Source: Pseudoclavibacter sp. AY1F1
GTDB lineage: Bacteria > Actinomycetota > Actinomycetes > Actinomycetales > Microbacteriaceae
Length of the DNA stretch: 64,000 nt
NCBI RefSeq assembly: GCF_002931075.1
Contig: NZ_PSTQ01000001.1
Coordinates: forward strand, 496,001-560,000
Direction: 5' to 3'
This document shows, piece after piece, positions 1-64,000 of the stretch. Each line of letters starts with the position of its first letter. Position 1 is the stretch's first letter. The position numbers and the translations under genes are program-made. A model generated the notes under the pieces. It was not told the origin of the DNA. It saw only the letters and a program-made list of their open reading frames with translations, and made no database searches.

Positions 1-176
1 TCATCGACCGTGCCACGAAGGCCGTCCGAGCACTCGTGCCCGACTTCCAGCTGTCGCTCGCGATCGGCAAGGAAGGCCAGAACGCGCGCCTCGCGGCCAA
101 GCTCACGGGGGCGAGAATCGACATCCAGCCAGACTCGATCCTCGAAGACGGAGACGAAGCGCGCTCAGAGGGGTAG
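1..176 (+). CDS. nusA: NusA, 3' end (partial)
   Basis: C-terminal 57 residues of transcription termination/antitermination factor NusA, cut by the window start and read in the frame beginning at base 3. The end of the second KH domain is visible: [20 protein letters not shown], followed by IDIQPDSI and an acidic tail ending at TAG 174-176. NusA binds RNA polymerase and nascent RNA through its S1 and KH domains. The order nusA-ylxR-infB-rbfA downstream is the conserved bacterial cluster, which supports the call. The stop lies one base before the ylxR start, so the two are almost certainly co-transcribed and coupled. Confidence 0.93.
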
Positions 177-177
177 T

Positions 178-477
178 ATGTCGTCTGTACGAACGTGCGT
201 TGGATGCCGTTTGCGCTCCGCACGGAGTCAACTCCTCAGAGTTGTCCTCCGTCAGGGAAGCCTCGAAGTCGATATCTCGGCGAGTCTTCCAGGGCGTGGA
301 GCCTGGATCCATCCGACCGCGGAGTGCACCAGGCTAGCGATTGAGCGGCGCGCATTCTTGCGGGCCTTCAAGACCGGCAAGGTGGACACCGAGGCGCTCA
401 GCAGGCACGCGAGCACACTGGAACAGGGCGAGCGCCCTGCTCTACTACGAGAAAAGGCTGATCGGACCATGGACTAA
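178..477 (+). CDS. ylxR: YlxR family RNA-binding protein (DUF448)
   Basis: Small basic protein of 99 residues. It shows the YlxR hallmarks: CVGCR at residues 7-11 and GRGAWIHPTAEC in the middle (about 39-50). The family is a small RNA-binding fold encoded between nusA and infB in most Gram-positive bacteria; in some species it is reported as a nucleoid or RNase P-associated regulator, but no role can be read here. The ATG at 178 was chosen because GAGGGG overlapping the end of nusA lies 5-8 nt upstream; the open frame continues further upstream, but that part overlaps nusA and has no family similarity. Confidence 0.9.
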   Translation: MSSVRTCVGCRLRSARSQLLRVVLRQGSLEVDISASLPGRGAWIHPTAECTRLAIERRAFLRAFKTGKVDTEALSRHASTLEQGERPALLREKADRTMD

Positions 478-524
478 TCATGAGTGACTCACGATGAGGC
501 ACATCCGACTTTAATGGTCCGCTC

Positions 525-548
525 CTGTTCTGGGCGGGCCCCAGACAG
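525..548 (+). promoter_or_regulatory. Hairpin partly covering the infB ribosome-binding site
   Basis: CTGT(T)CTGGG at 525-534 pairs with CCCAGACAG at 540-548 (one bulged T, 5-nt loop). The right arm runs into the infB Shine-Dalgarno AGGAGA at 547-552, so folding would partly hide it. Function is inference only. Confidence 0.4.
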
Positions 549-555
549 GAGAAAA

Positions 556-3414
556 GTGGCAAAACCACGCGTACACGAAATCGCCAGCGAGATGGGCGTC
601 GATTCCAAGACGGCCCTCAAGACTCTGCAGGACATGGGCGAGTTCGTTAAGAGCGCATCGTCGAGCGTCGAGCCCCCAGTGGCTCGTCGCCTCCGCGAGG
701 CGCTGAAGACCAACGCCGCCGGTAGCGCGCAGCCTCAAGCGGCGGCCCCCTCGGCGTCGAAGCCCGGCGCGCCGCGTCCAGGTGGCGCGACGCCATCGAG
801 CGTCCGTCCCGGCACGAAGCCAGGACCGGCCGCACCATCGGCCCCCGCGGCACCAGCTGCTCCGGCACCCAAGGCCGCCCCTTCAGGCGGATCTGGACCG
901 ACCCCAGGACCCAAGCGCAAGCCTGAGCCAGCTCCGGCAGCCGAGGCCCAGGCGGCAGCAGCACCGGCAGCTCCCGCTGCACCCGCAGCAGACGCAGGTG
1001 CACCGAAGCCGAACACGCAGCGTCCAGCTGCTCCCGGCGATGCGAAGCCCGCGCAGGCTGAGGGTGGCGCAAGCCCCTCCATCCCGCGTCCGCGTGGACC
1101 CCGTCCCGGCCCGCGTCCCGGAAACAACCCGTTCGCGTCCAGCCAGGGCATGGGCCGTTCGCGCCCGGGCAACAACCCGTTCTCCTCGAACCAGGGCATG
1201 CGCCCAGGTGGCGGAGCCGGCGGTGGCCCCCGTCCAGGTGGAGCAGGCGGCCCTCGTCCGCAGAGCCCAGGCGGTCCCCGCCCGGCAGCTCCGCGTCCAG
1301 GACAGCCCCGCGTGCTTCCCGGAGCTCGTCCCGCAGGTGCGGGTCGTCCGGGCGGTCGTCCCGGCGCCGGCGGTGCCGGTGGCGGACGTCCAGGCGGCGC
1401 TCCAGGTGCAGGTGGCGGCTTCGCCCCGCGCCCAGGTGGCGGTGGCGGTCGTCCAGGTGGCGGCGGTCGCGGTCGCGGCTCGACGGCCGGTGCATTCGGT
1501 CGCGGTGGCGGCAAGTCGAAGGCGCGCAAGTCCAAGCGGACGAAGCGGGCAGAATTCGAGATGCGGGAAGCCCCGAGCGTAGGCGGCGTCAAGGTCCGTC
1601 GCGGAGATGGCACGACGCCGATCCGTCTGCGTCGCGGCGCCTCGATCTCTGACTTCGCAGAGAAGATCGACGCGAGCCCCGGTGACCTCGTGACCGTGCT
1701 GTTCCACCTCGGTGAGATGGCGACGGCAACGGAGTCGCTCGACGAGGCGACGTTCGAGGTGCTCGGCGAAGAGCTGGGCTACCGCATCCAGATCGTCAGC
1801 CCGGAAGACGAAGACCGCGAGCTCCTCGAGGGCTTCTCGATCGACCTCGACCAGGAAGCAGAGGACGAAGGCGACGACGTTCTCGAGATCCGCCCGCCCG
1901 TTGTCACCGTCATGGGTCACGTCGACCACGGTAAGACGCGACTCCTCGACGCGATTCGCAACGCGAACGTCGTCGACGGCGAAGCCGGTGGCATCACGCA
2001 GCACATCGGTGCCTACCAGGTCTGGCACGAGCACGAGGGCATCGAGCGCGCCATCACGTTCATCGACACGCCAGGTCACGAGGCCTTCACGGCCATGCGT
2101 GCCCGTGGTGCTCAGGTCACCGACATCGCGATCCTCGTGGTCGCCGCGGACGACGGCATCATGCCGCAGACGGTCGAGGCGCTCAACCACGCCCAGGCCG
2201 CCAACGTCCCGATCGTCGTTGCCGTCAACAAGGTTGACAAGGAAGACGCCAACCCGGCGAAGGTCCGCGCGCAGCTGACCGAGTACGGACTTGTTGCCGA
2301 GGAGTTCGGTGGCGACACGATGTTCGTCGACGTCTCCGCACGCAACAACGTCAACATCGACAGCCTCATCGAGGCAGTCCTGCTGACGGCTGATGCCGGT
2401 CTCGACCTTCGCGCCAACCCGAACAAGGAAGCGCGCGGTATCGCGATCGAAGCGAAGCTCGACAAGGGACGCGGTGCGGTTGCTACCGTCCTCATCCAGT
2501 CGGGAACGCTCCGCGTCGGAGATCCGATCGTCGCGGGAACGGCATACGGCCGCGTCCGGGCAATGCTCGACGAGAACGGCCAGGTCGTCACCGAGGCTGA
2601 GCCTTCGAGGCCGGTTCAGGTGCAGGGTCTGTCGAGCGTTCCTCGTGCAGGCGACACCTTCATCGTCACGGAAGAGGACCGCACCGCGCGTCAGATCGCC
2701 GAGAAGCGTGAAGCCGTCGAGCGCAACGCGAGCCTCGCCAAGTCCCGCAAGCGCATCAGCCTTGAGGACTTCACTCGTGCACTCGAAGAGGGCAAGGTCG
2801 AGTCGCTCAACCTCATCATCAAGGGTGACGTCTCCGGTGCCGTCGAGGCACTCGAAGAGTCGCTGCTCAAGATCGATGTGGATGACTCGGTGCAGCTGCG
2901 CATCATCCACCGCGGTGTCGGCGCCATCACGGAGTCCGACGTCAACCTCGCCACGGTCGACAACGCCATCATCATCGGCTTCAACGTGCGCCCCGACACG
3001 AAGGCGCGCGAGCGCGCCGCCCGTGAAGGCGTGGATGTCCGCTTCTACTCGGTCATCTACGGTGCGCTCGAGGACATCGAGAATTCGCTCAAGGGCATGC
3101 TCAAGCCCGAGTTCGAAGAGGTCCAGTCGGGTGTCGCGGAGATCCGCGAGGTGTTCCGTTCCTCCAAGTTCGGAAACATCGCCGGATGTATCGTGCGCAG
3201 CGGAACGATCACGAGGAACGCGACTGCTCGCGTCATCCGCGACGGCATCGTCATCGCGGACAATCTCGCGATCGACTCGCTCCGCCGGTTCAAGGACGAC
3301 GTCACCGAGGTCCGCACGGACTTCGAGTGCGGTATCGGCCTTGGCAAGTACAACGACATCCAGATCGGCGACGAGATCGAGACGACTGAGCTCGTCGAGA
3401 AGCCGCGCGTCTAG
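556..3414 (+). CDS. infB: Translation initiation factor IF-2
   Basis: GTPase that brings fMet-tRNA to the 30S subunit and promotes subunit joining; 952 residues from the GTG at 556. That start is preferred because AGGAG lies just upstream and [19 protein letters not shown] is the usual actinobacterial IF-2 N-terminus; an in-frame extension back to 484 lacks homology. Layout: N-terminal IF2_N helix, a long Pro/Gly/Ala-rich linker (about 60-320) with a duplicated RPGNNPF motif, a second IF2_N segment, then the G domain with G1 GHVDHGKT (about 454), G3 DTPGHEAF (about 504) and G4 NKVD (about 557), then domains II-IV ending in IGDEIETTE. The N-terminal linker length is typical of high-GC actinobacteria. 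A GC-rich hairpin with a short T tract follows. Confidence 0.97.
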
Positions 3415-3455
3415 CTGTTGACCGAGTTGCCGCGCTGAGCGCGGTGCGTACTCGG

Positions 3456-3489
3456 GGCGGGGTCCTGGCCATCCGGCTAGGGCCCCGCC
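3456..3489 (+). terminator. Hairpin terminator after infB
   Basis: A 15-bp GC-rich stem (GGCGGGGTCCTGGCC against GGCTAGGGCCCCGCC, with one G-U pair and one mismatch) and a 4-nt loop, followed by TT. It lies between infB and rbfA, so rbfA may be partly uncoupled from the upstream operon. Confidence 0.65.
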
Positions 3490-3563
3490 TTCAGGTTCTG
3501 CGCAGTTTGAGACCCTGCAGACTCACTTGACTGTCTGCACCAGCACACGAGAAAGTAGCCACC

Positions 3564-3998
3564 ATGGTTGATCATTCACGGGCACTGCGCCTCGCAGACC
3601 GAATCAAGGTCATCGTCGCGAAGACGCTCGAGCGCGGTGTCAAGGACCCGCGGCTTGGCTTCGTCACGATCACGGACGTGCGCGTCACGGGTGACCTTCA
3701 GCACGCCACGATCTTCTACACCGTTTACGGTGACCAGAAGGAACGACGGGACACGGCGGCGGCGCTCAGGAGCGCGACCGGCATGCTCCGGACCGAGGTC
3801 GGCAAGAACATCACTTCGCGCCTGACCCCGAGCCTCGAGTTCGTTCCTGACGCGATTCCCGAGAACGCGGACGCCATCGCCGCGCTGCTTCGCGAAGCGC
3901 ACGATCGCGACGTTGCCTCCGCCCAGCAAGCGAAGACTGCGAGCTACGCGGGGGACGCGGACCCGTACGAGAAGAAGGACGAGCCGGAGGACGCCTGA
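3564..3998 (+). CDS. rbfA: Ribosome-binding factor A
   Basis: RbfA is a single-KH-domain 30S maturation factor needed for late 16S rRNA processing and cold adaptation. The 144-residue product starts MVDHSRALRLADRIKVIVAK and carries the family core DPRLGFVTITDVRVTGDLQ, with RLTPSLEFVPDAIPENA near the C-terminus. Length and motif order match the family, with a short acidic tail (YEKKDEPEDA). It is the last plus-strand gene before the convergent mutY-containing gene. No strong Shine-Dalgarno is visible (only GAGAAAG about 8 nt before the ATG). Confidence 0.95.
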   Translation: MVDHSRALRLADRIKVIVAKTLERGVKDPRLGFVTITDVRVTGDLQHATIFYTVYGDQKERRDTAAALRSATGMLRTEVGKNITSRLTPSLEFVPDAIPENADAIAALLREAHDRDVASAQQAKTASYAGDADPYEKKDEPEDA

Positions 3999-4040
3999 GT
4001 CCCTCCCGCTGAATTCCTGCTCGGCTGCGGCCGACTGCGA

Positions 4041-4074
4041 CGCTGACCGGCGACTGATCAGTCGCCGGTCAGCG
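4041..4074. terminator. Perfect 34-bp palindrome at the convergent rbfA / mutY ends
   Basis: Bases 4041-4074 are a perfect inverted repeat without interruption (half-site CGCTGACCGGCGACTGA, centre TGATCA). It contains the TGA stop of the minus-strand gene (4058-4060) at its centre. It would fold as a 15-bp stem with a GATC loop in either transcript. There is no T-tract on the plus side, so it would be a bidirectional, U-tract-poor terminator, a type common in actinobacteria. Confidence 0.65.
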
Positions 4075-5962
4075 CTATCTCCGCCTGGTTTCGCTCGAAG
4101 ATGAGTCCGTCGACTTTCAGCGAGGTCAGCGCCCGGTCGAAGCGGAGCGAGTCCGCTCCGTCCGGGTCGAGGTGGCGGCGGAGGAACTCGATCTCGACGC
4201 CACCCGGAATCGCGCGGAGCTCCCGCAGGACCATGCCGCGCATCTCGCGGTCCGAGCCGGCGAACTTCGCCTGTGGCTTCTTGATCGTCGTCGAGGCGGG
4301 ACGTCCGGCGCTGACCCACGCGCAGAGCCCGACAATGGGGCAGTCGTTGCAGTTCGGCCGCTTCGCAGTGCAGATGACGGCACCGAGCTCCATGGACGCG
4401 GCGTTCCAGAGGTTCGCCGCGGTCGGGTCGGCGGGGGCGACGGCACGCATCTCCGCCGCGTCCCGCACGGCCGATGGTCCCCAGGGCGTTTCTTCGCCGA
4501 GGAAGGCGCGGGAGAGGACGCGGCGGACGTTTGTGTCGACGACGGGTTCGGGCACGCCGTGCGCGAAAGACATGACCGCCGATGCTGTGTACGGTCCGAC
4601 GCCCGGCAACGCGAGCAGGGCTTCTCGCGTCTCTGGCACGCGTCCGTCGTGCTCTTCAGCGATCGCCCTGGCACAGGCAAGGAGCCACAGCGCGCGCCTC
4701 GGGTAGCCCAGCCGATCCCAGAACCGGAGTACCTCGGCCTCGGTGGCTTCCGCCATGGCCGCTGGTGTCGGCCAGCGTTCCATGAAGTCCAACCACTTCG
4801 GTTCAACTCTCGCGGCCTGGGTCTGTTGCAGCATCGTCTCGCTCACGAGGACACCCCACGCCGTTGTCGTGGGCAGTCGCCACGCGAGCTGGCGGTGCTC
4901 CCTGGTGAACCAGGAGTTCACCGTCGCCGTGATAACTGCAGCCCGAACGTCTGCTGGGGTGAGCTGCCGCGAACCTCCTTCCCTGTTGTGCACAAGCGAG
5001 GTGAGGAGCTCGTTCACGGGCGCAGCAAGGCCACGCATGAGCCCGCGCGAGACGACGGCGCCGTTGAGCGCGTCGATCTCCGTTGCCTCGCCGCGGGTGA
5101 TGCTCTGCTGGGTGGATGCGTAGTTCGGCGTTGGCCCGAAGGCCGCGGAGAGCTCCCGCGCGAGCCGCCGGTTCCTGGCAAGGTCCTCGACCGTGTCGAG
5201 TGGCGTGGCGTTCGCGAGGTCCACGAGGGCTCTGTCCAATGGGCCAAGCTCGACAAGCCACGCACCGCTCGCAGCGGCCACTGCGAGCAGCTCGCCGATG
5301 CTCGAGGCGAGCACACCGAGCAGATCGGCATCCAGTCCGATCTCCTGCACACTGAGCCCGGTCACGGCCGGAAGCGCGTTCACCTGGTTGATGAGGAGCT
5401 TGCTCCAGAGCGCGGAAGTCAGGTCGTCGGTGACCACACACTCAAGAGCGGGGGAGAGCGCCGCCGCGAGCTCCTCCAGCCGAGACAGGTGCGCAGTGGA
5501 CGCAGCGCCAAGGGTCAGCGAACCCTTGGCTGTCGCACGCACCTCGTCGGGTGCGGGCCTGTTCACGGCGAAGGTGGCGAGTCCGCCTGCGACGAATCCG
5601 CGAGCGTTTGCGTCGGCCAGACCGGCGAGTAGAAGCTCCACCGTCGCTGCCCCTTCGAGGCCGTTCTGCACGACAATCGTGGGCGTTGCTGCGAGCATCG
5701 CGAGATGGGGCGCGACCGCGCGCTGGGTGTCCTGTGCCTTCACCGCGATCAGCGCGAGATCGAAGGCGCCCGTGAGGCGCGAGGCCTGAGCGAACGCCGC
5801 GCGGTGCTCTCCGAAGGCACCAGTGAGGTTCAGCGTTCGTCGTCCGCCGCGTGCAGGCTCGGCGCTGCTCCGCGAGGCGAGCACAACCTCGTGTCCCGCT
5901 CGGTCGAGCAGGAGCGCGAGGGCGCCGCCGACCGCACCGGCGCCGATGACAGCAACCCGCAT
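4058..5962 (-). CDS. mutY: Fused ketopantoate reductase-like / MutY A/G-specific adenine glycosylase
   Basis: One uninterrupted 634-residue frame encodes two proteins that are normally separate. Residues 1 to about 310 resemble 2-dehydropantoate 2-reductase (PanE/ApbA): Rossmann motif VIGAGAVGG (5-13) and the WSKLLINQVNALPAVTG active-site region. Residues about 345-634 are a MutY-type glycosylase, which removes adenine from A:8-oxoG pairs: SETMLQQTQ with the catalytic Glu (about 375), helix-hairpin-helix LPGVGPYTASA (about 457), catalytic Asp in VVDTNVRR (about 474), and the 4Fe-4S cluster spacing C-X6-C-X2-C-X5-C (about 530-546). MutY length fits actinobacterial enzymes that lack the C-terminal NUDIX-like domain. 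The ATG at 5962 has GGGAG upstream. An AAGGAGG lies at the domain junction (minus strand, 4980-4974), but the next in-frame start (GTG 4921) is 52 nt away. Real fusion, or a lost stop/sequencing error, cannot be told apart here. Confidence 0.85.
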   Translation of the reverse strand: MRVAVIGAGAVGGALALLLDRAGHEVVLASRSSAEPARGGRRTLNLTGAFGEHRAAFAQASRLTGAFDLALIAVKAQDTQRAVAPHLAMLAATPTIVVQNGLEGAATVELLLAGLADANARGFVAGGLATFAVNRPAPDEVRATAKGSLTLGAASTAHLSRLEELAAALSPALECVVTDDLTSALWSKLLINQVNALPAVTGLSVQEIGLDADLLGVLASSIGELLAVAAASGAWLVELGPLDRALVDLANATPLDTVEDLARNRRLARELSAAFGPTPNYASTQQSITRGEATEIDALNGAVVSRGLMRGLAAPVNELLTSLVHNREGGSRQLTPADVRAAVITATVNSWFTREHRQLAWRLPTTTAWGVLVSETMLQQTQAARVEPKWLDFMERWPTPAAMAEATEAEVLRFWDRLGYPRRALWLLACARAIAEEHDGRVPETREALLALPGVGPYTASAVMSFAHGVPEPVVDTNVRRVLSRAFLGEETPWGPSAVRDAAEMRAVAPADPTAANLWNAASMELGAVICTAKRPNCNDCPIVGLCAWVSAGRPASTTIKKPQAKFAGSDREMRGMVLRELRAIPGGVEIEFLRRHLDPDGADSLRFDRALTSLKVDGLIFERNQAEIALTGD

Positions 5963-6048
5963 CCTGATCTCCCGTTCGTGCATGCAATTCGTCTTCGTCT
6001 TGGAGCCAGCACTCCGCCCGACGGCCGGGAACGAGCCTACGGGCACCG

Positions 6049-6054
6049 TAAGAT
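6049..6054 (+). promoter_or_regulatory. -10 box of truB
   Basis: TAAGAT at 6049-6054 ends 9 nt before the truB ATG (6064), so the transcript would start within a few nt of the start codon. GGGG at 6058-6061 is too close to act as a normal Shine-Dalgarno. Prediction from sequence only. Confidence 0.45.
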
Positions 6055-6063
6055 ATTGGGGAC

Positions 6064-6987
6064 ATGACGACTCCATCTCCTGGCCCAAACGGTGTCCTGC
6101 TCCTCGACAAGCCGCAGGGCCCGACGAGCCACACGCTCGTCGCGATGACCAGGCGGGCCCTCGGCACGCGGAAGATCGGCCACGCGGGCACGCTCGACCC
6201 GATGGCATCCGGGCTCATGATCCTCGGCGTCGGCGGAGCAACGAGACTGCTCACCTACTTCGTCGGTGACGACAAGGAGTACTACGCGACGGTTCGCCTT
6301 GGCGTATCGACGAACACCGAGGACGCTGAGGGTGAAGTCACGGCGAGCGCACCAGCAGGGTCCGTCGCTGAGGTGACCCCTGAGCGCATCGAGGCTGCCA
6401 TGGCCGCACTGCGCGGACCGATCAAGCAGATCCCATCCGCTGTGAGCGCCATCAAGGTGGATGGAGTGCGTGCCTACAAGCGCGTCCGCGACGGCGAGGA
6501 CGTGCAGCTCGCAGCTCGCGCCGTGACGATAGCGGAGCTCGAGCTGCTTGCCTCGCACGACGCGCTCGCCGGTGGTGAGCCCGTCGTTGACCTGGAGGTC
6601 CGTGTCTCGTGCTCGTCCGGCACCTACATCAGGGCGCTGGCGAGAGACCTCGGCGCTGCGCTCGGCACTGGCGCGCACCTGACGGCCCTCAGGCGCACCC
6701 GCGTCGGCGACTTCAGCATCGCCGACGCAGTTGCGCCCGACACTGACGGGCTCGAGACGCGCCTCATGACTCCGTCTCAGGCTGCGCTGCGCCGGTTCCG
6801 CGCGTTCGAGGCGACGGCTCAGCAGGCCGCGGATATTCGCAACGGAAAGAAGCTGCGCCTCAGCGCCCCGGTCGACGACGGCCTGCTCGCGGCCATCGAC
6901 CCGGAGGGCGACCTCATCGGTATCGCCAGGGCTTCTGGCGGCATATTGAAGTCCGAATTCAACATGCCGACTGGGGCCATAGCGTGA
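6064..6987 (+). CDS. truB: tRNA pseudouridine(55) synthase
   Basis: TruB makes pseudouridine 55 in the T-loop of tRNAs. The 307-residue product has the conserved N-terminus GVLLLDKPQGPTSH, the catalytic-Asp motif GHAGTLDPMASG (about 40-51), and RVSCSSGTYIRALARDLG in the catalytic core. A PUA-like C-terminal segment follows. It is divergent from the PanE-MutY gene across a 101-bp promoter region and begins a new plus-strand operon. It overlaps the next membrane-protein gene by 4 nt (GTGA). Confidence 0.96.
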   Translation: MTTPSPGPNGVLLLDKPQGPTSHTLVAMTRRALGTRKIGHAGTLDPMASGLMILGVGGATRLLTYFVGDDKEYYATVRLGVSTNTEDAEGEVTASAPAGSVAEVTPERIEAAMAALRGPIKQIPSAVSAIKVDGVRAYKRVRDGEDVQLAARAVTIAELELLASHDALAGGEPVVDLEVRVSCSSGTYIRALARDLGAALGTGAHLTALRRTRVGDFSIADAVAPDTDGLETRLMTPSQAALRRFRAFEATAQQAADIRNGKKLRLSAPVDDGLLAAIDPEGDLIGIARASGGILKSEFNMPTGAIA

Positions 6988-7370
6988 TCGACTGGTTCAC
7001 GTGGGTGCTCTGCCTCGTGAGCGCCGCCGCTGGTGTCTTCTGCATCATCGTCGGGGCCACGGGCCGAAAGCCTGGTGACGTCACAGTGGGTGCCGTCGCG
7101 CTTGTCGAGCTGCTGCTTGTTGTGCAGTTCGTGATGGCGCTGATCGCACCCGCGGCGGGCAACGAGCCCGTCGGAGATGCACTCGAGTTCTGGATGTACT
7201 GGGTCGTCGCCATCATCATCCCGCCCGCCGCGGTCTTCTGGGGCCTGGTCGAGCGGACGAAGTGGTCCACGATCATCCTCGGTGTCGCGGCACTCACGAT
7301 CGGAGTCATGGTCTTCCGGATGCACCAGATCTGGATCGGCGCCAGCCCATTCATCGGAGTGCCGGTTTGA
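6984..7370 (+). CDS. Small integral membrane protein (about four TM helices), unknown function
   Basis: 128 residues, starting at GTG 6984 which overlaps the truB stop (GTGA), so translation is probably coupled. About four hydrophobic segments are visible: residues 2-24, 33-54, 68-88 and 96-113. There are no catalytic motifs. Similar small membrane proteins sit beside truB/ribF in related actinobacteria, but I do not recognise a named family. Start chosen for the overlap; no better upstream start exists. Confidence 0.7.
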   Translation: MIDWFTWVLCLVSAAAGVFCIIVGATGRKPGDVTVGAVALVELLLVVQFVMALIAPAAGNEPVGDALEFWMYWVVAIIIPPAAVFWGLVERTKWSTIILGVAALTIGVMVFRMHQIWIGASPFIGVPV

Positions 7371-7816
7371 GCGGGACGGCGCGGACTGCGGCTGCTGATA
7401 GCTATGAGGGAGCACGCGGCGCCGGGCGAGCACTTGTTGTTGTCTACGCGGTCTTGGCGCTTGCGTCGATCGGTCGCAGCTCGTACCAGCTGCTCGCCAA
7501 GTTCGGGGAAGCGCCTCTCGCGTACTCGCTCTCCGCGGCTGCAGCGCTTGTCTACCTGCTCGCAACGGTTGCACTTGTTCGGCGCGGGAGGACCTGGAAC
7601 CGAATCGCCTGGTTCACGATCGTGTTCGAACTCGTCGGAGTCCTTGTCGTCGGGTCGCTGACGGAGTTCCACCCGGAACTCTTCCCCTCGGATACGGTGT
7701 GGTCGGACTTCGGGGTGGGCTACGCGTATATTCCTCTTGTGCTCCCGATCCTCGGCATCGCGTGGCTGGAGACGGGAAGATCGAGACGAAAGAGGGAACG
7801 TGCGGCTGTTCACTGA
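7367..7816 (+). CDS. Small integral membrane protein (about four TM helices), unknown function
   Basis: 149 residues from TTG 7367, overlapping the previous stop by TTGA. The predicted N-terminus MSGTARTAAADSYEG is cytosolic, followed by four hydrophobic stretches (for example ALVVVYAVLALASIG, SLSAAAALVYLLATVALV, FTIVFELVGVLVVGSL and YIPLVLPILGIAWLE) and a basic tail RSRRKRERAAVH. It overlaps the ribF start at 7800. I see no enzyme motifs. The chain of overlapping starts (truB, this pair, ribF) suggests one operon. Confidence 0.7.
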   Translation: MSGTARTAAADSYEGARGAGRALVVVYAVLALASIGRSSYQLLAKFGEAPLAYSLSAAAALVYLLATVALVRRGRTWNRIAWFTIVFELVGVLVVGSLTEFHPELFPSDTVWSDFGVGYAYIPLVLPILGIAWLETGRSRRKRERAAVH

Positions 7817-8759
7817 CCTGGCAGAGCTACCAGCGGAGCTGACGCCAAGTGCCATCACCGTCGGCAAGTTCGACGGCGTGCACCGCGGTCATCGCTGGCT
7901 GCTCTCTCGCCTCGTTGACGAGGCCTCCTCGCGTGGCCTTGAGCCGTTCGCGGTCACCTTCGATCGGCATCCGCTCTCGCTCATCACTCCTGGCATCGAG
8001 CCGGAGCCCATCACGTCGTTGGCGCAGAAGATAGACCTGCTCGGCAAGACCGGACTCGGATCGACGATCGTCCTGCCGTTCGACGACCAGCTCGCGAGCA
8101 TGAGCGCAGAATCCTTCGTGCGCGACCTTCTTGTCGGTGCGCTCCAGATGAAGCTCATCGTCGTCGGGCAGGACTTCCGCTTCGGGGCCAAGGGCGAGGG
8201 CGATGTTGTTCTCCTGCGCGAGCTGGCGGCACCGTACGGTTTCGAGATCGTCATCGCCGACGACGAGATGGCAGAGGATGAGAGCTCGCACGTAGAGCGC
8301 CGTGCCTCGTCGACGTGGGTTCGCGAGCTGCTGGCGGCTGGCGATGTCCGAGCCGCCGCCGAGGTTCTTGGGCACAACCACAGCGTGACCGGCGAGGTCG
8401 TGCACGGGGCGAAGCGAGGGCGGGAATTGGGCTTCCCGACGGCAAACCTCTCTCCGGAACTCGAGGGCCTCATCCCGGCGGACGGCGTCTACGCCGGCTG
8501 GTTCCGGGGCGGCGAGACAAGCGCCCCCGCTGCGATCTCCATTGGCAACAACCCCACCTTCGACGGCGTGCCCCGCAAGCAGGTCGAGGCGCACCTCATC
8601 GGCGAGACGGTTGACCTCTACGGGCTCGTCGCCGAGGTCGAGTTCGTGGAGCGTATCCGCGGCATGGAGAAGTTCGACGGCATCGAGGCGCTCAAGGACC
8701 GCATGGCGCTTGACGTCGTCGAGGCCGCAGACACGCTCGGCGGAAGCTACGTCGTCTGA
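7800..8759 (+). CDS. ribF: Bifunctional riboflavin kinase / FAD synthetase
   Basis: Converts riboflavin to FMN and then to FAD. The 319-residue product has the N-terminal FMN adenylyltransferase domain (GKFDGVHRGHRWLL, residues about 19-32; the G/HxGH-type nucleotide-binding motif) and VVGQDFRFGAKGEGD. The C-terminal riboflavin-kinase domain shows GRELGFPTANL and GVYAGWF, with ISIGNNPTFDG. The start chosen is GTG 7800, preceded by AGAGGGA and overlapping the end of the upstream membrane-protein gene. It is the last plus-strand gene of the truB operon before a convergent gene. Confidence 0.95.
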   Translation: MRLFTDLAELPAELTPSAITVGKFDGVHRGHRWLLSRLVDEASSRGLEPFAVTFDRHPLSLITPGIEPEPITSLAQKIDLLGKTGLGSTIVLPFDDQLASMSAESFVRDLLVGALQMKLIVVGQDFRFGAKGEGDVVLLRELAAPYGFEIVIADDEMAEDESSHVERRASSTWVRELLAAGDVRAAAEVLGHNHSVTGEVVHGAKRGRELGFPTANLSPELEGLIPADGVYAGWFRGGETSAPAAISIGNNPTFDGVPRKQVEAHLIGETVDLYGLVAEVEFVERIRGMEKFDGIEALKDRMALDVVEAADTLGGSYVV

Positions 8760-8836
8760 AGCCGCTGGTGCCACGGGCGGTCCGCCCGCCGAGCACGCCG
8801 CTTCCGAGGTACACGGTGAGGTGCCAAGGCAGACGG

Positions 8837-9493
8837 CTAGGAGCCGAGTTCGACGGTGCGCCCGAAGAGCCTGAGGACGATGCGTGCCGCAGTGGCCTCG
8901 AGAACGGGGCCGGACTCGCCGATCTGCCAGCGGGCATCCGTTGCGCGGAGCCGGTTGCGCTTCGCGAGCGAGGCGGCCGAGCTCAGCGGAACCCGCGTGC
9001 GCACAAGCGCGACTGCGCTCGTGGAGCGAGGGCTGAGTCGGATGCGGAGGCCCAGTGCCTCGGTCATGTCGTACGTGTGGACCACAGCTTCCGTGAGCTC
9101 GGAAATGCCGGCACGGGTCGGTGACACCACTTTCGCCGCGGCGATCGTGCGGATGCGGTCGACCAGCTCCTCGGTGGGGGCGGCACCCTCGCGCTTCGCG
9201 ACCTCGTCGAGGTACGAGTCGACACGGAGCCCCTTGCGGAGCACGCCGCGAGATGCCTCGCGGACCAGCGAGGACGTGGGGGAGCCGAGGCGCCAGGCGA
9301 GGTGCCCGGCGACGTCGCGCACGCTCCACCCATCACATTTGCTCGGCGTCTCCCACTGCTCTGGCGTCAAACCAGCGAGGAGTGTGGCGGTGCGGTCCAA
9401 GGTCGTGGCGATGTGAGCGCTCCAGTCGCCGGCGACCCGCTTCGACGGCGTGAAGTACGGCCGGTCGGGATCTGGGAAGGGGCGTTGTGGCAC
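8837..9493 (-). CDS. Maleylpyruvate isomerase/DinB-like mycothiol-dependent family protein
   Basis: 218 residues with the architecture of the actinobacterial TIGR03083/DinB-like family: N-terminal four-helix bundle with CDGWSVRDVAGHLAWRLGS (first His ligand) and later EAVVHTYDMTEALG (second His ligand), the usual metal-site spacing. Family members are metal-dependent and many use mycothiol, but substrates are usually unknown and none can be inferred here. It is transcribed toward ribF and divergent from the helicase gene. The ATG at 9493 gives a normal family length. Confidence 0.7.
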   Translation of the reverse strand: MPQRPFPDPDRPYFTPSKRVAGDWSAHIATTLDRTATLLAGLTPEQWETPSKCDGWSVRDVAGHLAWRLGSPTSSLVREASRGVLRKGLRVDSYLDEVAKREGAAPTEELVDRIRTIAAAKVVSPTRAGISELTEAVVHTYDMTEALGLRIRLSPRSTSAVALVRTRVPLSSAASLAKRNRLRATDARWQIGESGPVLEATAARIVLRLFGRTVELGS

Positions 9494-9551
9494 CTGACGA
9501 TTATCGCACCCGCGCGGCGCATGTGCCCGTCAACGACACGTCGTTCCCTAG

Positions 9552-9581
9552 TCGAAACCTTCGGGTCGCCTGGCGTACACT
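9552..9581 (+). promoter_or_regulatory. Candidate promoter of the SNF2 helicase gene
   Basis: -35-like TCGAAA (9552-9557), an 18-nt spacer and -10 TACACT (9576-9581). This predicts a start near 9588 and a leader of about 170 nt, which is long for this window. Confidence 0.5.
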
Positions 9582-9627
9582 GTGAGCGCTGGTGTCTGAG
9601 GGAATCTGAACTCTCCTCGAGACCTGC

Positions 9628-9750
9628 ATGACATCCGGGAGCTCGTCACTCGAGTGGGCCGACGCCCGCCTCACTGCCGGTCGCCGCGTTCGGCGCCGAA
9701 GCTGCGACCTCCGCCCGGCTCAACTTCCCGATCCCTGCCACGTTGCATAA
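9628..9750 (+). CDS. Possible 40-codon leader ORF before the SNF2 helicase gene
   Basis: An ATG at 9628 opens a 40-codon frame whose TAA (9748-9750) abuts the helicase Shine-Dalgarno (GGAGGGG at 9751-9757); the helicase ATG follows at 9759. The peptide begins MTSGSSSLEWADARLTAGRR, is arginine-rich in the middle and has two cysteines near the end. There is no clear ribosome-binding site of its own. The tight stop-to-SD fit suggests translational coupling, but coding status is uncertain and the frame may be fortuitous in a GC-rich leader. Confidence 0.3.
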   Translation: MTSGSSSLEWADARLTAGRRVRRRSCDLRPAQLPDPCHVA

Positions 9751-9758
9751 GGAGGGGC

Positions 9759-11915
9759 ATGTCTCGTAGGACACGCGCCCAAGCTGGCGGTCGCGCCGGC
9801 GTTCACACGGCGCCACGCCACCGCAAACCGGTCGACAACACCGGTGTCATCCCTCAGCTCGCGAAGGCGGCGAGAGAGGTCGAGGCATCGGCGCAGCGAG
9901 GCAAGGTCTCGCCGTCGAACCGCACGAAGTTCCAGGTCATCGCACTCCTCATGCGAGAGGAGCGTGCGAAGGCCAAGGAGTCGACGGAGCTCAGCGAGCA
10001 CGACAGGGCTGAGGCGCTCAAGCGACTGGACGGTCTCGCCTCGATTCTGGCGAAGACGGCGGCACGTGACACCTCGCTCATCAGCCTCCTCGAGCCCGGT
10101 GCGCCAATCAGCGAGGCTGCCAAGGCTCTGCGCAAGCAGATGCTCTTCGCGGGCGGCATCGAGATGGTCATCGATGAGCAGCCAGAGCCGGAAACGCAGA
10201 CGGAGAAGCTCCCGCCTGAGATCGCGCAGCGACAGGTGCTGCCCGGCTCGGTGAAGGCGCGAACCCGCTCGAACCCGTTCCTCGCGCCCGTTCTCACGAA
10301 CGTCAACACCACGACTCCGCACTACTCGCGGCTCTCTAACTGGGAGCTGCTCGGGCCGCTGCTGCGAGCGTTCGAGACCGGCGCCGGCGGCAACGCGGCG
10401 TCGATGGAGTTGCCTCCGGCTCCCCGCTGGGACCGCATCTCCCCGCCGGGGCAAGAGCTCATGGATCACCAGGCGAGGCTCCTCGCGAGCGTCGCCGAGG
10501 GGCACAGGGCCTACCTGCTTGCCGATGAGCCAGGGCTGGGCAAGACCGCGCAGGCGCTTCTCGCCGCCTCAGTCGCCGACGCCTACCCGCTGCTCTGCGT
10601 CGTCCCCAACGTCGTCAAGACGAACTGGGCCCGCGAGGTTCAGCGCTGGACGCCGAACCGCCGCGTCACGGTCATCTCCGGCGATGGCCAGGGGATCGAC
10701 GCCTTCGCGGACGTCTTCATCGTCAACTACGAGATCCTCGACCGTCACCTCGGCTGGCTGACGTCTCTCGGCTTCGAGGGCATGGTGCTCGATGAGGCAC
10801 ACTTCATCAAGAACCTGCAGTCTCAGCGGTCGCGTCTCGTCATGCAGCTCGCGAACAGCATCCGTGCTCGTGTTCCGGGCGCCGACCCGCTCCTCATGGC
10901 GCTCACCGGAACACCGCTCATCAACGACGTCGATGATTTCAAGGCGATCTGGCAGTTCCTGGGCTGGCTCGAGGGCGACCGGCCGTCGCAGCTACTCCTC
11001 GACCGCCTCGACGAGACAGGGCTCGTGCCGAGCGACCCCGGGTTCCTCGCCGCGGCGCGGCAGGCGGTCATCGACCTCGGGATCGTCCGCAGGCGCAAGA
11101 TCGATGTCGCGGCCGACCTGCCCGCCAAGCGTGTCGTCGACATGCCCGTCGAGCTCGACTCCGACGAGGGCAGGAGCATCCGCGCGGCTGAGGCCGCACT
11201 CGTCTCGCGTCTCCTTGAACGGTACCGCCGCATGGCTTCGGCCGCGGGCCTCGAGCCCGGCATCGTCGACCTCGAGCGGGTCAGGATGATCGCGCGGCAG
11301 GAAGTCGAAGAGTCGAAGGCCTCCTCGACCGGCGCAAGCATCTTCACGATGCTCCGCACGATCGGCGCAGCGAAGGCGCGCCTCGCGGCCGAGTACGCGG
11401 GCCAGATCGCACGTTCGGCGGGCAAGGTCGTGTTCTTCGCCAAGCACATCGAGGTCATGGACGCGGCGGAGCGCACTTTCGCCGAGAACGAGATCTCGTC
11501 AGTCTCCATCCGGGGCGACCAGACGCCGGCGGCACGCCAGGCAGCCATCGATGCGTTCCAGAACGACCCGAGCGTGCAGGTTGTCGTCTGCTCGCTCCTC
11601 GCAGCGGGCGTCGGCCTGAACCTACAGGCAGCCTCGGACGTCGTGCTCGCTGAGCTCAGCTGGACCGCGGCTGAGCAGACGCAGGCCATCGACCGCGTGC
11701 ACCGCATCGGGCAGGTGGAGCCGGTCACGGCGTGGCGCATCGTCGCCGCGCAGACGATCGACGCGCGCATCGCCGAGCTCATCGACGATAAGCAGGGGCT
11801 CGCGCTGCGTGCGCTTGAGGGAATCGACACGGGCGAGCAGTCCGCAGACAGCATCCAGGTGGATGCCCTGGCGAGTCTCCTCGAAGCGGCGATCCGGGGC
11901 GTGCGCCGGCAGTAG
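9759..11915 (+). CDS. SNF2-family DEAD/DEAH-box ATPase
   Basis: 718 residues from ATG 9759, which has an excellent Shine-Dalgarno (AAGGAGGGG). A helical N-terminal region of about 215 residues precedes the SNF2 core: motif I DEPGLGKTAQAL (about 255), motif II LDEAHFIKN (about 344), motif III LTGTPLIND, and helicase C motifs VSIRGDQTP, CSLLAAGVGLNLQAAS and DRVHRIGQ (about 645). SNF2 proteins are ATP-driven DNA translocases that remodel protein-DNA complexes. Bacterial ones act in transcription recycling or DNA repair, but this subgroup has no assigned partner. The TAG stop forms the start of the next gene's -10 box. Confidence 0.85.
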   Translation: MSRRTRAQAGGRAGVHTAPRHRKPVDNTGVIPQLAKAAREVEASAQRGKVSPSNRTKFQVIALLMREERAKAKESTELSEHDRAEALKRLDGLASILAKTAARDTSLISLLEPGAPISEAAKALRKQMLFAGGIEMVIDEQPEPETQTEKLPPEIAQRQVLPGSVKARTRSNPFLAPVLTNVNTTTPHYSRLSNWELLGPLLRAFETGAGGNAASMELPPAPRWDRISPPGQELMDHQARLLASVAEGHRAYLLADEPGLGKTAQALLAASVADAYPLLCVVPNVVKTNWAREVQRWTPNRRVTVISGDGQGIDAFADVFIVNYEILDRHLGWLTSLGFEGMVLDEAHFIKNLQSQRSRLVMQLANSIRARVPGADPLLMALTGTPLINDVDDFKAIWQFLGWLEGDRPSQLLLDRLDETGLVPSDPGFLAAARQAVIDLGIVRRRKIDVAADLPAKRVVDMPVELDSDEGRSIRAAEAALVSRLLERYRRMASAAGLEPGIVDLERVRMIARQEVEESKASSTGASIFTMLRTIGAAKARLAAEYAGQIARSAGKVVFFAKHIEVMDAAERTFAENEISSVSIRGDQTPAARQAAIDAFQNDPSVQVVVCSLLAAGVGLNLQAASDVVLAELSWTAAEQTQAIDRVHRIGQVEPVTAWRIVAAQTIDARIAELIDDKQGLALRALEGIDTGEQSADSIQVDALASLLEAAIRGVRRQ

Positions 11916-11918
11916 GCT
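11913..11918 (+). promoter_or_regulatory. -10 box of aspA overlapping the helicase stop codon
   Basis: TAGGCT at 11913-11918; its TAG is the stop codon of the SNF2 gene. Predicted start near 11925, giving aspA a roughly 42-nt leader with GGAGG. Confidence 0.5.
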
Positions 11919-11966
11919 GAGGACAGCGCGGAAACTCAGACGACGAAGTTGGAGGACCATCAGGTC

Positions 11967-13463
11967 ATGTCAGAAACGCAGGAATTCCGTGTCGAACGCG
12001 ACTCGCTCGGCGAGATGCGGATCCCCGCAGGTGCCTACTGGGGCGTGAACACCGCGCGTGCCCTCGAGAACTTCTCGATCAGCCGACGCCAGATCAGCGT
12101 GTACCCGGACTTCATCGTCGCGTATGCGCAGGTCAAGCAGGCTGCGGCTCGCGCGAACCTTGAGATCGGGGTGCTCGACCAGGAACGGTCGTGGCTCATC
12201 GACCGCGCCTGCCAGGACATCATCGATGGCAAGCTCCACGAGGAGTTTGTCGTCGGCGTCATCCAGGGCGGTGCCGGCACGAGCACGAACATGAACGTGA
12301 ACGAGGTCATCGCCAACCGTGCGCTCGAGCTCGCCGGGCGTGAGTTCGGGGACTACGAGTTCCTTTCCCCGAACGACCACGTGAACCGCTCGCAGTCCAC
12401 GAACGACACGTACCCGAGTGCCGTGAAGGTCGCGCTCGTGCATGCCACGGAGCGACTCATCGACGAGTTCACGCTGCTGCAGAACTCTTTCCGCGTGAAG
12501 GGGACCGAGTTTAAGCACATCCTGAAGATCGGCCGCACGCAGCTACAGGACGCCGTACCGATGACGCTCGGTCAGGAGTTCAGGGGCTTCTCCACGACGA
12601 TCGGCGAGGACATCCAGCGACTGAGGGATGTGCTTCCGCTGCTGCTCGAACTCAACCTCGGCGCGACAGCGATCGGCACCGGCATCACCGCAGAGGCCAG
12701 CTACGCCTCTGCCGTCATGCGCCAGCTGCGGGAGATCACGGGCTACAACGACCTGCAGACGGCTCACGACCTCATAGAGGCGACCAGCGATACCGGCGTG
12801 TTCATGTCGCTCTCGAGCGTCATCAAGCGCACGGCAATGAAGCTCTCGAAGATCTGCAACGATCTTCGCCTGCTCTCCTCAGGCCCGCAGGCGGGCCTCG
12901 GTGAGATCAACCTGCCGGCGCGTCAGGCAGGTTCGTCGATCATGCCTGGCAAGGTGAACCCCGTCATCCCCGAGGCGGTGAACCAGGTGGCGTTTGTCAT
13001 CGCGGGAGCCGACGTCACCGTCGCAATGGCTTCAGAGGCCGGCCAGCTGCAGCTCAACGCCTTCGAGCCGGTCATGCTGCACACGCTCATGCAGAACTCG
13101 GCCTGGCTTCGCCGCGCCGCGCGCACGCTGCGAGTGAACTGCATCGACGGGATCACCGCCAACGAAGAGCTGCTCGCGTCGCGCGTCTCGAGCTCCGTGG
13201 GTGTCGTCACGGCGCTGACGCCATACATCGGCTACTCCGAGGCGTCGAAGCTCGCGAAGGAGGCGCTCACCACCAAGGCCACGATCGCAGACCTGGTCGT
13301 CGAGCGGGGGCTCCTCAGCCGCGAGGAGGTCACGAGCATCCTCTCGCCCGAGAGGCTCTCCGGCATCCAGGCAGTCACGAGCGCGATCCCGATCATCTCG
13401 CAGGCCGAAGCCATGGCGCTCGAGGACAGCCTCGACAGGGCTGACCTGCGTGACTTCTCGTAG
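11967..13463 (+). CDS. aspA: Aspartate ammonia-lyase (aspartase)
   Basis: Reversibly deaminates L-aspartate to fumarate and ammonia. 498 residues of the aspartase/fumarase superfamily. The superfamily signature GSSIMPGKVNPV is intact. QGGAGTSTNMNVNEVIANRA and PNDHVNRSQSTNDTYPSAV favour aspartase over class II fumarase, whose equivalent reads GSGTQTNMN. The catalytic SS-loop Ser lies in GSSIMPG. ATG 11967 is used; GGAGG is 11 nt upstream. A TTG at 11949 would add six residues but would overlap the Shine-Dalgarno. A strong terminator follows. Confidence 0.88.
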   Translation: MSETQEFRVERDSLGEMRIPAGAYWGVNTARALENFSISRRQISVYPDFIVAYAQVKQAAARANLEIGVLDQERSWLIDRACQDIIDGKLHEEFVVGVIQGGAGTSTNMNVNEVIANRALELAGREFGDYEFLSPNDHVNRSQSTNDTYPSAVKVALVHATERLIDEFTLLQNSFRVKGTEFKHILKIGRTQLQDAVPMTLGQEFRGFSTTIGEDIQRLRDVLPLLLELNLGATAIGTGITAEASYASAVMRQLREITGYNDLQTAHDLIEATSDTGVFMSLSSVIKRTAMKLSKICNDLRLLSSGPQAGLGEINLPARQAGSSIMPGKVNPVIPEAVNQVAFVIAGADVTVAMASEAGQLQLNAFEPVMLHTLMQNSAWLRRAARTLRVNCIDGITANEELLASRVSSSVGVVTALTPYIGYSEASKLAKEALTTKATIADLVVERGLLSREEVTSILSPERLSGIQAVTSAIPIISQAEAMALEDSLDRADLRDFS

Positions 13464-13502
13464 CTTCGCCGTGAGTCGTCGCGGAACGCTGTAGAGAGAG
13501 TT

Positions 13503-13535
13503 CGGCCCGGTCGGTGCGAAGCACCGGCCGGGCCG
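13503..13535 (+). terminator. Rho-independent-type terminator after aspA
   Basis: A 15-bp stem (CGGCCCGGTCGGTGC against GCACCGGCCGGGCCG, one G-U pair) with a GAA loop, followed by TGTTA. It lies between two convergent genes. Confidence 0.8.
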
Positions 13536-13565
13536 TGTTACTAGGCCTGTCGTGAGGCGGGCCGA

Positions 13566-14042
13566 CTAGCTGGCGGGCTTCTCTCCGGCTTCCGGTGTCG
13601 CTTCGGAGCTCTTCGTCTCGGTGGCGGTCGGCGCAGCGTGGCGTGGCGTGGCGGTTTCACCAGGCGAGACCATTGCGTCCGCGTCATCGTCTTCGAAGGT
13701 CTCGAGCACGTCTTCGCGGGCCTGGCCAGCGCGGACAAGCGTCTGAACCTGCGACTCGATGCTCTTCTCGACTTCTTCCTCGACGCGCCGCTTCACGTCG
13801 TCGAAGCCGTCGTCCACGCGCTTGCGCATGTCATCAAGCTGCTCGTCGACGCGCCGGCGCATGTCCTCGAGCTGGGTGTCGCTGCGTCGACGCAGGTCCT
13901 CAGCGGAGACGGTCATCCGCTCGGCGAATGCCTTCGACTTGCCGCCGATGTCCTTCGCGACCTCTTCTGCATGCACTCGACTCGTGCTGATACCAGCGAT
14001 AAAGCCGACAGTGGCACCGAGAAGGAATCCGAGACGCATCAT
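13566..14042 (-). CDS. Membrane-anchored hendecad coiled-coil protein
   Basis: 158 residues. An N-terminal hydrophobic segment (residues 3-19) looks like a signal anchor, and the rest should lie on one side of the membrane. Residues 51-94 are four consecutive 11-residue repeats of the pattern (R/K)-(R/K)-R-x-(D/E)-x-x-(L/F/V)-(D/E)-(D/K)-x; for example RRRVDEQLDDM then RKRVDDGFDDV. Such hendecads form right-handed or membrane-associated coiled coils. The tail is acidic, then Pro/Thr/Ala-rich and disordered. It resembles YtxH-type anchors in layout, but no family can be assigned. AGAGG precedes two adjacent ATG codons. Confidence 0.7.
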   Translation of the reverse strand: MMRLGFLLGATVGFIAGISTSRVHAEEVAKDIGGKSKAFAERMTVSAEDLRRRSDTQLEDMRRRVDEQLDDMRKRVDDGFDDVKRRVEEEVEKSIESQVQTLVRAGQAREDVLETFEDDDADAMVSPGETATPRHAAPTATETKSSEATPEAGEKPAS

Positions 14043-14209
14043 GCCTCTAATCTACCGTGCGCTTGGCGTACGCGACTGGTCGTTCGCCTCACGCGCGTCC
14101 GCTTGGCTATGCTGACCGCAGCGAGCCCACGAAGCGGGGATACCCGCGCCCGCAGCGAGTCCGGCAACTCCCGAACCGGACGCTCACCCCAATCCACGGA
14201 GGACCATAG

Positions 14210-15391
14210 ATGAGCAGTGCCACGTCAGTCGCGCCGAAGAGGCGTCGAAGGCTGACTCGGGGCAGGCTGACGTGGCTCCTCCTGCTCGGCTTCGCCGTCC
14301 TCCTCTCGGTCGGTGTCGTGGCCTGGCTGTTCAGCGAGCTGCGCTTCGCCGCGCTCACGATGGCAATCCCCGCACTCGTCCCGCTCGGGCTGGTGCTCGG
14401 CGCAGTCTGGTGGCTTGATCGCTGGGAGCCAGAGCCGCGCATCCTGCTCGCCTTCGGCTTGTTCTGGGGTGCGGGTGCGTCAGTCGTCGGGACGCTCGTG
14501 ACCGGCGGCATGATGCTCGACGTGGCGAGGTCCTACCTCTCGACCGAGGGCGACGTCAGCAAGTTCTCCGTGCTCATCCAGGCGCCCATCTCCGAGGAGG
14601 CGATCAAGGCCGTCGGGCTGTTCCTGATCCTCATCTTCGCTCGGCGCCACTTCGACAGCCCCCTTGACGGGTTCAGCTACGCAGCGGTCATCGGCGCTGG
14701 CTTCGCCTTCACCGAGAACATCATCTATTTCTCCCAGGCCGCTGACTCGGCCGCTGGCTTCGCTTCGACGTTCATCGTGCGCGGCATCCTCTCGCCGTTC
14801 GCCCACGCACTCTTCACGGGGATCACCGGCATGGCGATCGGCTGGGGAGCGCGTCGAGGCGGGTGGCTTCGGCCGATTCTGATGGGCCTCGGCGGTCTCG
14901 TCGTAGCGATCCTCGCGCACGCATTCTGGAACGGTGGCAGCCTCCTGATCTTGCCCCTGCTCGGCGTCGACCCGAGCAACCAGTTCGGCTGGCTCATCTT
15001 CTACCTGGTCGTCCAGCTCCCGATCTTCCTGCTGCTCGCCTGGTTCCTCGTCAAGCTGCACGACCGCGACCGTCTGATCATCGTGGACCGGCTCGGCGAG
15101 TACGCGGACGCGGGCTGGTTCACGACGTCGGAGGTCGCCATGATCGGAGACTGGAGCGCACGCGAGCAGGCATTCGCGTGGGCGAAGTCCGTGAGCCCGG
15201 AAGCCGATCGGGCGATGCGCGGCTTCGTTCAGGACGCGTCCCGTCTCGCGTTCGCCCGCGAACACGCCAGGGTGAACAAGCGGGACCCGAATCGTCGGGT
15301 CGTGGAGAAGCGGATGCTCGATCGAGTCAAGGAGCATCGTTCGCAGCTCGCGAGATTCGGCGCTGGCGGCGCTAAGGCGGCGACCTCGTGA
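14210..15391 (+). CDS. PrsW-family intramembrane metalloprotease (copy 1)
   Basis: 393 residues with about eight TM segments. The three PrsW/CPBP-like catalytic motifs are present: EEAIK (about 129-133), GAGFAFTENIIYF (about 164), and FAHALFTGITG, with HAFWNG later. Family members are membrane-embedded proteases; Bacillus PrsW cuts the anti-sigma factor RsiW. The substrate here is unknown. GGAGGA lies 6 nt before ATG 14210. The gene ends in GTGA, overlapping a second PrsW gene, and a C-terminal basic cytosolic domain of about 110 residues follows the last TM. Confidence 0.85.
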   Translation: MSSATSVAPKRRRRLTRGRLTWLLLLGFAVLLSVGVVAWLFSELRFAALTMAIPALVPLGLVLGAVWWLDRWEPEPRILLAFGLFWGAGASVVGTLVTGGMMLDVARSYLSTEGDVSKFSVLIQAPISEEAIKAVGLFLILIFARRHFDSPLDGFSYAAVIGAGFAFTENIIYFSQAADSAAGFASTFIVRGILSPFAHALFTGITGMAIGWGARRGGWLRPILMGLGGLVVAILAHAFWNGGSLLILPLLGVDPSNQFGWLIFYLVVQLPIFLLLAWFLVKLHDRDRLIIVDRLGEYADAGWFTTSEVAMIGDWSAREQAFAWAKSVSPEADRAMRGFVQDASRLAFAREHARVNKRDPNRRVVEKRMLDRVKEHRSQLARFGAGGAKAATS

Positions 15392-16632
15392 GCGCCCCGC
15401 AGCAGCCTCGGGGCCAATGGGCCGTGCCGGGAGCTCAGCGTCAGATCGACCCGCAGTTCGCGATCCCACAGGCGCCCACGCGCGGCGAGCTCGCGATGCG
15501 CATCACCACGATCGTGGTCATGTGCCTCGCCGCGCTCATCATCGCGGTGGTCCTGTTCCTCGCGTACCTCGGCAGCAGCGACGTCGTACTGCTCGGCAGC
15601 GTGCTCGCGGCCCTCGTCCCGCTTTTCGTCGTGTGGATGGTTGTCTGGCTCATCGACCGCTGGGAACCGGAGCCGCGCATCCTGCTCATCGGAGCAGTGT
15701 TCTGGGGTGGTGGGATCGCGGTCGGCGGCGCGCTCCTCACCGGCTTCCTGCGGGAGTTCCTCCTGCCTGGCGCGCTCCCCGCCTGGTGGGGGCCATCCGT
15801 CGAGGCGCCCGTGGGGGAGGAGATCTGGAAGGGTCTCGGCCTCATCGTGATCTACGCGGTCGCTCGTCGCCACTTCAACGGCCCGACCGACGGCCTCGTC
15901 TACGGGGCGCTGCTCGGCGCAGGTTTCGCGTTCACGGAGAACATCCTGTACTTCTCGTCGATGTGGCAGGAGGCGGGTGTCGGCGGATTCGTGGCGCAGT
16001 ACTTCATCCGCGGTATCGCCCTGCCACTTCTTCACCCGATGTGCGTCTCGCTCACGGGAATCGGAATGGGCATCGGCGCGCGTCGTGGAGGATGGGGTTC
16101 CGCGCTCGGAGGGTTCGCCATCGGGCTGATTCCCGCCATGGGACTCCATGCGCTCTGGAACGTCGGCTCCGGGCTTGTGCAGGAATCGGCCGGCATCCTC
16201 GGCCTCATCGGGTTCTTCGCACTCGTGATGGTGCCCATCTTCATAGCTTGGATCGTGACGATCTTCCTGCTGCGGAGGCAAGACGCTCGCATCATCATCG
16301 AGAGGCTGTCCGAGTACGCGGCGGTCGGGTGGTACTCGCCGGCCGAGATTAGGATGCTGTCGACGATGCGCGGGCGCTCGAGTGCACGAGCGTGGGCTCG
16401 GCGGTCCGGCAAACGCGCCGACAAGGCCATGCGCGACTTCATCACAGAGTCGACTCGTCTCGCCAGTGTTCGCCACCAGGTCGTGCTCGACCCGAACCGG
16501 ACGAGCAAGCTGCTGGACGAGCGGCTCCTGCTCAGAAACCTCGGCGAGCTGCGGGCCGAGCTCATCCAGGCCCAGGCGCAGCCGCACGGCGCGTCATCCG
16601 GGACTCGTCCAGGCTCCGGCGCTTGGATGTAG
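15388..16632 (+). CDS. PrsW-family intramembrane metalloprotease (copy 2)
   Basis: 414 residues, start GTG 15388 overlapping the upstream stop by 4 nt. It is a paralogue of the preceding protein, sharing (I/L)DRWEPEPRILL, GAGFAFTENI(I/L)YF, the ARRHF segment and a similar basic C-terminal domain. The glutamate motif reads GEEIWKG and the histidine motif LLHPMCVSLTG, both intact, so both copies look catalytically competent. A Pro/Gln-rich N-terminal tail of about 35 residues is extra relative to copy 1. It lies 3 nt before the FKBP gene, implying a prsW-prsW-fkbp operon. Confidence 0.85.
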   Translation: MSAPQQPRGQWAVPGAQRQIDPQFAIPQAPTRGELAMRITTIVVMCLAALIIAVVLFLAYLGSSDVVLLGSVLAALVPLFVVWMVVWLIDRWEPEPRILLIGAVFWGGGIAVGGALLTGFLREFLLPGALPAWWGPSVEAPVGEEIWKGLGLIVIYAVARRHFNGPTDGLVYGALLGAGFAFTENILYFSSMWQEAGVGGFVAQYFIRGIALPLLHPMCVSLTGIGMGIGARRGGWGSALGGFAIGLIPAMGLHALWNVGSGLVQESAGILGLIGFFALVMVPIFIAWIVTIFLLRRQDARIIIERLSEYAAVGWYSPAEIRMLSTMRGRSSARAWARRSGKRADKAMRDFITESTRLASVRHQVVLDPNRTSKLLDERLLLRNLGELRAELIQAQAQPHGASSGTRPGSGAWM

Positions 16633-16635
16633 GAC

Positions 16636-17010
16636 ATGACACACACAGATCGCACAAAGCCAGAAGTCGACTTCCCGGGTGGGGACGCACCAGCAGAGCT
16701 GGTAATTGAAGACATCATCGTGGGCGACGGGGCAGTCGCGGAGACGTCCTCGACCGTCGACGTGCACTACCTCGGCGTGGAGTTCGAGTCCGGCGAGGAG
16801 TTCGACTCCTCCTGGAACCGTGGCGAATCGGTCAACTTCCCATTGAAGGCGCTCGTTCGCGGCTGGCAGGAAGGCATCCCGGGCATGCAGGTCGGCGGAC
16901 GCCGCAAGCTTGTCCTTCCCCCTCATCTCGCCTACGGCGCAGCTGGCGGGGGACACCCGCTTTCCGGCAAGACGCTCGTCTTCATCATCGACCTGCTCGG
17001 TGTGAGCTGA
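16636..17010 (+). CDS. FKBP-type peptidyl-prolyl cis-trans isomerase
   Basis: 124 residues, cytosolic (no signal peptide). The FKBP fold is clear: VDVHYLGVEFESGEEFDSSW, the ALVRGWQEGIPGMQVGGRRK loop and LPPHLAYG, ending in LVFIIDLLGVS. It catalyses proline isomerisation in folding proteins. The conserved aromatic, Asp and Tyr positions of the active site are present. It starts 3 nt after the second PrsW stop and is probably part of that operon; a separate rpsO promoter follows. Confidence 0.93.
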   Translation: MTHTDRTKPEVDFPGGDAPAELVIEDIIVGDGAVAETSSTVDVHYLGVEFESGEEFDSSWNRGESVNFPLKALVRGWQEGIPGMQVGGRRKLVLPPHLAYGAAGGGHPLSGKTLVFIIDLLGVS

Positions 17011-17119
17011 CGCCTGAAACCTGCTATGCTCTTTCGGTTGCCGTGAAACGGCCGCGGATGAAGAGAGCTCGCACATTGTGTGCCGAGCGCCGCGCAACGA
17101 AAGAGAAGGGGGTCTGTCA

Positions 17120-17389
17120 ATGGCACTAAGCGCTGAGGGCAAGAAGGCCATCATCGAAGAGTACGCAACGCACCCGGGTGACACTGGCTCCCCTGAAGTT
17201 CAGGTTGCCATCCTCACCACGCGAATCAAGGAGCTCACCGAGCACCTCAAGGAGCACAAGCACGACCACCACTCGCGTCGTGGTCTCCTCCTGCTTGTGG
17301 GTCAGCGTCGTCGTCTGCTCGGCTACCTCGCCGACGTCGACATCGCGCGTTACCGTTCGCTCATCGAGCGACTCGGCCTCCGCCGCTAA
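17120..17389 (+). CDS. rpsO: 30S ribosomal protein S15
   Basis: 89 residues, primary 16S rRNA-binding protein of the 30S platform. Core motifs are [31 protein letters not shown] and the C-terminal [21 protein letters not shown]. Start is the ATG at 17120 with an upstream GA/G-rich Shine-Dalgarno (AGAAGGGGG). The leader after a -10-like TATGCT (about 17023-17028) is roughly 90 nt and purine-rich. S15 represses its own mRNA in many bacteria, so this leader could hold that site, but no structure is proven. The gene lies just upstream of ppk2 and pnp and ends in a perfect terminator. Confidence 0.97.
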
Positions 17390-17401
17390 GCACTTTCTGG
17401 G

Positions 17402-17433
17402 AAGAGCCCCTGCCAAACGGCAGGGGCTCTTTT
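17402..17433 (+). terminator. Rho-independent terminator of rpsO
   Basis: A perfect 13-bp stem, AAGAGCCCCTGCC (17402-17414) against GGCAGGGGCTCTT (17419-17431), with an AAAC loop and a T run. Textbook intrinsic terminator. Confidence 0.93.
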
Positions 17434-17492
17434 CGCGCGCTGAGCGGAGCGATCTGCGCCCAGAAGTTCCTCTCGTGACGGGCCGCCGCCGC

Positions 17493-17498
17493 TAGGCT
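17493..17498 (+). promoter_or_regulatory. -10 box of leaderless ppk2
   Basis: TAGGCT ends 6 nt before the ATG at 17505, so the predicted transcript starts at the start codon. No Shine-Dalgarno is present. This is one of a set of such sites in the window. Confidence 0.6.
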
Positions 17499-17504
17499 GT
17501 TGGC

Positions 17505-18587
17505 ATGGCAGCCCCTCGAACTCCAGCGAAGCAGCAGACAGACATCAAGGGACACGCGAAGGCCGCGACTGAGAGCGACGATGCTCCCATCGAGACTGGC
17601 AAGTCGGTCTCAGGTGCGACGTCGCGTGGTCGAAAGCCTGCGCCAAGCGCCCAGACGGCTTACCGTCTCAATCGGGCGGGTATCCCGGATATGACTCCGG
17701 AGGTCGACGAGCTCGCCGAGCTGCGAGATGAAGATCCGCTTGGCGAGGCCTGGCGCCACGGCTACCCCTATGACACGAAGCTGCCGCGCAAAGAGTATGA
17801 GAAGCAGAAGCGTGCGCTGCAGATCGAGCTGCTGAAGCTCCAGACCTGGGTCAAGGAGACGGGGCAGAAGGTCGTCATCATCTTCGAAGGGCGGGACGCC
17901 GCTGGCAAGGGCGGGGCCATCAAGCGCTTCATGGAGCACCTGAACCCTCGTGGTGCGCGCACTGTTGCGCTGGAGAAGCCAACGGAGAAGGAGCAGACGC
18001 AGTGGTACTTCCAGCGCTACGTCGAGCATCTCCCATCCGGCGGAGAGATCGTGCTGCTTGACCGCTCCTGGTACAACCGCGCGGGCGTCGAGCGGGTCAT
18101 GGGGTACTGCACCCCGACGGAATACCTCGAGTTCACGCGCTCTGCCCCGGAATTCGAGCGGATGCTCGTGAACTCGGGGACCACCATCATCAAGTTCTGG
18201 TTCTCCGTCGGACGTGCCGAGCAGCTCGCGCGCTTCGCGGCTCGGCGCGATGATCCAGTGCGCCAGTGGAAGCTCAGCCCGACCGACCTCGCCTCGCTGG
18301 ACAAGTGGGACGAGTACAGCGAGGCCAAGGAGGCAATGTTCTTCTACACGGACACCGCTGAATCTCCCTGGACCGTCGTCAAATCCAACGACAAGAAGCG
18401 AGCCAGGCTCGAGGCCATGCGCTACGTGCTCTCCCAGTTCGACTACCCGTCCAAGGACGAGAGCGTCGCGCACGCCGCCGACAAGAAGATCGTCGGGTCG
18501 CCGAGCAAGCTCTACGACGAGGGGGAGAAGCCGACCGGCGAGTTCCCGCTCGTGAAAGAGCTCCCTCGCGCGTCACGGAAGAAGTAG
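17505..18587 (+). CDS. ppk2: Polyphosphate kinase 2 (PPK2 family)
   Basis: 360 residues, single PPK2 domain after a basic, disordered N-terminus of about 75 residues. PPK2 transfers phosphate between polyphosphate and nucleoside phosphates. Walker A EGRDAAGKGGAIKR (about 127-140), DRSWYNRAGVERVMG (Walker B/lid region, about 186) and the lid ARRDDPVRQWKLSPTD are intact, as in class I enzymes that phosphorylate nucleoside diphosphates; class assignment is inference. The gene appears leaderless with TAGGCT 6 nt before the ATG, and ends in a hairpin before the pnp leader. Confidence 0.92.
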   Translation: MAAPRTPAKQQTDIKGHAKAATESDDAPIETGKSVSGATSRGRKPAPSAQTAYRLNRAGIPDMTPEVDELAELRDEDPLGEAWRHGYPYDTKLPRKEYEKQKRALQIELLKLQTWVKETGQKVVIIFEGRDAAGKGGAIKRFMEHLNPRGARTVALEKPTEKEQTQWYFQRYVEHLPSGGEIVLLDRSWYNRAGVERVMGYCTPTEYLEFTRSAPEFERMLVNSGTTIIKFWFSVGRAEQLARFAARRDDPVRQWKLSPTDLASLDKWDEYSEAKEAMFFYTDTAESPWTVVKSNDKKRARLEAMRYVLSQFDYPSKDESVAHAADKKIVGSPSKLYDEGEKPTGEFPLVKELPRASRKK

Positions 18588-18593
18588 GAACAC

Positions 18594-18617
18594 CCCGTTC
18601 GGCAATCGCCGAACGGG
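18594..18617 (+). terminator. Hairpin terminator after ppk2
   Basis: CCCGTTCGGC (18594-18603) pairs perfectly with GCCGAACGGG (18608-18617) around an AATC loop; flanking GAAC/GTTC can extend the stem. No long T-tract. Confidence 0.7.
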
Positions 18618-18644
18618 TTCCAGCTGCTCGTCACACTCCGCTGG

Positions 18645-18826
18645 TAGAGTCGATGTCGCAATCACTCAAGATACGCGGGGCGGCGAGTAGCTGGTCCTCG
18701 GTGGTGGGTTCCTGTCGTGGCTTCGTGTTGAAGCGCGAACAAGACAGAGGTCTTCTACTGACGATCAGCCCGGGATGACCCGGTCGCGCTTTCCCTTCGC
18801 GTGCACACGCATAAGGAGGAGACCTC
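18645..18826 (+). promoter_or_regulatory. pnp promoter and structured leader (Actino-pnp-like RNA)
   Basis: -10 box TAGAGT (18645-18650) predicts a start near 18657 and a leader of about 170 nt. The leader contains GGTCCTCGGTGG and GACAGAGGTCTTCTACT blocks, which resemble the Actino-pnp motif described upstream of actinobacterial pnp genes. PNPase autoregulates its mRNA in other bacteria. Assigned by position and partial recall of the motif, not by a covariance search. Confidence 0.5.
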
Positions 18827-21085
18827 TTGGAAGGTCCCGAAATCAAGTTCTCTGAAGTCGTTCTCGACAACGGCAAGCACGGCCAGCGCAAGATCCGTTT
18901 CGAAGCAGGGCGTCTCGCCCAGCAGGCGCAGGGCTCTGCCGTCGCCTACCTCGACGACGAGACCATGCTGCTCTCCGCCACGAGCATCTCGAAGAACCCG
19001 AAGGAAAACTTCGACTTCTTCCCGCTGACGATCGACGTCGAAGAGCGCAGCTACGCCGCAGGAAAGATCCCCGGATCCTTCTTCCGTCGTGAGGGCCGCC
19101 CGTCGACCGAGGCCATCCTCGTTTGCCGCCTCATCGACCGCCCCCTGCGCCCGTCCTTCGTCAAGGGCCTGCGCAACGAGGTCCAGGTCGTCGTCACGGT
19201 GCTTTCCATCGCTCCTGGCGAGTTCTACGACGCGCTCGCAATCAACGCGGCCTCGCTCTCGTCGCAGCTCAGCGGTGTGCCGTTCTCCGGCCCGATCGCC
19301 GGTGTGCGCCTCGCGCTCATCGACGGCCAGTGGGTTGCGTTCCCCAAGTTCGAGCAGCTCGCTGACGCGGTCTTCGACCTCACCGTCGCAGGCCGTCTCG
19401 TCACGAAGTCTGATGGAACCGAAGACATCGCCATCATGATGGTCGAGGCTGAGGCCACCGAGCACGCGTGGGGCCTCATCCAGGCAGGCGCTCAGAAGCC
19501 GGACGAAGCGGTTGTCGCGCAGGGCCTCGAGGCCGCGAAGCCGTTCCTCACGCAGCTCGTGAAGGCACAGCAGGAGCTCGCAGACCAGGCCGCGAAGCCT
19601 GTCGTCGAGTACCCCGTCTTCCTGCCGTACACGCAGGAGGCGCTCGACGCCGTCACCGCGCTCGCGCACGACGGCCTTGTCGACGTCTACCAGATCGCCG
19701 GCAAGATCGAGCGACAGGACGCCGACGACGCCCTCAAGGCGACCGTCAAGGAGCAGATCGCCGGCAAGATCGAGAGCGGCGAGCTTGACGCTTCCGTAGC
19801 AGGTCAGGTCTCGGCTGCGTACAAGTCCGTGACGAAGGATGTCGTCCGCGGGCGCATCCTCCGCGAGGGCAAGCGCATGGACGGACGAGGCGTCGCCGAC
19901 ATCCGCCAGCTCGATGCTGAGGTCGACGTCGTGCCACGCGTGCACGGCTCGGCGATCTTCCAGCGCGGCGAGACGCAGATCCTCGGCGTCACCACGTTGA
20001 ACATGCTCAAGCTCGAGCAGCAGATCGACTCGCTCTCGCCGATCACGTCGAAGCGCTACCTGCACCACTACAACTTCCCGCCGTACTCGACGGGTGAGAC
20101 CGGACGCGTCGGCTCGCCGAAGCGTCGCGAGATCGGGCACGGCTTCCTCGCCGAGCGCGCTATCGTCCCGGTTCTGCCGAGCCGCGAGGAGTTCCCCTAC
20201 GCGATCCGCCAGGTGTCTGAGGCTCTCAGCTCAAATGGCTCGACGTCGATGGGTTCCGTCTGCGCGTCCACGCTCTCGCTCCTCAACGCCGGTGTTCCGC
20301 TGCGTGCACCCGTCGCGGGAATCGCCATGGGCCTCGTCTCCGACGAGATCGATGGCGAGACGCGCTACGCGGCACTCACCGACATCCTCGGTGCGGAAGA
20401 CGCCCTGGGCGACATGGACTTCAAGGTCGCCGGTACCGCTGAGTTCGTCACGGCTATCCAGCTCGACACGAAGCTCGACGGCATCCCGACCTCGGTCCTC
20501 GATGGCGCACTAACGCAGGCTCGCGATGCTCGCATCCAGATCCTCGACAAGGCGATCAACGCGGTCATTGACACGCCGGACGAGCTCGCAGCCACGGCTC
20601 CGCGCATCATCTCGGTCCGCGTGCCGATTGACAAGATCGGCGAGGTGATCGGGCCAAAGGGCAAGGTCATCAACCAGATCCAGGACGACACCGGCGCCGA
20701 CATCTCGATCGAGGACGACGGCACCGTGTACATCGGTGCAGTTGATGGCCCATCCGCTGAAGCCGCTCGCGCGGCCGTCAACGCGATCGCCAACCCGACG
20801 AACCCCGAGGTCGGCGAACAGTACCTCGGTACGGTCGTCAAGATCGCGTCGTTCGGTGCGTTCGTCTCCCTGCTCCCGGGCAAGGACGGCCTGCTGCACA
20901 TCTCCGAGGTTCGCAAGCTCGCCGGTGGCAAGCGCGTCGAGAACGTCGAAGACGTACTCGGTGTCGGACAGAAGATCCTCGTCGAGATCACGAAGGTGGA
21001 CGACCGCGGCAAGCTGTCGCTCGCTCCCGTGATCGAGGAAGCCGCAGCCGAAGAGGGCGTCGCTCTCGAGGCAAGCGCCGAGTAG
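18827..21085 (+). CDS. pnp: Polyribonucleotide nucleotidyltransferase (PNPase)
   Basis: 752-residue 3'-to-5' phosphorolytic exoribonuclease. Starts at TTG 18827 with AAGGAGGAG 9 nt upstream and the family N-terminus [16 protein letters not shown]. Domains in order: RNase PH 1 ([20 protein letters not shown]), all-helical linker, RNase PH 2 ([18 protein letters not shown], and the catalytic-Asp region [17 protein letters not shown]), KH ([20 protein letters not shown], about 605) and S1 ([20 protein letters not shown], about 665). Length is normal for actinobacteria. The terminator is strong, so the M16 peptidase gene downstream has its own promoter. Confidence 0.97.
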
Positions 21086-21106
21086 TTCAACTCCTTCACC
21101 AGCAGG

Positions 21107-21145
21107 CTGGCCCCGTGCGTTTCACGCACGGGGCCAGTTCTGTTT
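21107..21145 (+). terminator. Rho-independent terminator of pnp
   Basis: A perfect 14-bp stem, CTGGCCCCGTGCGT (21107-21120) against ACGCACGGGGCCAG (21124-21137), with a TTC loop and a T-rich tail TTCTGTTT. Confidence 0.92.
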
Positions 21146-21210
21146 CGTGCCGGAGGCCGCGCGACGCTGGGAGTTGCCACGTCGCTGACGCCTGCACCGC
21201 CAACACGCTC

Positions 21211-21216
21211 TAGGCT
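21211..21216 (+). promoter_or_regulatory. -10 box of the M16 peptidase gene
   Basis: TAGGCT ends 9 nt before the ATG at 21226; the predicted leader is 0-3 nt and has no Shine-Dalgarno. Confidence 0.5.
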
Positions 21217-21225
21217 TGACTGGTT

Positions 21226-22575
21226 ATGCGCGATGCCATTGAACTGCCTTTAGACCTTCCCGAGATCGAAGCACGTGTGTCGAACGGCGGTCTCTTCCGC
21301 CGATCCGTGCTGCCAAGCGGAGTGCGCCTGCTGACCGAGGAAGTGGTCGGCGCGGCGAGCACGAGCATCGGGCTGTGGGTGCCCGTCGGCTCACGCGACG
21401 AGCTTCCCCACGAGTACGGGTCAACGCACTTCCTGGAGCACCTGCTCTTCAAGGGAACGCCTTCCCGCACGGCCTTCGAGGTGTCCGCAGCATTCGAGCG
21501 CGTCGGCGGCGAGGTGAACGCGCAGACCGCCAAGGAGCACACGCTCTACCATGCCAAGGTCCGGGACGCCGACCTGCCGATGGCGGTCGAAGTGCTGAGC
21601 GACATGATTACCTCGAGCATGATCGACGCCGCGGAGTTCGAGATCGAGCGCGGTGTCATCATCGAGGAACTCGCGATGGCCGACGACGACCCGAACGACG
21701 TCGTGTGGGAGCGCTTCTACGAGACGCTCCTCGGCACGCATCCGCTCGCAAGGCCCATCGGGGGAACCCCTGCCTCGATTAGGGCAGCAGACCGCGACGC
21801 CGTCTGGAGCTCTTACAGGCATCACTACCGTCCAGAGGAGCTTGTCGTGACGATCGCCGGAGCGGTCAAGCACGACGAGGTCCGTGAGCAGCTTGAGCGC
21901 AACCTGCGCGCCGGGGGATGGGATCTCGATGCCAAGGCAGTCCCGGTCTCCCGCCGGCAGACGACGCTGCAGGCCGGATCGGCCGTACCGACGGGCCCTC
22001 TTTCTGCCACCGACCGGCCCCTCGAGCAGTTGGCGCTGGTGATCGGCGGGCAGGGCATCACGCAGCTCGACCCACGCAGGGAGGCCTTCGGCCTCATGCA
22101 CCGGATCTTCGGCGGGGGCATGTCGTCTCGTCTGTTCCAGGAGATCCGCGAGAAGCGAGGGCTTGCCTATTCCGTGTACTCCTTCGGTGGAAGCCACTCT
22201 GATCTTGGTGTGACCGGGATGTACGCCGGATGCGCTCCGGACAACGTCCTCGAGACGGTCCGGGTGCTCCGCCAGGAGGCGGAGAAGCTCGTGCAGGACG
22301 GAGTGACCGCCACGGAACTCGCTGACGCGAAGAGCGCAAGCGCCGGGGGATCCGCGTTAGCCGTCGAGGACGCGGACACGCGGATGTCGCGCCTCGGCCG
22401 CGCCGAGATCCACACGGGCCGCTTCTACGACCTGGAGGCCGCACTGTCTCGCGTCGACGCTGTGACCCTCGACGAGGTGCAGACTGTCGCGGCCGACATG
22501 TTCAGCGGCGAGCTCGTCGCCTCGGCTGTCGGTAAGCTCTCATCTGAAGCAAGGACCGAACTGGAGCGCCGCTGA
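21226..22575 (+). CDS. M16-family zinc metallopeptidase
   Basis: 449 residues, the usual size of bacterial M16B (mitochondrial-processing-peptidase-like) enzymes commonly found next to pnp in actinobacteria. The inverted zinc motif HxxEH appears as STHFLEHLLFKGT (His 68, Glu 71, His 72), with the third ligand Glu expected in ERGVIIEELAMADDDP. The second-half motif LFQEIREKRGLAYSVYSF is also present. Cytosolic (no signal peptide). Substrate unknown. It is apparently leaderless and overlaps the next gene (TGATG). Confidence 0.92.
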   Translation: MRDAIELPLDLPEIEARVSNGGLFRRSVLPSGVRLLTEEVVGAASTSIGLWVPVGSRDELPHEYGSTHFLEHLLFKGTPSRTAFEVSAAFERVGGEVNAQTAKEHTLYHAKVRDADLPMAVEVLSDMITSSMIDAAEFEIERGVIIEELAMADDDPNDVVWERFYETLLGTHPLARPIGGTPASIRAADRDAVWSSYRHHYRPEELVVTIAGAVKHDEVREQLERNLRAGGWDLDAKAVPVSRRQTTLQAGSAVPTGPLSATDRPLEQLALVIGGQGITQLDPRREAFGLMHRIFGGGMSSRLFQEIREKRGLAYSVYSFGGSHSDLGVTGMYAGCAPDNVLETVRVLRQEAEKLVQDGVTATELADAKSASAGGSALAVEDADTRMSRLGRAEIHTGRFYDLEAALSRVDAVTLDEVQTVAADMFSGELVASAVGKLSSEARTELERR

Positions 22576-23174
22576 TGTCGCACTACCTCTACCTCGTGAG
22601 ACACGGCGAGCAGGAGAACGCGGAGCACGGCATCAACGACGGCCCGCTCTCCGAGCGAGGTCGGGCGCAGGCTCATCTGATCGGGCGCCGTCTCGCCGCT
22701 GTTCCGCTCAGCGAGAGCTATACGTCGCCTCTTGATCGTGCCGTCGAGACGAGCGCCGTCATCGATCAGTACACGAGTGGGCCGGCCGCGCTGGAATCGA
22801 CGTTGCTGTTCGACTGCATTCCTACGGGTCAGGACGGCGCGCCGTCGATCTACGACGGTTTCTTCGGTGGCATCGGCGATGAGGTTGTCGAGGCAGGCAT
22901 GGCACAGATGAGTGATGCCTACGACACGTTCTTCAGCAAGAGCCGGGAGGACCGGCACACGCTTCTGGTGACCCACAACTTCGTGATCGGCGAGTTCGTG
23001 CGGCGCGTCGTGGAGGCGCCGGAGTGGAGGTGGCTCGGCCTCAACTCCGTGAACACGGGGCTCACCGTCGTGCGTGTGCGCACGAGGAAGCCGGCGGAGC
23101 TGTTGCTCTTCAACGACCAGTCGCACCTCACTCCCGAGCTGCGCACGGGAGTCAGCACGTCAGTCGCGGTCTGA
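22575..23174 (+). CDS. Histidine phosphatase superfamily protein (phosphoglycerate mutase-like)
   Basis: 199 residues. The catalytic phosphohistidine motif LVRHGEQENAEHG is at residues 7-19, followed by GPLSERGRAQA. A second conserved His appears in LLVTHNFVIGEFV. This branched superfamily contains mutases and many phosphatases; the substrate cannot be told from sequence. It starts at ATG 22575 overlapping the M16 stop, so the two genes are translationally coupled, and it is followed by dapB with its own promoter. Confidence 0.88.
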   Translation: MSHYLYLVRHGEQENAEHGINDGPLSERGRAQAHLIGRRLAAVPLSESYTSPLDRAVETSAVIDQYTSGPAALESTLLFDCIPTGQDGAPSIYDGFFGGIGDEVVEAGMAQMSDAYDTFFSKSREDRHTLLVTHNFVIGEFVRRVVEAPEWRWLGLNSVNTGLTVVRVRTRKPAELLLFNDQSHLTPELRTGVSTSVAV

Positions 23175-23235
23175 GTGCCGAACTGTGCGGCGTCCGCACC
23201 GCGACGAGCTCGCCTTGAGCGTCGGTGGTTGGCCG

Positions 23236-23241
23236 TACGCT
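23236..23241 (+). promoter_or_regulatory. -10 box of leaderless dapB
   Basis: TACGCT ends 7 nt before ATG 23249; no Shine-Dalgarno lies between. Confidence 0.5.
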
Positions 23242-23248
23242 TGTCTGC

Positions 23249-23986
23249 ATGGAAACTAAGGTCGCCGTGCTTGGCGCATCCGGTCGCATGGGAACCCTTC
23301 TTGAGCGCATCCTCGACTCGACGGAGGGCCTGGTCCTGCATGCAGGACTGACCAGCTCGTCGTCGCTCGAAGAGATGCTCGGCGCCGACGTGCTCGTGGA
23401 TGTATCGCGAATAGAAGCGTCCGAGGCAGCCGTGCCTTTTGCCCTCGAACACGGCCTCGACGTCGTCGTCGGCACAAGCGGATGGGACGAGCAGCGCATC
23501 GAGCGTGTCTCCGGACTCGTGCCAGCTGACCGAGCACTTGTGTTCGTCCCGAACTTCTCGCTCGGCTCCGTGCTCGGAACGGCCCTGGCCAGCGTTGCCG
23601 GCCGGTTCTTCGATTCAATCGAGATCCTCGAAGCTCACCATGACAAGAAGGTCGACTCCCCTTCCGGCACGGCGGTCCGCACGGCCGAGCGGATAGCCCA
23701 AGCGCGCGAGCATCCGCTGTCCGCTCCCAACTCCGAGCAGGAGGCCAGAGGGCAGCTTGTCGCTGGTGTGCCGATTCACAGCATGCGGCTGCGGGGCGTC
23801 GTCGCCGACCAGCAGGTCTTCTTCGGCGGTGCGGGGGAGGTGCTGACCATCCGGCACGAGACGATCTCCCAGGAGGCTTACGTGCAGGGAATCAGGTTGG
23901 CTATCGCACACGCGACTTCGTCGAACGGCACGACGGTCGGCCTCGATGGCGTGCTCGGCCTCAGCGATCTGCTCGGTCGCGCGTGA
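23249..23986 (+). CDS. dapB: 4-hydroxy-tetrahydrodipicolinate reductase
   Basis: 245 residues; lysine/diaminopimelate pathway, reducing hydroxy-tetrahydrodipicolinate with NAD(P)H. Visible motifs: Rossmann VAVLGASGRMG (residues 4-14), the signature EAHHDKKVDSPSGTA with the catalytic His and Lys, and GVLGLSDLL at the end. ATG 23249 gives the canonical N-terminus METKVAVLGASG; an in-frame start 24 nt upstream would only add unrelated residues and lies within the promoter. The next gene overlaps its stop by GTGA. Confidence 0.95.
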   Translation: METKVAVLGASGRMGTLLERILDSTEGLVLHAGLTSSSSLEEMLGADVLVDVSRIEASEAAVPFALEHGLDVVVGTSGWDEQRIERVSGLVPADRALVFVPNFSLGSVLGTALASVAGRFFDSIEILEAHHDKKVDSPSGTAVRTAERIAQAREHPLSAPNSEQEARGQLVAGVPIHSMRLRGVVADQQVFFGGAGEVLTIRHETISQEAYVQGIRLAIAHATSSNGTTVGLDGVLGLSDLLGRA

Positions 23987-24444
23987 AAAGCAACCTGGCG
24001 ACGAAGCTCGGAGTGGCGGCGGTCACCGTCCTCCTCCTGCTCTATGTCGTCTTCGTCGCGGGAATGGCGGTCTCCTTGTTCGCCGGGGATATCGTCGCGA
24101 AGGTGATGGGTGCCGCTCTCATCGTCTTCCCGATTCTCGCGGTTGTCTTCGTCGCGCGGGAGCTGCTGTTCGGACTGCAGACGGAGCGACTCCTGAAGCG
24201 CCTCGCGAAAGCTGGGGATCTTCCGGAGGATGATCTCCCGAAGCGGCCAAGCGGGCGTGTTGTCCGGGAAGCCGCCGACGAGGACTTCCCTCGGTGGAAG
24301 GCTGAAGCAGAGGCGGCACCAGACGACTGGCGCGTCTGGATGCGCCTTGGCCTCGCCTACTCGGCCTCGGGTGATCGCAAGCGAGCGCGGGCAGCGCTCC
24401 GTGAGGGAATCCGCCTCGAGAAGGCTTCCCCCGAGCGGGCGTAG
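23983..24444 (+). CDS. Two-TM membrane protein with a C-terminal TPR-like segment
   Basis: 153 residues from GTG 23983, overlapping the dapB stop. Two hydrophobic helices (about 9-33 and 36-60) are followed by a cytosolic tail whose last 45 residues (DDWRVWMRLGLAYSASGDRK plus RARAALREGIRLE) read as one and a half TPR repeats. The co-occurrence of this type of protein next to dapB is seen in related actinobacteria, but its function is unknown to me. Confidence 0.72.
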   Translation: MKSNLATKLGVAAVTVLLLLYVVFVAGMAVSLFAGDIVAKVMGAALIVFPILAVVFVARELLFGLQTERLLKRLAKAGDLPEDDLPKRPSGRVVREAADEDFPRWKAEAEAAPDDWRVWMRLGLAYSASGDRKRARAALREGIRLEKASPERA

Positions 24445-24457
24445 CGGGCCTTCCGGC

Positions 24458-25411
24458 TCAGACGCCTGCGCCGGGCTCCGGCACGAACTCGGGCGACTTC
24501 AGGGCGAGTTCCACGGCGTGGCCCGCCGTGCGGTCCTTGAACGAGAACCCGGCCTCGAGGAGGCGCTTGGGCCGGATCTCCTGGTCGGCGAGGAACAGCT
24601 CTCGTCCCGCCTTCTGCAGAGTGAGGTCGATGAGGGTGGATGGTGCCTTCAGCTTGTAGGGACGACCGAGCTCGGTCGCCAGCTGCTGCTGGATCTCGTC
24701 TGCCGTGGCGGGAGTCGGGCCGACGAGGTTGTAGGCGCCCTCCGCGTCGTCGGATTCGAGCAGGTGCCGGAGTGCCCGGACCTCGTCTCGCAGGCTGACC
24801 CAGGGCCAGCGCTGCGTGCCGTCGCCGAGCTGAGAGAGCAAACCAACGCTCGCGAGTGTCTTGAGGACGGTCAGCACTCCACCGCGACCGAGGACCAGCC
24901 CCGTGCGCGCAAGCACAACGCGGGTCCCGTCCGGTGCGGTCTGCGCCGCCCGCTCCCACCGGTCGACGACGCGTGGCAAGAATTCATCGGTCTCTGGGAG
25001 CGCGGAGTCCTCGTCGAGAACCTGTCCGGGTCGATCGCCGTATGCACCGGAGGCCGAGCCGTTGATGAGCACGGCAGGCGGGTTCGCCGAGGCCGCCATG
25101 GCTCCAGTGATCGTGAGTGTCGCGTTCACCCTGGAACGCAGGATCTCCTTTTTCACGTTGTAGGTCCACGGCAGCTTGCTCAGCGGTGACCCCGAGAGGT
25201 TGACAACCGCGTCGACCCCGTCGAGTACCTTCGCGTCGAGAGTGCGCTGCGCGGGGTTCCATCTGAATTCGCTGCGATCCTTCGGCTCGCGTCGAACGAG
25301 CCTCGTGACGCGATGACCGTGTGCGTGAAGCTCGTCGATGAGGCTGCGGCCGATCATGCCGGATGCTCCGGAGACGAGTACGTGTTTTGGGGAGGTCGCC
25401 TTGGTGCTCAT
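24458..25411 (-). CDS. TIGR01777-family NAD-dependent epimerase/oxidoreductase
   Basis: 317 residues. N-terminal Rossmann motif VLVSGASGMIGRSL, then NLSGSPLS, SASGAYGDRPGQVLDE (an active-site Tyr region) and a C-terminal DUF1731-type segment (RPKRLLEAGFSFKDRT). It belongs to the SDR39U1/YfcH-like extended short-chain dehydrogenases, whose substrates are unknown. Start ATG 25411; a TAGCGT box lies 7 nt upstream (25419-25424, minus strand), so it is predicted leaderless. It is convergent with the TPR-type membrane protein gene. Confidence 0.88.
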   Translation of the reverse strand: MSTKATSPKHVLVSGASGMIGRSLIDELHAHGHRVTRLVRREPKDRSEFRWNPAQRTLDAKVLDGVDAVVNLSGSPLSKLPWTYNVKKEILRSRVNATLTITGAMAASANPPAVLINGSASGAYGDRPGQVLDEDSALPETDEFLPRVVDRWERAAQTAPDGTRVVLARTGLVLGRGGVLTVLKTLASVGLLSQLGDGTQRWPWVSLRDEVRALRHLLESDDAEGAYNLVGPTPATADEIQQQLATELGRPYKLKAPSTLIDLTLQKAGRELFLADQEIRPKRLLEAGFSFKDRTAGHAVELALKSPEFVPEPGAGV

Positions 25412-25418
25412 GAGTCTG

Positions 25419-25424
25419 ACGCTA
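25419..25424 (-). promoter_or_regulatory. -10 box of the TIGR01777 gene
   Basis: TAGCGT on the minus strand, 7 nt before ATG 25411. Confidence 0.45.
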
Positions 25425-25490
25425 GTCCTCCCAGTTGGGCGGGAGCGCAACGCCCGGCCGTCCTCGGCTCACCTGACGTCCGATTGCGCC

Positions 25491-25496
25491 TAGGCT
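25491..25496 (+). promoter_or_regulatory. -10 box upstream of hemW
   Basis: TAGGCT, 6 nt before the GTG at 25503 and 55 nt before the TTG of hemW. Confidence 0.5.
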
Positions 25497-25502
25497 GTGC
25501 GG

Positions 25503-25562
25503 GTGCATCACGTGACTCGAGCCCCGAGCTGGGCCCAGCCGAACGGCCATCTTGGCGCCTAG
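25503..25562 (+). CDS. Possible leaderless 19-codon upstream ORF of hemW
   Basis: GTG at 25503 sits exactly 6 nt after a TAGGCT box and opens MHHVTRAPSWAQPNGHLGA, stopping at TAG 25560-25562, which is inside the first codons of hemW (TTG 25552) and 4 nt before the alternative ATG 25567. hemW itself has no Shine-Dalgarno. If translated, this peptide could deliver ribosomes to hemW by termination-reinitiation. Coding is inferred from the promoter geometry only. Confidence 0.35.
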   Translation: MHHVTRAPSWAQPNGHLGA

Positions 25563-26763
25563 CGCGATGCCGCTCGGCGAACCCGTGCCCCCGAGTGGCG
25601 AGCTCCCCGAGCAGGCTCTGGTAGGCGCTCAGTCGCGCGACTTCGGCGTCTACATCCACGTGCCGTTCTGCCGAGTTCGGTGCGGATACTGCGACTTCAA
25701 TACGTACACAGCTGAGGAGCTCGGCGGGGTCTCCCGCTCGAGCTACGCAGGCGAGGTCGAGAAGGAGATGGAGATCGCCGAGCGGGTCCTGAGTGGCTCG
25801 CCCCGCCCTGTCTCCACGGTGTTCTTCGGTGGAGGAACGCCCACGCTCCTTCCTGTCAGCGACCTCGCGGCGATGCTCGAGGGCGTCCGGAGACGCTGGG
25901 GTCTCGCGCCTGACGCCGAGGTGACTGTCGAGGCGAATCCCGACTCCGTCGGCGAGCGAGAACTCGCGGAGCTCAGAGAGGCGGGGGTGACCCGGGTCAG
26001 CTTCGGCATGCAGTCTGCGGTTCCCCACGTGCTCGCGGTTCTCGAGCGGACGCACGACCCGGCACGCATCCCGATCGTCGTCGCAGCCGCCAAGCGGGTC
26101 GGACTCGAGCCGAGCCTCGATCTCATCTACGGCACGCCGGGGGAGTCGCTTGCGGACTGGAGCCGCTCGCTCGATATGGCGCTTGCGCAGGAGCCGCTGC
26201 ACATCAGCGCCTACGCGCTCATCATCGAAGACGGCACCAAGCTCGCCAGGCAGATTCGCCGAGGGGAGGTCCCGGCTGTCGACGACGATCTCCAGGCAGA
26301 CATGTACGAGATGGCCGAGGAGCGTCTGTCCTCGGCCGGGTTCGAGTGGTACGAGGTCAGCAACTGGTCGCTCCGAGGCGAGCATCCATCTCGCCACAAC
26401 CTGTCCTATTGGCGTGACGCCGACTGGTGGGGCTTCGGGCCGGGCGCGCACAGCCACGTCGGTGGAGTTCGCTGGTGGAACGCCAAGCATCCGAGCGCAT
26501 ACGCGGCCAGGCTCGCGGCTGGCGAGACTCCGGCGATGGGCCGCGAGGTGCTGGACGAGGACACGAAGCGGTTCGAGCGGATCATGCTCGGCTCACGGCT
26601 CCGAGAGGGGCTCGCCATCTCCGAACTCGATGACTCGAGTGTCGTGGCGGAACTCATCGCCGAGTCGTTGGTGGATGGTCGAGCGGCGCTCAGGGGCAGG
26701 CTCGTCCCGACGCTGCGAGGACGCCTCATGGCTGACGCGATCGTCAGGCGGATCGCGGTCTGA
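25552..26763 (+). CDS. hemW: Heme chaperone HemW (radical SAM, HemN-like)
   Basis: 403 residues. Radical-SAM cysteine motif CRVRCGYC (CX3CX2C) in YIHVPFCRVRCGYCDFNTYT, GGGTP, and the HemW C-terminal domain (NLSYWRDADWWGFGPGAHS). HemW binds heme and is a chaperone rather than a coproporphyrinogen oxidase, although it is often annotated as the latter. The TTG at 25552 gives MAPSAMPLGEPVPPSGELP, which matches the N-terminal pattern I recall from related Microbacteriaceae; ATG 25567 is the alternative. It lies just before hrcA-dnaJ, as in many Gram-positives. Confidence 0.92.
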   Translation: MAPSAMPLGEPVPPSGELPEQALVGAQSRDFGVYIHVPFCRVRCGYCDFNTYTAEELGGVSRSSYAGEVEKEMEIAERVLSGSPRPVSTVFFGGGTPTLLPVSDLAAMLEGVRRRWGLAPDAEVTVEANPDSVGERELAELREAGVTRVSFGMQSAVPHVLAVLERTHDPARIPIVVAAAKRVGLEPSLDLIYGTPGESLADWSRSLDMALAQEPLHISAYALIIEDGTKLARQIRRGEVPAVDDDLQADMYEMAEERLSSAGFEWYEVSNWSLRGEHPSRHNLSYWRDADWWGFGPGAHSHVGGVRWWNAKHPSAYAARLAAGETPAMGREVLDEDTKRFERIMLGSRLREGLAISELDDSSVVAELIAESLVDGRAALRGRLVPTLRGRLMADAIVRRIAV

Positions 26764-26796
26764 TCCGTCTGCACCGAGAGCGGTCCTCGGGCGGTG

Positions 26797-27414
26797 TCAG
26801 GTCACGAAGCGGAACGTGACCGGATAGCGATACGGACGTCCCTGGTTCGCCTGGATCGCTCCGAGGATCGCGTAGACGACGATGCCGACCCAGAGCAGGG
26901 GGTACAGCATCGAGACGAGCAGCGCCAACGGGCCGCCGAACAGTGAGAGCAGCGAGATCACGCCGATCCCGACGTACACGATCGCGGCCGTGATGCCGAA
27001 GTTGAGCGCCTCACGTCCTTCGCTGTCGGCGAGCGGGCCCCGCTTCCTCGTGATGAGCCAGAGAACGAGGGGTCCAACCGCGGGCGCGACGATGTTGAGC
27101 AGGTGGTCGAAGGTCGCGACGAGTCGGTCTCCATCCGCGGTGAGCGGTGGCTCGCCAGGGGCCGGAGCTTGAGCGCCTGGGTACTGTCCCTGTTGCTGCT
27201 GCCCGTACTGCGCCTGCTGCCCGTACTGCGCCTGCTGCCCGTACTGCGCCTGCTGCCCGTACTGCGCCTGCTGGCTGTACGGTGCCTGCTGTGCGTATGG
27301 CGGCTGCTGTCCGAACGGCGCTTGCTGTCCGTACTGACCCGGTTGGCTGTACGGCTGCTGCTGATTCGGGTCCTGGGGCTCGGACTGCGGAGTCGGCGCG
27401 AAGGGGTCTGACAC
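26797..27414 (-). CDS. DUF4870-like membrane protein with N-terminal Gln/Tyr repeats
   Basis: 205 residues. Residues 15-85 are a Gln/Tyr/Gly/Pro-rich low-complexity tail containing four identical YGQQAQ units in a row. The C-terminal half has the DUF4870-type core (DRLVATFDHLLNIVAPAVGP, RGPLADSEGREALNFGIT) with two to three TM helices and a final GAIQANQGRPYRYPVTFRF. The family is widespread and of unknown function. It is divergent from hrcA and convergent with hemW. The repeat coding region is an 18-bp tandem array that could vary in length. Confidence 0.85.
   Translation of the reverse strand: MSDPFAPTPQSEPQDPNQQQPYSQPGQYGQQAPFGQQPPYAQQAPYSQQAQYGQQAQYGQQAQYGQQAQYGQQQQGQYPGAQAPAPGEPPLTADGDRLVATFDHLLNIVAPAVGPLVLWLITRKRGPLADSEGREALNFGITAAIVYVGIGVISLLSLFGGPLALLVSMLYPLLWVGIVVYAILGAIQANQGRPYRYPVTFRFVT
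27201..27362. repeat. 18-bp tandem repeat array within the DUF4870-like gene
   Basis: Four identical copies of GCCCGTACTGCGCCTGCT at 27201-27272, followed by about five degenerate 18-bp copies to 27362. Each codes six residues (YGQQAQ on the minus strand), so copy-number changes keep the frame. Confidence 0.9.
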
Positions 27415-27501
27415 GGGATTCCTCTCGACGATTTCGCTTCAGGCTAGTCCGCTTGGTCGGGGAGGGGCTGGCATTCCGCTGGTGCGGGGGCCCGAACGCG
27501 G

Positions 27502-27533
27502 TAGGATTGGCAGTCTCAGGTTCGGAGTGCCAA
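27502..27533 (+). promoter_or_regulatory. CIRCE operator over the hrcA promoter
   Basis: TTGGCAGTC (27507-27515), a 9-nt spacer, and GAGTGCCAA (27525-27533) form the CIRCE arrangement (consensus TTAGCACTC-N9-GAGTGCTAA) with one mismatch between arms. The -10 box TAGGAT (27502-27507) overlaps its left edge. HrcA bound here would block its own transcription. Confidence 0.8.
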
Positions 27534-27567
27534 CAGGCCTCCCGGTGGTCGAAGAGGGAGGAGCATC

Positions 27568-28599
27568 GTGGTTTCAGACAGAAGCATGCAGGTGCTCCGA
27601 GTGATCGTCACCGACTATGTGACGAGTCGCGAGCCCGTGGGTTCGAAGTCGATCGCAGACCGTCATGATTTCGGCGTCTCAGCCGCGACCATCCGCAACG
27701 ACATGGCGCAGCTCGAGGATGCAGAGCTCATCGTCGCTCCCCACACCTCCTCGGGGCGAATCCCAACCGATAAGGGGTACCGGCTCTTCGTCGACCGGCT
27801 CGCTGAGATTCGACCACTGTCCGGTGCGCAGCGCCGGGCGATCGAGACCTTCATCGAGGGCAGCGAAGATGTCGACGAGGTGCTCGGACGCTCAGTGCGC
27901 CTGCTCGCTCAGCTCACGAACTCGGTGGCTATCGCGCAGTACCCGTCGCTTGCGAATGCCTCTATCCAGCACGTTGAGTTCGTGCTGCTCTCGAGCAGGC
28001 GCGTCCTCACCGTGCTCATCACCGACTCCGGCCGCGTCGAACAGCGGATCGGCCACCTTGGCGCCGAGGTCAGCGTCGAGCAGCTCCAGGTGCTTCGGGA
28101 TCGATTGGCGGGACGAATCGTCGGCAGGACCGTGGCTCAGGCATCGGCCGAGCTGCGGGACGTGAGCGGTCTCATGGGGGAGCAGGACGCCGAGCTCTTC
28201 GCCCCCGTCGTGGCAAACCTCCTCGAGCTTGTCCTCGCGCACCGACAGGAACGCCTGGTCATGGCCGGTACCGCGAACCTGGCTCGAACGGAGCGCGACT
28301 TCCCCTCGAGCATCCTGCCGGTGCTCGAAGCCATCGAGGAGCAGGTCGTGCTGCTTCGTCTGCTCGACGAACTCCACTCGAGCCCGGAGGCGTACTCCGT
28401 GAGCATCGGCCAGGAGAACGTTGACCTTGGGCTCGGCGAGACCGCGATCCTCACGAGCGGTTATCGGAGCTCCGGCAGCGATGCGCGCCTCGGCGTGGTC
28501 GGGCCGACGAGAATGGACTACCCGCGGAATATCCAGGCCGTCCGGGTCGTTGCGAGTTACCTGTCGCGCGTCCTCGACGACAGACACCTGGACGACTGA
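27568..28599 (+). CDS. hrcA: Heat-inducible transcription repressor HrcA
   Basis: 343 residues. N-terminal winged helix (MQVLRVIVTDYVTSREPVGS, AATIRNDMAQLEDAELI, HTSSGRIPTDKGYR) and C-terminal HrcA dimerisation/GAF-like domain (SRVLDDRH at the end). HrcA represses chaperone genes through CIRCE and is kept folded by GroEL. Start GTG 27568 has GGGAGGAG 4-8 nt upstream. A CIRCE element covers its own promoter. The dnaJ gene follows at 28688, the usual actinobacterial hrcA-dnaJ2 order. Confidence 0.96.
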   Translation: MVSDRSMQVLRVIVTDYVTSREPVGSKSIADRHDFGVSAATIRNDMAQLEDAELIVAPHTSSGRIPTDKGYRLFVDRLAEIRPLSGAQRRAIETFIEGSEDVDEVLGRSVRLLAQLTNSVAIAQYPSLANASIQHVEFVLLSSRRVLTVLITDSGRVEQRIGHLGAEVSVEQLQVLRDRLAGRIVGRTVAQASAELRDVSGLMGEQDAELFAPVVANLLELVLAHRQERLVMAGTANLARTERDFPSSILPVLEAIEEQVVLLRLLDELHSSPEAYSVSIGQENVDLGLGETAILTSGYRSSGSDARLGVVGPTRMDYPRNIQAVRVVASYLSRVLDDRHLDD

Positions 28600-28687
28600 C
28601 CGACACCGTCCGGCTCGCCGGCGGATGCACCCGGCGCCTGGAAACTCAGGCGCGAAATTCACAGATGCAAAGAAGGAGTCGCCACTC

Positions 28688-29773
<1,086 letters not shown>

Positions 29774-29774
29774 A

Positions 29775-30545
29775 ATGGCGTGGCTGTACCTCGCTGAAGA
29801 CCTCGACGAGGCGCTTCGAGTCGGTGACGTCACCGAGGTCCGCGGCGGGGAGGCCAAGCACATGGGGGTCGCGCGCATGCGCGTCGGGGAGCGGGTGCAG
29901 CTCGGCAACGGCCGCGGCTATGTCGTCGACGGCGAGCTGCTTGCTCTCGAACGCGATCGTGCCGTCGTGAGCGTGCTCGGCGCCAGGCGCCTGCCGGAGC
30001 CCGAGCCGAGGGTCACCGTGGTGCAGGCTCTTGCCAAGGGCGGACGCGACGACCTCGCCGTGCAGGTTGCGACCGAGCTCGGTGCGTCGGCCTTCGTACC
30101 GTGGCAGGCGAAGCGAAGCGTCAGCCGGTGGGACCAGAAGGCCGACAAGGGCCGGGAGCGCTGGGCGTCGGTGGCGAGGGAGGCGAGCAAGCAGAGCCTG
30201 TCGCCGTGGGTGCCTGAGGTTGCTCAACTGCACTCGACCGCGCAGGTCGCGAGGCTGGCCGCGAACGGCCCGATGCTGGTGCTCGACCCCGTTGGGGACA
30301 CCTCGCTGCGCGAAGCGCTCGGTGCTGGTCTGGCACCCAACCACGGCGGGCTGACGCTGGTCGTGGGTCCGGAAGGCGGCATCGACGGCAGCGAGTTCGC
30401 CCAGTTCGAGGCGGTAGGAGCGAGGCGCGTGCATCTCGGTGCCTCCGTCCTGAGGACCTCGAGCGCGGCGCCCGCGGCCATCGCCGCGATCCTGGCGCTC
30501 AGCGGCTCGTGGGACTCGCGGTTCCGCGACGGTGCCGAGTCGTAG
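29775..30545 (+). CDS. rsmE: 16S rRNA (uracil(1498)-N(3))-methyltransferase
   Basis: 256 residues, SPOUT-class methyltransferase that makes m3U1498 in 16S rRNA. N-terminal PUA-like domain, then the SAM-binding trefoil knot: QALAKGGRDDLAVQVATELG, VVGPEGGIDGSEF and LGASVLRTSSAAPAAIAAI. It begins 1 nt after the dnaJ stop. Its own TAG stop (30543-30545) is part of the TAGGCT -10 box of the HIT gene. Confidence 0.95.
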   Translation: MAWLYLAEDLDEALRVGDVTEVRGGEAKHMGVARMRVGERVQLGNGRGYVVDGELLALERDRAVVSVLGARRLPEPEPRVTVVQALAKGGRDDLAVQVATELGASAFVPWQAKRSVSRWDQKADKGRERWASVAREASKQSLSPWVPEVAQLHSTAQVARLAANGPMLVLDPVGDTSLREALGAGLAPNHGGLTLVVGPEGGIDGSEFAQFEAVGARRVHLGASVLRTSSAAPAAIAAILALSGSWDSRFRDGAES

Positions 30546-30548
30546 GCT
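30543..30548 (+). promoter_or_regulatory. -10 box of leaderless HIT gene, overlapping the rsmE stop
   Basis: TAGGCT, with TAG being the rsmE stop codon; ATG 30555 follows after 6 nt. Confidence 0.55.
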
Positions 30549-30554
30549 GGATGC

Positions 30555-30905
30555 ATGTCGAGTTCAGAGCCATCCATCTTCACGCGCATCATCAACCGCG
30601 AGATCCCAGCCGACATCGTGTTCGAGTCGGACAGGGTCATCGCGTTCAAGGACATCAGCCCTAAGGCACCCGTGCACCTCCTTGTTGTTCCCAAGACCCA
30701 GGAGTACGTGAACGTGGCGCAGCTAGCGGCCGGGGATCCGGCGCTTCTTGCCGAGGTCATCGCGGTCGCGCAGGGGCTCGCTGACCAGCACACCGACAGC
30801 GAGTTCCGCCTCATCTTCAACTCGGGGGCGGCTGCTGGCCAGACCGTCTTCCACGTACACGCTCACGTCCTCGGCGGAGGACTCACGGAAGGATCCCTTG
30901 CCTAG
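30555..30905 (+). CDS. HIT-family nucleotide hydrolase (Hint-like)
   Basis: 116 residues. Contains the histidine triad GQTVFHVHAHVLGG and the typical N-terminus SIFTRIINREIPADIVFESD with FKDISPKAPVHLLVVPK. Hint enzymes hydrolyse AMP-linked amidates; the physiological substrate is unknown. The ATG at 30555 is apparently leaderless. Its end overlaps the phoH start. Confidence 0.94.
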   Translation: MSSSEPSIFTRIINREIPADIVFESDRVIAFKDISPKAPVHLLVVPKTQEYVNVAQLAAGDPALLAEVIAVAQGLADQHTDSEFRLIFNSGAAAGQTVFHVHAHVLGGGLTEGSLA

Positions 30906-31947
30906 TCAAGACAGTTCATCGCCAAGCGGGACCGAGCACTCGGGTGCCGAGGGCGACTTCGTCGAGCAGACCACAACAGTCGAGGGCGTCGCCATGGTGC
31001 GCCTCCTCGGCCCAGGCGACCGACTGCTGAAGTCCGTGGAGCAAGAGCACCCACGGGTCCGCATCCTGGCGCGCGGGAACGAGATCACTTTCAGTGGGCA
31101 GCGCAGTGACGTCGAGGCCGCCGAAGCGCTCCTCCGCGAGATCACGGCCATGGCTCGGAGTGGCGTCGACCTCGAGCCCGATCAGATCGAGCGCTCGCAG
31201 CGCCTCATCGACCGTGGCGAGGAGACCCCGACCGATGTGCTCGGGCAGGCGATCGTGCAGTCCCGCGGCAAGAAGATCCGTCCGAAGACGCTCGGCCAGA
31301 AGCAGTACGTGGACGCGATCGACGACAACACGATCGTCTTCGGCATCGGTCCGGCTGGAACTGGCAAGACCTACCTCGCGATGGCGAAGGCCGTGCAGGC
31401 CCTGCAACGCCGGGAAGTCACGCGAATCATCCTGACCCGCCCCGCGGTCGAGGCGGGCGAGCGGCTCGGCTACCTGCCGGGAACGCTCAACGACAAGATC
31501 GACCCGTACCTCCGCCCCCTGTTCGATGCGCTCAACGAGATGCTCGACCCTGAGGTGGTCGTCAAGCTCATGGCGAGCGGCACCATCGAGGTCGCACCGC
31601 TTGCATACATGCGCGGGCGGACGCTCAACGACGCGTTTGTGGTGCTCGACGAAGCGCAGAACACGACACCCGAGCAGATGAAGATGTTCCTCACCAGGCT
31701 CGGCTTCGGCTCGAAGATGGTCGTGACGGGCGACATCACGCAGCTCGACCTGCCGATGGGCGCTTCAGGCCTGAAGCTCGTCACCCACGTGCTCGGCGGC
31801 ATCGAAGAGGTCCACTTCTCTCACCTGACCAGCGACGACGTCGTCAGGCACACACTTGTGGCGCGCATCGTGGACGCCTATACCGAGTACGACCAGAAGA
31901 AGCAGGCGGACGATCACGGCCGCCGGGACAGGAACGCAAGCCGATGA
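30898..31947 (+). CDS. PhoH-like ATPase
   Basis: 349 residues from TTG 30898, which has GGAAGGA about 5 nt upstream and overlaps the HIT stop by 8 nt. N-terminal KH-like segment (RILARGNEITFSGQRSDVEA), then the PhoH ATPase: Walker A GIGPAGTGKTYLAMAKAV and Walker B FVVLDEAQNTTPEQMKMFLTR. PhoH proteins are RNA-linked ATPases, possible helicases, in ribosome/RNA metabolism; exact role is unsettled. It precedes ybeY and era, the conserved order. Confidence 0.93.
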   Translation: MPSQDSSSPSGTEHSGAEGDFVEQTTTVEGVAMVRLLGPGDRLLKSVEQEHPRVRILARGNEITFSGQRSDVEAAEALLREITAMARSGVDLEPDQIERSQRLIDRGEETPTDVLGQAIVQSRGKKIRPKTLGQKQYVDAIDDNTIVFGIGPAGTGKTYLAMAKAVQALQRREVTRIILTRPAVEAGERLGYLPGTLNDKIDPYLRPLFDALNEMLDPEVVVKLMASGTIEVAPLAYMRGRTLNDAFVVLDEAQNTTPEQMKMFLTRLGFGSKMVVTGDITQLDLPMGASGLKLVTHVLGGIEEVHFSHLTSDDVVRHTLVARIVDAYTEYDQKKQADDHGRRDRNASR

Positions 31948-32411
31948 GCATCGAGGTCAATAACGAGGCGAGCTACGAGGTCGACGAGGGCGCCCTGCAG
32001 CGGGTAGCTGCGTACGCGCTCGACCAGCTGCACGTGCACGCCGAGTCTGAGCTCGCGATCGTGCTCGTCGAGGTGGGCCCCATGGAAGAGCTGCACGTGC
32101 AGTGGATGGGGGAGCCCGGCCCGACAGACGTGCTGAGCTTCCCGATGGACGAGCTCAGGCCAGGAAACGTCGACCGGCAGACCCCTCCCGGGCTGCTCGG
32201 CGACATCGTGCTCTGCCCTCAGGTGGCAACCGACCAAGCCAAGGCGGCGGGTCATTCCATGATGGACGAACTGCTGCTCCTCACGACGCACGGCGTCCTG
32301 CACCTTCTCGGCTTCGACCACGCTGAGCCAGAAGAGGAGAAGCAGATGTTCGGTCTCCAACGCGACATCCTCGTTGGCTTCCACCTTCAGGAGAGGAAGC
32401 GCTCCAGATGA
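31944..32411 (+). CDS. ybeY: Endoribonuclease YbeY (16S rRNA maturation)
   Basis: 155 residues. The zinc-binding motif is present: THGVLHLLGFDHAEPEEE (HGxLHLxGxDH). TDVLSFPMDE is the other family motif. YbeY acts in 16S rRNA 3' processing and ribosome quality control. Starts at ATG 31944 overlapping the phoH stop (ATGA). Confidence 0.95.
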   Translation: MSIEVNNEASYEVDEGALQRVAAYALDQLHVHAESELAIVLVEVGPMEELHVQWMGEPGPTDVLSFPMDELRPGNVDRQTPPGLLGDIVLCPQVATDQAKAAGHSMMDELLLLTTHGVLHLLGFDHAEPEEEKQMFGLQRDILVGFHLQERKRSR

Positions 32412-33682
32412 CAGCGGCTCTGCTTGTTGCCGCCATCGTCCTGATGGTGGCTATGAGCGGGTTGCTTGCCGCGACGGAAGCGGTCATCGCGCGTCTTTCC
32501 CGGCCGGAGCTCGAGCAGATAGCGCTCGACAGCCGCGCGAGGCGCTCGATAGAAGCCATCGCCGCCGATCCTGGGGCTCACAGCAACGCGCTGAACTTCG
32601 CGCGCGTGCTCTTCGAGAGCATGTCAGCGGTCCTGGTCACGCTCATCCTGACCGACCTGTTCGACGTCAAGTGGCAGGCGTTCCTGGTGTCGGTGGTCAT
32701 CATGATCCTGGTCTCGTTCATCATCGCGGGGACGAGCCCACGAAGCGTCGCTCGTGCTCACCCTCAGCAGGTCATGAGCTTCGCGGCGCCGATCGCGCGT
32801 GCCGTCAGGCTCGTCATCGGTCCGGTCGCGGACCTGCTTGTTGTGCTCGGAGACCGCGTGACGCCGGGGCGTCCGCAGCGCCTTGGCTCCGTGTCGAGCG
32901 AGGAGGAGCTCCTCAACATGGTCGACGAGGCCACTGAGCTCAAGGTCCTCGAGCACGGTGACCGCGAGCTGATCCATTCAGTGTTCGAGTTCTCCGACCG
33001 GCTCGTGCGAGAGGTCATGGTCGCCCGGACCGATATGGTCACCGTCGACGGTGACGAGGGCGTCCGCGAGGCGCTCGAGCAGTTCCTCGAGACCGGGATC
33101 TCGCGAGCTCCCGTGGTGGGCCGCGACAGCGACGACATCCTCGGGGTGCTCTACCTCAAGGACCTCGTCCGCCACTCGCTGCATGACTCGAATGAGCCCA
33201 AGCCAGCAGTCGAGCTGGCGCGACCCGCGGATTTCGTGCCGGAGTCGCTCCGAGCCGACCTGCTGCTGCGACGCATGCAGGCGTCCGCGACACACCTCGC
33301 GATGGTTGTCGATGAGTACGGCGGCATCGCTGGCCTCGTGACACTCGAGGATCTCATTGAGGAGCTCGTCGGCGAGATCAGCGACGAGTACGATCGACCG
33401 AATGACGAGCCGCGAAAGCTGCTCGACGGAAGGTACCGGGTCTCGTCTCGCCTAGCGACCGGCGAACTCGGCGACCTGTTCGACATCGAGCTCGAGTTCG
33501 ATGACGTCGACTCCGTGGGCGGCCTGCTTGCGAAATCGCTGTCGAAGATCCCCGAGCGCGGGGACCGGGCGGTCGTCGACGGCATCGAACTCGTCGCGGA
33601 GCGAGTCGGTCCCCGCAAGCGCATCCTCACCGTCCTGGCGCGTCGCCTGGAACCACTTCAAGAGTCAGGAATCGAAGCATGA
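32408..33682 (+). CDS. CorC/HlyC-type CNNM transporter-like protein (DUF21, CBS pair)
   Basis: 424 residues. N-terminal DUF21/CNNM membrane domain (three to four TM, residues 1-130), two CBS domains (REVMVARTDMVTVDGDEGVR and the region around MVVDEYGGIAGLVTLEDLIE), and a C-terminal CorC_HlyC/transporter-associated domain (YRVSSRLATGELGDLF, VDSVGGLLAKSLSKIPERG). Homologues are linked to Mg2+/Co2+ efflux; older annotation as hemolysin is misleading. Overlaps ybeY and era by 4 nt each. Confidence 0.93.
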   Translation: MTAALLVAAIVLMVAMSGLLAATEAVIARLSRPELEQIALDSRARRSIEAIAADPGAHSNALNFARVLFESMSAVLVTLILTDLFDVKWQAFLVSVVIMILVSFIIAGTSPRSVARAHPQQVMSFAAPIARAVRLVIGPVADLLVVLGDRVTPGRPQRLGSVSSEEELLNMVDEATELKVLEHGDRELIHSVFEFSDRLVREVMVARTDMVTVDGDEGVREALEQFLETGISRAPVVGRDSDDILGVLYLKDLVRHSLHDSNEPKPAVELARPADFVPESLRADLLLRRMQASATHLAMVVDEYGGIAGLVTLEDLIEELVGEISDEYDRPNDEPRKLLDGRYRVSSRLATGELGDLFDIELEFDDVDSVGGLLAKSLSKIPERGDRAVVDGIELVAERVGPRKRILTVLARRLEPLQESGIEA

Positions 33683-34569
33683 CGAACTACCGAGCAGGAT
33701 TCGTGACCTTCGTTGGTCGCCCGAACGTGGGCAAGTCGACTCTGACAAATGCGCTGGTCGGCGAGAAGATCGCCATCATCTCCGACAAGCCGCAGACAAC
33801 CCGCCGGGCCGTGCGAGGCATCGTCCACCGCGAGGACGGGCAGATCATCATCGTCGACACGCCTGGCATGCACCGCCCTCGCACGCTGCTCGGCGAGCGT
33901 CTGAACGACGTTGTGCACGCGACGCTCGCAGAGGTCGACGTCATCGGCTTCTGTGTGCCAGCGAACGAGCCTGTCGGCCCAGGTGACCGCTTCATCAATG
34001 AGCAGCTCGAAGAGGCGCCAAAGGCACGCAAGATCGCTATTGTGACGAAGGCGGAGACCGTGAGCCGCGACGTGCTCGCATCCCGCCTCGTCGACGTGCA
34101 GGGGCTCCGCGAGTGGGACGACATCATCCCCGTCTCGGCCGCGGAGGACATCCAGCTCGACACGTTGACCGGCATCATCCTGGCGCTCCTGCCTGAGTCG
34201 GAGCAGCTCTACCCGAGCGACATGAAGACCGAGGAATCGTTCGAGCAGCGTGCGGCTGAGCTTGTGCGCGAGGCCGCCCTCGAGGGAGTCCACGACGAGC
34301 TGCCACACTCGATCGCCGTCACCGTCGAGGAAGTGGTGACCCGGGATGACGGCGTGACCCGCGAGCTCTACGTCAACATCGTGGTCGAGCGTGACAGTCA
34401 GAAGGGCATCATCATCGGGCGGGGCGGAGAGCGGCTGAAGCGCATCCGCGAGCAGGCGCAGCGAGAGATCTCGCAGATCACGGAGGGGCGAGTCATCGTC
34501 TCGATCCGAGTGAAGGTTGCGAAGGAGTGGCAGCGTGACCCGAAGCAGCTCGGTCGTCTCGGCTTCTGA
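33679..34569 (+). CDS. era: GTPase Era
   Basis: 296 residues. G domain: G1 GRPNVGKSTL, G3 DTPGMHRP, and a G4 that reads VTKAE (TKAE in place of the usual NKxD). C-terminal KH domain: RELYVNIVVERDSQKGIIIG then GGERLKRI, with the GxxG motif in IGRGGE. Era binds the 3' end of 16S rRNA during 30S assembly. The gene overlaps the CorC-like gene upstream and the sensor kinase downstream, closing the phoH-ybeY-corC-era operon. Confidence 0.95.
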   Translation: MTNYRAGFVTFVGRPNVGKSTLTNALVGEKIAIISDKPQTTRRAVRGIVHREDGQIIIVDTPGMHRPRTLLGERLNDVVHATLAEVDVIGFCVPANEPVGPGDRFINEQLEEAPKARKIAIVTKAETVSRDVLASRLVDVQGLREWDDIIPVSAAEDIQLDTLTGIILALLPESEQLYPSDMKTEESFEQRAAELVREAALEGVHDELPHSIAVTVEEVVTRDDGVTRELYVNIVVERDSQKGIIIGRGGERLKRIREQAQREISQITEGRVIVSIRVKVAKEWQRDPKQLGRLGF

Positions 34570-35917
34570 TCTGGGCCGGGGCCACCTTCCCGCAGACGTG
34601 CGGCCTCGACGGTCATTTCTTGTTGCGGTAGCGAATCTCTGGAGAGACCACACGCATCGCCTGACCTGGCTCCAGTGGGTGACCGACATCATCCTCGGCC
34701 TGCTCTTCGCGATCACGCTCGGGCTGCCGCTCGACTACAACGCCGTCGATGAGACGACGTTGACCTGGCTGCTCCTGCCGTCTTGGGTACTCTTCACGGT
34801 CGCCATCATCATTCGGCGTTACGCGCCGTGGCCGAGCTTCCTCATCGTCGTTCTCGCGGCGTTGCTGAAGTCGATCTTCGCGTTCGGACCGCATCCGCAG
34901 GATGTGGCGATCTACCTGAGCATCTACGCGGCTGTCGCGTACGGAAGCCGGGCGCTCCTGGTCACCTCGGGGCTCTACGGGGTAGTCGCGCCGACGGTCA
35001 TCGTCGCCCTCATCCCGCACTGGAACCCGAGCAGCTTTACCTGGGACGCGATCGCCTCCAACACCGAGGGCAGCAGGGACGAGTTCCTCGTCGCGGCGGC
35101 GCTCATCTGGCTCCTGTTCGTTGGCGCGGGTGTTGTCGCCTGGCTGGCCGGCCTGCTGCGCCGCATGCACCTTCGGGCGCAGGAGGTCAAGAACCGCGCG
35201 GCGATCATCGAGCTCGAGCGCATCCGCGCCAAAGAGCAGCTGACTGCTGAGCAGGAGCGAACTCAGATCGCCCGGGACATGCACGACGTCGTGGCGCACT
35301 CGCTCGCCGTCGTAGTCGCGCAGGCGGACGGCGCCAGGTACGCCATGAAGAGCAGCCCAGAGACGGCGGAAGCGGCGCTCGTGACGATCTCGTCGACGGC
35401 GCGCAGCGCGCTTGTCGACGTGCGTGGCCTCCTCGGGCAGCTGCGCCACAGCCAGGAGGCCGGACCTGAACCGGGTCTCGAGGAGCTGCCCGCGCTCTAC
35501 TCGCGAATGCGCGCGGCAGGACTCGATCTGCAACTCGAGACGAAAGGCGAGCCTCGGGCGCTGACGACACAGGCCCAGGGCGCGGTGTTCCGCCTCGTGC
35601 AGGAGTCACTCACGAACGTCCTAAAGCACGGTGACGCGACGCAGCACGTCGTCGTGCGGGTCAGTTGGGGCCAGGTTTTCGAGGTCACAATCGTGAACGC
35701 CATCGCGGAGGCTGCGGGTTCCCGAGGTCAGAGCGGGCACGGCCTCATCGGAATGGCCGAGCGCATCGGCATAGCTGGCGGTAACGTGCAGGCAGAGAGA
35801 CTCGGCGACCAGTTCCGCGTTCACGCCTGGCTGCCGCTCGCCTCAGCGCAGCCGACCACGACCGAAGAACTCAAGGGCGAACCCGCTCGCAGCACAATCG
35901 AGAGGCAAGCACTGTGA
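34535..35917 (+). CDS. NarL/DesK-type sensor histidine kinase
   Basis: 460 residues from GTG 34535, inside the last codons of era, with AAGGAG 7 nt upstream. Six hydrophobic TM segments (about 35-200), then a coiled linker, the HisKA_3 H-box ARDMHDVVAHSLAVVVAQAD with the phosphorylatable His, and a HATPase_c domain (FRLVQESLTNVLKHGDA; GHGLIGMAERIGIAGG). The signal is unknown; the sensor region is mainly membrane-embedded with no large extracellular domain. It is translated with the response regulator that follows. Confidence 0.92.
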   Translation: MTRSSSVVSASDLGRGHLPADVRPRRSFLVAVANLWRDHTHRLTWLQWVTDIILGLLFAITLGLPLDYNAVDETTLTWLLLPSWVLFTVAIIIRRYAPWPSFLIVVLAALLKSIFAFGPHPQDVAIYLSIYAAVAYGSRALLVTSGLYGVVAPTVIVALIPHWNPSSFTWDAIASNTEGSRDEFLVAAALIWLLFVGAGVVAWLAGLLRRMHLRAQEVKNRAAIIELERIRAKEQLTAEQERTQIARDMHDVVAHSLAVVVAQADGARYAMKSSPETAEAALVTISSTARSALVDVRGLLGQLRHSQEAGPEPGLEELPALYSRMRAAGLDLQLETKGEPRALTTQAQGAVFRLVQESLTNVLKHGDATQHVVVRVSWGQVFEVTIVNAIAEAAGSRGQSGHGLIGMAERIGIAGGNVQAERLGDQFRVHAWLPLASAQPTTTEELKGEPARSTIERQAL

Positions 35918-36570
35918 CCAGCAGTCAGATCACCGTCGCGCTCGTCGACGACCAGCCGCTGTTCCGCAGCGGAATCCGGATGCTCATCGACAGCCAGGAA
36001 GACATGCGCTTCATCGGGGAGGCCAGCGACGGCGTCGCGGCGGTCTCGTTGGCGAAAGCGCTGAAGCCAGACGTGATGCTCATGGACGTGCGCATGCCGG
36101 GGCAGGACGGCCTCGAATCCACGAAGCAGATCGTCGCGAGCGGCTCTGCCACGCGCATCCTCGTGCTCACGACCTTCGATCTCGACGAGGCCGTGGCGAG
36201 GGCCGTCGGTGCTGGCGCCAGCGGCTTCCTCCTGAAGGACGCCGACCCGGAGTTCCTCCTGGCAGCGGTGCGGACGGTCGCTACCGGTGCGGAGGTCTTC
36301 GCCGCCCAGGCGACGGCGGACCTCATCAGGAGATACTCGGCGGCTGTGCCAGCGACGAGGGCGGTCCCTGAGCGATACACGACACTCACGGAACGCGAGC
36401 GGGAGATGTTCGCGCTCGCCTCCCGGGGCCTGTCGAACGGCGAGATCGCGCGTCAAGAGTTCCTGAGTGAGGCGACGGTGAAGACCCACATCTCCCGCGT
36501 GCTCGCGAAACTCGGCCTGCGAGACCGAGTGCAACTGGTCGTCTTCGCCTACGAACACGGCCTGAACTGA
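35914..36570 (+). CDS. NarL/LuxR-type response regulator
   Basis: 218 residues. Receiver domain with VALVDDQPLFRSGIRMLI and phosphorylation site DVMLMDVRMPGQDGL, then a C-terminal LuxR HTH (LTEREREMFALASRGLSNGE, EATVKTHISRVLAKLGLRDR). Starts at GTG 35914 overlapping the kinase stop (GTGA), so this is its cognate partner. Targets are unknown; no nearby transport or resistance genes suggest a stimulus. Confidence 0.94.
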   Translation: MTSSQITVALVDDQPLFRSGIRMLIDSQEDMRFIGEASDGVAAVSLAKALKPDVMLMDVRMPGQDGLESTKQIVASGSATRILVLTTFDLDEAVARAVGAGASGFLLKDADPEFLLAAVRTVATGAEVFAAQATADLIRRYSAAVPATRAVPERYTTLTEREREMFALASRGLSNGEIARQEFLSEATVKTHISRVLAKLGLRDRVQLVVFAYEHGLN

Positions 36571-36596
36571 CCGCAAGTGAACGCTGGCCTCGGTGC

Positions 36597-36602
36597 TACG
36601 CT
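36597..36602 (+). promoter_or_regulatory. -10 box of the leuA leader transcript
   Basis: TACGCT ends 6 nt before the ATG of the leucine leader peptide (36609), so the leader peptide is predicted leaderless. Confidence 0.55.
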
Positions 36603-36608
36603 GTGTCA

Positions 36609-36637
36609 ATGCTGTTCGGCACCCTCCTTCTTCGCTG

Positions 36638-36659
<22 letters not shown>
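36609..36659 (+). CDS. leuA leader peptide (leaderless)
   Basis: ATG 36609 encodes MLFGTLLLRCRGEASL (16 codons, five of them Leu, stop TAA 36657-36659). Position, Leu richness and downstream hairpins are those of a leucine attenuation peptide. Ribosome stalling at the Leu codons would free the following stem strands. Confidence 0.75.
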
Positions 36660-38496
<1,837 letters not shown>

Positions 38497-38523
38497 GCGC
38501 GCAGAGGAACCGCACGAGGGAGG

Positions 38524-38570
38524 GGGCGGGCGCTCGACCGGAGGTCACTCCGGTTTCGGGTCGCCCGCCC
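38524..38570. terminator. Bidirectional terminator between leuA and the TRIC-type gene
   Basis: GGGCGGGCG (38524-38532) pairs with CGCCCGCCC (38562-38570), enclosing a second hairpin ACCGGAG/CTCCGGT. It serves convergent genes; the stop of the minus-strand gene (38545) is inside it. Confidence 0.65.
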
Positions 38571-39366
38571 TCTTCTGCTCCCGGTTCGCTCGCTTCTCTT
38601 CAAGCACAGCGATCGGTCGAGTATCGAGGGCGTGGAAGCCGGACGCCTCCAGGATCTCCTGGTCGGTGAAGGGCTGCTCTCGCTCTTGCTTGCCAGTGCG
38701 AGCCGATCGTCGGAAGCGGGGCATCCGCAGGGCTATCTGCTCCGGAAGGCTGAGACCGAACCAGACGCTGGCCATGCGCACGGCGAAGGTCACTGCGACG
38801 CAGATCGCGATGCCGATGATCTGCGAGACCCCGGCGTAGTCGGCGAGCACAAACGCCGCGCTGCCCGCAGTGGCTGCGATGGCGTAGAGCGAGCCGACGA
38901 ACAAGATCCCCACCGGCATCCCAAGGAGCATGTCGCGGACGACCCCACCGCCTGCGGCCGTCACCGTGCCGACGAGCAGCGTCGGCAGGATGGGGAGCTC
39001 GAAGTTCATCGCCTTCAGGGTGCCGACAGCGCAAAAGAAGCCCAGCGCGGCGGCATCGAGCACCGAGACGAGGCCGTCCATGCGGCGAAGCAGGCGCTGG
39101 AGGAGCATCCCGCCGAGCGCCGCGGTCCCGGCGGTGAAGAGGAACCACTCGGTTTCCATGCTGACAGGCCGGATGCCGAGGAGCAGGTCGCGGATGATGC
39201 CGCCGCCGAGGCCTACGGTGATGCCGATGATCACGACACCGAGCCAATCGAGCTTCTTGTCTCGGAACTGCTCGGCGACCATGGCTGCCGTGATCGCTCC
39301 GATCGCGATGGCGGTGAGGTCCAGCCAGAGGGGGAGCGTCGTGGCGGGCGAATCCATGGTCCCCAT
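38545..39366 (-). CDS. Trimeric intracellular cation channel-type protein (UPF0126/YadS)
   Basis: 273 residues. Two repeats of a three-helix unit, each with the signature GGG(I/V)(I/V)RD: GLGGGIIRDLLLG (about 55) and AAGGGVVRDMLLG (about 140). This is the bacterial TRIC family of K+-permeable channels (also called YadS/DUF UPF0126). A hydrophilic tail of about 60 residues follows the last TM. ATG 39366 is used; a second ATG three codons later is possible. Confidence 0.9.
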   Translation of the reverse strand: MGTMDSPATTLPLWLDLTAIAIGAITAAMVAEQFRDKKLDWLGVVIIGITVGLGGGIIRDLLLGIRPVSMETEWFLFTAGTAALGGMLLQRLLRRMDGLVSVLDAAALGFFCAVGTLKAMNFELPILPTLLVGTVTAAGGGVVRDMLLGMPVGILFVGSLYAIAATAGSAAFVLADYAGVSQIIGIAICVAVTFAVRMASVWFGLSLPEQIALRMPRFRRSARTGKQEREQPFTDQEILEASGFHALDTRPIAVLEEKRANREQKRAGDPKPE

Positions 39367-39429
39367 GCTCGCACAGCGCCGTGATCCGCCGGGTCACGCG
39401 TGGTTCGCGGCTCTGGATGATCTGAGGGC

Positions 39430-39435
39430 CATACT
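39430..39435 (+). promoter_or_regulatory. -10 box of leaderless recO
   Basis: CATACT ends 6 nt before the recO ATG at 39442; no Shine-Dalgarno. Confidence 0.5.
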
Positions 39436-39441
39436 TGGTGG

Positions 39442-40251
39442 ATGCCCACCTATCGTGACGAGGCGGTTGTCCTTCGCACTCAGCGCCTTGGCGAAGCCGA
39501 CCGTATCGTGACGTTGCTCGGCAAGGAGCGTGGCAAGGTGCGGGCTGTGGCTCGGGGGGTCAGGCGGACATCGTCGAAGTTCGGCGCCAGGCTCGAACCC
39601 TTCATGGTCGTCGACGTGCAGTGCTACGCCGGCCGCAACCTCGACACCGTCACTCAGGCAGTGACGCTCGCCGCCTACGGTCGAGACCTCGTCGAGGATT
39701 ATTCCCGCTACTCTGCCGCGTCCGTGATCGTGGAGGCCGCCGAGCGCATCGCCGAGGCGGAGCCCTCACCCCAGCAGTACACGCTGGTCATCGGAGCACT
39801 CCGCGCGCTCACCCTCGGCGCGCGTGTGCCGCAGGACATCCTCGATTCATACCTGCTCCGCTCGCTCTCGTTGGCGGGCTGGGCACCGGCCCTGGACGAC
39901 TGCGCGAGGTGTGGTGCTCCTGGTCCGCACGAGCGTTTCAGCGTGCAGCTCGGGGGAGTGGTCTGCGCGCGGTGCACGCCTGCTGGCGTGATGAGGGTCG
40001 ACACGCCGACCATCGACGCGGTGCGCGCCCTCCTCTCGGGCGACTGGGAGAAGTTGGACGCCATCGAGGCTCCTCCGCGCGCACGCGCAAGCGGTATCGT
40101 CTCGGCGTACTCCCAGCAGTACCTCGACAAGAAGCTTCGATCGATGCAGGTGCTCGAGCATGATCGCCTGCTTGGCAGGTTGGAGCCGGCCAGCACAAGC
40201 GCATCCGTCAGCGTTCAGGGCGCGGAGCCCGGCAGTGAGGAGAAAGCATGA
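39442..40251 (+). CDS. recO: DNA repair protein RecO
   Basis: 269 residues. N-terminal OB fold ([36 protein letters not shown]), C-terminal zinc finger (CARCGAP and VVCARCTP). RecO anneals DNA and loads RecA with RecR. Apparently leaderless: no Shine-Dalgarno and CATACT 6 nt upstream. Its stop overlaps the uppS ATG, the conserved recO-uppS order. Confidence 0.95.
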
Positions 40252-41069
40252 GTCGCAGCAGGCAGGCGCAGGAGTTCAAGCCGGTCGACTGGACCGGCGT
40301 GTACCCGCCGGAGTTCGAAGCGTCCGAGGTGCCATCGCATGTGGCCGTCGTCATGGACGGCAATGGGAGGTGGGCGAACCAGCGGGGTCTTCCGAGAATC
40401 GAGGGGCACAGGGCTGGCGAGGCCGCCCTGCTCGACGTCGTAGCCGGTGCGTTGCAGGTCGGAGTGAAGCACCTCAGCGCTTACGCATTCTCGACGGAGA
40501 ACTGGAAGCGCTCACCCGAAGAGGTGCGTTTCCTCATGGGATTCAACCGGGATGTGCTGCATCGGCAGCGAGACCAGCTGAACGAGTGGGGTGTGCGCAT
40601 CCGGTGGGCGGGCCGCGAGCCGCGACTGTGGAAGTCAGTGATCAAGGACCTTCAGCTGGCCGAGCGTCTGACGAAGGACAACACGAGGATGACGCTGACG
40701 ATGTGCGTCAACTACGGCGGACGCCTCGAGATCGCGGACGCCGTGAAGAGCATCGCCGAAGAGGTTCGCGCCGGCAGGCTGCGGCCTGAGCGCGTCACAG
40801 AGCAGACCATCGCCAAGCACCTCTACGACCCCGAGATGCCAGACGTCGACCTCTTCGTGCGTTCGAGCGGTGAACAGCGCACCAGCAACTTCTTGCTCTG
40901 GCAGGCCGCCTACGCGGAGATGTGCTTCCTCGACACGCTGTGGCCTGATTTCTCTCGCACAGACCTGTGGGAAGCCATCGAGCGCTTCGCGGGACGAGAC
41001 CGACGCTTTGGCGGCGCGGTGGACTCGCCTACGGGGCCAGACTCCGCCCGCCCCGACGGCGTCGAGTAG
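40248..41069 (+). CDS. uppS: Isoprenyl (undecaprenyl) diphosphate synthase
   Basis: 273 residues. Cis-prenyltransferase motifs: [19 protein letters not shown] with the metal-binding Asp, [12 protein letters not shown], and [20 protein letters not shown]. It makes the C50/C55 lipid carrier for cell-wall synthesis. The ATG at 40248 overlaps the recO stop (ATGA). A C-terminal tail ([19 protein letters not shown]) is extra. In actinobacteria paralogues make shorter or longer chains, so exact product length is unsure. Confidence 0.95.
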
Positions 41070-41099
41070 ATCGTCGCCGGGGCTGGTGCTTGCCTCGGG

Positions 41100-43667
41100 T
41101 CAGCGGAACTCGATCGTGACGACGTCGCCGTCGACCGTGAACGTGCCGGTGCCCCAAATGGTGTCAGAACCGGTGACGGCCCGGCCGCTGCTCCCGGAAT
41201 AGCTGTAGCTCGCCATCCCGTCCTCGACTTCGAAGCTGTTCGAGTTTTTGCTCATCGTGACGGTCGGGTAGCTTGCGACCGACCACGTCACGGTCGTGCT
41301 CGAGTTGTAGATGTATGTGCCGAACGGGCAGCCTTCCGTCGACGCCGCGGTGGATGCCGCGCATTCGTCGATCTTCTGAGTGACCGCTGCCTGGACGGCA
41401 GTCTCAAGCGATTCAGTAGGCGTGTAGACGACGTTGCGGTCGGGCACGAACTGTTCGACTGGCTGGCCGACTCGCACCGGCTCTGATGCCACAGAGTAGA
41501 AGGTCGACTCCGTTCCGGTGACCGGGTAGATGCCGGGGTACGCGGTGAACGGTACCCAGCTGACGGGCTGGTTTCCCTCCCAGGTTGATGATTCGACGCG
41601 GCCAGGAGTGACCGTGACCGAGCCGATGGTCATGTCGACCGCGTGGCTCGAGCCGGCAGCCGATTCGAAGACCAGCGGTGTGATGACCCGCCATCGCTCG
41701 AGTACAAGCAGCTCGTTGTCGACGCGCTCCGCGACGAGAACGGCTGTCTCGGTGATTCCCCCGAGCCGGTAGGTGACCTGCACGTTCTGCGTCTCGCGTC
41801 CCGTCGCGGGCGTCTGCTCGACGGCTTCACCGAACCAGCCGGCGTCGGAATCTGCAGGACGCAACTCTGTCTCGACGACATCCAGGACGGTAATGCGCTC
41901 CGTGGCGGAGGCGAGCATCTCGTCGCTGACGTAGTCGCGGAGCGAGGTCTCCACATTCGGGTCAACCAACCCGTTGGCTCGAGTCGCGTTTCCGGCGGCG
42001 ATGGCATCCATGTATTCGCGCGCTTGGGCCACAGCACTTCGCTGCGTGTTGGCCGTCGTGACGGCGATGGCCGCGCCCGTGCCGACAAGGACGGCGACCA
42101 CGGTCAGGATCCCCGCAAGTCGAAGTCGTCTCTTGGCCTGAGCGCTCAGCGGTCGCGCCTCGACGATTTGTGGCCGGTTCGGCGGAGCCGTGGTGTCCGA
42201 CGGCCCGGTTGCTCCCCACGTCTGGCCCCTTTCGCTCTCGACCGATCCCATCCGACGGCGGAGTCGAACTGCGCTGGCGTGGAGCCCAGGCGCGAGCAAT
42301 GCTGCGTATCTCGGCAGAATCCACGCTCCGAGCTCGACGACGACCGCCCAGAGGGCGAACAGCGCCGGGGTCCAGAAGGCTGGCCGAGCTCCGAACCCGA
42401 CGTCTCCGACGGGGAGGCCAAACACCGAAGCGGACCCGTTCAGGGTTATCGGGAGGAGCACGGACGCGGAGACGATCCACGTGAGCAGCGTGAGCGCGGG
42501 CAATCGCCAGGCTCTCGACCATTCAGGGAACCGAGTGGGAGCTCGTCCGACTCCGATGATGAGAGATGCGCCAAGGGAGGTCAGCAGAATCAGTAGTGGA
42601 GCGAGCCAGGCGAGGGGCAATTCAGGCGAAAAGACCGAAATCGTCTCACTCGCGGCAAAAGGGACGTTGACAGTGACGGTGCCGAAGTGTCCGAGAACAA
42701 GGGCCGCGAGGGCTCCGTGGGGCGCGGCTGCGAGCAGCGCGGGAAGGGCGGCTCCCTGGCTCCCATTTTGGACGAAGACGACGACGACGAAGATGCCGCC
42801 GAGCAGCGACGCTGTCACCGCAAGGCACCCGGCGTAGATGCCGACCTCGGTGAGGAAGCCGGCAAGTCCGTGCGCCCGCGTCGAGGAGTGCACGGCCGAG
42901 GGGCCAAGCTGTGTCTGCTTCCTCGCAGCGACGGAGCGCCCAAGCCATCCGCTTGCGAAGACCACGATGAACGCGACAAACGCCAGCGACGGGGTCAGGG
43001 ATGAGACGGTGAAGGCGGCCCCCATCGAATCGATGCGCATCCCAGGGGCAGCGACGAGCAGCATCAGCAGTGCGAAAGCGCCGGCCGCGGCCGCGGCGCC
43101 ACCGGCGCGGCGTGCGCGCGTGCGCATCGGCCTGCTTCGCTCGAGCACGAGGGCCGCCGCGAAACTCGAGATCGCGACGAAGCCCAGGGAGGCGAGCGGC
43201 CAGACTCCCAGCGTGAAGCCCTGGTCGCCCGTGTTGAAAAACCCGCCGACCGATTCGAATCCCGCATGCAACTGCCCGCTGAAGGGAAGCGAGGTCAGTA
43301 CGAGGAAGAGCTGCCAGAGGGCCTCGGAGATATCGAAGCCGTATGTCGTGCGCGCTGATCCGCCTGACGCCCCCGCGTTCAGGAAGAACGCGACAGCTCC
43401 AAGCAGGGCGGCACCGCTCAGGAAGGCGGCGACCGCCGTGCGAGCGCCGTGAAGCGCGCTGGTCGTGAGGAAGCTCGTGTCGAGCTGGAACGACCGAGCT
43501 CGTGATGGCGTCAGGGGCTGTCCATCCCAGTGGCCCTCGGCGAGCGGGCCGAGGTTCTGCCTCGGTCCGTAGTCGGGCGCCTTGGGGGCGAGATTCTGCT
43601 CGCGCATTGATGGTCGCTGGTCGGGTAGCTGCGACTGGTGCGCGTCTGGGCCGGGAGGGTTCGTCAC
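41100..43667 (-). CDS. Large multi-TM membrane protein with a secreted C-terminal domain, unknown family
   Basis: 855 residues from GTG 43667 (AAGGA upstream). A Gln/Pro-rich cytosolic tail of about 70 residues precedes some ten TM helices (about 76-485), a cytosolic loop and a final TM (about 520-540, AGILTVVAVLVGTGAAIAV). The last ~310 residues are predicted extracellular, beginning with AREYMDAIAAGNATRANGLV, which resembles NTF2/DUF4878-like low-complexity secreted domains, and are Ser/Thr-rich at the end. I recognise no enzyme motif. It is convergent with uppS and divergent from glyS. Confidence 0.7.
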   Translation of the reverse strand: MTNPPGPDAHQSQLPDQRPSMREQNLAPKAPDYGPRQNLGPLAEGHWDGQPLTPSRARSFQLDTSFLTTSALHGARTAVAAFLSGAALLGAVAFFLNAGASGGSARTTYGFDISEALWQLFLVLTSLPFSGQLHAGFESVGGFFNTGDQGFTLGVWPLASLGFVAISSFAAALVLERSRPMRTRARRAGGAAAAAGAFALLMLLVAAPGMRIDSMGAAFTVSSLTPSLAFVAFIVVFASGWLGRSVAARKQTQLGPSAVHSSTRAHGLAGFLTEVGIYAGCLAVTASLLGGIFVVVVFVQNGSQGAALPALLAAAPHGALAALVLGHFGTVTVNVPFAASETISVFSPELPLAWLAPLLILLTSLGASLIIGVGRAPTRFPEWSRAWRLPALTLLTWIVSASVLLPITLNGSASVFGLPVGDVGFGARPAFWTPALFALWAVVVELGAWILPRYAALLAPGLHASAVRLRRRMGSVESERGQTWGATGPSDTTAPPNRPQIVEARPLSAQAKRRLRLAGILTVVAVLVGTGAAIAVTTANTQRSAVAQAREYMDAIAAGNATRANGLVDPNVETSLRDYVSDEMLASATERITVLDVVETELRPADSDAGWFGEAVEQTPATGRETQNVQVTYRLGGITETAVLVAERVDNELLVLERWRVITPLVFESAAGSSHAVDMTIGSVTVTPGRVESSTWEGNQPVSWVPFTAYPGIYPVTGTESTFYSVASEPVRVGQPVEQFVPDRNVVYTPTESLETAVQAAVTQKIDECAASTAASTEGCPFGTYIYNSSTTVTWSVASYPTVTMSKNSNSFEVEDGMASYSYSGSSGRAVTGSDTIWGTGTFTVDGDVVTIEFR

Positions 43668-43837
43668 TGAGAGTCCTTCGGATGACCGACGTCCTGGGGG
43701 ACTACGTCATTCGAGTGGTGGGTGATTCGGGTCATAGTCGCAGATCGAGCACACGCGGATGCGCTGCTGGCCAGACTCTGTGGATAACTTGCCACGCGCG
43801 GGTCGGCCAGGAGCCAGTCGCGAGGGCGACGGCTGAC

Positions 43838-43843
43838 TAGACT
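43838..43843 (+). promoter_or_regulatory. -10 box of glyS
   Basis: TAGACT; predicted start near 43850 gives glyS a leader of about 57 nt with its own GCAGGAG site. Confidence 0.5.
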
Positions 43844-43906
43844 GGCGACTTGCGGCGAGCACGACCCTGGGTTCGCCTTCGACACCCTCAGCAGGAGTTT
43901 CTCTCA

Positions 43907-45286
43907 ATGGTGCAATCCACGCTCGATAAGGTCATCGCTCTCGCGAAGCGACGAGGCTTCGTCTTCCAGGCGGGCGAGATCTACGGAGGCACCCGCGCCT
44001 CGTGGGACTACGGCCCCCTCGGCGTCGAGCTCAAAGAGAACATCAAGAAGCAGTGGTGGCAGACGTTCGTCCGAGGACGCGCGGACATGGTGGGGCTCGA
44101 CTCGTCGATCATCCTGCCCAAGGCCGTCTGGGAGGCTTCAGGCCACGTCGCGACCTTCACCGACCCGCTGGTCGAGTGCCTCAGCTGCCACAAGCGCCAC
44201 CGCCAGGACCACCTCATCGAGGCGTTTGAGGCGAAGAAGAACCGAGCGCCCGAGGGCATGTCGGAGATCGTCTGCCCCGACTGCGGCACCAAGGGGCAGT
44301 GGACCGAGCCGCAGCTGTTCTCCGGTCTGGTGAAGACCTACCTCGGCCCGGTCGACAACGAGGCAGGCCTGCACTACATGCGCCCCGAGACAGCTCAGGG
44401 CATCTTCGTGAACTTCAACAACGTGCTCACGACCTCGCGCAAGAAGCCGCCGTTCGGCATCGGCCAGGTCGGCAAGGCGTTCCGCAACGAGATCACCCCA
44501 GGCAACTTCATCTTCCGCACCCGCGAGTTCGAGCAGATGGAGATCGAGTTCTTCGTGCACCCGGGCGAGGCGCAGAAGTGGTTTGAGGATTGGGTCGAAG
44601 CCTGCTGGAGCTGGTTCACCGATCTTGGCCTCAACCCGGACAACATGCGTCGCTTCGACGTCCCGAAGGAAGAACGGGCGCACTACTCGGCCGGCACGAT
44701 CGACTTCGAGTACCAGTTCGGATTCAAGGGAACTGGCTGGGGTGAGCTGATGGGTGTCGCGAACCGAACCGACTACGACCTGACGTCGCACTCGACAGCT
44801 TCCGGAACGGGCCTGAACTACTTCGATCAGGCTTCCGGCGAGCGGTACACGCCGTTCGTGATCGAGCCGAGCTTCGGCCTGACCCGCTCAATGATGGCGT
44901 TCCTCGTCGACTCCTACGTCGAGGAGGAGGCTCCGAACGCGAAGGGCGGCGTCGACATCCGTACCGTCTTGCGCCTCGACCCGCGCCTTGCGCCCATCAA
45001 GGTCGCAGTGCTGCCCCTGAGCCGTGACGAGCGCCTCAGCCCGGTCGCACGCGAACTCGGCGACAAGCTGCGCAAGCACTGGAATATCGACGTGGATGAC
45101 GCCGGTCAGATCGGACGGCGCTACCGCCGCCAGGACGAGATCGGCACGCCGTTCTGCGTCACAGTCGATTTCGACACCCTCGACGACAACGCCGTGACGG
45201 TTCGCGAACGCGACTCGATGGCGCAGGAACGCGTGTCGCTCGACCAGCTCGAGGGCTACCTCGCGGGTCGTCTCCTCGGGGCCTGA
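43907..45286 (+). CDS. glyS: Glycine--tRNA ligase
   Basis: 459 residues, class II alpha2-type glycyl-tRNA synthetase (single chain). Motifs: [33 protein letters not shown] (motif 2 loop region follows: [19 protein letters not shown]), and [15 protein letters not shown] (motif 3). A zinc site appears as CLSCHKRH ... CPDCGTKG in the insertion. C-terminal anticodon-binding domain [16 protein letters not shown] 43907 is chosen for AGGAG 9 nt upstream and the usual N-terminus; the open frame back to TTG 43850 lacks homology. Confidence 0.96.
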
Positions 45287-45299
45287 GCGCAACTCTGAC

Positions 45300-45902
45300 G
45301 TGAGCCAGACCAGAAGCGACGCTGAGCGCCCGGCCGCGGGTTCGCGGTCGGGCCGCTGGTGGCGCTTCGCCGGTGTTGTGGTCGCCTCGGTGAGCGTGGC
45401 CCTCGCCGTCATCGGCTACGTTCTGGTGTCCACGCGTGCCACGGACAGAGGGAATGACACACTTGGCGCCGTCGAGGCGACGCCGTCCTGGCGAGGCCCG
45501 GACTCAGAGCTGGGGACACGCGGCGTGATCGATGTCGGTGGCGTGCAGCTCACCGCGGGCGAGGTGCAGTGCGGCCTGCCTTCCCACGACTGGCAGGGCG
45601 GCACTGCACGCGCATCAGGTCAGTTCTGCGTCGTCGATATCCTGCTCGACAACGGCAATGAGACTCCCCTGCCGATTGCCCCGAGCGTGTTCGAGATGAT
45701 CGACGGTGACGGAACGGTCACCGTGGCCCACGAGCAGCTCACGGCCTACTGGACGGACCTGCCACCTGGGCCCCCGAGTCTGGCGGAGCTCGCACGTGAC
45801 TCGGCGACGCGCATCCATCTCGTTTTCGATGTGCCGACGGACGCCGCAGGCCGGATGCAGGTGCGATTCGCGCCGACGGCGCAACTCGAGATGACCATCT
45901 GA
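45300..45902 (+). CDS. Membrane-anchored extracytoplasmic protein of unknown family
   Basis: 200 residues, GTG start at 45300. Short basic N-terminus, one TM (about 22-44) and an extracellular domain of about 150 residues with GEVQCGLPSHDW and SGQFCVVDILLDNGNETPLPI; the two cysteines could form a disulfide. The beta-rich pattern near the end (TRIHLVFDVPTDAAGRMQVRF) resembles DUF4352-like immunoglobulin folds, a weak similarity. No neighbours suggest a role; it may be transcribed with glyS. Confidence 0.6.
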   Translation: MSQTRSDAERPAAGSRSGRWWRFAGVVVASVSVALAVIGYVLVSTRATDRGNDTLGAVEATPSWRGPDSELGTRGVIDVGGVQLTAGEVQCGLPSHDWQGGTARASGQFCVVDILLDNGNETPLPIAPSVFEMIDGDGTVTVAHEQLTAYWTDLPPGPPSLAELARDSATRIHLVFDVPTDAAGRMQVRFAPTAQLEMTI

Positions 45903-45981
45903 CCCTCTTCATCGCGACTCGTCCCCAGCCCGCCGCTCTTGGCGTGCGAAAGTCGCCTCGACCTGCGAGAATTACTCGGTT

Positions 45982-47136
45982 ATGACCTTGACTGCACTCG
46001 ACTCGAAGCCGCTGCGCATCGGACCCCTGGTTCTTGACGTTCCAGTGGTGCTCGCGCCCATGGCAGGTATCACGAACTCCGCCTTCCGGCGCCTCTGCCG
46101 CGAGTACGGTGCCGGACTCTACGTCTCGGAGATGATCACGTCACGGGCGCTCGTCGAGCGAACACCCGTGACGATGCGTCTCATCGAGCACCACGAGTCT
46201 GAGGACGTCAGGAGCATCCAGCTCTACGGCGTCGACCCGAAGACCGTGCGTGAAGCCGTCACCATGCTGGTGGCGGAAGACCGCGCCGATCATATCGACC
46301 TCAACTTTGGGTGCCCGGTGCCGAAGGTGACGAAGCGAGGGGGAGGGGCAGCCCTCCCATGGAAGACGTCGCTCTTCCGGTCCATCGTGGAAGGCGCAGC
46401 GGAGGCGGCAGGGCACATCCCGCTGACCATCAAGATGCGCAAGGGCATCGACGATGAGCACCTCACCTACCTGGAAGCCGGCCGCATCGCTGAAGGCGCA
46501 GGGGTGGCTGCCGTCGCGCTCCACGGGCGCACGGCTTCGCAGTTCTATTCCGGTCAAGCCGACTGGGACGCCATCGGGAAGCTCAAGGAGACGGTCACGA
46601 GCATCCCAGTCCTTGGCAACGGCGACATCTGGGCAGGCGAGGACGCTCTGCGGATGATGGAGCAGACAGGATGCGACGGTGTTGTTGTCGGTCGGGGCTG
46701 CCTTGGGCGCCCCTGGCTCTTCGGCGATCTCATGGCCGCGTTCCGAGGCGACCCCGCGCGTATCCAGCCAACGCTCGGGGGAGTGGCGGACGCGATCCGT
46801 CGGCACACCGAGCTGCTCGCCGAGTTCCACCAAGAGGAAGCGCGTGCCTGCCGCGAGATGCGCAAGCATATGTCCTGGTACCTGAAGGGCTACCCGGTTG
46901 GCTCCGACGTGCGTTCAGGGCTCGCGCTCATGTCGACCCTCGAAGAGCTTGAGGGGCTGCTTGCGCAGCTCGACCGCGATCAGCCGTACCCGGGGCACGA
47001 CGCGGAGGGTCCGCGCGGTCGCGCCGGCACCCCGAAGCGCCCTTCGCTACCCGATCGCTGGCTCGAATCACGCGAACTCAACGAGGACCAGCAGGCGAAC
47101 ATCGCGGCCGCCGAGCTCTCGCATTCGGGAGGCTGA
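45982..47136 (+). CDS. dusB: tRNA-dihydrouridine synthase (DusB type)
   Basis: 384 residues, FMN enzyme that reduces uridine in the D-loop of tRNA. Motifs: VLAPMAGITNSAFRRLCREY, HIDLNFGCPVPKVTKRGGGA (catalytic Cys), LTIKMRKGIDDEH and VALHGRTASQFYSG, VVGRGCLGRPWLF. TAC-containing -10-like bases (ATTACT 45971-45976) end 5 nt before the ATG, so it may be leaderless. The GTG of dgt follows 2 nt after its stop. Confidence 0.94.
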   Translation: MTLTALDSKPLRIGPLVLDVPVVLAPMAGITNSAFRRLCREYGAGLYVSEMITSRALVERTPVTMRLIEHHESEDVRSIQLYGVDPKTVREAVTMLVAEDRADHIDLNFGCPVPKVTKRGGGAALPWKTSLFRSIVEGAAEAAGHIPLTIKMRKGIDDEHLTYLEAGRIAEGAGVAAVALHGRTASQFYSGQADWDAIGKLKETVTSIPVLGNGDIWAGEDALRMMEQTGCDGVVVGRGCLGRPWLFGDLMAAFRGDPARIQPTLGGVADAIRRHTELLAEFHQEEARACREMRKHMSWYLKGYPVGSDVRSGLALMSTLEELEGLLAQLDRDQPYPGHDAEGPRGRAGTPKRPSLPDRWLESRELNEDQQANIAAAELSHSGG

Positions 47137-47138
47137 GG

Positions 47139-48437
47139 GTGGTACTTCCCCCGGAGCCGATCGACCGGAGTCCCTATGGCGACCACGATCGCGAGCGGTT
47201 CCTTCCTGAACACCACGAGAACCGGCGTCGTTCGACCTTCGCTCGAGACCGAGCCCGCCTTGTGCACTCCAGTGCGCTCCGGCGCCTGGCCGCCAAGACG
47301 CAGGTGCTCTCGCCGACGGCCGGCATCGACGCCGCCCGAAACCGGCTGACCCACTCGCTCGAAGTCGCCCAGGTGGGCCGTGAGATTGCTGGAACGCTCG
47401 AACTCGACCCCGACATCGTGGACACGGCCTGCCTCGCTCATGACCTCGGCCACCCACCGTTCGGGCATAACGGTGAGAAGGCACTCAACGAGTGGGCGCA
47501 GGACATCGGCGGCTTCGAGGGCAACGCGCAGACCCTCCGTATCGTGGCTCGCCTCGAGCCGAAGGTCTTCGGCCCCGACGGCCAGCACTACGGCCTCAAC
47601 CTGACGCGCGCGAGCCTGGACGCGAGTTGCAAGTACCCCTGGACGCGAGAGGTCGGCGCAGAGCGCGGCACCGGTAAATTCGGCGTCTACGCAGACGACC
47701 GCGCGGTCTTCGACTGGGTGCGGCAGGGCGCCCCTGAGGGGCAGACGAGCATCGAGGCACAGGTCATGGACCTGAGCGATGACATCGCGTACTCCGTGCA
47801 CGACCTGGAGGACGCCATCGTGGAGTCATTCGTGTCGCTCCCCGAGCTTGAGGACCCCGCGAACAGGCCAGCGATCCTGTACGCGGCCGCTGACTGGTCA
47901 GGCTCGAAGTTCTCCGAAGAAGAGCTCGACGAAGCGTTCACCAGGTTGCAGCTGCAGGCCTACTGGATGCGCGAGTACGACGGATCGAGAGTCGCCCAAG
48001 CTGGACTCAAGAACCTCACATCGCAGCTCATCGGGCGGTTCGCCAAGGCCGCGACGGCCGCGACTTGGGCTGCGCAGCCTGGCGAGTCGCTCATCCGCTA
48101 CCGTGCTTCGCTTGTGGTGCCGCGTGAGATCCGCGCAGAGATCGCCCTGTTGAAGGGCATCGTCGCTGGCTTCGTCATGTCGCTCGACGCTCGACGGCCG
48201 ATCTACGAGCATCAGCGCAAGATCCTGGTCGAGCTCTCCGACATGTTCTGGCAGACGGGTGACCAGCACCTCGACGCCGCGTTCGCGGCAGACTTCCGTG
48301 CCGCGAACGATGACACCGCGCGTAAGCGCGTCGTCGTCGACCAGGTCGCGAACCTCACCGACAAGGGCGCTCTCGTCTGGCACGACCGGCTCGCTGCAGC
48401 GTCGGAGGTGCCGTCTAGGGTGGCTTCATGGCACTGA
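47139..48437 (+). CDS. dgt: Deoxyguanosinetriphosphate triphosphohydrolase-like protein
   Basis: 432 residues, HD-domain dNTP triphosphohydrolase, the dgt-dnaG pair conserved in actinobacteria. HD motif LAHDLGHPPFGHNGEKALN, first His in NRLTHSLEVAQVGRE, second Asp in DLSDDIAYSVHDLEDA. It converts dNTPs to nucleosides plus triphosphate. Start GTG 47139. Its 3' end holds the dnaG promoter, and its stop overlaps the dnaG start. Confidence 0.92.
   Translation: MVLPPEPIDRSPYGDHDRERFLPEHHENRRRSTFARDRARLVHSSALRRLAAKTQVLSPTAGIDAARNRLTHSLEVAQVGREIAGTLELDPDIVDTACLAHDLGHPPFGHNGEKALNEWAQDIGGFEGNAQTLRIVARLEPKVFGPDGQHYGLNLTRASLDASCKYPWTREVGAERGTGKFGVYADDRAVFDWVRQGAPEGQTSIEAQVMDLSDDIAYSVHDLEDAIVESFVSLPELEDPANRPAILYAAADWSGSKFSEEELDEAFTRLQLQAYWMREYDGSRVAQAGLKNLTSQLIGRFAKAATAATWAAQPGESLIRYRASLVVPREIRAEIALLKGIVAGFVMSLDARRPIYEHQRKILVELSDMFWQTGDQHLDAAFAADFRAANDDTARKRVVVDQVANLTDKGALVWHDRLAAASEVPSRVASWH
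48416..48421 (+). promoter_or_regulatory. -10 box of leaderless dnaG inside dgt
   Basis: TAGGGT lies within the last codons of dgt, 6 nt before the dnaG ATG at 48428. Confidence 0.5.
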
Positions 48438-50410
48438 TCCGCAAGAGCGATATCGAGGAGGTTCGCTCTCGCACAGACATCTCCGAGATCGTCAGCGACC
48501 ATGTCACCCTCAAGAACGCGGGGATCGGGTCGAAGAAGGGGCTCTGCCCGTTCCACGACGAGCGTACGCCGAGCTTCCATGTGCGCCCTCAGCTGGGCTA
48601 TTACCACTGCTTCGGGTGCGGTGAGTCGGGCGACGTGTTCACGTTCCTGCAGAAGATCGACCACGTCACGTTCTCGGAGGCCGTCGAGCGGCTGGCCGGT
48701 CGCCTCGGGTTCGCCCTCACGTACGAGGACGGCGGCCACGCCCCGGACCATTCGAAGCGCCTCAGGCTGCTGCAGGCGCACACCGCCGCGGAGACCTACT
48801 ACCGCGAACAGCTGCAGGCGCCAGGAGCGGAGGCTGCTCGTGAGTTCCTCGGTGGCCGGGGGTTCGATCCGAATGCCGCGGCGATGTTCGGCGTTGGCTA
48901 CGCCCCGCAAGGGTGGGACTCGCTCTCGAAGCATCTCACCGGGTTGGGCTTCACGATGCCGGAGCTCAAGGAGTCAGGTCTCCTCTCGACGAACGAACGC
49001 GGGTCAAGCTACGACCGTTTCCGCGGTCGCGTGATGTGGCCAATTCGGGACACCTCGGGTCAGACGATCGGATTCGGCGCTCGCAAGCTCTATGACGACG
49101 ACAAGGGGCCGAAGTACCTCAACACGCCCGAGTCGCCGATCTACCATAAGGCCCAGGTGCTCTACGGGCTCGATGTCGCGAAGCGCGAGATCGCGAAGCA
49201 GCACAAGGTCGTCGTGGTCGAGGGATACACCGACGTGATGGCCGCCCACCTTGCCGGGGTGCAGACGGCCGTGGCGACGTGCGGAACCTCGTTCGGCGTG
49301 GACCACATCAAGGTGCTGCGCCGCATCATGGACGACGAATCCGCCGGGGGACAGGTCATCTTCACCTTCGACCCGGACGAAGCCGGTAAGAAAGCGGCCA
49401 TGCGTGCGTTTGCCGAAGAGCAGCGCTTCGTCGCCCAGACGTTTGTCGCCGTCGCGCGCGACGGACTCGATCCCTGCGACCTCCGCCTGGCACGCGGAGA
49501 CGCTGCGGTGCGCGATCTCATCGACCACCCAACGCCCATGTATGAGTTCGTCATCTCCCAGCAGCTCCTCGGGCATGACCTCGACACGGTGGAGGGTCGG
49601 GTCGCGGCACTTCGCCAGGCGGCCCCCGTCGTCGCCGGCATTCGCGACCCCGCCATGAGGCCCGGTTACTCGAGGCGACTCGCCGGGATGCTCGGCATCG
49701 ACCTCGTGCAGGTTGAGCAGGCGGTTCGGGCGGCACGGGGCACCAGTAAGAACGCGCCGAGGCGGCAGCCGGAGACGCGCCAGCCCGCTCGAGTCCCAGA
49801 TCAGCGTTCCCGAGTCCCCGCGGGGCAGACACCCGCGAGAGGTCACTTTGAGGAGGAACCGCCGTTCCCGGACGGGGAGGGGTACGACTTCCCGCCGGAC
49901 ACCAGTGACTTCGGCGGCGGGGCCGTGCGTTCGGTTCGCATGAGCGATCTGCCGAACGACCCGGTGACCAGGCTCGAGCGAGACACGCTCATGGCGGTCC
50001 TCCAGCATCCACGCCGTCTCTCGGACGAGCGCTTCCAGCAGGTCATGGCCGCCGGGTTCACGAACGCGTCCCTCTCCACCGTGCGTGACGGCATCGTCGC
50101 GACGCGTGATTCCCTCGGGTCGATGGAGTGGCTCACTCGCATCGGCGAGGAGGTCCCCCAGGCGTTCACGACGCTTGTCACCGAGCTGGCGATGGCGTCC
50201 ATCCCGGCGGGCAGCAAGGACGAGCAGATCGATCTCTACGTTCGATCGCTGAGCGCCTCGCTGGTCGAGCGTGACCTGCTGCGCAGGAAGGCCGAGCTGC
50301 TCGGGGCACTGCAGCGCACAGACGGGAGGACGGAACCTGACCGGTTCCGCTCCCTCAACGAGCAGCTCATGTCGATCGAGAATCAGAAGCGCGAGCTGCG
50401 CGAAGGCTAG
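48428..50410 (+). CDS. dnaG: DNA primase
   Basis: 660 residues. N-terminal CHC2 zinc finger (CPFHDERTPSF ... YYHCFGCGESGDVF), TOPRIM catalytic core (VVVVEGYTDVMAAH, FTFDPDEAGKKAA), and a C-terminal helicase-interaction region after a Pro/Arg-rich linker (about 445-505). It lays RNA primers for replication. ATG 48428 overlaps the end of dgt. The TAG stop (50408-50410) is shared with a downstream -10 box. Confidence 0.97.
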   Translation: MALIRKSDIEEVRSRTDISEIVSDHVTLKNAGIGSKKGLCPFHDERTPSFHVRPQLGYYHCFGCGESGDVFTFLQKIDHVTFSEAVERLAGRLGFALTYEDGGHAPDHSKRLRLLQAHTAAETYYREQLQAPGAEAAREFLGGRGFDPNAAAMFGVGYAPQGWDSLSKHLTGLGFTMPELKESGLLSTNERGSSYDRFRGRVMWPIRDTSGQTIGFGARKLYDDDKGPKYLNTPESPIYHKAQVLYGLDVAKREIAKQHKVVVVEGYTDVMAAHLAGVQTAVATCGTSFGVDHIKVLRRIMDDESAGGQVIFTFDPDEAGKKAAMRAFAEEQRFVAQTFVAVARDGLDPCDLRLARGDAAVRDLIDHPTPMYEFVISQQLLGHDLDTVEGRVAALRQAAPVVAGIRDPAMRPGYSRRLAGMLGIDLVQVEQAVRAARGTSKNAPRRQPETRQPARVPDQRSRVPAGQTPARGHFEEEPPFPDGEGYDFPPDTSDFGGGAVRSVRMSDLPNDPVTRLERDTLMAVLQHPRRLSDERFQQVMAAGFTNASLSTVRDGIVATRDSLGSMEWLTRIGEEVPQAFTTLVTELAMASIPAGSKDEQIDLYVRSLSASLVERDLLRRKAELLGALQRTDGRTEPDRFRSLNEQLMSIENQKRELREG

Positions 50411-50413
50411 GCT
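50408..50413 (+). promoter_or_regulatory. -10 box of the orphan ABC ATPase gene, overlapping the dnaG stop
   Basis: TAGGCT, with TAG being the dnaG stop. A GTG follows exactly 6 nt later (50420). The ABC gene starts at 50493 with its own GGGGAG site, so its leader would be about 73 nt. Confidence 0.5.
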
Positions 50414-50492
50414 CGCACGGTGGGCTCGGAACTGCGGGGGATGAACTTCGCGAACGTTCCGGTGGGCTCAGAGAACAAAGGGGAGACCAGGC

Positions 50493-51500
50493 ATGGCAAC
50501 CAGTGCAGATCATCAGCGGGCCGTCGTCGCCGACGACCTGTCGATCTCCTATATCGAGCACGGGTCGAATCGCAAGCACGAGGCCGTCAGCGGCATCTCC
50601 TTCGAGCTCGAGCCGGGTGAGATCCTCGGGGTCGTCGGCACCGCGGGGTCGGGCAAGTCTGCCCTGGGGCGCATCCTCTCAGGTCGCCGCAGGCCTGGTA
50701 AGGGGGAGTGGCCGTTCATCACGGGTGGCACGCTCGAAGTGGTCGGCATGGACCTGCGCCACCCGTCGCGGCTCGACCGCCGTCGCATCGACCTCGACAT
50801 CGGCTACCTGGCTCAGGACTCCGGTGACCAGCTTCGCAACGACCTGACCGTCGCAGAGAACATCGCGGAGCCCATCCTGTCGCGTGACCGCACGTTCGAC
50901 AGGAAGCGACTCGGGCGGGCCGCCGCGATGCTCATTGACGCGGTTGATCTCGAGCTCGGCATGCTCGGCAAGTTCCCGTTCGAGCTCTCCCGCGGTCAGC
51001 GACAGCGAGTCGCTTTCGCTCAGGCCCTCATCGTCGAGCCGAGCGTTCTTGTGGTCGACGAGCCCGCCCAGGGCGTCGACATCATCGCGAGGCCCGCGCT
51101 GTTCAGTCTGCTGGAGCGCATTAACGTCGCTCGCAACTGCACGATGATCCTCCTGAGTCATGACCTTCGCGCCATCGAGCGCCTCACGAACAATGTGCTG
51201 GTCCTCGACCGAGGCTTCGTGCTCGCGCGCGGCACCATCGACGAGGTCCTCGCCGATCCGCACCACGCTTACCTGAAGCGGATGCGCGAGGCGCGAGAGT
51301 ATGCGCTCACGCCGCTGCCTGGCCTTGTCGAACGTGAGACGCTCGCCGCCATGGACCTTGTTGCCGACGGTCTATTCGGCGACCCTGATCTGGATCGGCT
51401 CGACGCCGAGGCCGAGCGTTCTGCGCGCGAGCAGCTCGTCTCCCAGCGTGCGGAGTTCGCGCGCTTCCAGACTGACGAAGACGGCAGCGAGAAGGAGTAG
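50493..51500 (+). CDS. ABC transporter ATP-binding protein (orphan, Opp/Dpp-like)
   Basis: 335 residues. Walker A GTAGSGKSALG, signature FELSRGQRQRVAFAQAL (LSRGQ variant), Walker B VLVVDEPAQGVD and switch His in LLSHDLRAIERL. The closest overall pattern is that of peptide/nickel (Opp/Dpp) ATPases. A C-terminal acidic extension of about 70 residues is unusual. No permease or binding-protein gene lies next to it, so the membrane partner must be elsewhere. ATG 50493 has GGGGAG 7 nt upstream. Confidence 0.87.
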   Translation: MATSADHQRAVVADDLSISYIEHGSNRKHEAVSGISFELEPGEILGVVGTAGSGKSALGRILSGRRRPGKGEWPFITGGTLEVVGMDLRHPSRLDRRRIDLDIGYLAQDSGDQLRNDLTVAENIAEPILSRDRTFDRKRLGRAAAMLIDAVDLELGMLGKFPFELSRGQRQRVAFAQALIVEPSVLVVDEPAQGVDIIARPALFSLLERINVARNCTMILLSHDLRAIERLTNNVLVLDRGFVLARGTIDEVLADPHHAYLKRMREAREYALTPLPGLVERETLAAMDLVADGLFGDPDLDRLDAEAERSAREQLVSQRAEFARFQTDEDGSEKE

Positions 51501-51506
51501 CAGCGG

Positions 51507-52514
51507 ATGAGCGCAAGCAGCGAACAGGTTCAGCACCAGGCGAGGCTGGCGGAGGAATCGACGCTGTTGGTGGGGGAGGCGCGGCCCGAGCCGGGCGCCG
51601 TGACGCTCTTGCCTGCCGACCTTGCCCAGCCGTTCGAAGAAGCAGTGGTTTCGAGCGGTGGCACGCTTGTGGAGCTCGGGCCGGAGACGCGCGGGATCGT
51701 CTACCTGTCTGCATCCAAGGTCCAGGGGCTCATCGACGCGTTGGAAGCAAACCCGCAGGTCACGTGGGTTCAGCTGCCGTTCGCTGGAATCGACAACTTC
51801 GCCGCCAAACTCAGGCCCTACGCCGAGCGTGGCGTGGTCTTCACCTCGGCGAAGGGTGCATACGCCGAGCCAGTTGCCGAGCACGCGCTTGCGTTGACGC
51901 TCGCGCTCCTCCGCGAGTTCCCGCGACGGCTTGCCGCTCGCACATGGGAGAAGAGCTCGGGCACCTCGCTGTACGGCAGGCACGTCGTGATCGTGGGGGC
52001 GGGCGGTATCGCTCTTGAGCTCCTTGACCTACTCAGCCCCTTCCGTGTGACGACGACCATCGTTCGGGCAAGCGACCGACCGGTCGACGGCGCGGACCGC
52101 ACCGTTACGGCAGATCGTTTCGACGAAGTGCTCCCGCAGGCGGATGTCGTGGTCCTGGCCGCGGCCGCGACTGCCCAAACGCGCGGCCTCATCAATGAGG
52201 AGCGCCTTCGTGCCATGAAGGAGTCGGCCGTACTTGTCAACATCGCTAGGGGGCCGCTTGTGGACCCTGCGGCCCTCCAGGCGGCTCTGGAGGGCTCGTG
52301 GATCGCCGGAGCGGGCATCGATGTGACTTCGCCGGAACCATTGCCCGACGGCCACCCCCTGTGGACCACGCCGCGCCTCATCATCACGCCGCACACGGCA
52401 GATACCCCTCAGATGGTGCGGCCCCTGCTGCAGGAACGCGTGCGCCGGAACATCGAAGCGTTCGTGTCCACGGGCCGTTTCGTGGGTGTCGCGGACCCGA
52501 TCAAAGGCTACTGA
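51507..52514 (+). CDS. D-isomer-specific 2-hydroxyacid dehydrogenase
   Basis: 335 residues. NAD-binding motif HVVIVGAGGIALELL, catalytic Arg in VNIARGPLVDP, Glu in IDVTSPEPLPDGHPLW and His in ITPHTADTP. Other marks: PFAGIDNF and GAYAEPVAEHALALTLALLR. Substrate (lactate, glyoxylate, phosphoglycerate or others) cannot be fixed. It lies 6 nt after the ABC ATPase with AAGGAG upstream, so they are probably co-transcribed. Last chromosomal protein gene before tRNA-Asn. Confidence 0.9.
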   Translation: MSASSEQVQHQARLAEESTLLVGEARPEPGAVTLLPADLAQPFEEAVVSSGGTLVELGPETRGIVYLSASKVQGLIDALEANPQVTWVQLPFAGIDNFAAKLRPYAERGVVFTSAKGAYAEPVAEHALALTLALLREFPRRLAARTWEKSSGTSLYGRHVVIVGAGGIALELLDLLSPFRVTTTIVRASDRPVDGADRTVTADRFDEVLPQADVVVLAAAATAQTRGLINEERLRAMKESAVLVNIARGPLVDPAALQAALEGSWIAGAGIDVTSPEPLPDGHPLWTTPRLIITPHTADTPQMVRPLLQERVRRNIEAFVSTGRFVGVADPIKGY

Positions 52515-52568
52515 AGCGCGCTCTGGGACGGCCTGCGCAGGGCCCGCGCGACACGCCAGCCACTCGAT

Positions 52569-52598
52569 TTCGCATTCGGGCGAAGGTGTTGCTATTCT
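52569..52598 (+). promoter_or_regulatory. Promoter of tRNA-Asn
   Basis: -35 TTCGCA (52569-52574), 18-nt spacer, -10 TATTCT (52593-52598? read on the sequence as TATTCT ending at 52598); predicted start about 52605, a few nt before the tRNA. Confidence 0.5.
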
Positions 52599-52612
52599 CT
52601 TCGAGTTGCCAA

Positions 52613-52685
52613 TCCCTGATAGCTCAATTGGCAGAGCAGCCGGCTGTTAACCGGCAGGTTGATGGTTCGAGTCCATCTCAGGGAG
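52613..52685 (+). tRNA. tRNA-Asn (GTT)
   Basis: 73 nt cloverleaf. Acceptor arms TCCCTGA and TCAGGGA with discriminator G; D arm AGCTCAATTGGCAGAGC; anticodon loop CTGTTAA with anticodon GTT closed by CCGG-type stem; T arm with GGTTCGAGTCC. No encoded CCA. A strong terminator follows 5 nt later. tRNA genes are common integration sites, and accessory genes begin right after this one. Confidence 0.96.
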
Positions 52686-52690
52686 CTGTC

Positions 52691-52729
52691 AAACCCCCGT
52701 ACTTCCGCCGAAGTACGGGGGTTTCTTTT
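52691..52729 (+). terminator. Rho-independent terminator after tRNA-Asn
   Basis: A perfect 15-bp stem, AAACCCCCGTACTTC (52691-52705) against GAAGTACGGGGGTTT (52710-52724), loop CGCC, tail CTTTTAT. Confidence 0.93.
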
Positions 52730-52791
52730 ATGCTCAGAACACGCCGAATCAGGGGCTTATAGGACAAAACGTGTGTATGAGCTCGTGCGTG

Positions 52792-53742
52792 TCATGGCCT
52801 GCCTGCCCAGCCTGAGCGGCTCCAGAGGCCTTCCTCGGCGCTGAGGGTGGTGTCGTGGAACGCGACGAGAGGGGCCAAGTCGTCGGTCTCGTCAAGTGCG
52901 GCGCTCGACTCGAGGGTCGCTGTCGTGAGCGTCGTCGGGATGAGCGCGTAGGCGTGCTCGATGGTGAGCTCGCGCGTGTAGAGGAACCATTCCGCGGCGC
53001 GTTTCATGTGTGCCTCGCTCATCCCGCGGTGGTTGCGGAGCGTGGTGCGGATGCCGTTGTTGATGCCGCCCTCGAGCGGGCTCGTGGTGCGCGCATTGCC
53101 GTGGGTCACGAACGTGAACAGGTGCCCGTTGGCGGAGAGGCGGCTGAGCAGCAGCCAAGCTTTCCGGAGCTTGTCGTGGGTCCACCACTTCGACCAGCCG
53201 TCCGTGGAACGCTGCTTCGTGAGGTGCCCGTGTTGAGTCCACCAGGCGTGGAACCCCATCTGCCAGGCGATCGCGGAGTCTGTGTCCTCGACGCGTGAGA
53301 GGGCTCTCGAGAGCTTCAGCAAGTCTCGACCGGCGCGGGTTCTCGGGCGCAGCGTGCGGTGACGACGCACGTTCATCTGAACGTGAAACATGCACCGCTG
53401 GGTCTTCGTGTCCGGCCAGCAGGAGCGAGCCGCCGAAGCGAACCCGGCTCCGCCGTCGCAGACCACCACCAGAGGAGCGGGGATCCGTGTCAGGAGCGCC
53501 GTCCAAGCGGCCGCCGACTCGCGGGCGCACCACTGCCATGCCAGTACCTGCAGGTCCTCCGTGACCGCGATCAGCAGACACCACGAACCGACATAGATCC
53601 GATCGACCAGGACAACACGATGGCGCGTCTCGACCGGGCCGAGTGTCGGCTCGATCGCCCAGCACCACGCTGTCCGGCGTCTCAGTTGTCGGGCGCGCTC
53701 GGCCCGCCGAGCTCGTTCTGGGAGTGCTTCCCGAGCAGCCAC
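52792..53742 (-). CDS. IS256/IS1249-like transposase, catalytic part (second frame)
   Basis: The catalytic DDE region of the transposase. It shows the first Asp in HRVVLVDRIYVGSWCLLIAV, second Asp in LVVVCDGGAGFASA, and Glu in TTSPLEGGINNGIRTTLRNH, plus QRCMFHVQMNVRRH. All three catalytic residues are present. The frame has no good start of its own (its N-terminal residues before TAWCWAIEP overlap the upstream frame and look unrelated). It is joined to the upstream zinc-ribbon part by a -1 shift in the 53682-53742 overlap. Programmed frameshifting or a disabling mutation are both possible. Confidence 0.8.
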   Translation of the reverse strand: MAAREALPERARRAERARQLRRRTAWCWAIEPTLGPVETRHRVVLVDRIYVGSWCLLIAVTEDLQVLAWQWCARESAAAWTALLTRIPAPLVVVCDGGAGFASAARSCWPDTKTQRCMFHVQMNVRRHRTLRPRTRAGRDLLKLSRALSRVEDTDSAIAWQMGFHAWWTQHGHLTKQRSTDGWSKWWTHDKLRKAWLLLSRLSANGHLFTFVTHGNARTTSPLEGGINNGIRTTLRNHRGMSEAHMKRAAEWFLYTRELTIEHAYALIPTTLTTATLESSAALDETDDLAPLVAFHDTTLSAEEGLWSRSGWAGRP

Positions 53743-53948
53743 TGCAGGAACTCCCGTAGCTCGTTGCGGCGAGCGAGGTCAGCGCGCTTCCTGACGGACG
53801 AGGACCCGCTGTTCAAGCACCGCCACCGTTGCGTCCGCGCGGGAGTCTTCCCGTTCTTCACGAGCCGTTGCCCGCATACCAAACAAGTCGTCGTGTTGGC
53901 GTCGTTTCCCACGACTAAGGGTCCCGGACTAAGACCACCCCTCGACAC
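53682..53948 (-). CDS. IS256/IS1249-like transposase, N-terminal zinc-ribbon part (first frame)
   Basis: 88-residue frame holding the N-terminal domain: TTTCLVCGQRLVKNGKTPAR then TQRWRCLNSG, a CxxC...C zinc-ribbon-like start typical of IS1249 transposases, followed by the helix ELREFLQWLLGKHSQNE. The true start may be GTG 53912. It stops at 53682 while the catalytic part continues in the -1 frame. Related single-frame transposases run through this point without a stop. Confidence 0.7.
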   Translation of the reverse strand: MSRGGLSPGPLVVGNDANTTTCLVCGQRLVKNGKTPARTQRWRCLNSGSSSVRKRADLARRNELREFLQWLLGKHSQNELGGPSAPDN

Positions 53949-54005
53949 GCCTGCAACGGCGGGCCTAGATCAAGATCCGATACACACGTTCTGTCCTATA
54001 AGCCC

Positions 54006-54278
54006 ACCTGGACAGTGAACCTTAGGGTCCGCGGAGACTCGGCGGCCAAGGGGCTCCTGCGCCTAGCTCTCCAGCACCCGGTACTGGACGCCAAGATCGT
54101 CGCCGATGAGCTGGGAACGAATCGCGCCGCCACCTATCGCCATCTTGAGCGGCTCACGGAGGCCGGTATCTTCCGTGCAGAAGGTGGAGATGGAGCTCTC
54201 GGGGCAACGTGGGCGGTTCCGGAATTGATCGCCATCCTTGACAGGTTCGCTCGGACCTCGGCCAGGATGGGGCACTAG
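54006..54278 (+). pseudogene. 3' remnant of a Fic-family gene cut by the IS element
   Basis: About 90 residues (possible GTG 54015) in frame from the IS boundary: a C-terminal winged helix, LDAKIVADELGTNRAATYRH and LERLTEAGIFRAEG, then WAVPELIAILDRFARTSAR. This end is characteristic of actinobacterial Fic (AMP-transferase) proteins, where a C-terminal helix-turn-helix follows the Fic core. The catalytic HPFx motif is absent because the IS lies where the rest should be. The same fold exists in other regulators, so the Fic assignment is moderate. Confidence 0.5.
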
Positions 54279-54365
54279 CCACCCCACTCACCGCCGGCTC
54301 CAGCACGTCGCGTTCTGCATCGATGCGCTGGGGCAGGTGGTGTCTTCTGGCGCCGGCTCCGAATG

Positions 54366-54406
54366 CCGTATTAGAATAAGCAGCATCCCTGCTTTATCTA
54401 ATACGG
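54366..54406 (+). promoter_or_regulatory. Inverted-repeat operator upstream of the AbiE-like operon
   Basis: 18-bp arms CCGTATTAGAATAAGCAG (54366-54383) and CTGCTTTATCTAATACGG (54389-54406) match at 16 of 18 positions around a 5-bp centre. The right arm ends in the antitoxin gene's Shine-Dalgarno (GGAGG), and the AT-rich arms include TATTAG/CTAATA -10-like blocks. AbiEi antitoxins autoregulate by binding inverted repeats in this position. Confidence 0.75.
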
Positions 54407-54413
54407 AGGCCTC

Positions 54414-55340
54414 ATGGACGCGAGTGCGCTCCTGCGTCGTCTGCGCTCGGCTGGAGCGCACGCAGAGCTGCGTGATGGTGTGATCGCGGTCGACGGTCGA
54501 CCGACCAGGCTCCTGTTTGGGCGAAAGCGCCTTCCTGAGCTTGTGCTCCTCGAGCGTGCTGCAGCAGAAGTGGCAGCGCTCCAGGACAACACGCTGCTGA
54601 TCGTTGTCGCACCGCGAGCTTCGGCAGCTGCGAGGGAGTGGGTGCTGGGGCGCCCGGACCTGGTGACGCTGGTGCTCGATGCCCTCGTGCTCCACCAAGG
54701 CCAGGTATTCCCACTCGAAGAGACACCGTTGGCTCCCGTGCCTAAGCGTGGTCCGCGACCGTACGCCCGGTACGCGGTCTCCCGAGCGCTGCTCTCCGGC
54801 GCATCCAAGACCGATCAGAATCACCTCGCCGAACTCGCAGGGGTCACGCAAGGCTCGGTGTCGACGGCGCTCCGTGCAACCGATGCTTCGGCAGCTCCCG
54901 CAGAACGGTTCGACATGCTCCTGCGGACATATCCCGGGCCAGGCGGGCAGACCTTCTATTGGTGGAGCGACCGTCCCATCCGCGAGCAAGCGGACGTCCT
55001 CCGGTCCCATGGCACACTCACCTCGGGTGACTTCGCCGCAGACGTGCTGGCGCCGTGGCGACTGTCCGAGCGCGCCGTCAGTTACGCGCGGGCTCCGATT
55101 GACCTCAGTCGTGATGGCTTCGTGCTCGCCACCGAGAGTGACTACACGGCAATGGTGATCGTGCCGCAAGACCCCACGCTCTGGGCCACCGCTGAAGCTT
55201 GGGGCGAGCCCGACATCGCGGACCCGCTGATCACAGCCTTCGACGTTCAGCGCACAGCCACGACGGGTGACGGCGACGAGGCGGTTGAGAAGCTGCGCGA
55301 GCTCGTGGTCCGCCGAGCCCAAGGGGGCGCTGATGGCTGA
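54414..55340 (+). CDS. AbiEi-like antitoxin / transcriptional regulator
   Basis: 308 residues. An N-terminal region of about 110 residues, then a central helix-turn-helix (KTDQNHLAELAGVTQGSVST, about 128-150), then a C-terminal domain (TLTSGDFAADVLAPWRLSER). Position upstream of an AbiEii-like nucleotidyltransferase, 8-nt overlap (ATGGCTGA) and an inverted-repeat operator support the role of a type IV-like toxin-antitoxin antitoxin and autorepressor. The domain order differs from the classic AbiEi (N-terminal HTH), so it may be a divergent branch. ATG 54414 has GGAGG 5 nt upstream. Confidence 0.6.
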   Translation: MDASALLRRLRSAGAHAELRDGVIAVDGRPTRLLFGRKRLPELVLLERAAAEVAALQDNTLLIVVAPRASAAAREWVLGRPDLVTLVLDALVLHQGQVFPLEETPLAPVPKRGPRPYARYAVSRALLSGASKTDQNHLAELAGVTQGSVSTALRATDASAAPAERFDMLLRTYPGPGGQTFYWWSDRPIREQADVLRSHGTLTSGDFAADVLAPWRLSERAVSYARAPIDLSRDGFVLATESDYTAMVIVPQDPTLWATAEAWGEPDIADPLITAFDVQRTATTGDGDEAVEKLRELVVRRAQGGADG

Positions 55341-56094
55341 CGCCTATCTCGTCTCGGGGACCGCGGCGGAGGACGCGTCGTTCCGAGCTCTCGCCGATCT
55401 CACGCAAGCCCTCGATGGTGAGGAAAATGCTGGCGTCGTGGGTGGACACATGGTCTCGATCCTCTGCGCGCGATTTCCGAGCCCGGGGACGGTAGAGCGC
55501 CGGACCAATGACGCGGACGGGGGAGTGCCAGCGGCCTTCGCCGCCACCGGAGCTCCGCACGAACGCCTCCTCGCCGCGGGCTACGAAGCCATCGACGGGA
55601 ACCGCTACGAGCTGGTCGAGGAGAACGGAGCGGTCAGGACGGTCGATCTCCTCGTGCCCACCCATTCCTCCAAGTTCGCGAGCAAGAGCATCGACGGGCG
55701 AGCGTTCGACAGCATGCCCGGCCTCGACCTCGCGCTTGCTCGGCCGCTCACTGTGGACTTGAACGTGACCCTCTCCAATAAGAGCGAGCTCGAACTCGGG
55801 GTAACGCTCCCCGCTGTCGAAGGCGCAGTCATCCTCAAGTCCTACGCTTGGGCAGGGCGGCTCGCAACGAAAGACGCGATCGACCTGCACAGCCTCTTCA
55901 GGGTCGTCGTAGCGAACCGCGAAGTCATCGGCGACTGGCGCCTCGACGAGCGTCCTCCGCGAGGTGCTCGGCTGGACACTGCACGGACGTTGCACGCCCT
56001 TGCCGACCAGTGGGAGACTCGCCCGCCCAAGGTGACTTTCGAATCACGGCTCCTAGTGGCCGGGGTCCGCCGGCACGTGGCCCGCCCAAGATGA
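55333..56094 (+). CDS. AbiEii-like nucleotidyltransferase (putative toxin)
   Basis: 253 residues from ATG 55333, overlapping the antitoxin stop. Nucleotidyltransferase-fold marks: GGHMVSILCARFPSP followed by ERRTNDADGG (Asp-x-Asp metal site, about 59-61), third acidic residue in AVRTVDLLVP, and the family C-terminal element ILKSYAWAGRLATKDAIDLH. AbiEii/MenT-type toxins transfer nucleotides to tRNA or other targets and cause abortive infection or growth arrest. Catalytic residues look intact. Substrate unknown. Confidence 0.72.
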   Translation: MADAYLVSGTAAEDASFRALADLTQALDGEENAGVVGGHMVSILCARFPSPGTVERRTNDADGGVPAAFAATGAPHERLLAAGYEAIDGNRYELVEENGAVRTVDLLVPTHSSKFASKSIDGRAFDSMPGLDLALARPLTVDLNVTLSNKSELELGVTLPAVEGAVILKSYAWAGRLATKDAIDLHSLFRVVVANREVIGDWRLDERPPRGARLDTARTLHALADQWETRPPKVTFESRLLVAGVRRHVARPR

Positions 56095-56483
56095 CCCGCG
56101 ACCGCCCCTGCATGTCGCGTCCTGGGTCGATGTGCTGCTGCCGGTGAGGTGCCGAGGAACTCAGTTCCTCCCGGGAATCGTCCGTTTGCAGCGTGGCCAA
56201 CCGACGGAACTCGAGCCCCGGGGTTGCTTCTTTCGACAAACGCCGAGCGCCCCCACGGCAGTGGCCACGTCGGCGCCGGCAAGCCACGAGCGTGCCTGAC
56301 AGCAGAGCGGCGCCCCGACGGAGTTGGTGGGCCCTGGAGTTCGCGTGAACGCTCGATGATTCGAGGGGATCGGCCAAACCGTTTCGGATGGTGAGTGGCC
56401 TCGTCGACAACGACTACGTTGATTCGAAGAATCTCATTCGACTCAACGAACGCGTCGGAACGTACACGTACTCGGAGGACCAC
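56095..56483. other. Intergenic region, AbiE-like operon to the HSP90-like pair
   Basis: 389 bp. No frame with recognisable similarity on either strand. A 17-bp inverted repeat GAGGAACTCAGTTCCTC sits at 56154-56170, perhaps ending the toxin transcript. GATTC/GAATC half-sites near 56410-56435 lie upstream of the 743-residue protein gene and may mark its promoter. Confidence 0.5.
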
Positions 56484-58715
56484 ATGATCGGTTACGCGGA
56501 CCTGCAGGATCTTCAGGGGGAGCAGCGCGAGCGCATTCAGGCGCTCTACGATCGCAGCCACCGTCTCTGGGCGCTCCCGGACGATATGGGCAAAATCGAC
56601 GCCATTGAGGAGTTCATCGGTGACTGCGAACGCGCGCAGCTGCCGCCCCTCATCGCCAGTGCGCTCTTCAACCTGCACATGACCTACGGGGACGGCGGTC
56701 TCACCCGCGAAGCACTGACGGCCTTCGCTCGACTCATGCGTCTGCTCGACCGCCATGGTGACCTCGTTCACCCGAGCAACGTCACCCGCATGCTCAACGC
56801 AGTGGCCACGAGTACCCTCACCATGTTGAACGACCCGACAGTGCCACTCGAGCAACTCACCCGAGTCATCGATCTGGTAGAAGCTCAAGTGCGCGCCCGC
56901 GGTACCGACCCAGTCGGTGTACTCGTCGCCAGGGCGGCAGTTGCCTCGGCCCGCGGTGATGGGCGCGAGACGGCCAACTGGATCGAGCGGTGGCGTTCCG
57001 AGGCGAGTGAGGAATGGCGAGCAGATGATCTCGGAGTGATCCAAATCGAGCTGCCGCTCATCGCAAGTTTCGACTTGCCGCGTGCGACCGAGACGCTCGA
57101 GCAACGATTGCGGATGGTTGGCATCGACCGTGACCGACTCGACCTTCAGCAGCGCACCGAGGCAATGCCAGTGCTCGCCATGCTCGCCTTCTTCCACCTC
57201 CGCTCCGGTAACGTCGACGAGGCTAGAGCGATCGCCGACCAATTGGTCGACGGCGTCGGCATCGAGGTCCTTGTCCGCGAGGCTGCAGCCAGCCAGCTCA
57301 TCCCCATATTGGAACATCGTCCTGACGTGGCGCTTTTCGTGGTCGATGACGTCCTGCGCAATCTGTCTATGAATGAGAGCGATGCGGAGACGTTGGCCGC
57401 GGTGGCACGCAATCGGCTCCTCGCCGCCCCTGACGGGACCGAGGGGCAACTGCTGCGAGTTCTCGCGCATCAGGCTGCAGCCGCCCTTGACCGGCGCGGT
57501 GCGACCGATGTACACGTTCGTGAGCTTGAGGACTTCTGGTGGGCGGGTGTCGAGTCCCGCCCCACGCCGAGTGTGGTCGAGGACGAGCAGACCTGGGGCA
57601 CCCCGAGTGGCCGTGCGCTGCTTATCCTCTCCGCTGGGTGGTTAGCGAGAGAAGGCTCGGTACGCGAAGACCGCATCCCCTTGTCCCTGTGGGACAGATA
57701 CACGGCGCTCTTCGACCGATTCCGTGAGCTCATGGCAACAACAAGTGTGGAAGAAACGGATGCGCTGGCAGCTGAGCTGGAGGCCGAGGGAGAGCTCCTT
57801 CACTGTGCAACCACACGCTTCTGTGTGCCGCTTTTCCACTCGATGCAGTCGTCGATGCTCGGCGCCAACGGAAAGGTCGTTGACCTCTACCAGCGCGCGC
57901 AGCGCTCCCTGGTGACCGACCCAACGGCGGTGAACGCGACATACCGCGGGTACGCGCCCTCGGCCTTCCTGCTCGCGCTCCTGGACGGAGTGTCCACGCC
58001 AAGCGTCCCGTGGTCGCAGATCGAGGAAGTCATCGAAGCCGAGGACCAGCTACGCCCGTGGACAGGCGGCTCCGACGCTCGAATTCACTTCGCGCGAGCG
58101 GAGATCGCCGCCCACCACGGTGACCTGGTGGAGCTGCGCGATCGGACGGACCGCATGTTTGCCAGCCTCGCTGCTGATGAGGAGCCCTTTGATCGGGGCA
58201 TTCTCGACCTCGTCGCTGTCCGGCAGACGGCGCTGACCCTCCCGGACATCGCCGAGAAAGCGGCGATACGCGTCGCAGAAGTAGGCAACGAACTGCAGCG
58301 GCGCGGTGCGGCCGGTTGGTTGTGCTGGATACGGGCACGCGACGGGGACCGGTCCGGCGGAACCGAACTCGCTGCGCTCCTCGAGTCCGTCGGAGGTGCG
58401 ACTGACGAGATCGAGCAGTTGCCTGGCTGGGCGCTCCTCGAAGCCTTGTCAGACGCGGATCTCGATCTCGTCTCGGTCGTGGATGCGCTTCTCAAGGAGA
58501 CGATCGAAGGTGACTGCACGGAAGTCGAGCTCTTCGCAGCCGCGAGCCGGGTGCTGCAGGATCGGGCCCCGAACGACCCCCGCGGAGCGAAACTGAGGGA
58601 GGACGTGGAACAGATTGCCCGCGGTCTCGACGAGCGCAACGGCAATCACGCGTGGAGCACGCACCTTCAAGACCGCTGGCTGGACAAGGGCCGGGTCTTT
58701 GGAGCACGAGCATGA
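56484..58715 (+). CDS. 743-residue alpha-helical protein of unknown family, partner of the HSP90-like ATPase
   Basis: ATG 56484 has GGAGGA 5 nt upstream; the frame extends 96 nt further upstream but without a start of comparable quality. Soluble (no TM or signal peptide). The sequence is almost wholly amphipathic helices rich in Ala/Leu/Glu/Arg, with TPR- or alpha-solenoid-like periodicity, e.g. ALTAFARLMRLLDRHGDLVH, VARAAVASARGDGRETANWI, AMLAFFHLRSGNVDEARAIA and ARAEIAAHHGDLVELRDRTD. I find no catalytic motif. It overlaps the HSP90-like gene by ATGA, implying a stable complex or coupled dosage. A role as substrate adaptor or sensor is inference. Confidence 0.8.
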   Translation: MIGYADLQDLQGEQRERIQALYDRSHRLWALPDDMGKIDAIEEFIGDCERAQLPPLIASALFNLHMTYGDGGLTREALTAFARLMRLLDRHGDLVHPSNVTRMLNAVATSTLTMLNDPTVPLEQLTRVIDLVEAQVRARGTDPVGVLVARAAVASARGDGRETANWIERWRSEASEEWRADDLGVIQIELPLIASFDLPRATETLEQRLRMVGIDRDRLDLQQRTEAMPVLAMLAFFHLRSGNVDEARAIADQLVDGVGIEVLVREAAASQLIPILEHRPDVALFVVDDVLRNLSMNESDAETLAAVARNRLLAAPDGTEGQLLRVLAHQAAAALDRRGATDVHVRELEDFWWAGVESRPTPSVVEDEQTWGTPSGRALLILSAGWLAREGSVREDRIPLSLWDRYTALFDRFRELMATTSVEETDALAAELEAEGELLHCATTRFCVPLFHSMQSSMLGANGKVVDLYQRAQRSLVTDPTAVNATYRGYAPSAFLLALLDGVSTPSVPWSQIEEVIEAEDQLRPWTGGSDARIHFARAEIAAHHGDLVELRDRTDRMFASLAADEEPFDRGILDLVAVRQTALTLPDIAEKAAIRVAEVGNELQRRGAAGWLCWIRARDGDRSGGTELAALLESVGGATDEIEQLPGWALLEALSDADLDLVSVVDALLKETIEGDCTEVELFAAASRVLQDRAPNDPRGAKLREDVEQIARGLDERNGNHAWSTHLQDRWLDKGRVFGARA

Positions 58716-60505
58716 GCGATGAGCGCTTCCTCGTCGACCTCCGCGGACTCGTCGACATCCTGTCCCACCATTTGTACTCCAGCCCGAGGGTGTATCTGCG
58801 TGAACTCATACAGAACGCGCGGGATGCAGTGGTTGCACGCCACGAGATCGACCCGGAGTCACCTGAGCAAATCAGCATTACGGTCGATGAGAGCTCCGGA
58901 GCCGTTACCGTCCGAGACCAGGGCATCGGACTCACCGAACAGGAGATGCGGGAAGTACTGGCGACAATCGGTGCGTCGAGCAAACGAGACGACTTCGCTC
59001 AGACCCGGCGCAAGTACCTCGGACAGTTCGGTATTGGGCTGTTGTCCTGCTTCTTGATCGCGGACCGCATCGAGGTACGCTCCCGGAGTGCCCGCACCGC
59101 AAATGCACCAACGATCAGCTGGGTCGGTAGTGCGGACGGCACGTTTACCATCAGCCCCGCCGCTGAATCCCTCGCCGAGCCGGGCACGGAGGTGCGTTTT
59201 CAGGCCCGACCCGACGAGCGGGAATGGACGCAACCGCATCGTGTGCGACTGCTGGCCGAGCGCTTCGCGGGACTTCTCGACCTGCCAGTGGCACTCCATC
59301 GAGGACCACTCCTGCCCGCTGAGATCGTCAGCCAGCGAACACAGCCCTGGCGGGGCACCGGACAGGAAATGGAGGACTGGGCGTACCAGGAGTTGGGATT
59401 CCGGCCGCTCGCAATCCTCTCGATCGCTGTGCCAGGTGCCGGAGTGCGTGGGCTCGCGTTCATCGCTGATAGCCCGGGGCAGGTAGGCACGCGTCGAGGT
59501 GACACTGTCTACTCGAGGGGCATGTTCGTCACGGACAGCAGCGTGCAACTGGTTCCGTCGTGGGCATACTTCGTGCGCCTCGCCGTGGAAGCCGGTGACC
59601 TGCCGCTCACGGCGTCACGGGAAGCACTCCAAGATTCAATCACGATCGACGCCGTCAAAGAACAGATAGGCACGCAGATTCGGGAAGGCATCGAGCGGTT
59701 CGCGGCGAACGATCCAGCCGCTTTCTCCAAGTTCCTAGACGTCCATGCCAAGGGCTTGATGGCAATGGCGGTCAGCGACGACGACATGCTTGAGCTCGTG
59801 TCGCAGAGCGTGAAGTGGGAGACGAACGAGGGAGACCAGACGCTGGCGCAGATGCGGCGGCGCGCAGAGGCGGTGCTCTACACGACCTCGATGACAGACT
59901 TCACCGCTTTTGCACCGATTCTCGCCGCGCGCGGCACGCCCCTCGTGAACGCTTCCTACGTGTACGGACGCGAAATCCTGCGTCGGCTGGTCGACCGTCC
60001 GCTTCGAGGGGCACGATTGCGAGCCTTCGACGCTGGGCGCTTCATTGATGAGCTACCGCTCCCACTTCCCGGGGACACCGCGGCTCGGTTACTTGAGGAG
60101 CAGGCACGTCCGGTGCTTCACCGACTTGGGGTTGCACTCGACCTCAGAGAATTCTCACCCGTGACCGTGCCGGTGCTCTTCGTCGGCGCCTCCGGGGACC
60201 CTGAATTTGATGCAGTCGGCGACGACGAAGATGACGGTGATGACGCGTGGGGCAACTTCCTCAGCGATCTCGTGACGCCAGCTGAGTCGACTGCCGCGCG
60301 GGGCCCGCGCCTGGTCGTCAACGTGGGAAGCACCTCCGTGCGCGCGTTCGGGACAATCAAGGATCGGTACGTCCGCGAGGAAGCCATCGCCGGTCTCTAC
60401 GTGATCGGCAGGCTCACTGCGGGGGAGCGACTTCAGCCGCAAGATGCGGTGCTCCTCAACCGAGCCTTGCAGGCGCTCATGACGGCGGCAGGGGACCGGC
60501 CGTAG
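58712..60505 (+). CDS. HSP90-family (GHKL) ATPase, HtpG-like
   Basis: 597 residues from ATG 58712, overlapping the partner stop. Full HSP90 layout: N-terminal GHKL ATPase with VYLRELIQNARDAVVAR (N box), VTVRDQGIGLTEQEM (G1) and KYLGQFGIGLLSCFLIAD (G2), a middle domain (YSRGMFVTDSSVQLVPSWAY, PLTASREALQDS) with the conserved catalytic Arg region, and a shorter, divergent C-terminal region ending with an acidic DDEDDGDDAWGNF stretch. It is closer to the actinobacterial accessory HSP90 family proteins than to housekeeping HtpG (about 620-640). Functional partnership with the upstream gene is inferred from coupling. Confidence 0.85.
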   Translation: MSDERFLVDLRGLVDILSHHLYSSPRVYLRELIQNARDAVVARHEIDPESPEQISITVDESSGAVTVRDQGIGLTEQEMREVLATIGASSKRDDFAQTRRKYLGQFGIGLLSCFLIADRIEVRSRSARTANAPTISWVGSADGTFTISPAAESLAEPGTEVRFQARPDEREWTQPHRVRLLAERFAGLLDLPVALHRGPLLPAEIVSQRTQPWRGTGQEMEDWAYQELGFRPLAILSIAVPGAGVRGLAFIADSPGQVGTRRGDTVYSRGMFVTDSSVQLVPSWAYFVRLAVEAGDLPLTASREALQDSITIDAVKEQIGTQIREGIERFAANDPAAFSKFLDVHAKGLMAMAVSDDDMLELVSQSVKWETNEGDQTLAQMRRRAEAVLYTTSMTDFTAFAPILAARGTPLVNASYVYGREILRRLVDRPLRGARLRAFDAGRFIDELPLPLPGDTAARLLEEQARPVLHRLGVALDLREFSPVTVPVLFVGASGDPEFDAVGDDEDDGDDAWGNFLSDLVTPAESTAARGPRLVVNVGSTSVRAFGTIKDRYVREEAIAGLYVIGRLTAGERLQPQDAVLLNRALQALMTAAGDRP

Positions 60506-61496
60506 AGGCATCGGCTTCGCACCGGTATGGCGCCGATAACGGCGAACGCGGCGCCCTGGACAGTCTTACTGCACGTCCGCCAAGTCCGGGCAGTAGACGT
60601 CGTGCTTGTCGAGCCCAACAGGGTCGGTTCGATTTTCGGCGATCATGCGGGAGCTGCGGGACCGAGTCCGGAGTAGCGTCGGCACCTGTCCGGCGATGCG
60701 CTCTGCCCGGTCGGTTTCGCCGCAGAAGACGCGGGCGAGCCGTCCCAGGCGAGACCGGCGGAACGCGAACACGAAGATCATCCGTTCGGGGTCGGCACAC
60801 CGCGGCGCTGTGGGCAGCACACCTTCAGCTTTTGCGGGCATCGAGCCCCGAGACGAGGACTAGAAGCAGCTGCGCCACCCGCAATGTCGACGAGTAGATG
60901 CAGGATTTCGTATTGATCAAGCACATTCGCTGGCTGTGATCCTGTCGTATAGGCCAACACGCACCATGCTGCAGCCGCACCCGACCGACCTCGATCGCGA
61001 GTGCTTTCATGCACGTCAGGTGCACCTTCGACGACGGCGCGCATCGCGGGCGGCGAACGGCCGGGAACCTGGACGGTAGGAGCCGCGGGCCATCGCTGAT
61101 GCTTGTCGTGCGAGACCCTGCGGGCTTCGGCAGGGATTGCGAGACTGCCATCCCGGTGCCGAGCAGAAAAGCGCCCCCGCTCGGAGTCACTCACGATGCA
61201 GGGGCGCTGGCGACGAAATTTCTGGCGCCGTGTCCCCCGACGCGTCGCCTCATCTCGTCGCGCATCGAAGCGTATCTGCCGTAGAAGCTCGCCGGGAGCG
61301 GTTTCCCGTGGCGCGCGAAAGGGGTCTCGCACCAGCGGGGGAACAGGTGCGAGGCCCGGCGTCGCAGCGCTTGGGGGCGAGCCGCGACGCACTCACCCTA
61401 TGCGCGTTGCTCGCGGAGGCGGAAGTCCCCTCTCACCCCTTGACATTTCACCGGCCCCAGTGTCGGCTGTGGCCCTTACACCCGCATAGATCGACC
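60506..61496. other. 991-bp region with no supported gene
   Basis: High GC with open frames on both strands, but none shows family motifs, a convincing start or codon periodicity I can trust. A minus-strand frame 60566-60841 (91 codons; contains RMIFVFAFRRSRLGRLARVF) is the most protein-like and could be a degraded gene. A perfect TTGACA (61440-61445) lies near the right end before the small gene at 61497. Confidence 0.5.
61440..61445 (+). promoter_or_regulatory. Consensus -35 TTGACA upstream of the 73-residue gene
   Basis: TTGACA matches the sigma-70 -35 exactly; a weak -10 (TCGGCT) lies 17 nt downstream at 61463-61468. The start codon follows at 61497. Confidence 0.35.
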
Positions 61497-61718
61497 ATGA
61501 CCACCACCTCGCAGTCCTCCCTCGACCAGCTCCCCGACATTCGACGTGAAGAAGCCGACCGCGACCACCCGTCGACCGTGGACGCATACGCTGCCGGCTA
61601 CCTCGCGGGTCTCGCCGACGGCGGCGACCAGGTCGTGCGGCATCTGCACCGGCAGCCGGAGTTCCGTGCCGCGCTGCTGCGATCCGCGCAGATCGCCGCT
61701 GAGCTCGGAAGGAGCTGA
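61497..61718 (+). CDS. Small hypothetical protein (73 residues)
   Basis: Starts MTTTSQSSLDQLPDIRREEA, with an acidic disordered N-terminus and a helical second half containing VDAYAAGYLAGLADGGDQVV then RHLHRQPEFRAALLR. It resembles short accessory proteins of actinobacterial plasmids or integrative elements that come in runs with the following broken genes. No motif suggests an activity. ATG 61497 is chosen because the frame upstream has no similarity and a -35-like site lies about 50 nt upstream. Confidence 0.6.
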   Translation: MTTTSQSSLDQLPDIRREEADRDHPSTVDAYAAGYLAGLADGGDQVVRHLHRQPEFRAALLRSAQIAAELGRS

Positions 61719-61910
61719 CGACACGGCGGCCTGGGCGGGTGCAAGGTCTGCGACCGGGCCCCGATGTGCGAGATGGGAGAGAAGACGGAGCCGTAGGTGC
61801 TGATCCCGAAGCTCTGGCACAACCAGGTGCTGGTGCGGATGCCCGCGCACAGGAAGGCGTGGCGAGCGCACCGCTGGCACCCCGACAACATCGCCGCCCG
61901 AACCCGCTGA
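61719..61910 (+). pseudogene. Broken small gene with an in-frame TAG
   Basis: Frame starting directly after the previous stop reads GGLGGCKVCDRAPMCEMGEK, then TEP, a TAG at 61794-61796, then LIPKLWHNQVLVRMPAHRKA and WRAHRWHPDNIAARTR to TGA 61908. The two halves read as one protein (CxxC near the N-terminus, WHN and HRWHP basic-aromatic C-terminus). No ATG/GTG/TTG precedes the CxxC part, so the gene lacks both a start and continuity. A GTG at 61797 could start a 37-residue relic. Confidence 0.45.
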
Positions 61911-61954
61911 CCACACTCGCCGAAGTTCCACGGAAATAAGAGGAGTAGCTCGTC

Positions 61955-62725
61955 ATGACGACTGCAGCAGAATCACGCCGCGAATCCGCCCGCGGCAACG
62001 GCACGACCGGAGGCCAGTTCGGCTTCCAGGACCACACGCCGCCCGCGGCCGCGCCTTCAGTGGCATGGCCGGGAACGAACCGGAACGTGCGCGACCACGA
62101 CTTCGTGCCCGCCAGCGCCGCCGACTGGCCCGGCCTCTACGGCACCGAAGGGCAAGGGTCAGGACTCGGCGGGAAGCAGTTCGTCGCGCACTACTCCGGC
62201 CCCGGCTACGACTACTGGGTCTGCGAATACGACCCCGAGACCCGCCAGGTGTTCGGGTACGCCTGCATCGTCGGGCACGGCGACGGCGAGTACGGCTAGG
62301 CCGACTTGAACGAGCTCGAGGCGACCAAGATCGACGTGTTCAACCCAGCATCCTCGGGCCCCTCCAACTGGACCGTCAAGACAGCCGCGATCCACCGCGA
62401 CAGCGACTTCGAAGACCTCCCATCGGAGCAGCGATACGCGCACCAGCACCTCGACAAGTACCGCGGCCAGGTCCTCGACCAGCTCGACCGGTCTGATCGC
62501 GATGAGGTGAACAGCCGAGTCTCCCAGTGGCAGGCCGCCGTGCTGAGATTGCGAGAAACCGCTGATGGGTCCTGGAGCACGCGTGCGGTCGCGTCGGTCG
62601 ATGTGGTCGCCGCTCAGCGCGAGGTGGAGGCGCTCACTACAGAGCACGGCCTCGTCTTCGACCCGGCCGATGGAGGGTCGTTCACGGTCGCGGAGCAGCA
62701 TGCTGAGAACGAGCTCCCCGAGTGA
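61955..62725 (+). pseudogene. DUF2958-like protein gene split by an in-frame TAG
   Basis: ATG 61955 opens a 114-codon frame ending at TAG 62297-62299; the same frame continues open for 142 codons to 62725. The protein pattern crosses the stop: CEYDPETRQVFGYACIVGHG, then GEYG-(TAG)-ADLNELEATKI. In the related DUF2958-type proteins I recall, an aromatic residue occupies this position (EWGYxSLxELE), so TAC to TAG is the likely change. The 3' half (helical, VDVVAAQREVEALTTEHGLV) has no start codon of its own except TTG 62306. Accessory-element protein of unknown role. Confidence 0.55.
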
Positions 62726-62740
62726 CGTCGCACAACGACG

Positions 62741-62775
62741 AAGCCGCCCCGATGCATCTCTGTGCGGGGCGGCTT
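62741..62775. terminator. Terminator between the split gene and the convergent small gene
   Basis: A perfect 11-bp stem, AAGCCGCCCCG (62741-62751) against CGGGGCGGCTT (62765-62775), with a 13-nt loop. It serves genes converging from both sides. Confidence 0.8.
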
Positions 62776-62788
62776 GGTGGGAAGGCGG

Positions 62789-62983
62789 TCAGCGGACGAG
62801 GATCGTTGCCCCTGCGAGCACAGCGCTCCAAAACCGGACAGCGATAGCCAGCCCGATGAGGATTCCACGCATGGACTTCACTGACTCGGAGTAGCCGCGA
62901 TCGGCGCCGGGTCCGCGCTCGATGATCGGGATGAGTTCGATTGGAGAGGAAGCTGCGGGGAGGGGGTGCGTCGTGGTGGTCAT
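62789..62983 (-). CDS. Small membrane protein (one C-terminal TM)
   Basis: 64 residues from ATG 62983; GGAG 6 nt upstream favours this over the in-frame ATG at 62995. The first 40 residues are hydrophilic (SSPIELIPIIERGPGADRGY) and the C-terminal 25 form one hydrophobic helix (MRGILIGLAIAVRFWSAVLA). It resembles small accessory membrane proteins on mobile elements. Function unknown. Confidence 0.6.
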   Translation of the reverse strand: MTTTTHPLPAASSPIELIPIIERGPGADRGYSESVKSMRGILIGLAIAVRFWSAVLAGATILVR

Positions 62984-63037
62984 GTGAGGCTCCATGGTTT
63001 GGATGGGGGTGTCCTCTCCTATGCGGGCAGTGACGAC

Positions 63038-63070
63038 GAACCCCGCCGCACGCGGTGCATGACGGGGTTC
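63038..63070 (-). terminator. Terminator of the HNH nuclease gene
   Basis: GAACCCCG (63038-63045) pairs with CGGGGTTC (63063-63070); an internal GCAC/GTGC stem fits within the loop. It lies 24 bp past the nuclease stop on the minus strand. Confidence 0.7.
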
Positions 63071-63093
63071 GAGGTCCTACTGATCTGGGCGCG

Positions 63094-64000
63094 CTAGGCC
63101 TTGCGGCGATGCTGGAGCACGAGAGCGGTCAGCGCGACGAGCGCTGCACCTGCCAGCCCCAGCGTCCAGGGCAGCGCCGCGTCGCCGGTGGTTGCGAGGA
63201 CGGAGGAGCCAGTCTCAGCCTCGTGCCCGGCCTCGGCGGGCGCCACGGCGGCAGCATGCGTCTCAGACTCGACCGGAGCAGGTGTACTGGTTGCTTCCGG
63301 GGCGGGGGTAACCTCCACCGTCTCGATGGGCGTGGTCGACGGCGTGACGCTCGGGTCCGTCACGACTGCGCCGGCCGGGAGCGCGCACGAGCTCACACCC
63401 GCGAAGGAGACGCCGTTGATGATGCCGCCGTTGATGATCGCGTCCTGGTCGATGGGCGTGACAGCGAGGTCGTACACCTTGAGAACGCTCGTCAACTGCG
63501 CCAGGTATGTGCAGTGGAAGGCGGTGTTGGTCGGCATCCATTCGGACGCGAGGCGCATGCCTTTCGCCGAGTTCGCACGCCCCTCGACCGCCTGCAGGTT
63601 CATCGGGTCGTTGGCGAGTGCTTCACGCTTGGTGGCATCCCACTCGTTCGCGCCACCGGTCCATGCGGCGGCGAGCGGGATGATGTGGTCGATCTGGACA
63701 GCACCGGACGTCGCGACGCCGCGGGTGAAGGGGATCGCCTCGCCCGTGTACGGGTCCTGGAGGGTCCCGCGTTCGACGATGCAGTCGCTCCCGTCGCGGA
63801 GGACGACGTTCGTGAGGTCGCGCTGGAGCATGTCGTTGCGGGCGTCGCACCCGTTGCCGTCCGGGTCAGCCCAGTGCTTGAACAGGTCGCGGTCGTATCC
63901 CGTCGCAGACGAGTTCACGGTCCGCAGCCCCTCAGCGGCAGCTGCGACCGCGGCACCGTCCACGTACCAGGCGCCGTCGACCTGAGATGCGAACCCGGCG
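63094..64000 (-). CDS. Secreted, wall-anchored HNH endonuclease (DUF1524/GmrSD C-terminal-type), 5' end outside window
   Basis: The frame is open to the window edge, so the N-terminus (expected signal peptide) is missing. The core matches DUF1524-type HNH nucleases: YDRDLFKHWADPDGNGCDAR, QDPYTGEAIPFTRG, GAVQIDHIIPLAAAWTGGAN (HNH His), NDPMNLQAVEGRANSAKGMR (Asn region) and SEWMPTNTAFHCTYLAQ. A Thr/Pro/Glu-rich linker of about 80 residues follows, then LATTG, a TM (LPWTLGLAGAALVALTALVL) and RRK: a sortase LAxTG cell-wall sorting signal. Predicted to degrade DNA at the cell surface. GmrSD-like restriction enzymes share the HNH fold but are cytosolic. Confidence 0.82.
   Translation of the reverse strand, partial: AGFASQVDGAWYVDGAAVAAAAEGLRTVNSSATGYDRDLFKHWADPDGNGCDARNDMLQRDLTNVVLRDGSDCIVERGTLQDPYTGEAIPFTRGVATSGAVQIDHIIPLAAAWTGGANEWDATKREALANDPMNLQAVEGRANSAKGMRLASEWMPTNTAFHCTYLAQLTSVLKVYDLAVTPIDQDAIINGGIINGVSFAGVSSCALPAGAVVTDPSVTPSTTPIETVEVTPAPEATSTPAPVESETHAAAVAPAEAGHEAETGSSVLATTGDAALPWTLGLAGAALVALTALVLQHRRKA

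Follow-up and report, generated by a model that had tools for sequence, protein, structure and literature searches.

A gene pair in the window (the whole 64,000-nucleotide stretch of Pseudoclavibacter sp. AY1F1 DNA that was analysed; Table 1) probably encodes an HSP90 module in which an HSP90-family ATPase works with a dedicated TPR-like adaptor or co-chaperone, the helical protein HEL. We infer physical binding of the two proteins, an adaptor role for the partner, and a choice of clients. The partner most likely docks on HSP90 via its ~350-aa domain, its groove would capture certain clients, either proteins or peptides, and the ATP cycle of HSP90 would remodel, hold or activate what has been captured. 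Other partners carry C-terminal extensions (TPR, YbjN or a second copy of the domain), and these may set the client range. The window pair is a mobile, intact extra version beside the chromosomal copy of the host.

Table 1. Features of the gene pair and its island, in window positions unless given as residues.
Feature	Position	Strand	Basis or remark
tRNA-Asn (gtt)	52613..52686	+	ARAGORN; the chromosome shared with relatives ends and the island begins
Mutator-family transposase ORF	52792..53742	-	PF00872, E 4.2e-8; left end of island
Pair cassette	56329..60495	+	85.8% over 4167 bases against the second copy in genome G005 (blastn, locus L016)
HEL, helical partner, 743 aa	56484..58715	+	Two tandem ~350-aa TPR-like domain copies
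HEL domain copies	residues ~1-371 and ~372-743		
ATGA stop/start overlap of the HEL and HSP90 genes	58712..58715	+	Sequence
HSP90-family ATPase, 597 aa	58712..60505	+	NF010683 (PRK14083) type
GmrSD_C / HNH-type gene, runs off the window	63094..64000	-	PF07510, E 5.2e-16 on 63094-63963

Both open reading frames were uninterrupted, and the two genes shared the 4-nt overlap that a preliminary description of this DNA had reported. An overlap of this length (ATGA or GTGA) was observed in 8/8 Pseudoclavibacter helical-HSP90 loci measured, the window locus counted. Comparison of the island copy with its relative in G005 revealed no stops and dN/dS values of 0.13 for the HEL gene and 0.08 for the HSP90 gene; on these sequences, the island copies of both genes are under purifying selection.

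The window HSP90 matched NF010683, which NCBIfam names "HSP90 family protein" and keeps distinct from canonical HtpG, with 536.1 bits against a curated cut-off of 455, and the match covered nearly the whole length (protein residues 3-593, profile positions 5-595 of 604). The score against the canonical HtpG family NF003555 was 198.9 bits, under the cut-off of 371. The family profile of the NF010683 branch aligned with residues 4-610 of the 624 residues of 2iop, which we take to be E. coli HtpG, and also with TRAP1. Profile alignment and the predicted model placed N, middle and C-terminal domains in the window protein, and the model (pLDDT 82) yielded full-length Hsp90 structural matches with TM 0.58-0.69 among the 50 matches listed. 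Glu31 and Arg303 aligned with HtpG E34 and R336 and were invariant in 19 rows; the catalytic Glu and Arg and the three-domain fold are thus common to both proteins, and the window HSP90 presumably has ATPase activity. These results agreed with the earlier account of a complete GHKL ATPase with HSP90 layout. The C-terminus that it had called shortened is complete and was covered almost to the end of both alignments, and the acidic stretch lay within a low-confidence loop of the model (residues 494-529). Within NF010683, the window HSP90 belonged to a group with lower scores (537 and 517 bits), and the other places over the cut-off scored 656-863 bits, with the exception of G431 (480). Judging from the available part of Chen et al. 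2006 (PMC1525184), NF010683 is probably the Group C HTPG of that study.

HEL matched no Pfam or NCBIfam family over the cut-off and was all-helical in the predicted model, as had been noted for this 743-residue protein from its translation. Both halves matched the profile of a ~350-aa TPR-like domain that we found in the partners of related HSP90s. A TPR-like fold is confidently predicted for HEL and for the partner domain, and the HEL model showed the TPR-type helical arrangement. When HEL was compared with the TPR-type partners, the hhalign probability was 27% with few sequences, and homology was strong with more sequences. The domain ended in the signature FDxRNG[TNS], which was strict in 67/79 partners and present in a looser form in 75/79 (from the best 80 of 577 relatives). 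The partners consisted of a single domain, a tandem as in HEL, or the domain followed by further sequence, in some cases TPR or YbjN; at eight named loci the partner ORF ran past the end of the available DNA, and some partner lengths are therefore cut. In the records for Listeria and Streptomyces globosus, partners were annotated as hypothetical; partners carried no Pfam or NCBIfam family name, and a search of plasmids with HEL gave no match.

TPR solenoids serve many other uses, and HEL could be an obligate client of HSP90, that is, a TPR sensor or regulator held ready for its ligand, with the regulatory effect of the TPR protein as the output. MalT domain III, the RRNPP sensors, and the action of HSP90 on steroid receptors offer parallels. 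We consider this reading rather unlikely; HEL showed no output domain for DNA binding or enzyme activity, the partners in Glycomyces, Paenibacillus and Listeria had about the length of the bare domain, and fold matches between TPR solenoids are frequent and uninformative on function.

The adaptor reading was supported by adjacency, and the preliminary description had called for the genomes in which the two genes stay together to be counted. In the Pseudoclavibacter genus set, the domain adjoined HSP90 at 9/9 full-length loci. At 8 of these the helical gene was upstream of HSP90, and the ninth (L019) had a TPR-type partner domain on the downstream side, in an ORF truncated where the contig ends. 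The domain was also beside HSP90 at 22/23 other actinobacterial NF010683 loci, although at L021-L029 the TPR profile had been made from the neighbour ORFs themselves and the search there shows only their mutual resemblance; L030, L061-L073 and the named loci lay outside that profile. Among the named loci (best 80 of 577 relatives), the count was 79/80, and the same adjacency was found in Listeria and Paenibacillus. The exceptions were L073 and L115, where HSP90 stood without the domain. The sets overlap, as L063 and L150 are the same genome and so are L015/L018 and L077/L078; 12 other genomes of the family were over the NF010683 cut-off, with G065 and G081 left out of the locus set. No such partner was found at the three canonical HtpG loci inspected (0/3). 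In the reverse count, 14/16 places of the domain across 396 genomes touched an NF010683 HSP90, and the remaining two were in G311 (YbjN-like ORF upstream) and G278 (beside an IS110-like ORF), both labelled by eye. Within NF010683, the HSP90 homologues were thus clearly not found mostly without the partner, and the two-component module suggested earlier was recovered in the genus, in other actinobacteria, in Listeria and in Paenibacillus.

Gene order varied by lineage, with the partner first in Pseudoclavibacter and second in Brachybacterium and elsewhere, which indicates that adjacency was kept despite the change in order. In the tree, the ten HSP90s with HEL-type partners (Pseudoclavibacter, Brachybacterium, Glycomyces) formed one side of a branch (support 94/59; 93% of bootstrap trees). 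The partners of Listeria and of Actinomadura kijaniata (L142) were also domain-only, yet their HSP90s were located elsewhere in the tree; partner type therefore does not track HSP90 phylogeny throughout these sequences. The neighbourhood could also reflect operonic convenience, the TPR protein sharing its regulation with a stress HSP90 but not acting jointly with it, and overlapping or closely spaced genes do favour co-transcription. This explanation is very improbable, since adjacency outlasts order change, apparent horizontal transfer and duplication, and the domain was seldom found elsewhere in the sample. Among 109 upstream regions, one had a HAIR-like site and none a CIRCE site, which provides no tie to classic heat-shock control. 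A conserved third gene was not found, and the most shared neighbour families reached 6 genera or single family loci.

A broader proposal, to which we give slightly less than an even chance, is that the FDxRNG domain and the NF010683 HSP90s form a widespread, ancient and dedicated bacterial co-chaperone system in Actinomycetota and Bacillota. It would have been elaborated by duplication, TPR or YbjN for client choice, would travel as a mobile two-gene cassette, would work without an EEVD clamp, and may have parallels among other TPR partners of Gammaproteobacteria. Homology of the gammaproteobacterial partners to the domain was not detectable by the profile methods used, and the domain search was negative at the Methylobacterium locus L165 and at the three gammaproteobacterial and Pseudanabaena loci.

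The DNA that the window shares with G004, G005, G006 and G008 stopped at 52686-52708 and picked up again ~37.5 kb further on in G005, G006 and G008. A tRNA-like repeat (86%) was located near the far end of the insertion (contig 585997-586059), and the query hit further tRNA-like places as well. The window pair is thus an extra copy carried as cargo of a ~37.5-kb tRNA-Asn island, in line with the accessory island beside a tRNA and the mobile-element gene of the earlier account. Neither the AbiE-like operon nor the Fic relic that it had placed nearby was recovered as a family in the part of the ORFs scanned there with Pfam, PADLOC and NCBIfam. Another copy of the pair was present at one syntenic chromosomal locus in 5/10 genus genomes. 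DNA related to the GmrSD_C gene was found near the second copy in G005 (blastn, L016 5048-5959), and the DNA directly flanking the cassette was not common to the window and that locus.

The preliminary description had interpreted the pair as a two-component stress or anti-phage module, with the helical protein recognising a trigger or client and the ATPase as the switch. In a defence reading of this kind, the pair would be an anti-phage or abortive-infection module whose helical protein detects a trigger from the phage, with the HSP90-like ATPase as switch. The window copy is carried by the island close to a transposase and a GmrSD_C gene, which is consistent with this, as is the recurrence of the pair with GmrSD-like DNA in G005. 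A Streptomyces globosus plasmid and an unverified faecal scaffold from a phage collection also carried pairs, a distant HSP90-like gene lay beside TIR and helicase genes on a Pseudanabaena plasmid, and Listeria lmo0941, a partner by locus order, was flagged for selection in the available part of PMC6901971. However, no PADLOC model covered the pair as a whole, and 0/10 window and island ORFs were matched. We compared all 90 neighbours from 10 pair loci with 90 control proteins, drawn at random from the 138 in 10 arbitrary regions of the same genomes. Model matches at E <= 1e-10 numbered 4 for the neighbours and 3 for the controls, in small samples whose genes were called by a simple GC-frame script that misses genes in Streptomyces. 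The pair contained no recognisable effector, and the island ORFs scanned by Pfam were largely metabolic or regulatory. In Streptomyces, the pair occupied a core locus with a recG-like neighbour (27/40 named loci; best 80 of 577 relatives). Conservation at one core locus, which had been named as evidence against defence, was therefore partly borne out there and at the syntenic genus locus, but the HSP90 was patchy in the family (13/100 genomes). The defence reading is distinctly unlikely, and we dropped it, given the lack of enrichment in these PADLOC searches. The helical protein itself suits a role in recognition or as an adaptor, whereas an anti-phage function lacks support. The parallel drawn with Tiamat (TmtA) did not hold beyond the GHKL ATPase domain, as the similarity was confined to about residues 10-133 of the window HSP90 and the Tiamat models span 1063-1782 positions; Tiamat is one large protein (>1000 aa), whereas here a full HSP90 is encoded in a two-gene pair.

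The eukaryotic TPR co-chaperones of Hsp90 include Hop/Sti1, FKBP51/52 and PP5. HEL resembles them as a TPR-type helical protein devoted to HSP90, with putative binding, and the pair may be likened to a bacterial equivalent of the helpers by which HSP90 is guided in human cells. It differs in its longer solenoid and its location beside the HSP90 gene, and the EE[VIL]D ending was absent from the HSP90 tails (0/88, two loci counted twice), which suggests that any docking would be unlike the Hop/FKBP type. The adaptor reading would account for the island pair without phage defence. According to the available parts of two papers (PMC3708813, PMC7926864), bacterial Hsp90 lacks obligate, or identified, co-chaperones, and the pair is notable for this reason; a TPR-like protein beside one bacterial HSP90 branch is a concrete, testable co-chaperone candidate. 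The NF010683 entry, as displayed, names no partner for the family, and the domain and gene pair provide a handle on these unnamed proteins. At locus L160, presumably PA1068/PA1069 of P. aeruginosa, the HSP90-like protein scored 293 bits, under the NF010683 cut-off, and its gene was followed by one for a 764-aa protein that had weak TPR matches and was not detectably homologous to the window-type domain. The hypothetical protein PA1069 was described as apparently operonic with the Hsp90 gene in the available part of PMC4053335.

Both open reading frames of the pair, described earlier as two genes overlapping by ATGA, were present at the stated positions with that overlap, and the first product, the helical partner, had no Pfam or NCBIfam match over the cut-off, in line with that description. 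The second product scored over the cut-off of NF010683, the NCBIfam "HSP90 family protein" branch, and under that of canonical HtpG. The AY1F1 genome carried the complete pair twice, and a search of it with the HSP90 (E ≤ 0.001) returned nothing beyond them. The helical proteins of the two copies were 47% identical and the HSP90s 65% identical, and purifying selection was seen in each copy.

Within the genus, an HSP90 match was found in 7 of 10 genomes, and the helical gene lay directly upstream with a 4-nt overlap at 8 of the 9 full-length loci. The upstream side of the ninth (L019), whose HSP90 was 34% identical, was without a helical gene; downstream it carried the TPR-type partner domain (E 6.9e-72) in an ORF truncated at the contig end. 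The NF010683 cut-off was exceeded in 13 of the 100 family genomes drawn, where the helical protein itself was found in AY1F1 only. At the 10 fetched of the 12 other family loci (G065 and G081 were left out), a protein of 545-997 aa always followed the HSP90 (10/10), overlapping it in some cases. Across 396 Actinomycetota genomes, NF010683 was over the cut-off in 12, at 15 places, and a partner gene lay directly downstream at 12 of the 13 places outside AY1F1, all of which were fetched. At the exception (L073), an ORF of at most 328 codons, TPR-like by eye, overlapped the HSP90 end. A partner was present at 79 of 80 named loci (the best 80 of 577 relatives), from Brachybacterium, Glycomyces, Streptomyces, Micromonospora, Nocardia, Actinomyces and other genera; none of the three canonical HtpG loci inspected had such a partner. 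Conversely, the domain profile (E ≤ 1e-8) found 16 places in the same 396 genomes, 14 of them adjoining an NF010683 HSP90. The other two, with ORFs named by eye, adjoined an IS110-like ORF (G278) and had a YbjN-like ORF directly upstream (G311). The G278 orphan is possibly a pair minus its HSP90.

Most partners started with a domain of about 350 aa ending in FDxRNG[TNS]; the strict motif occurred in 67 and a looser form in 75 of the 79 partners at the best 80 named loci. The profile of this TPR-type N-terminal domain, built without the helical family, matched the window helical protein with an E-value of 4.5e-22, against 0.4 for the best of 200 shuffles. In profile-profile comparison, the domain was found in both halves of that protein (probabilities 98.0 and 96.6) and the halves matched each other (96.4), indicating that the domain is duplicated in tandem in the 743-aa protein. 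The Glycomyces partner had one copy (355 aa) and that of Actinomadura kijaniata two, and in most others a single copy was followed by a long extension; this was TPR by Pfam in Streptomyces L161 and had no family match in the L021 partner. In Listeria, the NF010683 HSP90 (799 bits) was followed by two adjoining single-domain genes (E 1.9e-59 and 2e-58), and in Paenibacillus one 354-codon ORF with the partner domain (E 6.4e-66) overlapped the HSP90 end. HSP90-like genes of Gammaproteobacteria may be similarly paired, with partners of another family (L159, L160 and L163 in the table).

Features and loci in the window, the AY1F1 contig and fetched relatives
Feature	Source	Coordinates	Observation
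Helical partner	Window	56484..58715	743 aa
HSP90-family ATPase	Window	58712..60505	597 aa
tRNA-Asn	Window	52613-52686	Island start, where DNA common to relatives ends
Island	Window, contig	52687-64000, on to contig ~586190	Esterases, two-component and ABC/FtsX genes, D12-type methyltransferase ORF, GmrSD_C gene
tRNA-like repeat	Contig	585,997-586,059	Near far end of island
Second pair copy	Contig	299,590-303,575
L029 partner	Microbacteriaceae	6663-8297	One domain copy fused to YbjN (PF10722)
L185	G311	7532-9609	Second case of YbjN (YbjN-like ORF by eye) with partner domain, besides L029; HSP90 absent here
L186	G278, genus label as Streptomyces set	6561-11200 (reverse-complement numbering)	Orphan 1071-codon partner
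L115	Phycicoccus	7359-12086	Partnerless named locus; HSP90 matched to residue 495 only, directly followed by an apparent gyrB
L023		2343-8198	Second partner-like gene near same HSP90
L131		3856-6888	As L023
L084, L118			As L023
L064	G130	6993-8687	Partner frame seems broken past ~residue 400 against relatives; sequencing error or real
L159	Xanthomonas	5947-10170	HSP90-like gene, then protein of 764-774 aa; TPR matched weakly in the two of L159, L160 and L163 scanned by Pfam
L160	P. aeruginosa	5881-10122	As L159
L163	Salmonella Infantis	5986-10133	As L159
L162	Unverified 'Bacteriophage sp.' faecal scaffold; may be bacterial DNA	1924-6488	NF010683-like HSP90 (38.6% identical) and partner domain (E 5e-71)
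L164	Pseudanabaena plasmid	5213-13512	Distant HSP90-like gene beside TIR, DEAD/DEAH helicase, TPR, VWA and AAA genes; defence-like setting

In a 63-row HSP90 tree with several long branches, including Glycomyces, which leave its details unsure, eight Pseudoclavibacter proteins grouped with Brachybacterium and Glycomyces (94/59; 93% of bootstrap trees), and the remaining Microbacteriaceae HSP90s fell elsewhere. This grouping suggests that the two genes were transferred together between lineages. The Listeria and A. kijaniata HSP90s also have domain-only partners yet lay outside that group; position in the tree is therefore no simple guide to partner type. The partner gene comes first in Pseudoclavibacter and the HSP90 gene first in Brachybacterium.

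The proposed accessory island beside a tRNA was borne out: DNA common to relatives ended at the tRNA-Asn and resumed about 37.5 kb on in three relatives, with intervening stretches of about 110 bases in G005, 2090 in G006 and 890 in G008; G005 thus has a nearly empty site. In G004, the common DNA did not resume inside the stretch fetched. In G005, the pair (85.8% over 4167 bases), a related island end and GmrSD-like DNA were found together at another place. No integrase was found among the part of the island ORFs scanned. The DNA surrounding the other AY1F1 copy was syntenic in G000, G004, G005, G006 and G008, and its alignment with G002 was limited to parts of the pair itself.

The further suggestion that the pair may be an anti-phage module is not favoured by PADLOC, the neighbour comparison or the Streptomyces core locus. 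PADLOC had no model covering the pair and matched 0 of 10 window and island ORFs; defence models (E ≤ 1e-10) gave 4 matches among 90 neighbours of 10 pair loci and 3 among 90 control proteins; and the core locus had a recG-like neighbour, named by eye, at 27 of 40 named loci. Support for defence is thin, consisting of island residence, the GmrSD_C gene neighbouring the window pair, the Pseudanabaena setting and a selection signal reported for Listeria lmo0941 (PMC6901971), which by locus order would be the partner gene.

E31 and R303 of the HSP90 (HtpG E34 and R336) were kept in all 19 alignment rows, and the family alignment extended through the C-terminal domain. The predicted HSP90 model matched full-length Hsp90s. 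The predicted partner model was a helical solenoid (pLDDT 89.4, pTM 0.80) whose halves matched mostly TPR proteins, with MalT domain III on top, and an EEVD signal was found on none of 88 HSP90 tails (two loci counted twice). Because of these features, we propose that the partner is an adaptor or co-chaperone, which would dock on the HSP90 via its conserved domain and select clients for it. Binding, the direction of effect and clients are what we infer here; the main rival is that the partner is itself a client of the HSP90. Chen et al. 2006 (PMC1525184) divided bacterial HTPG into groups A-C and recorded two copies in S. coelicolor. Press et al. 2013 (PMC3708813) and a 2021 study of Hsp90 and DnaK from E. 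coli (PMC7926864) state, respectively, that obligate co-chaperones for bacterial Hsp90 had at that time yet to be identified, and that there were no identified bacterial Hsp90 cochaperones taking part in protein remodelling. Among the literature matches listed, mostly outside subscription journals and bioRxiv, no description of the HSP90-partner pairing as a module was found; a passing remark notes that the P. aeruginosa gene for hypothetical PA1069 is apparently operonic with an Hsp90 gene (PMC4053335). Upstream of the HSP90 at L028, a HAIR-like heat-shock operator with one mismatch was observed, the next best among 109 upstream regions having four.
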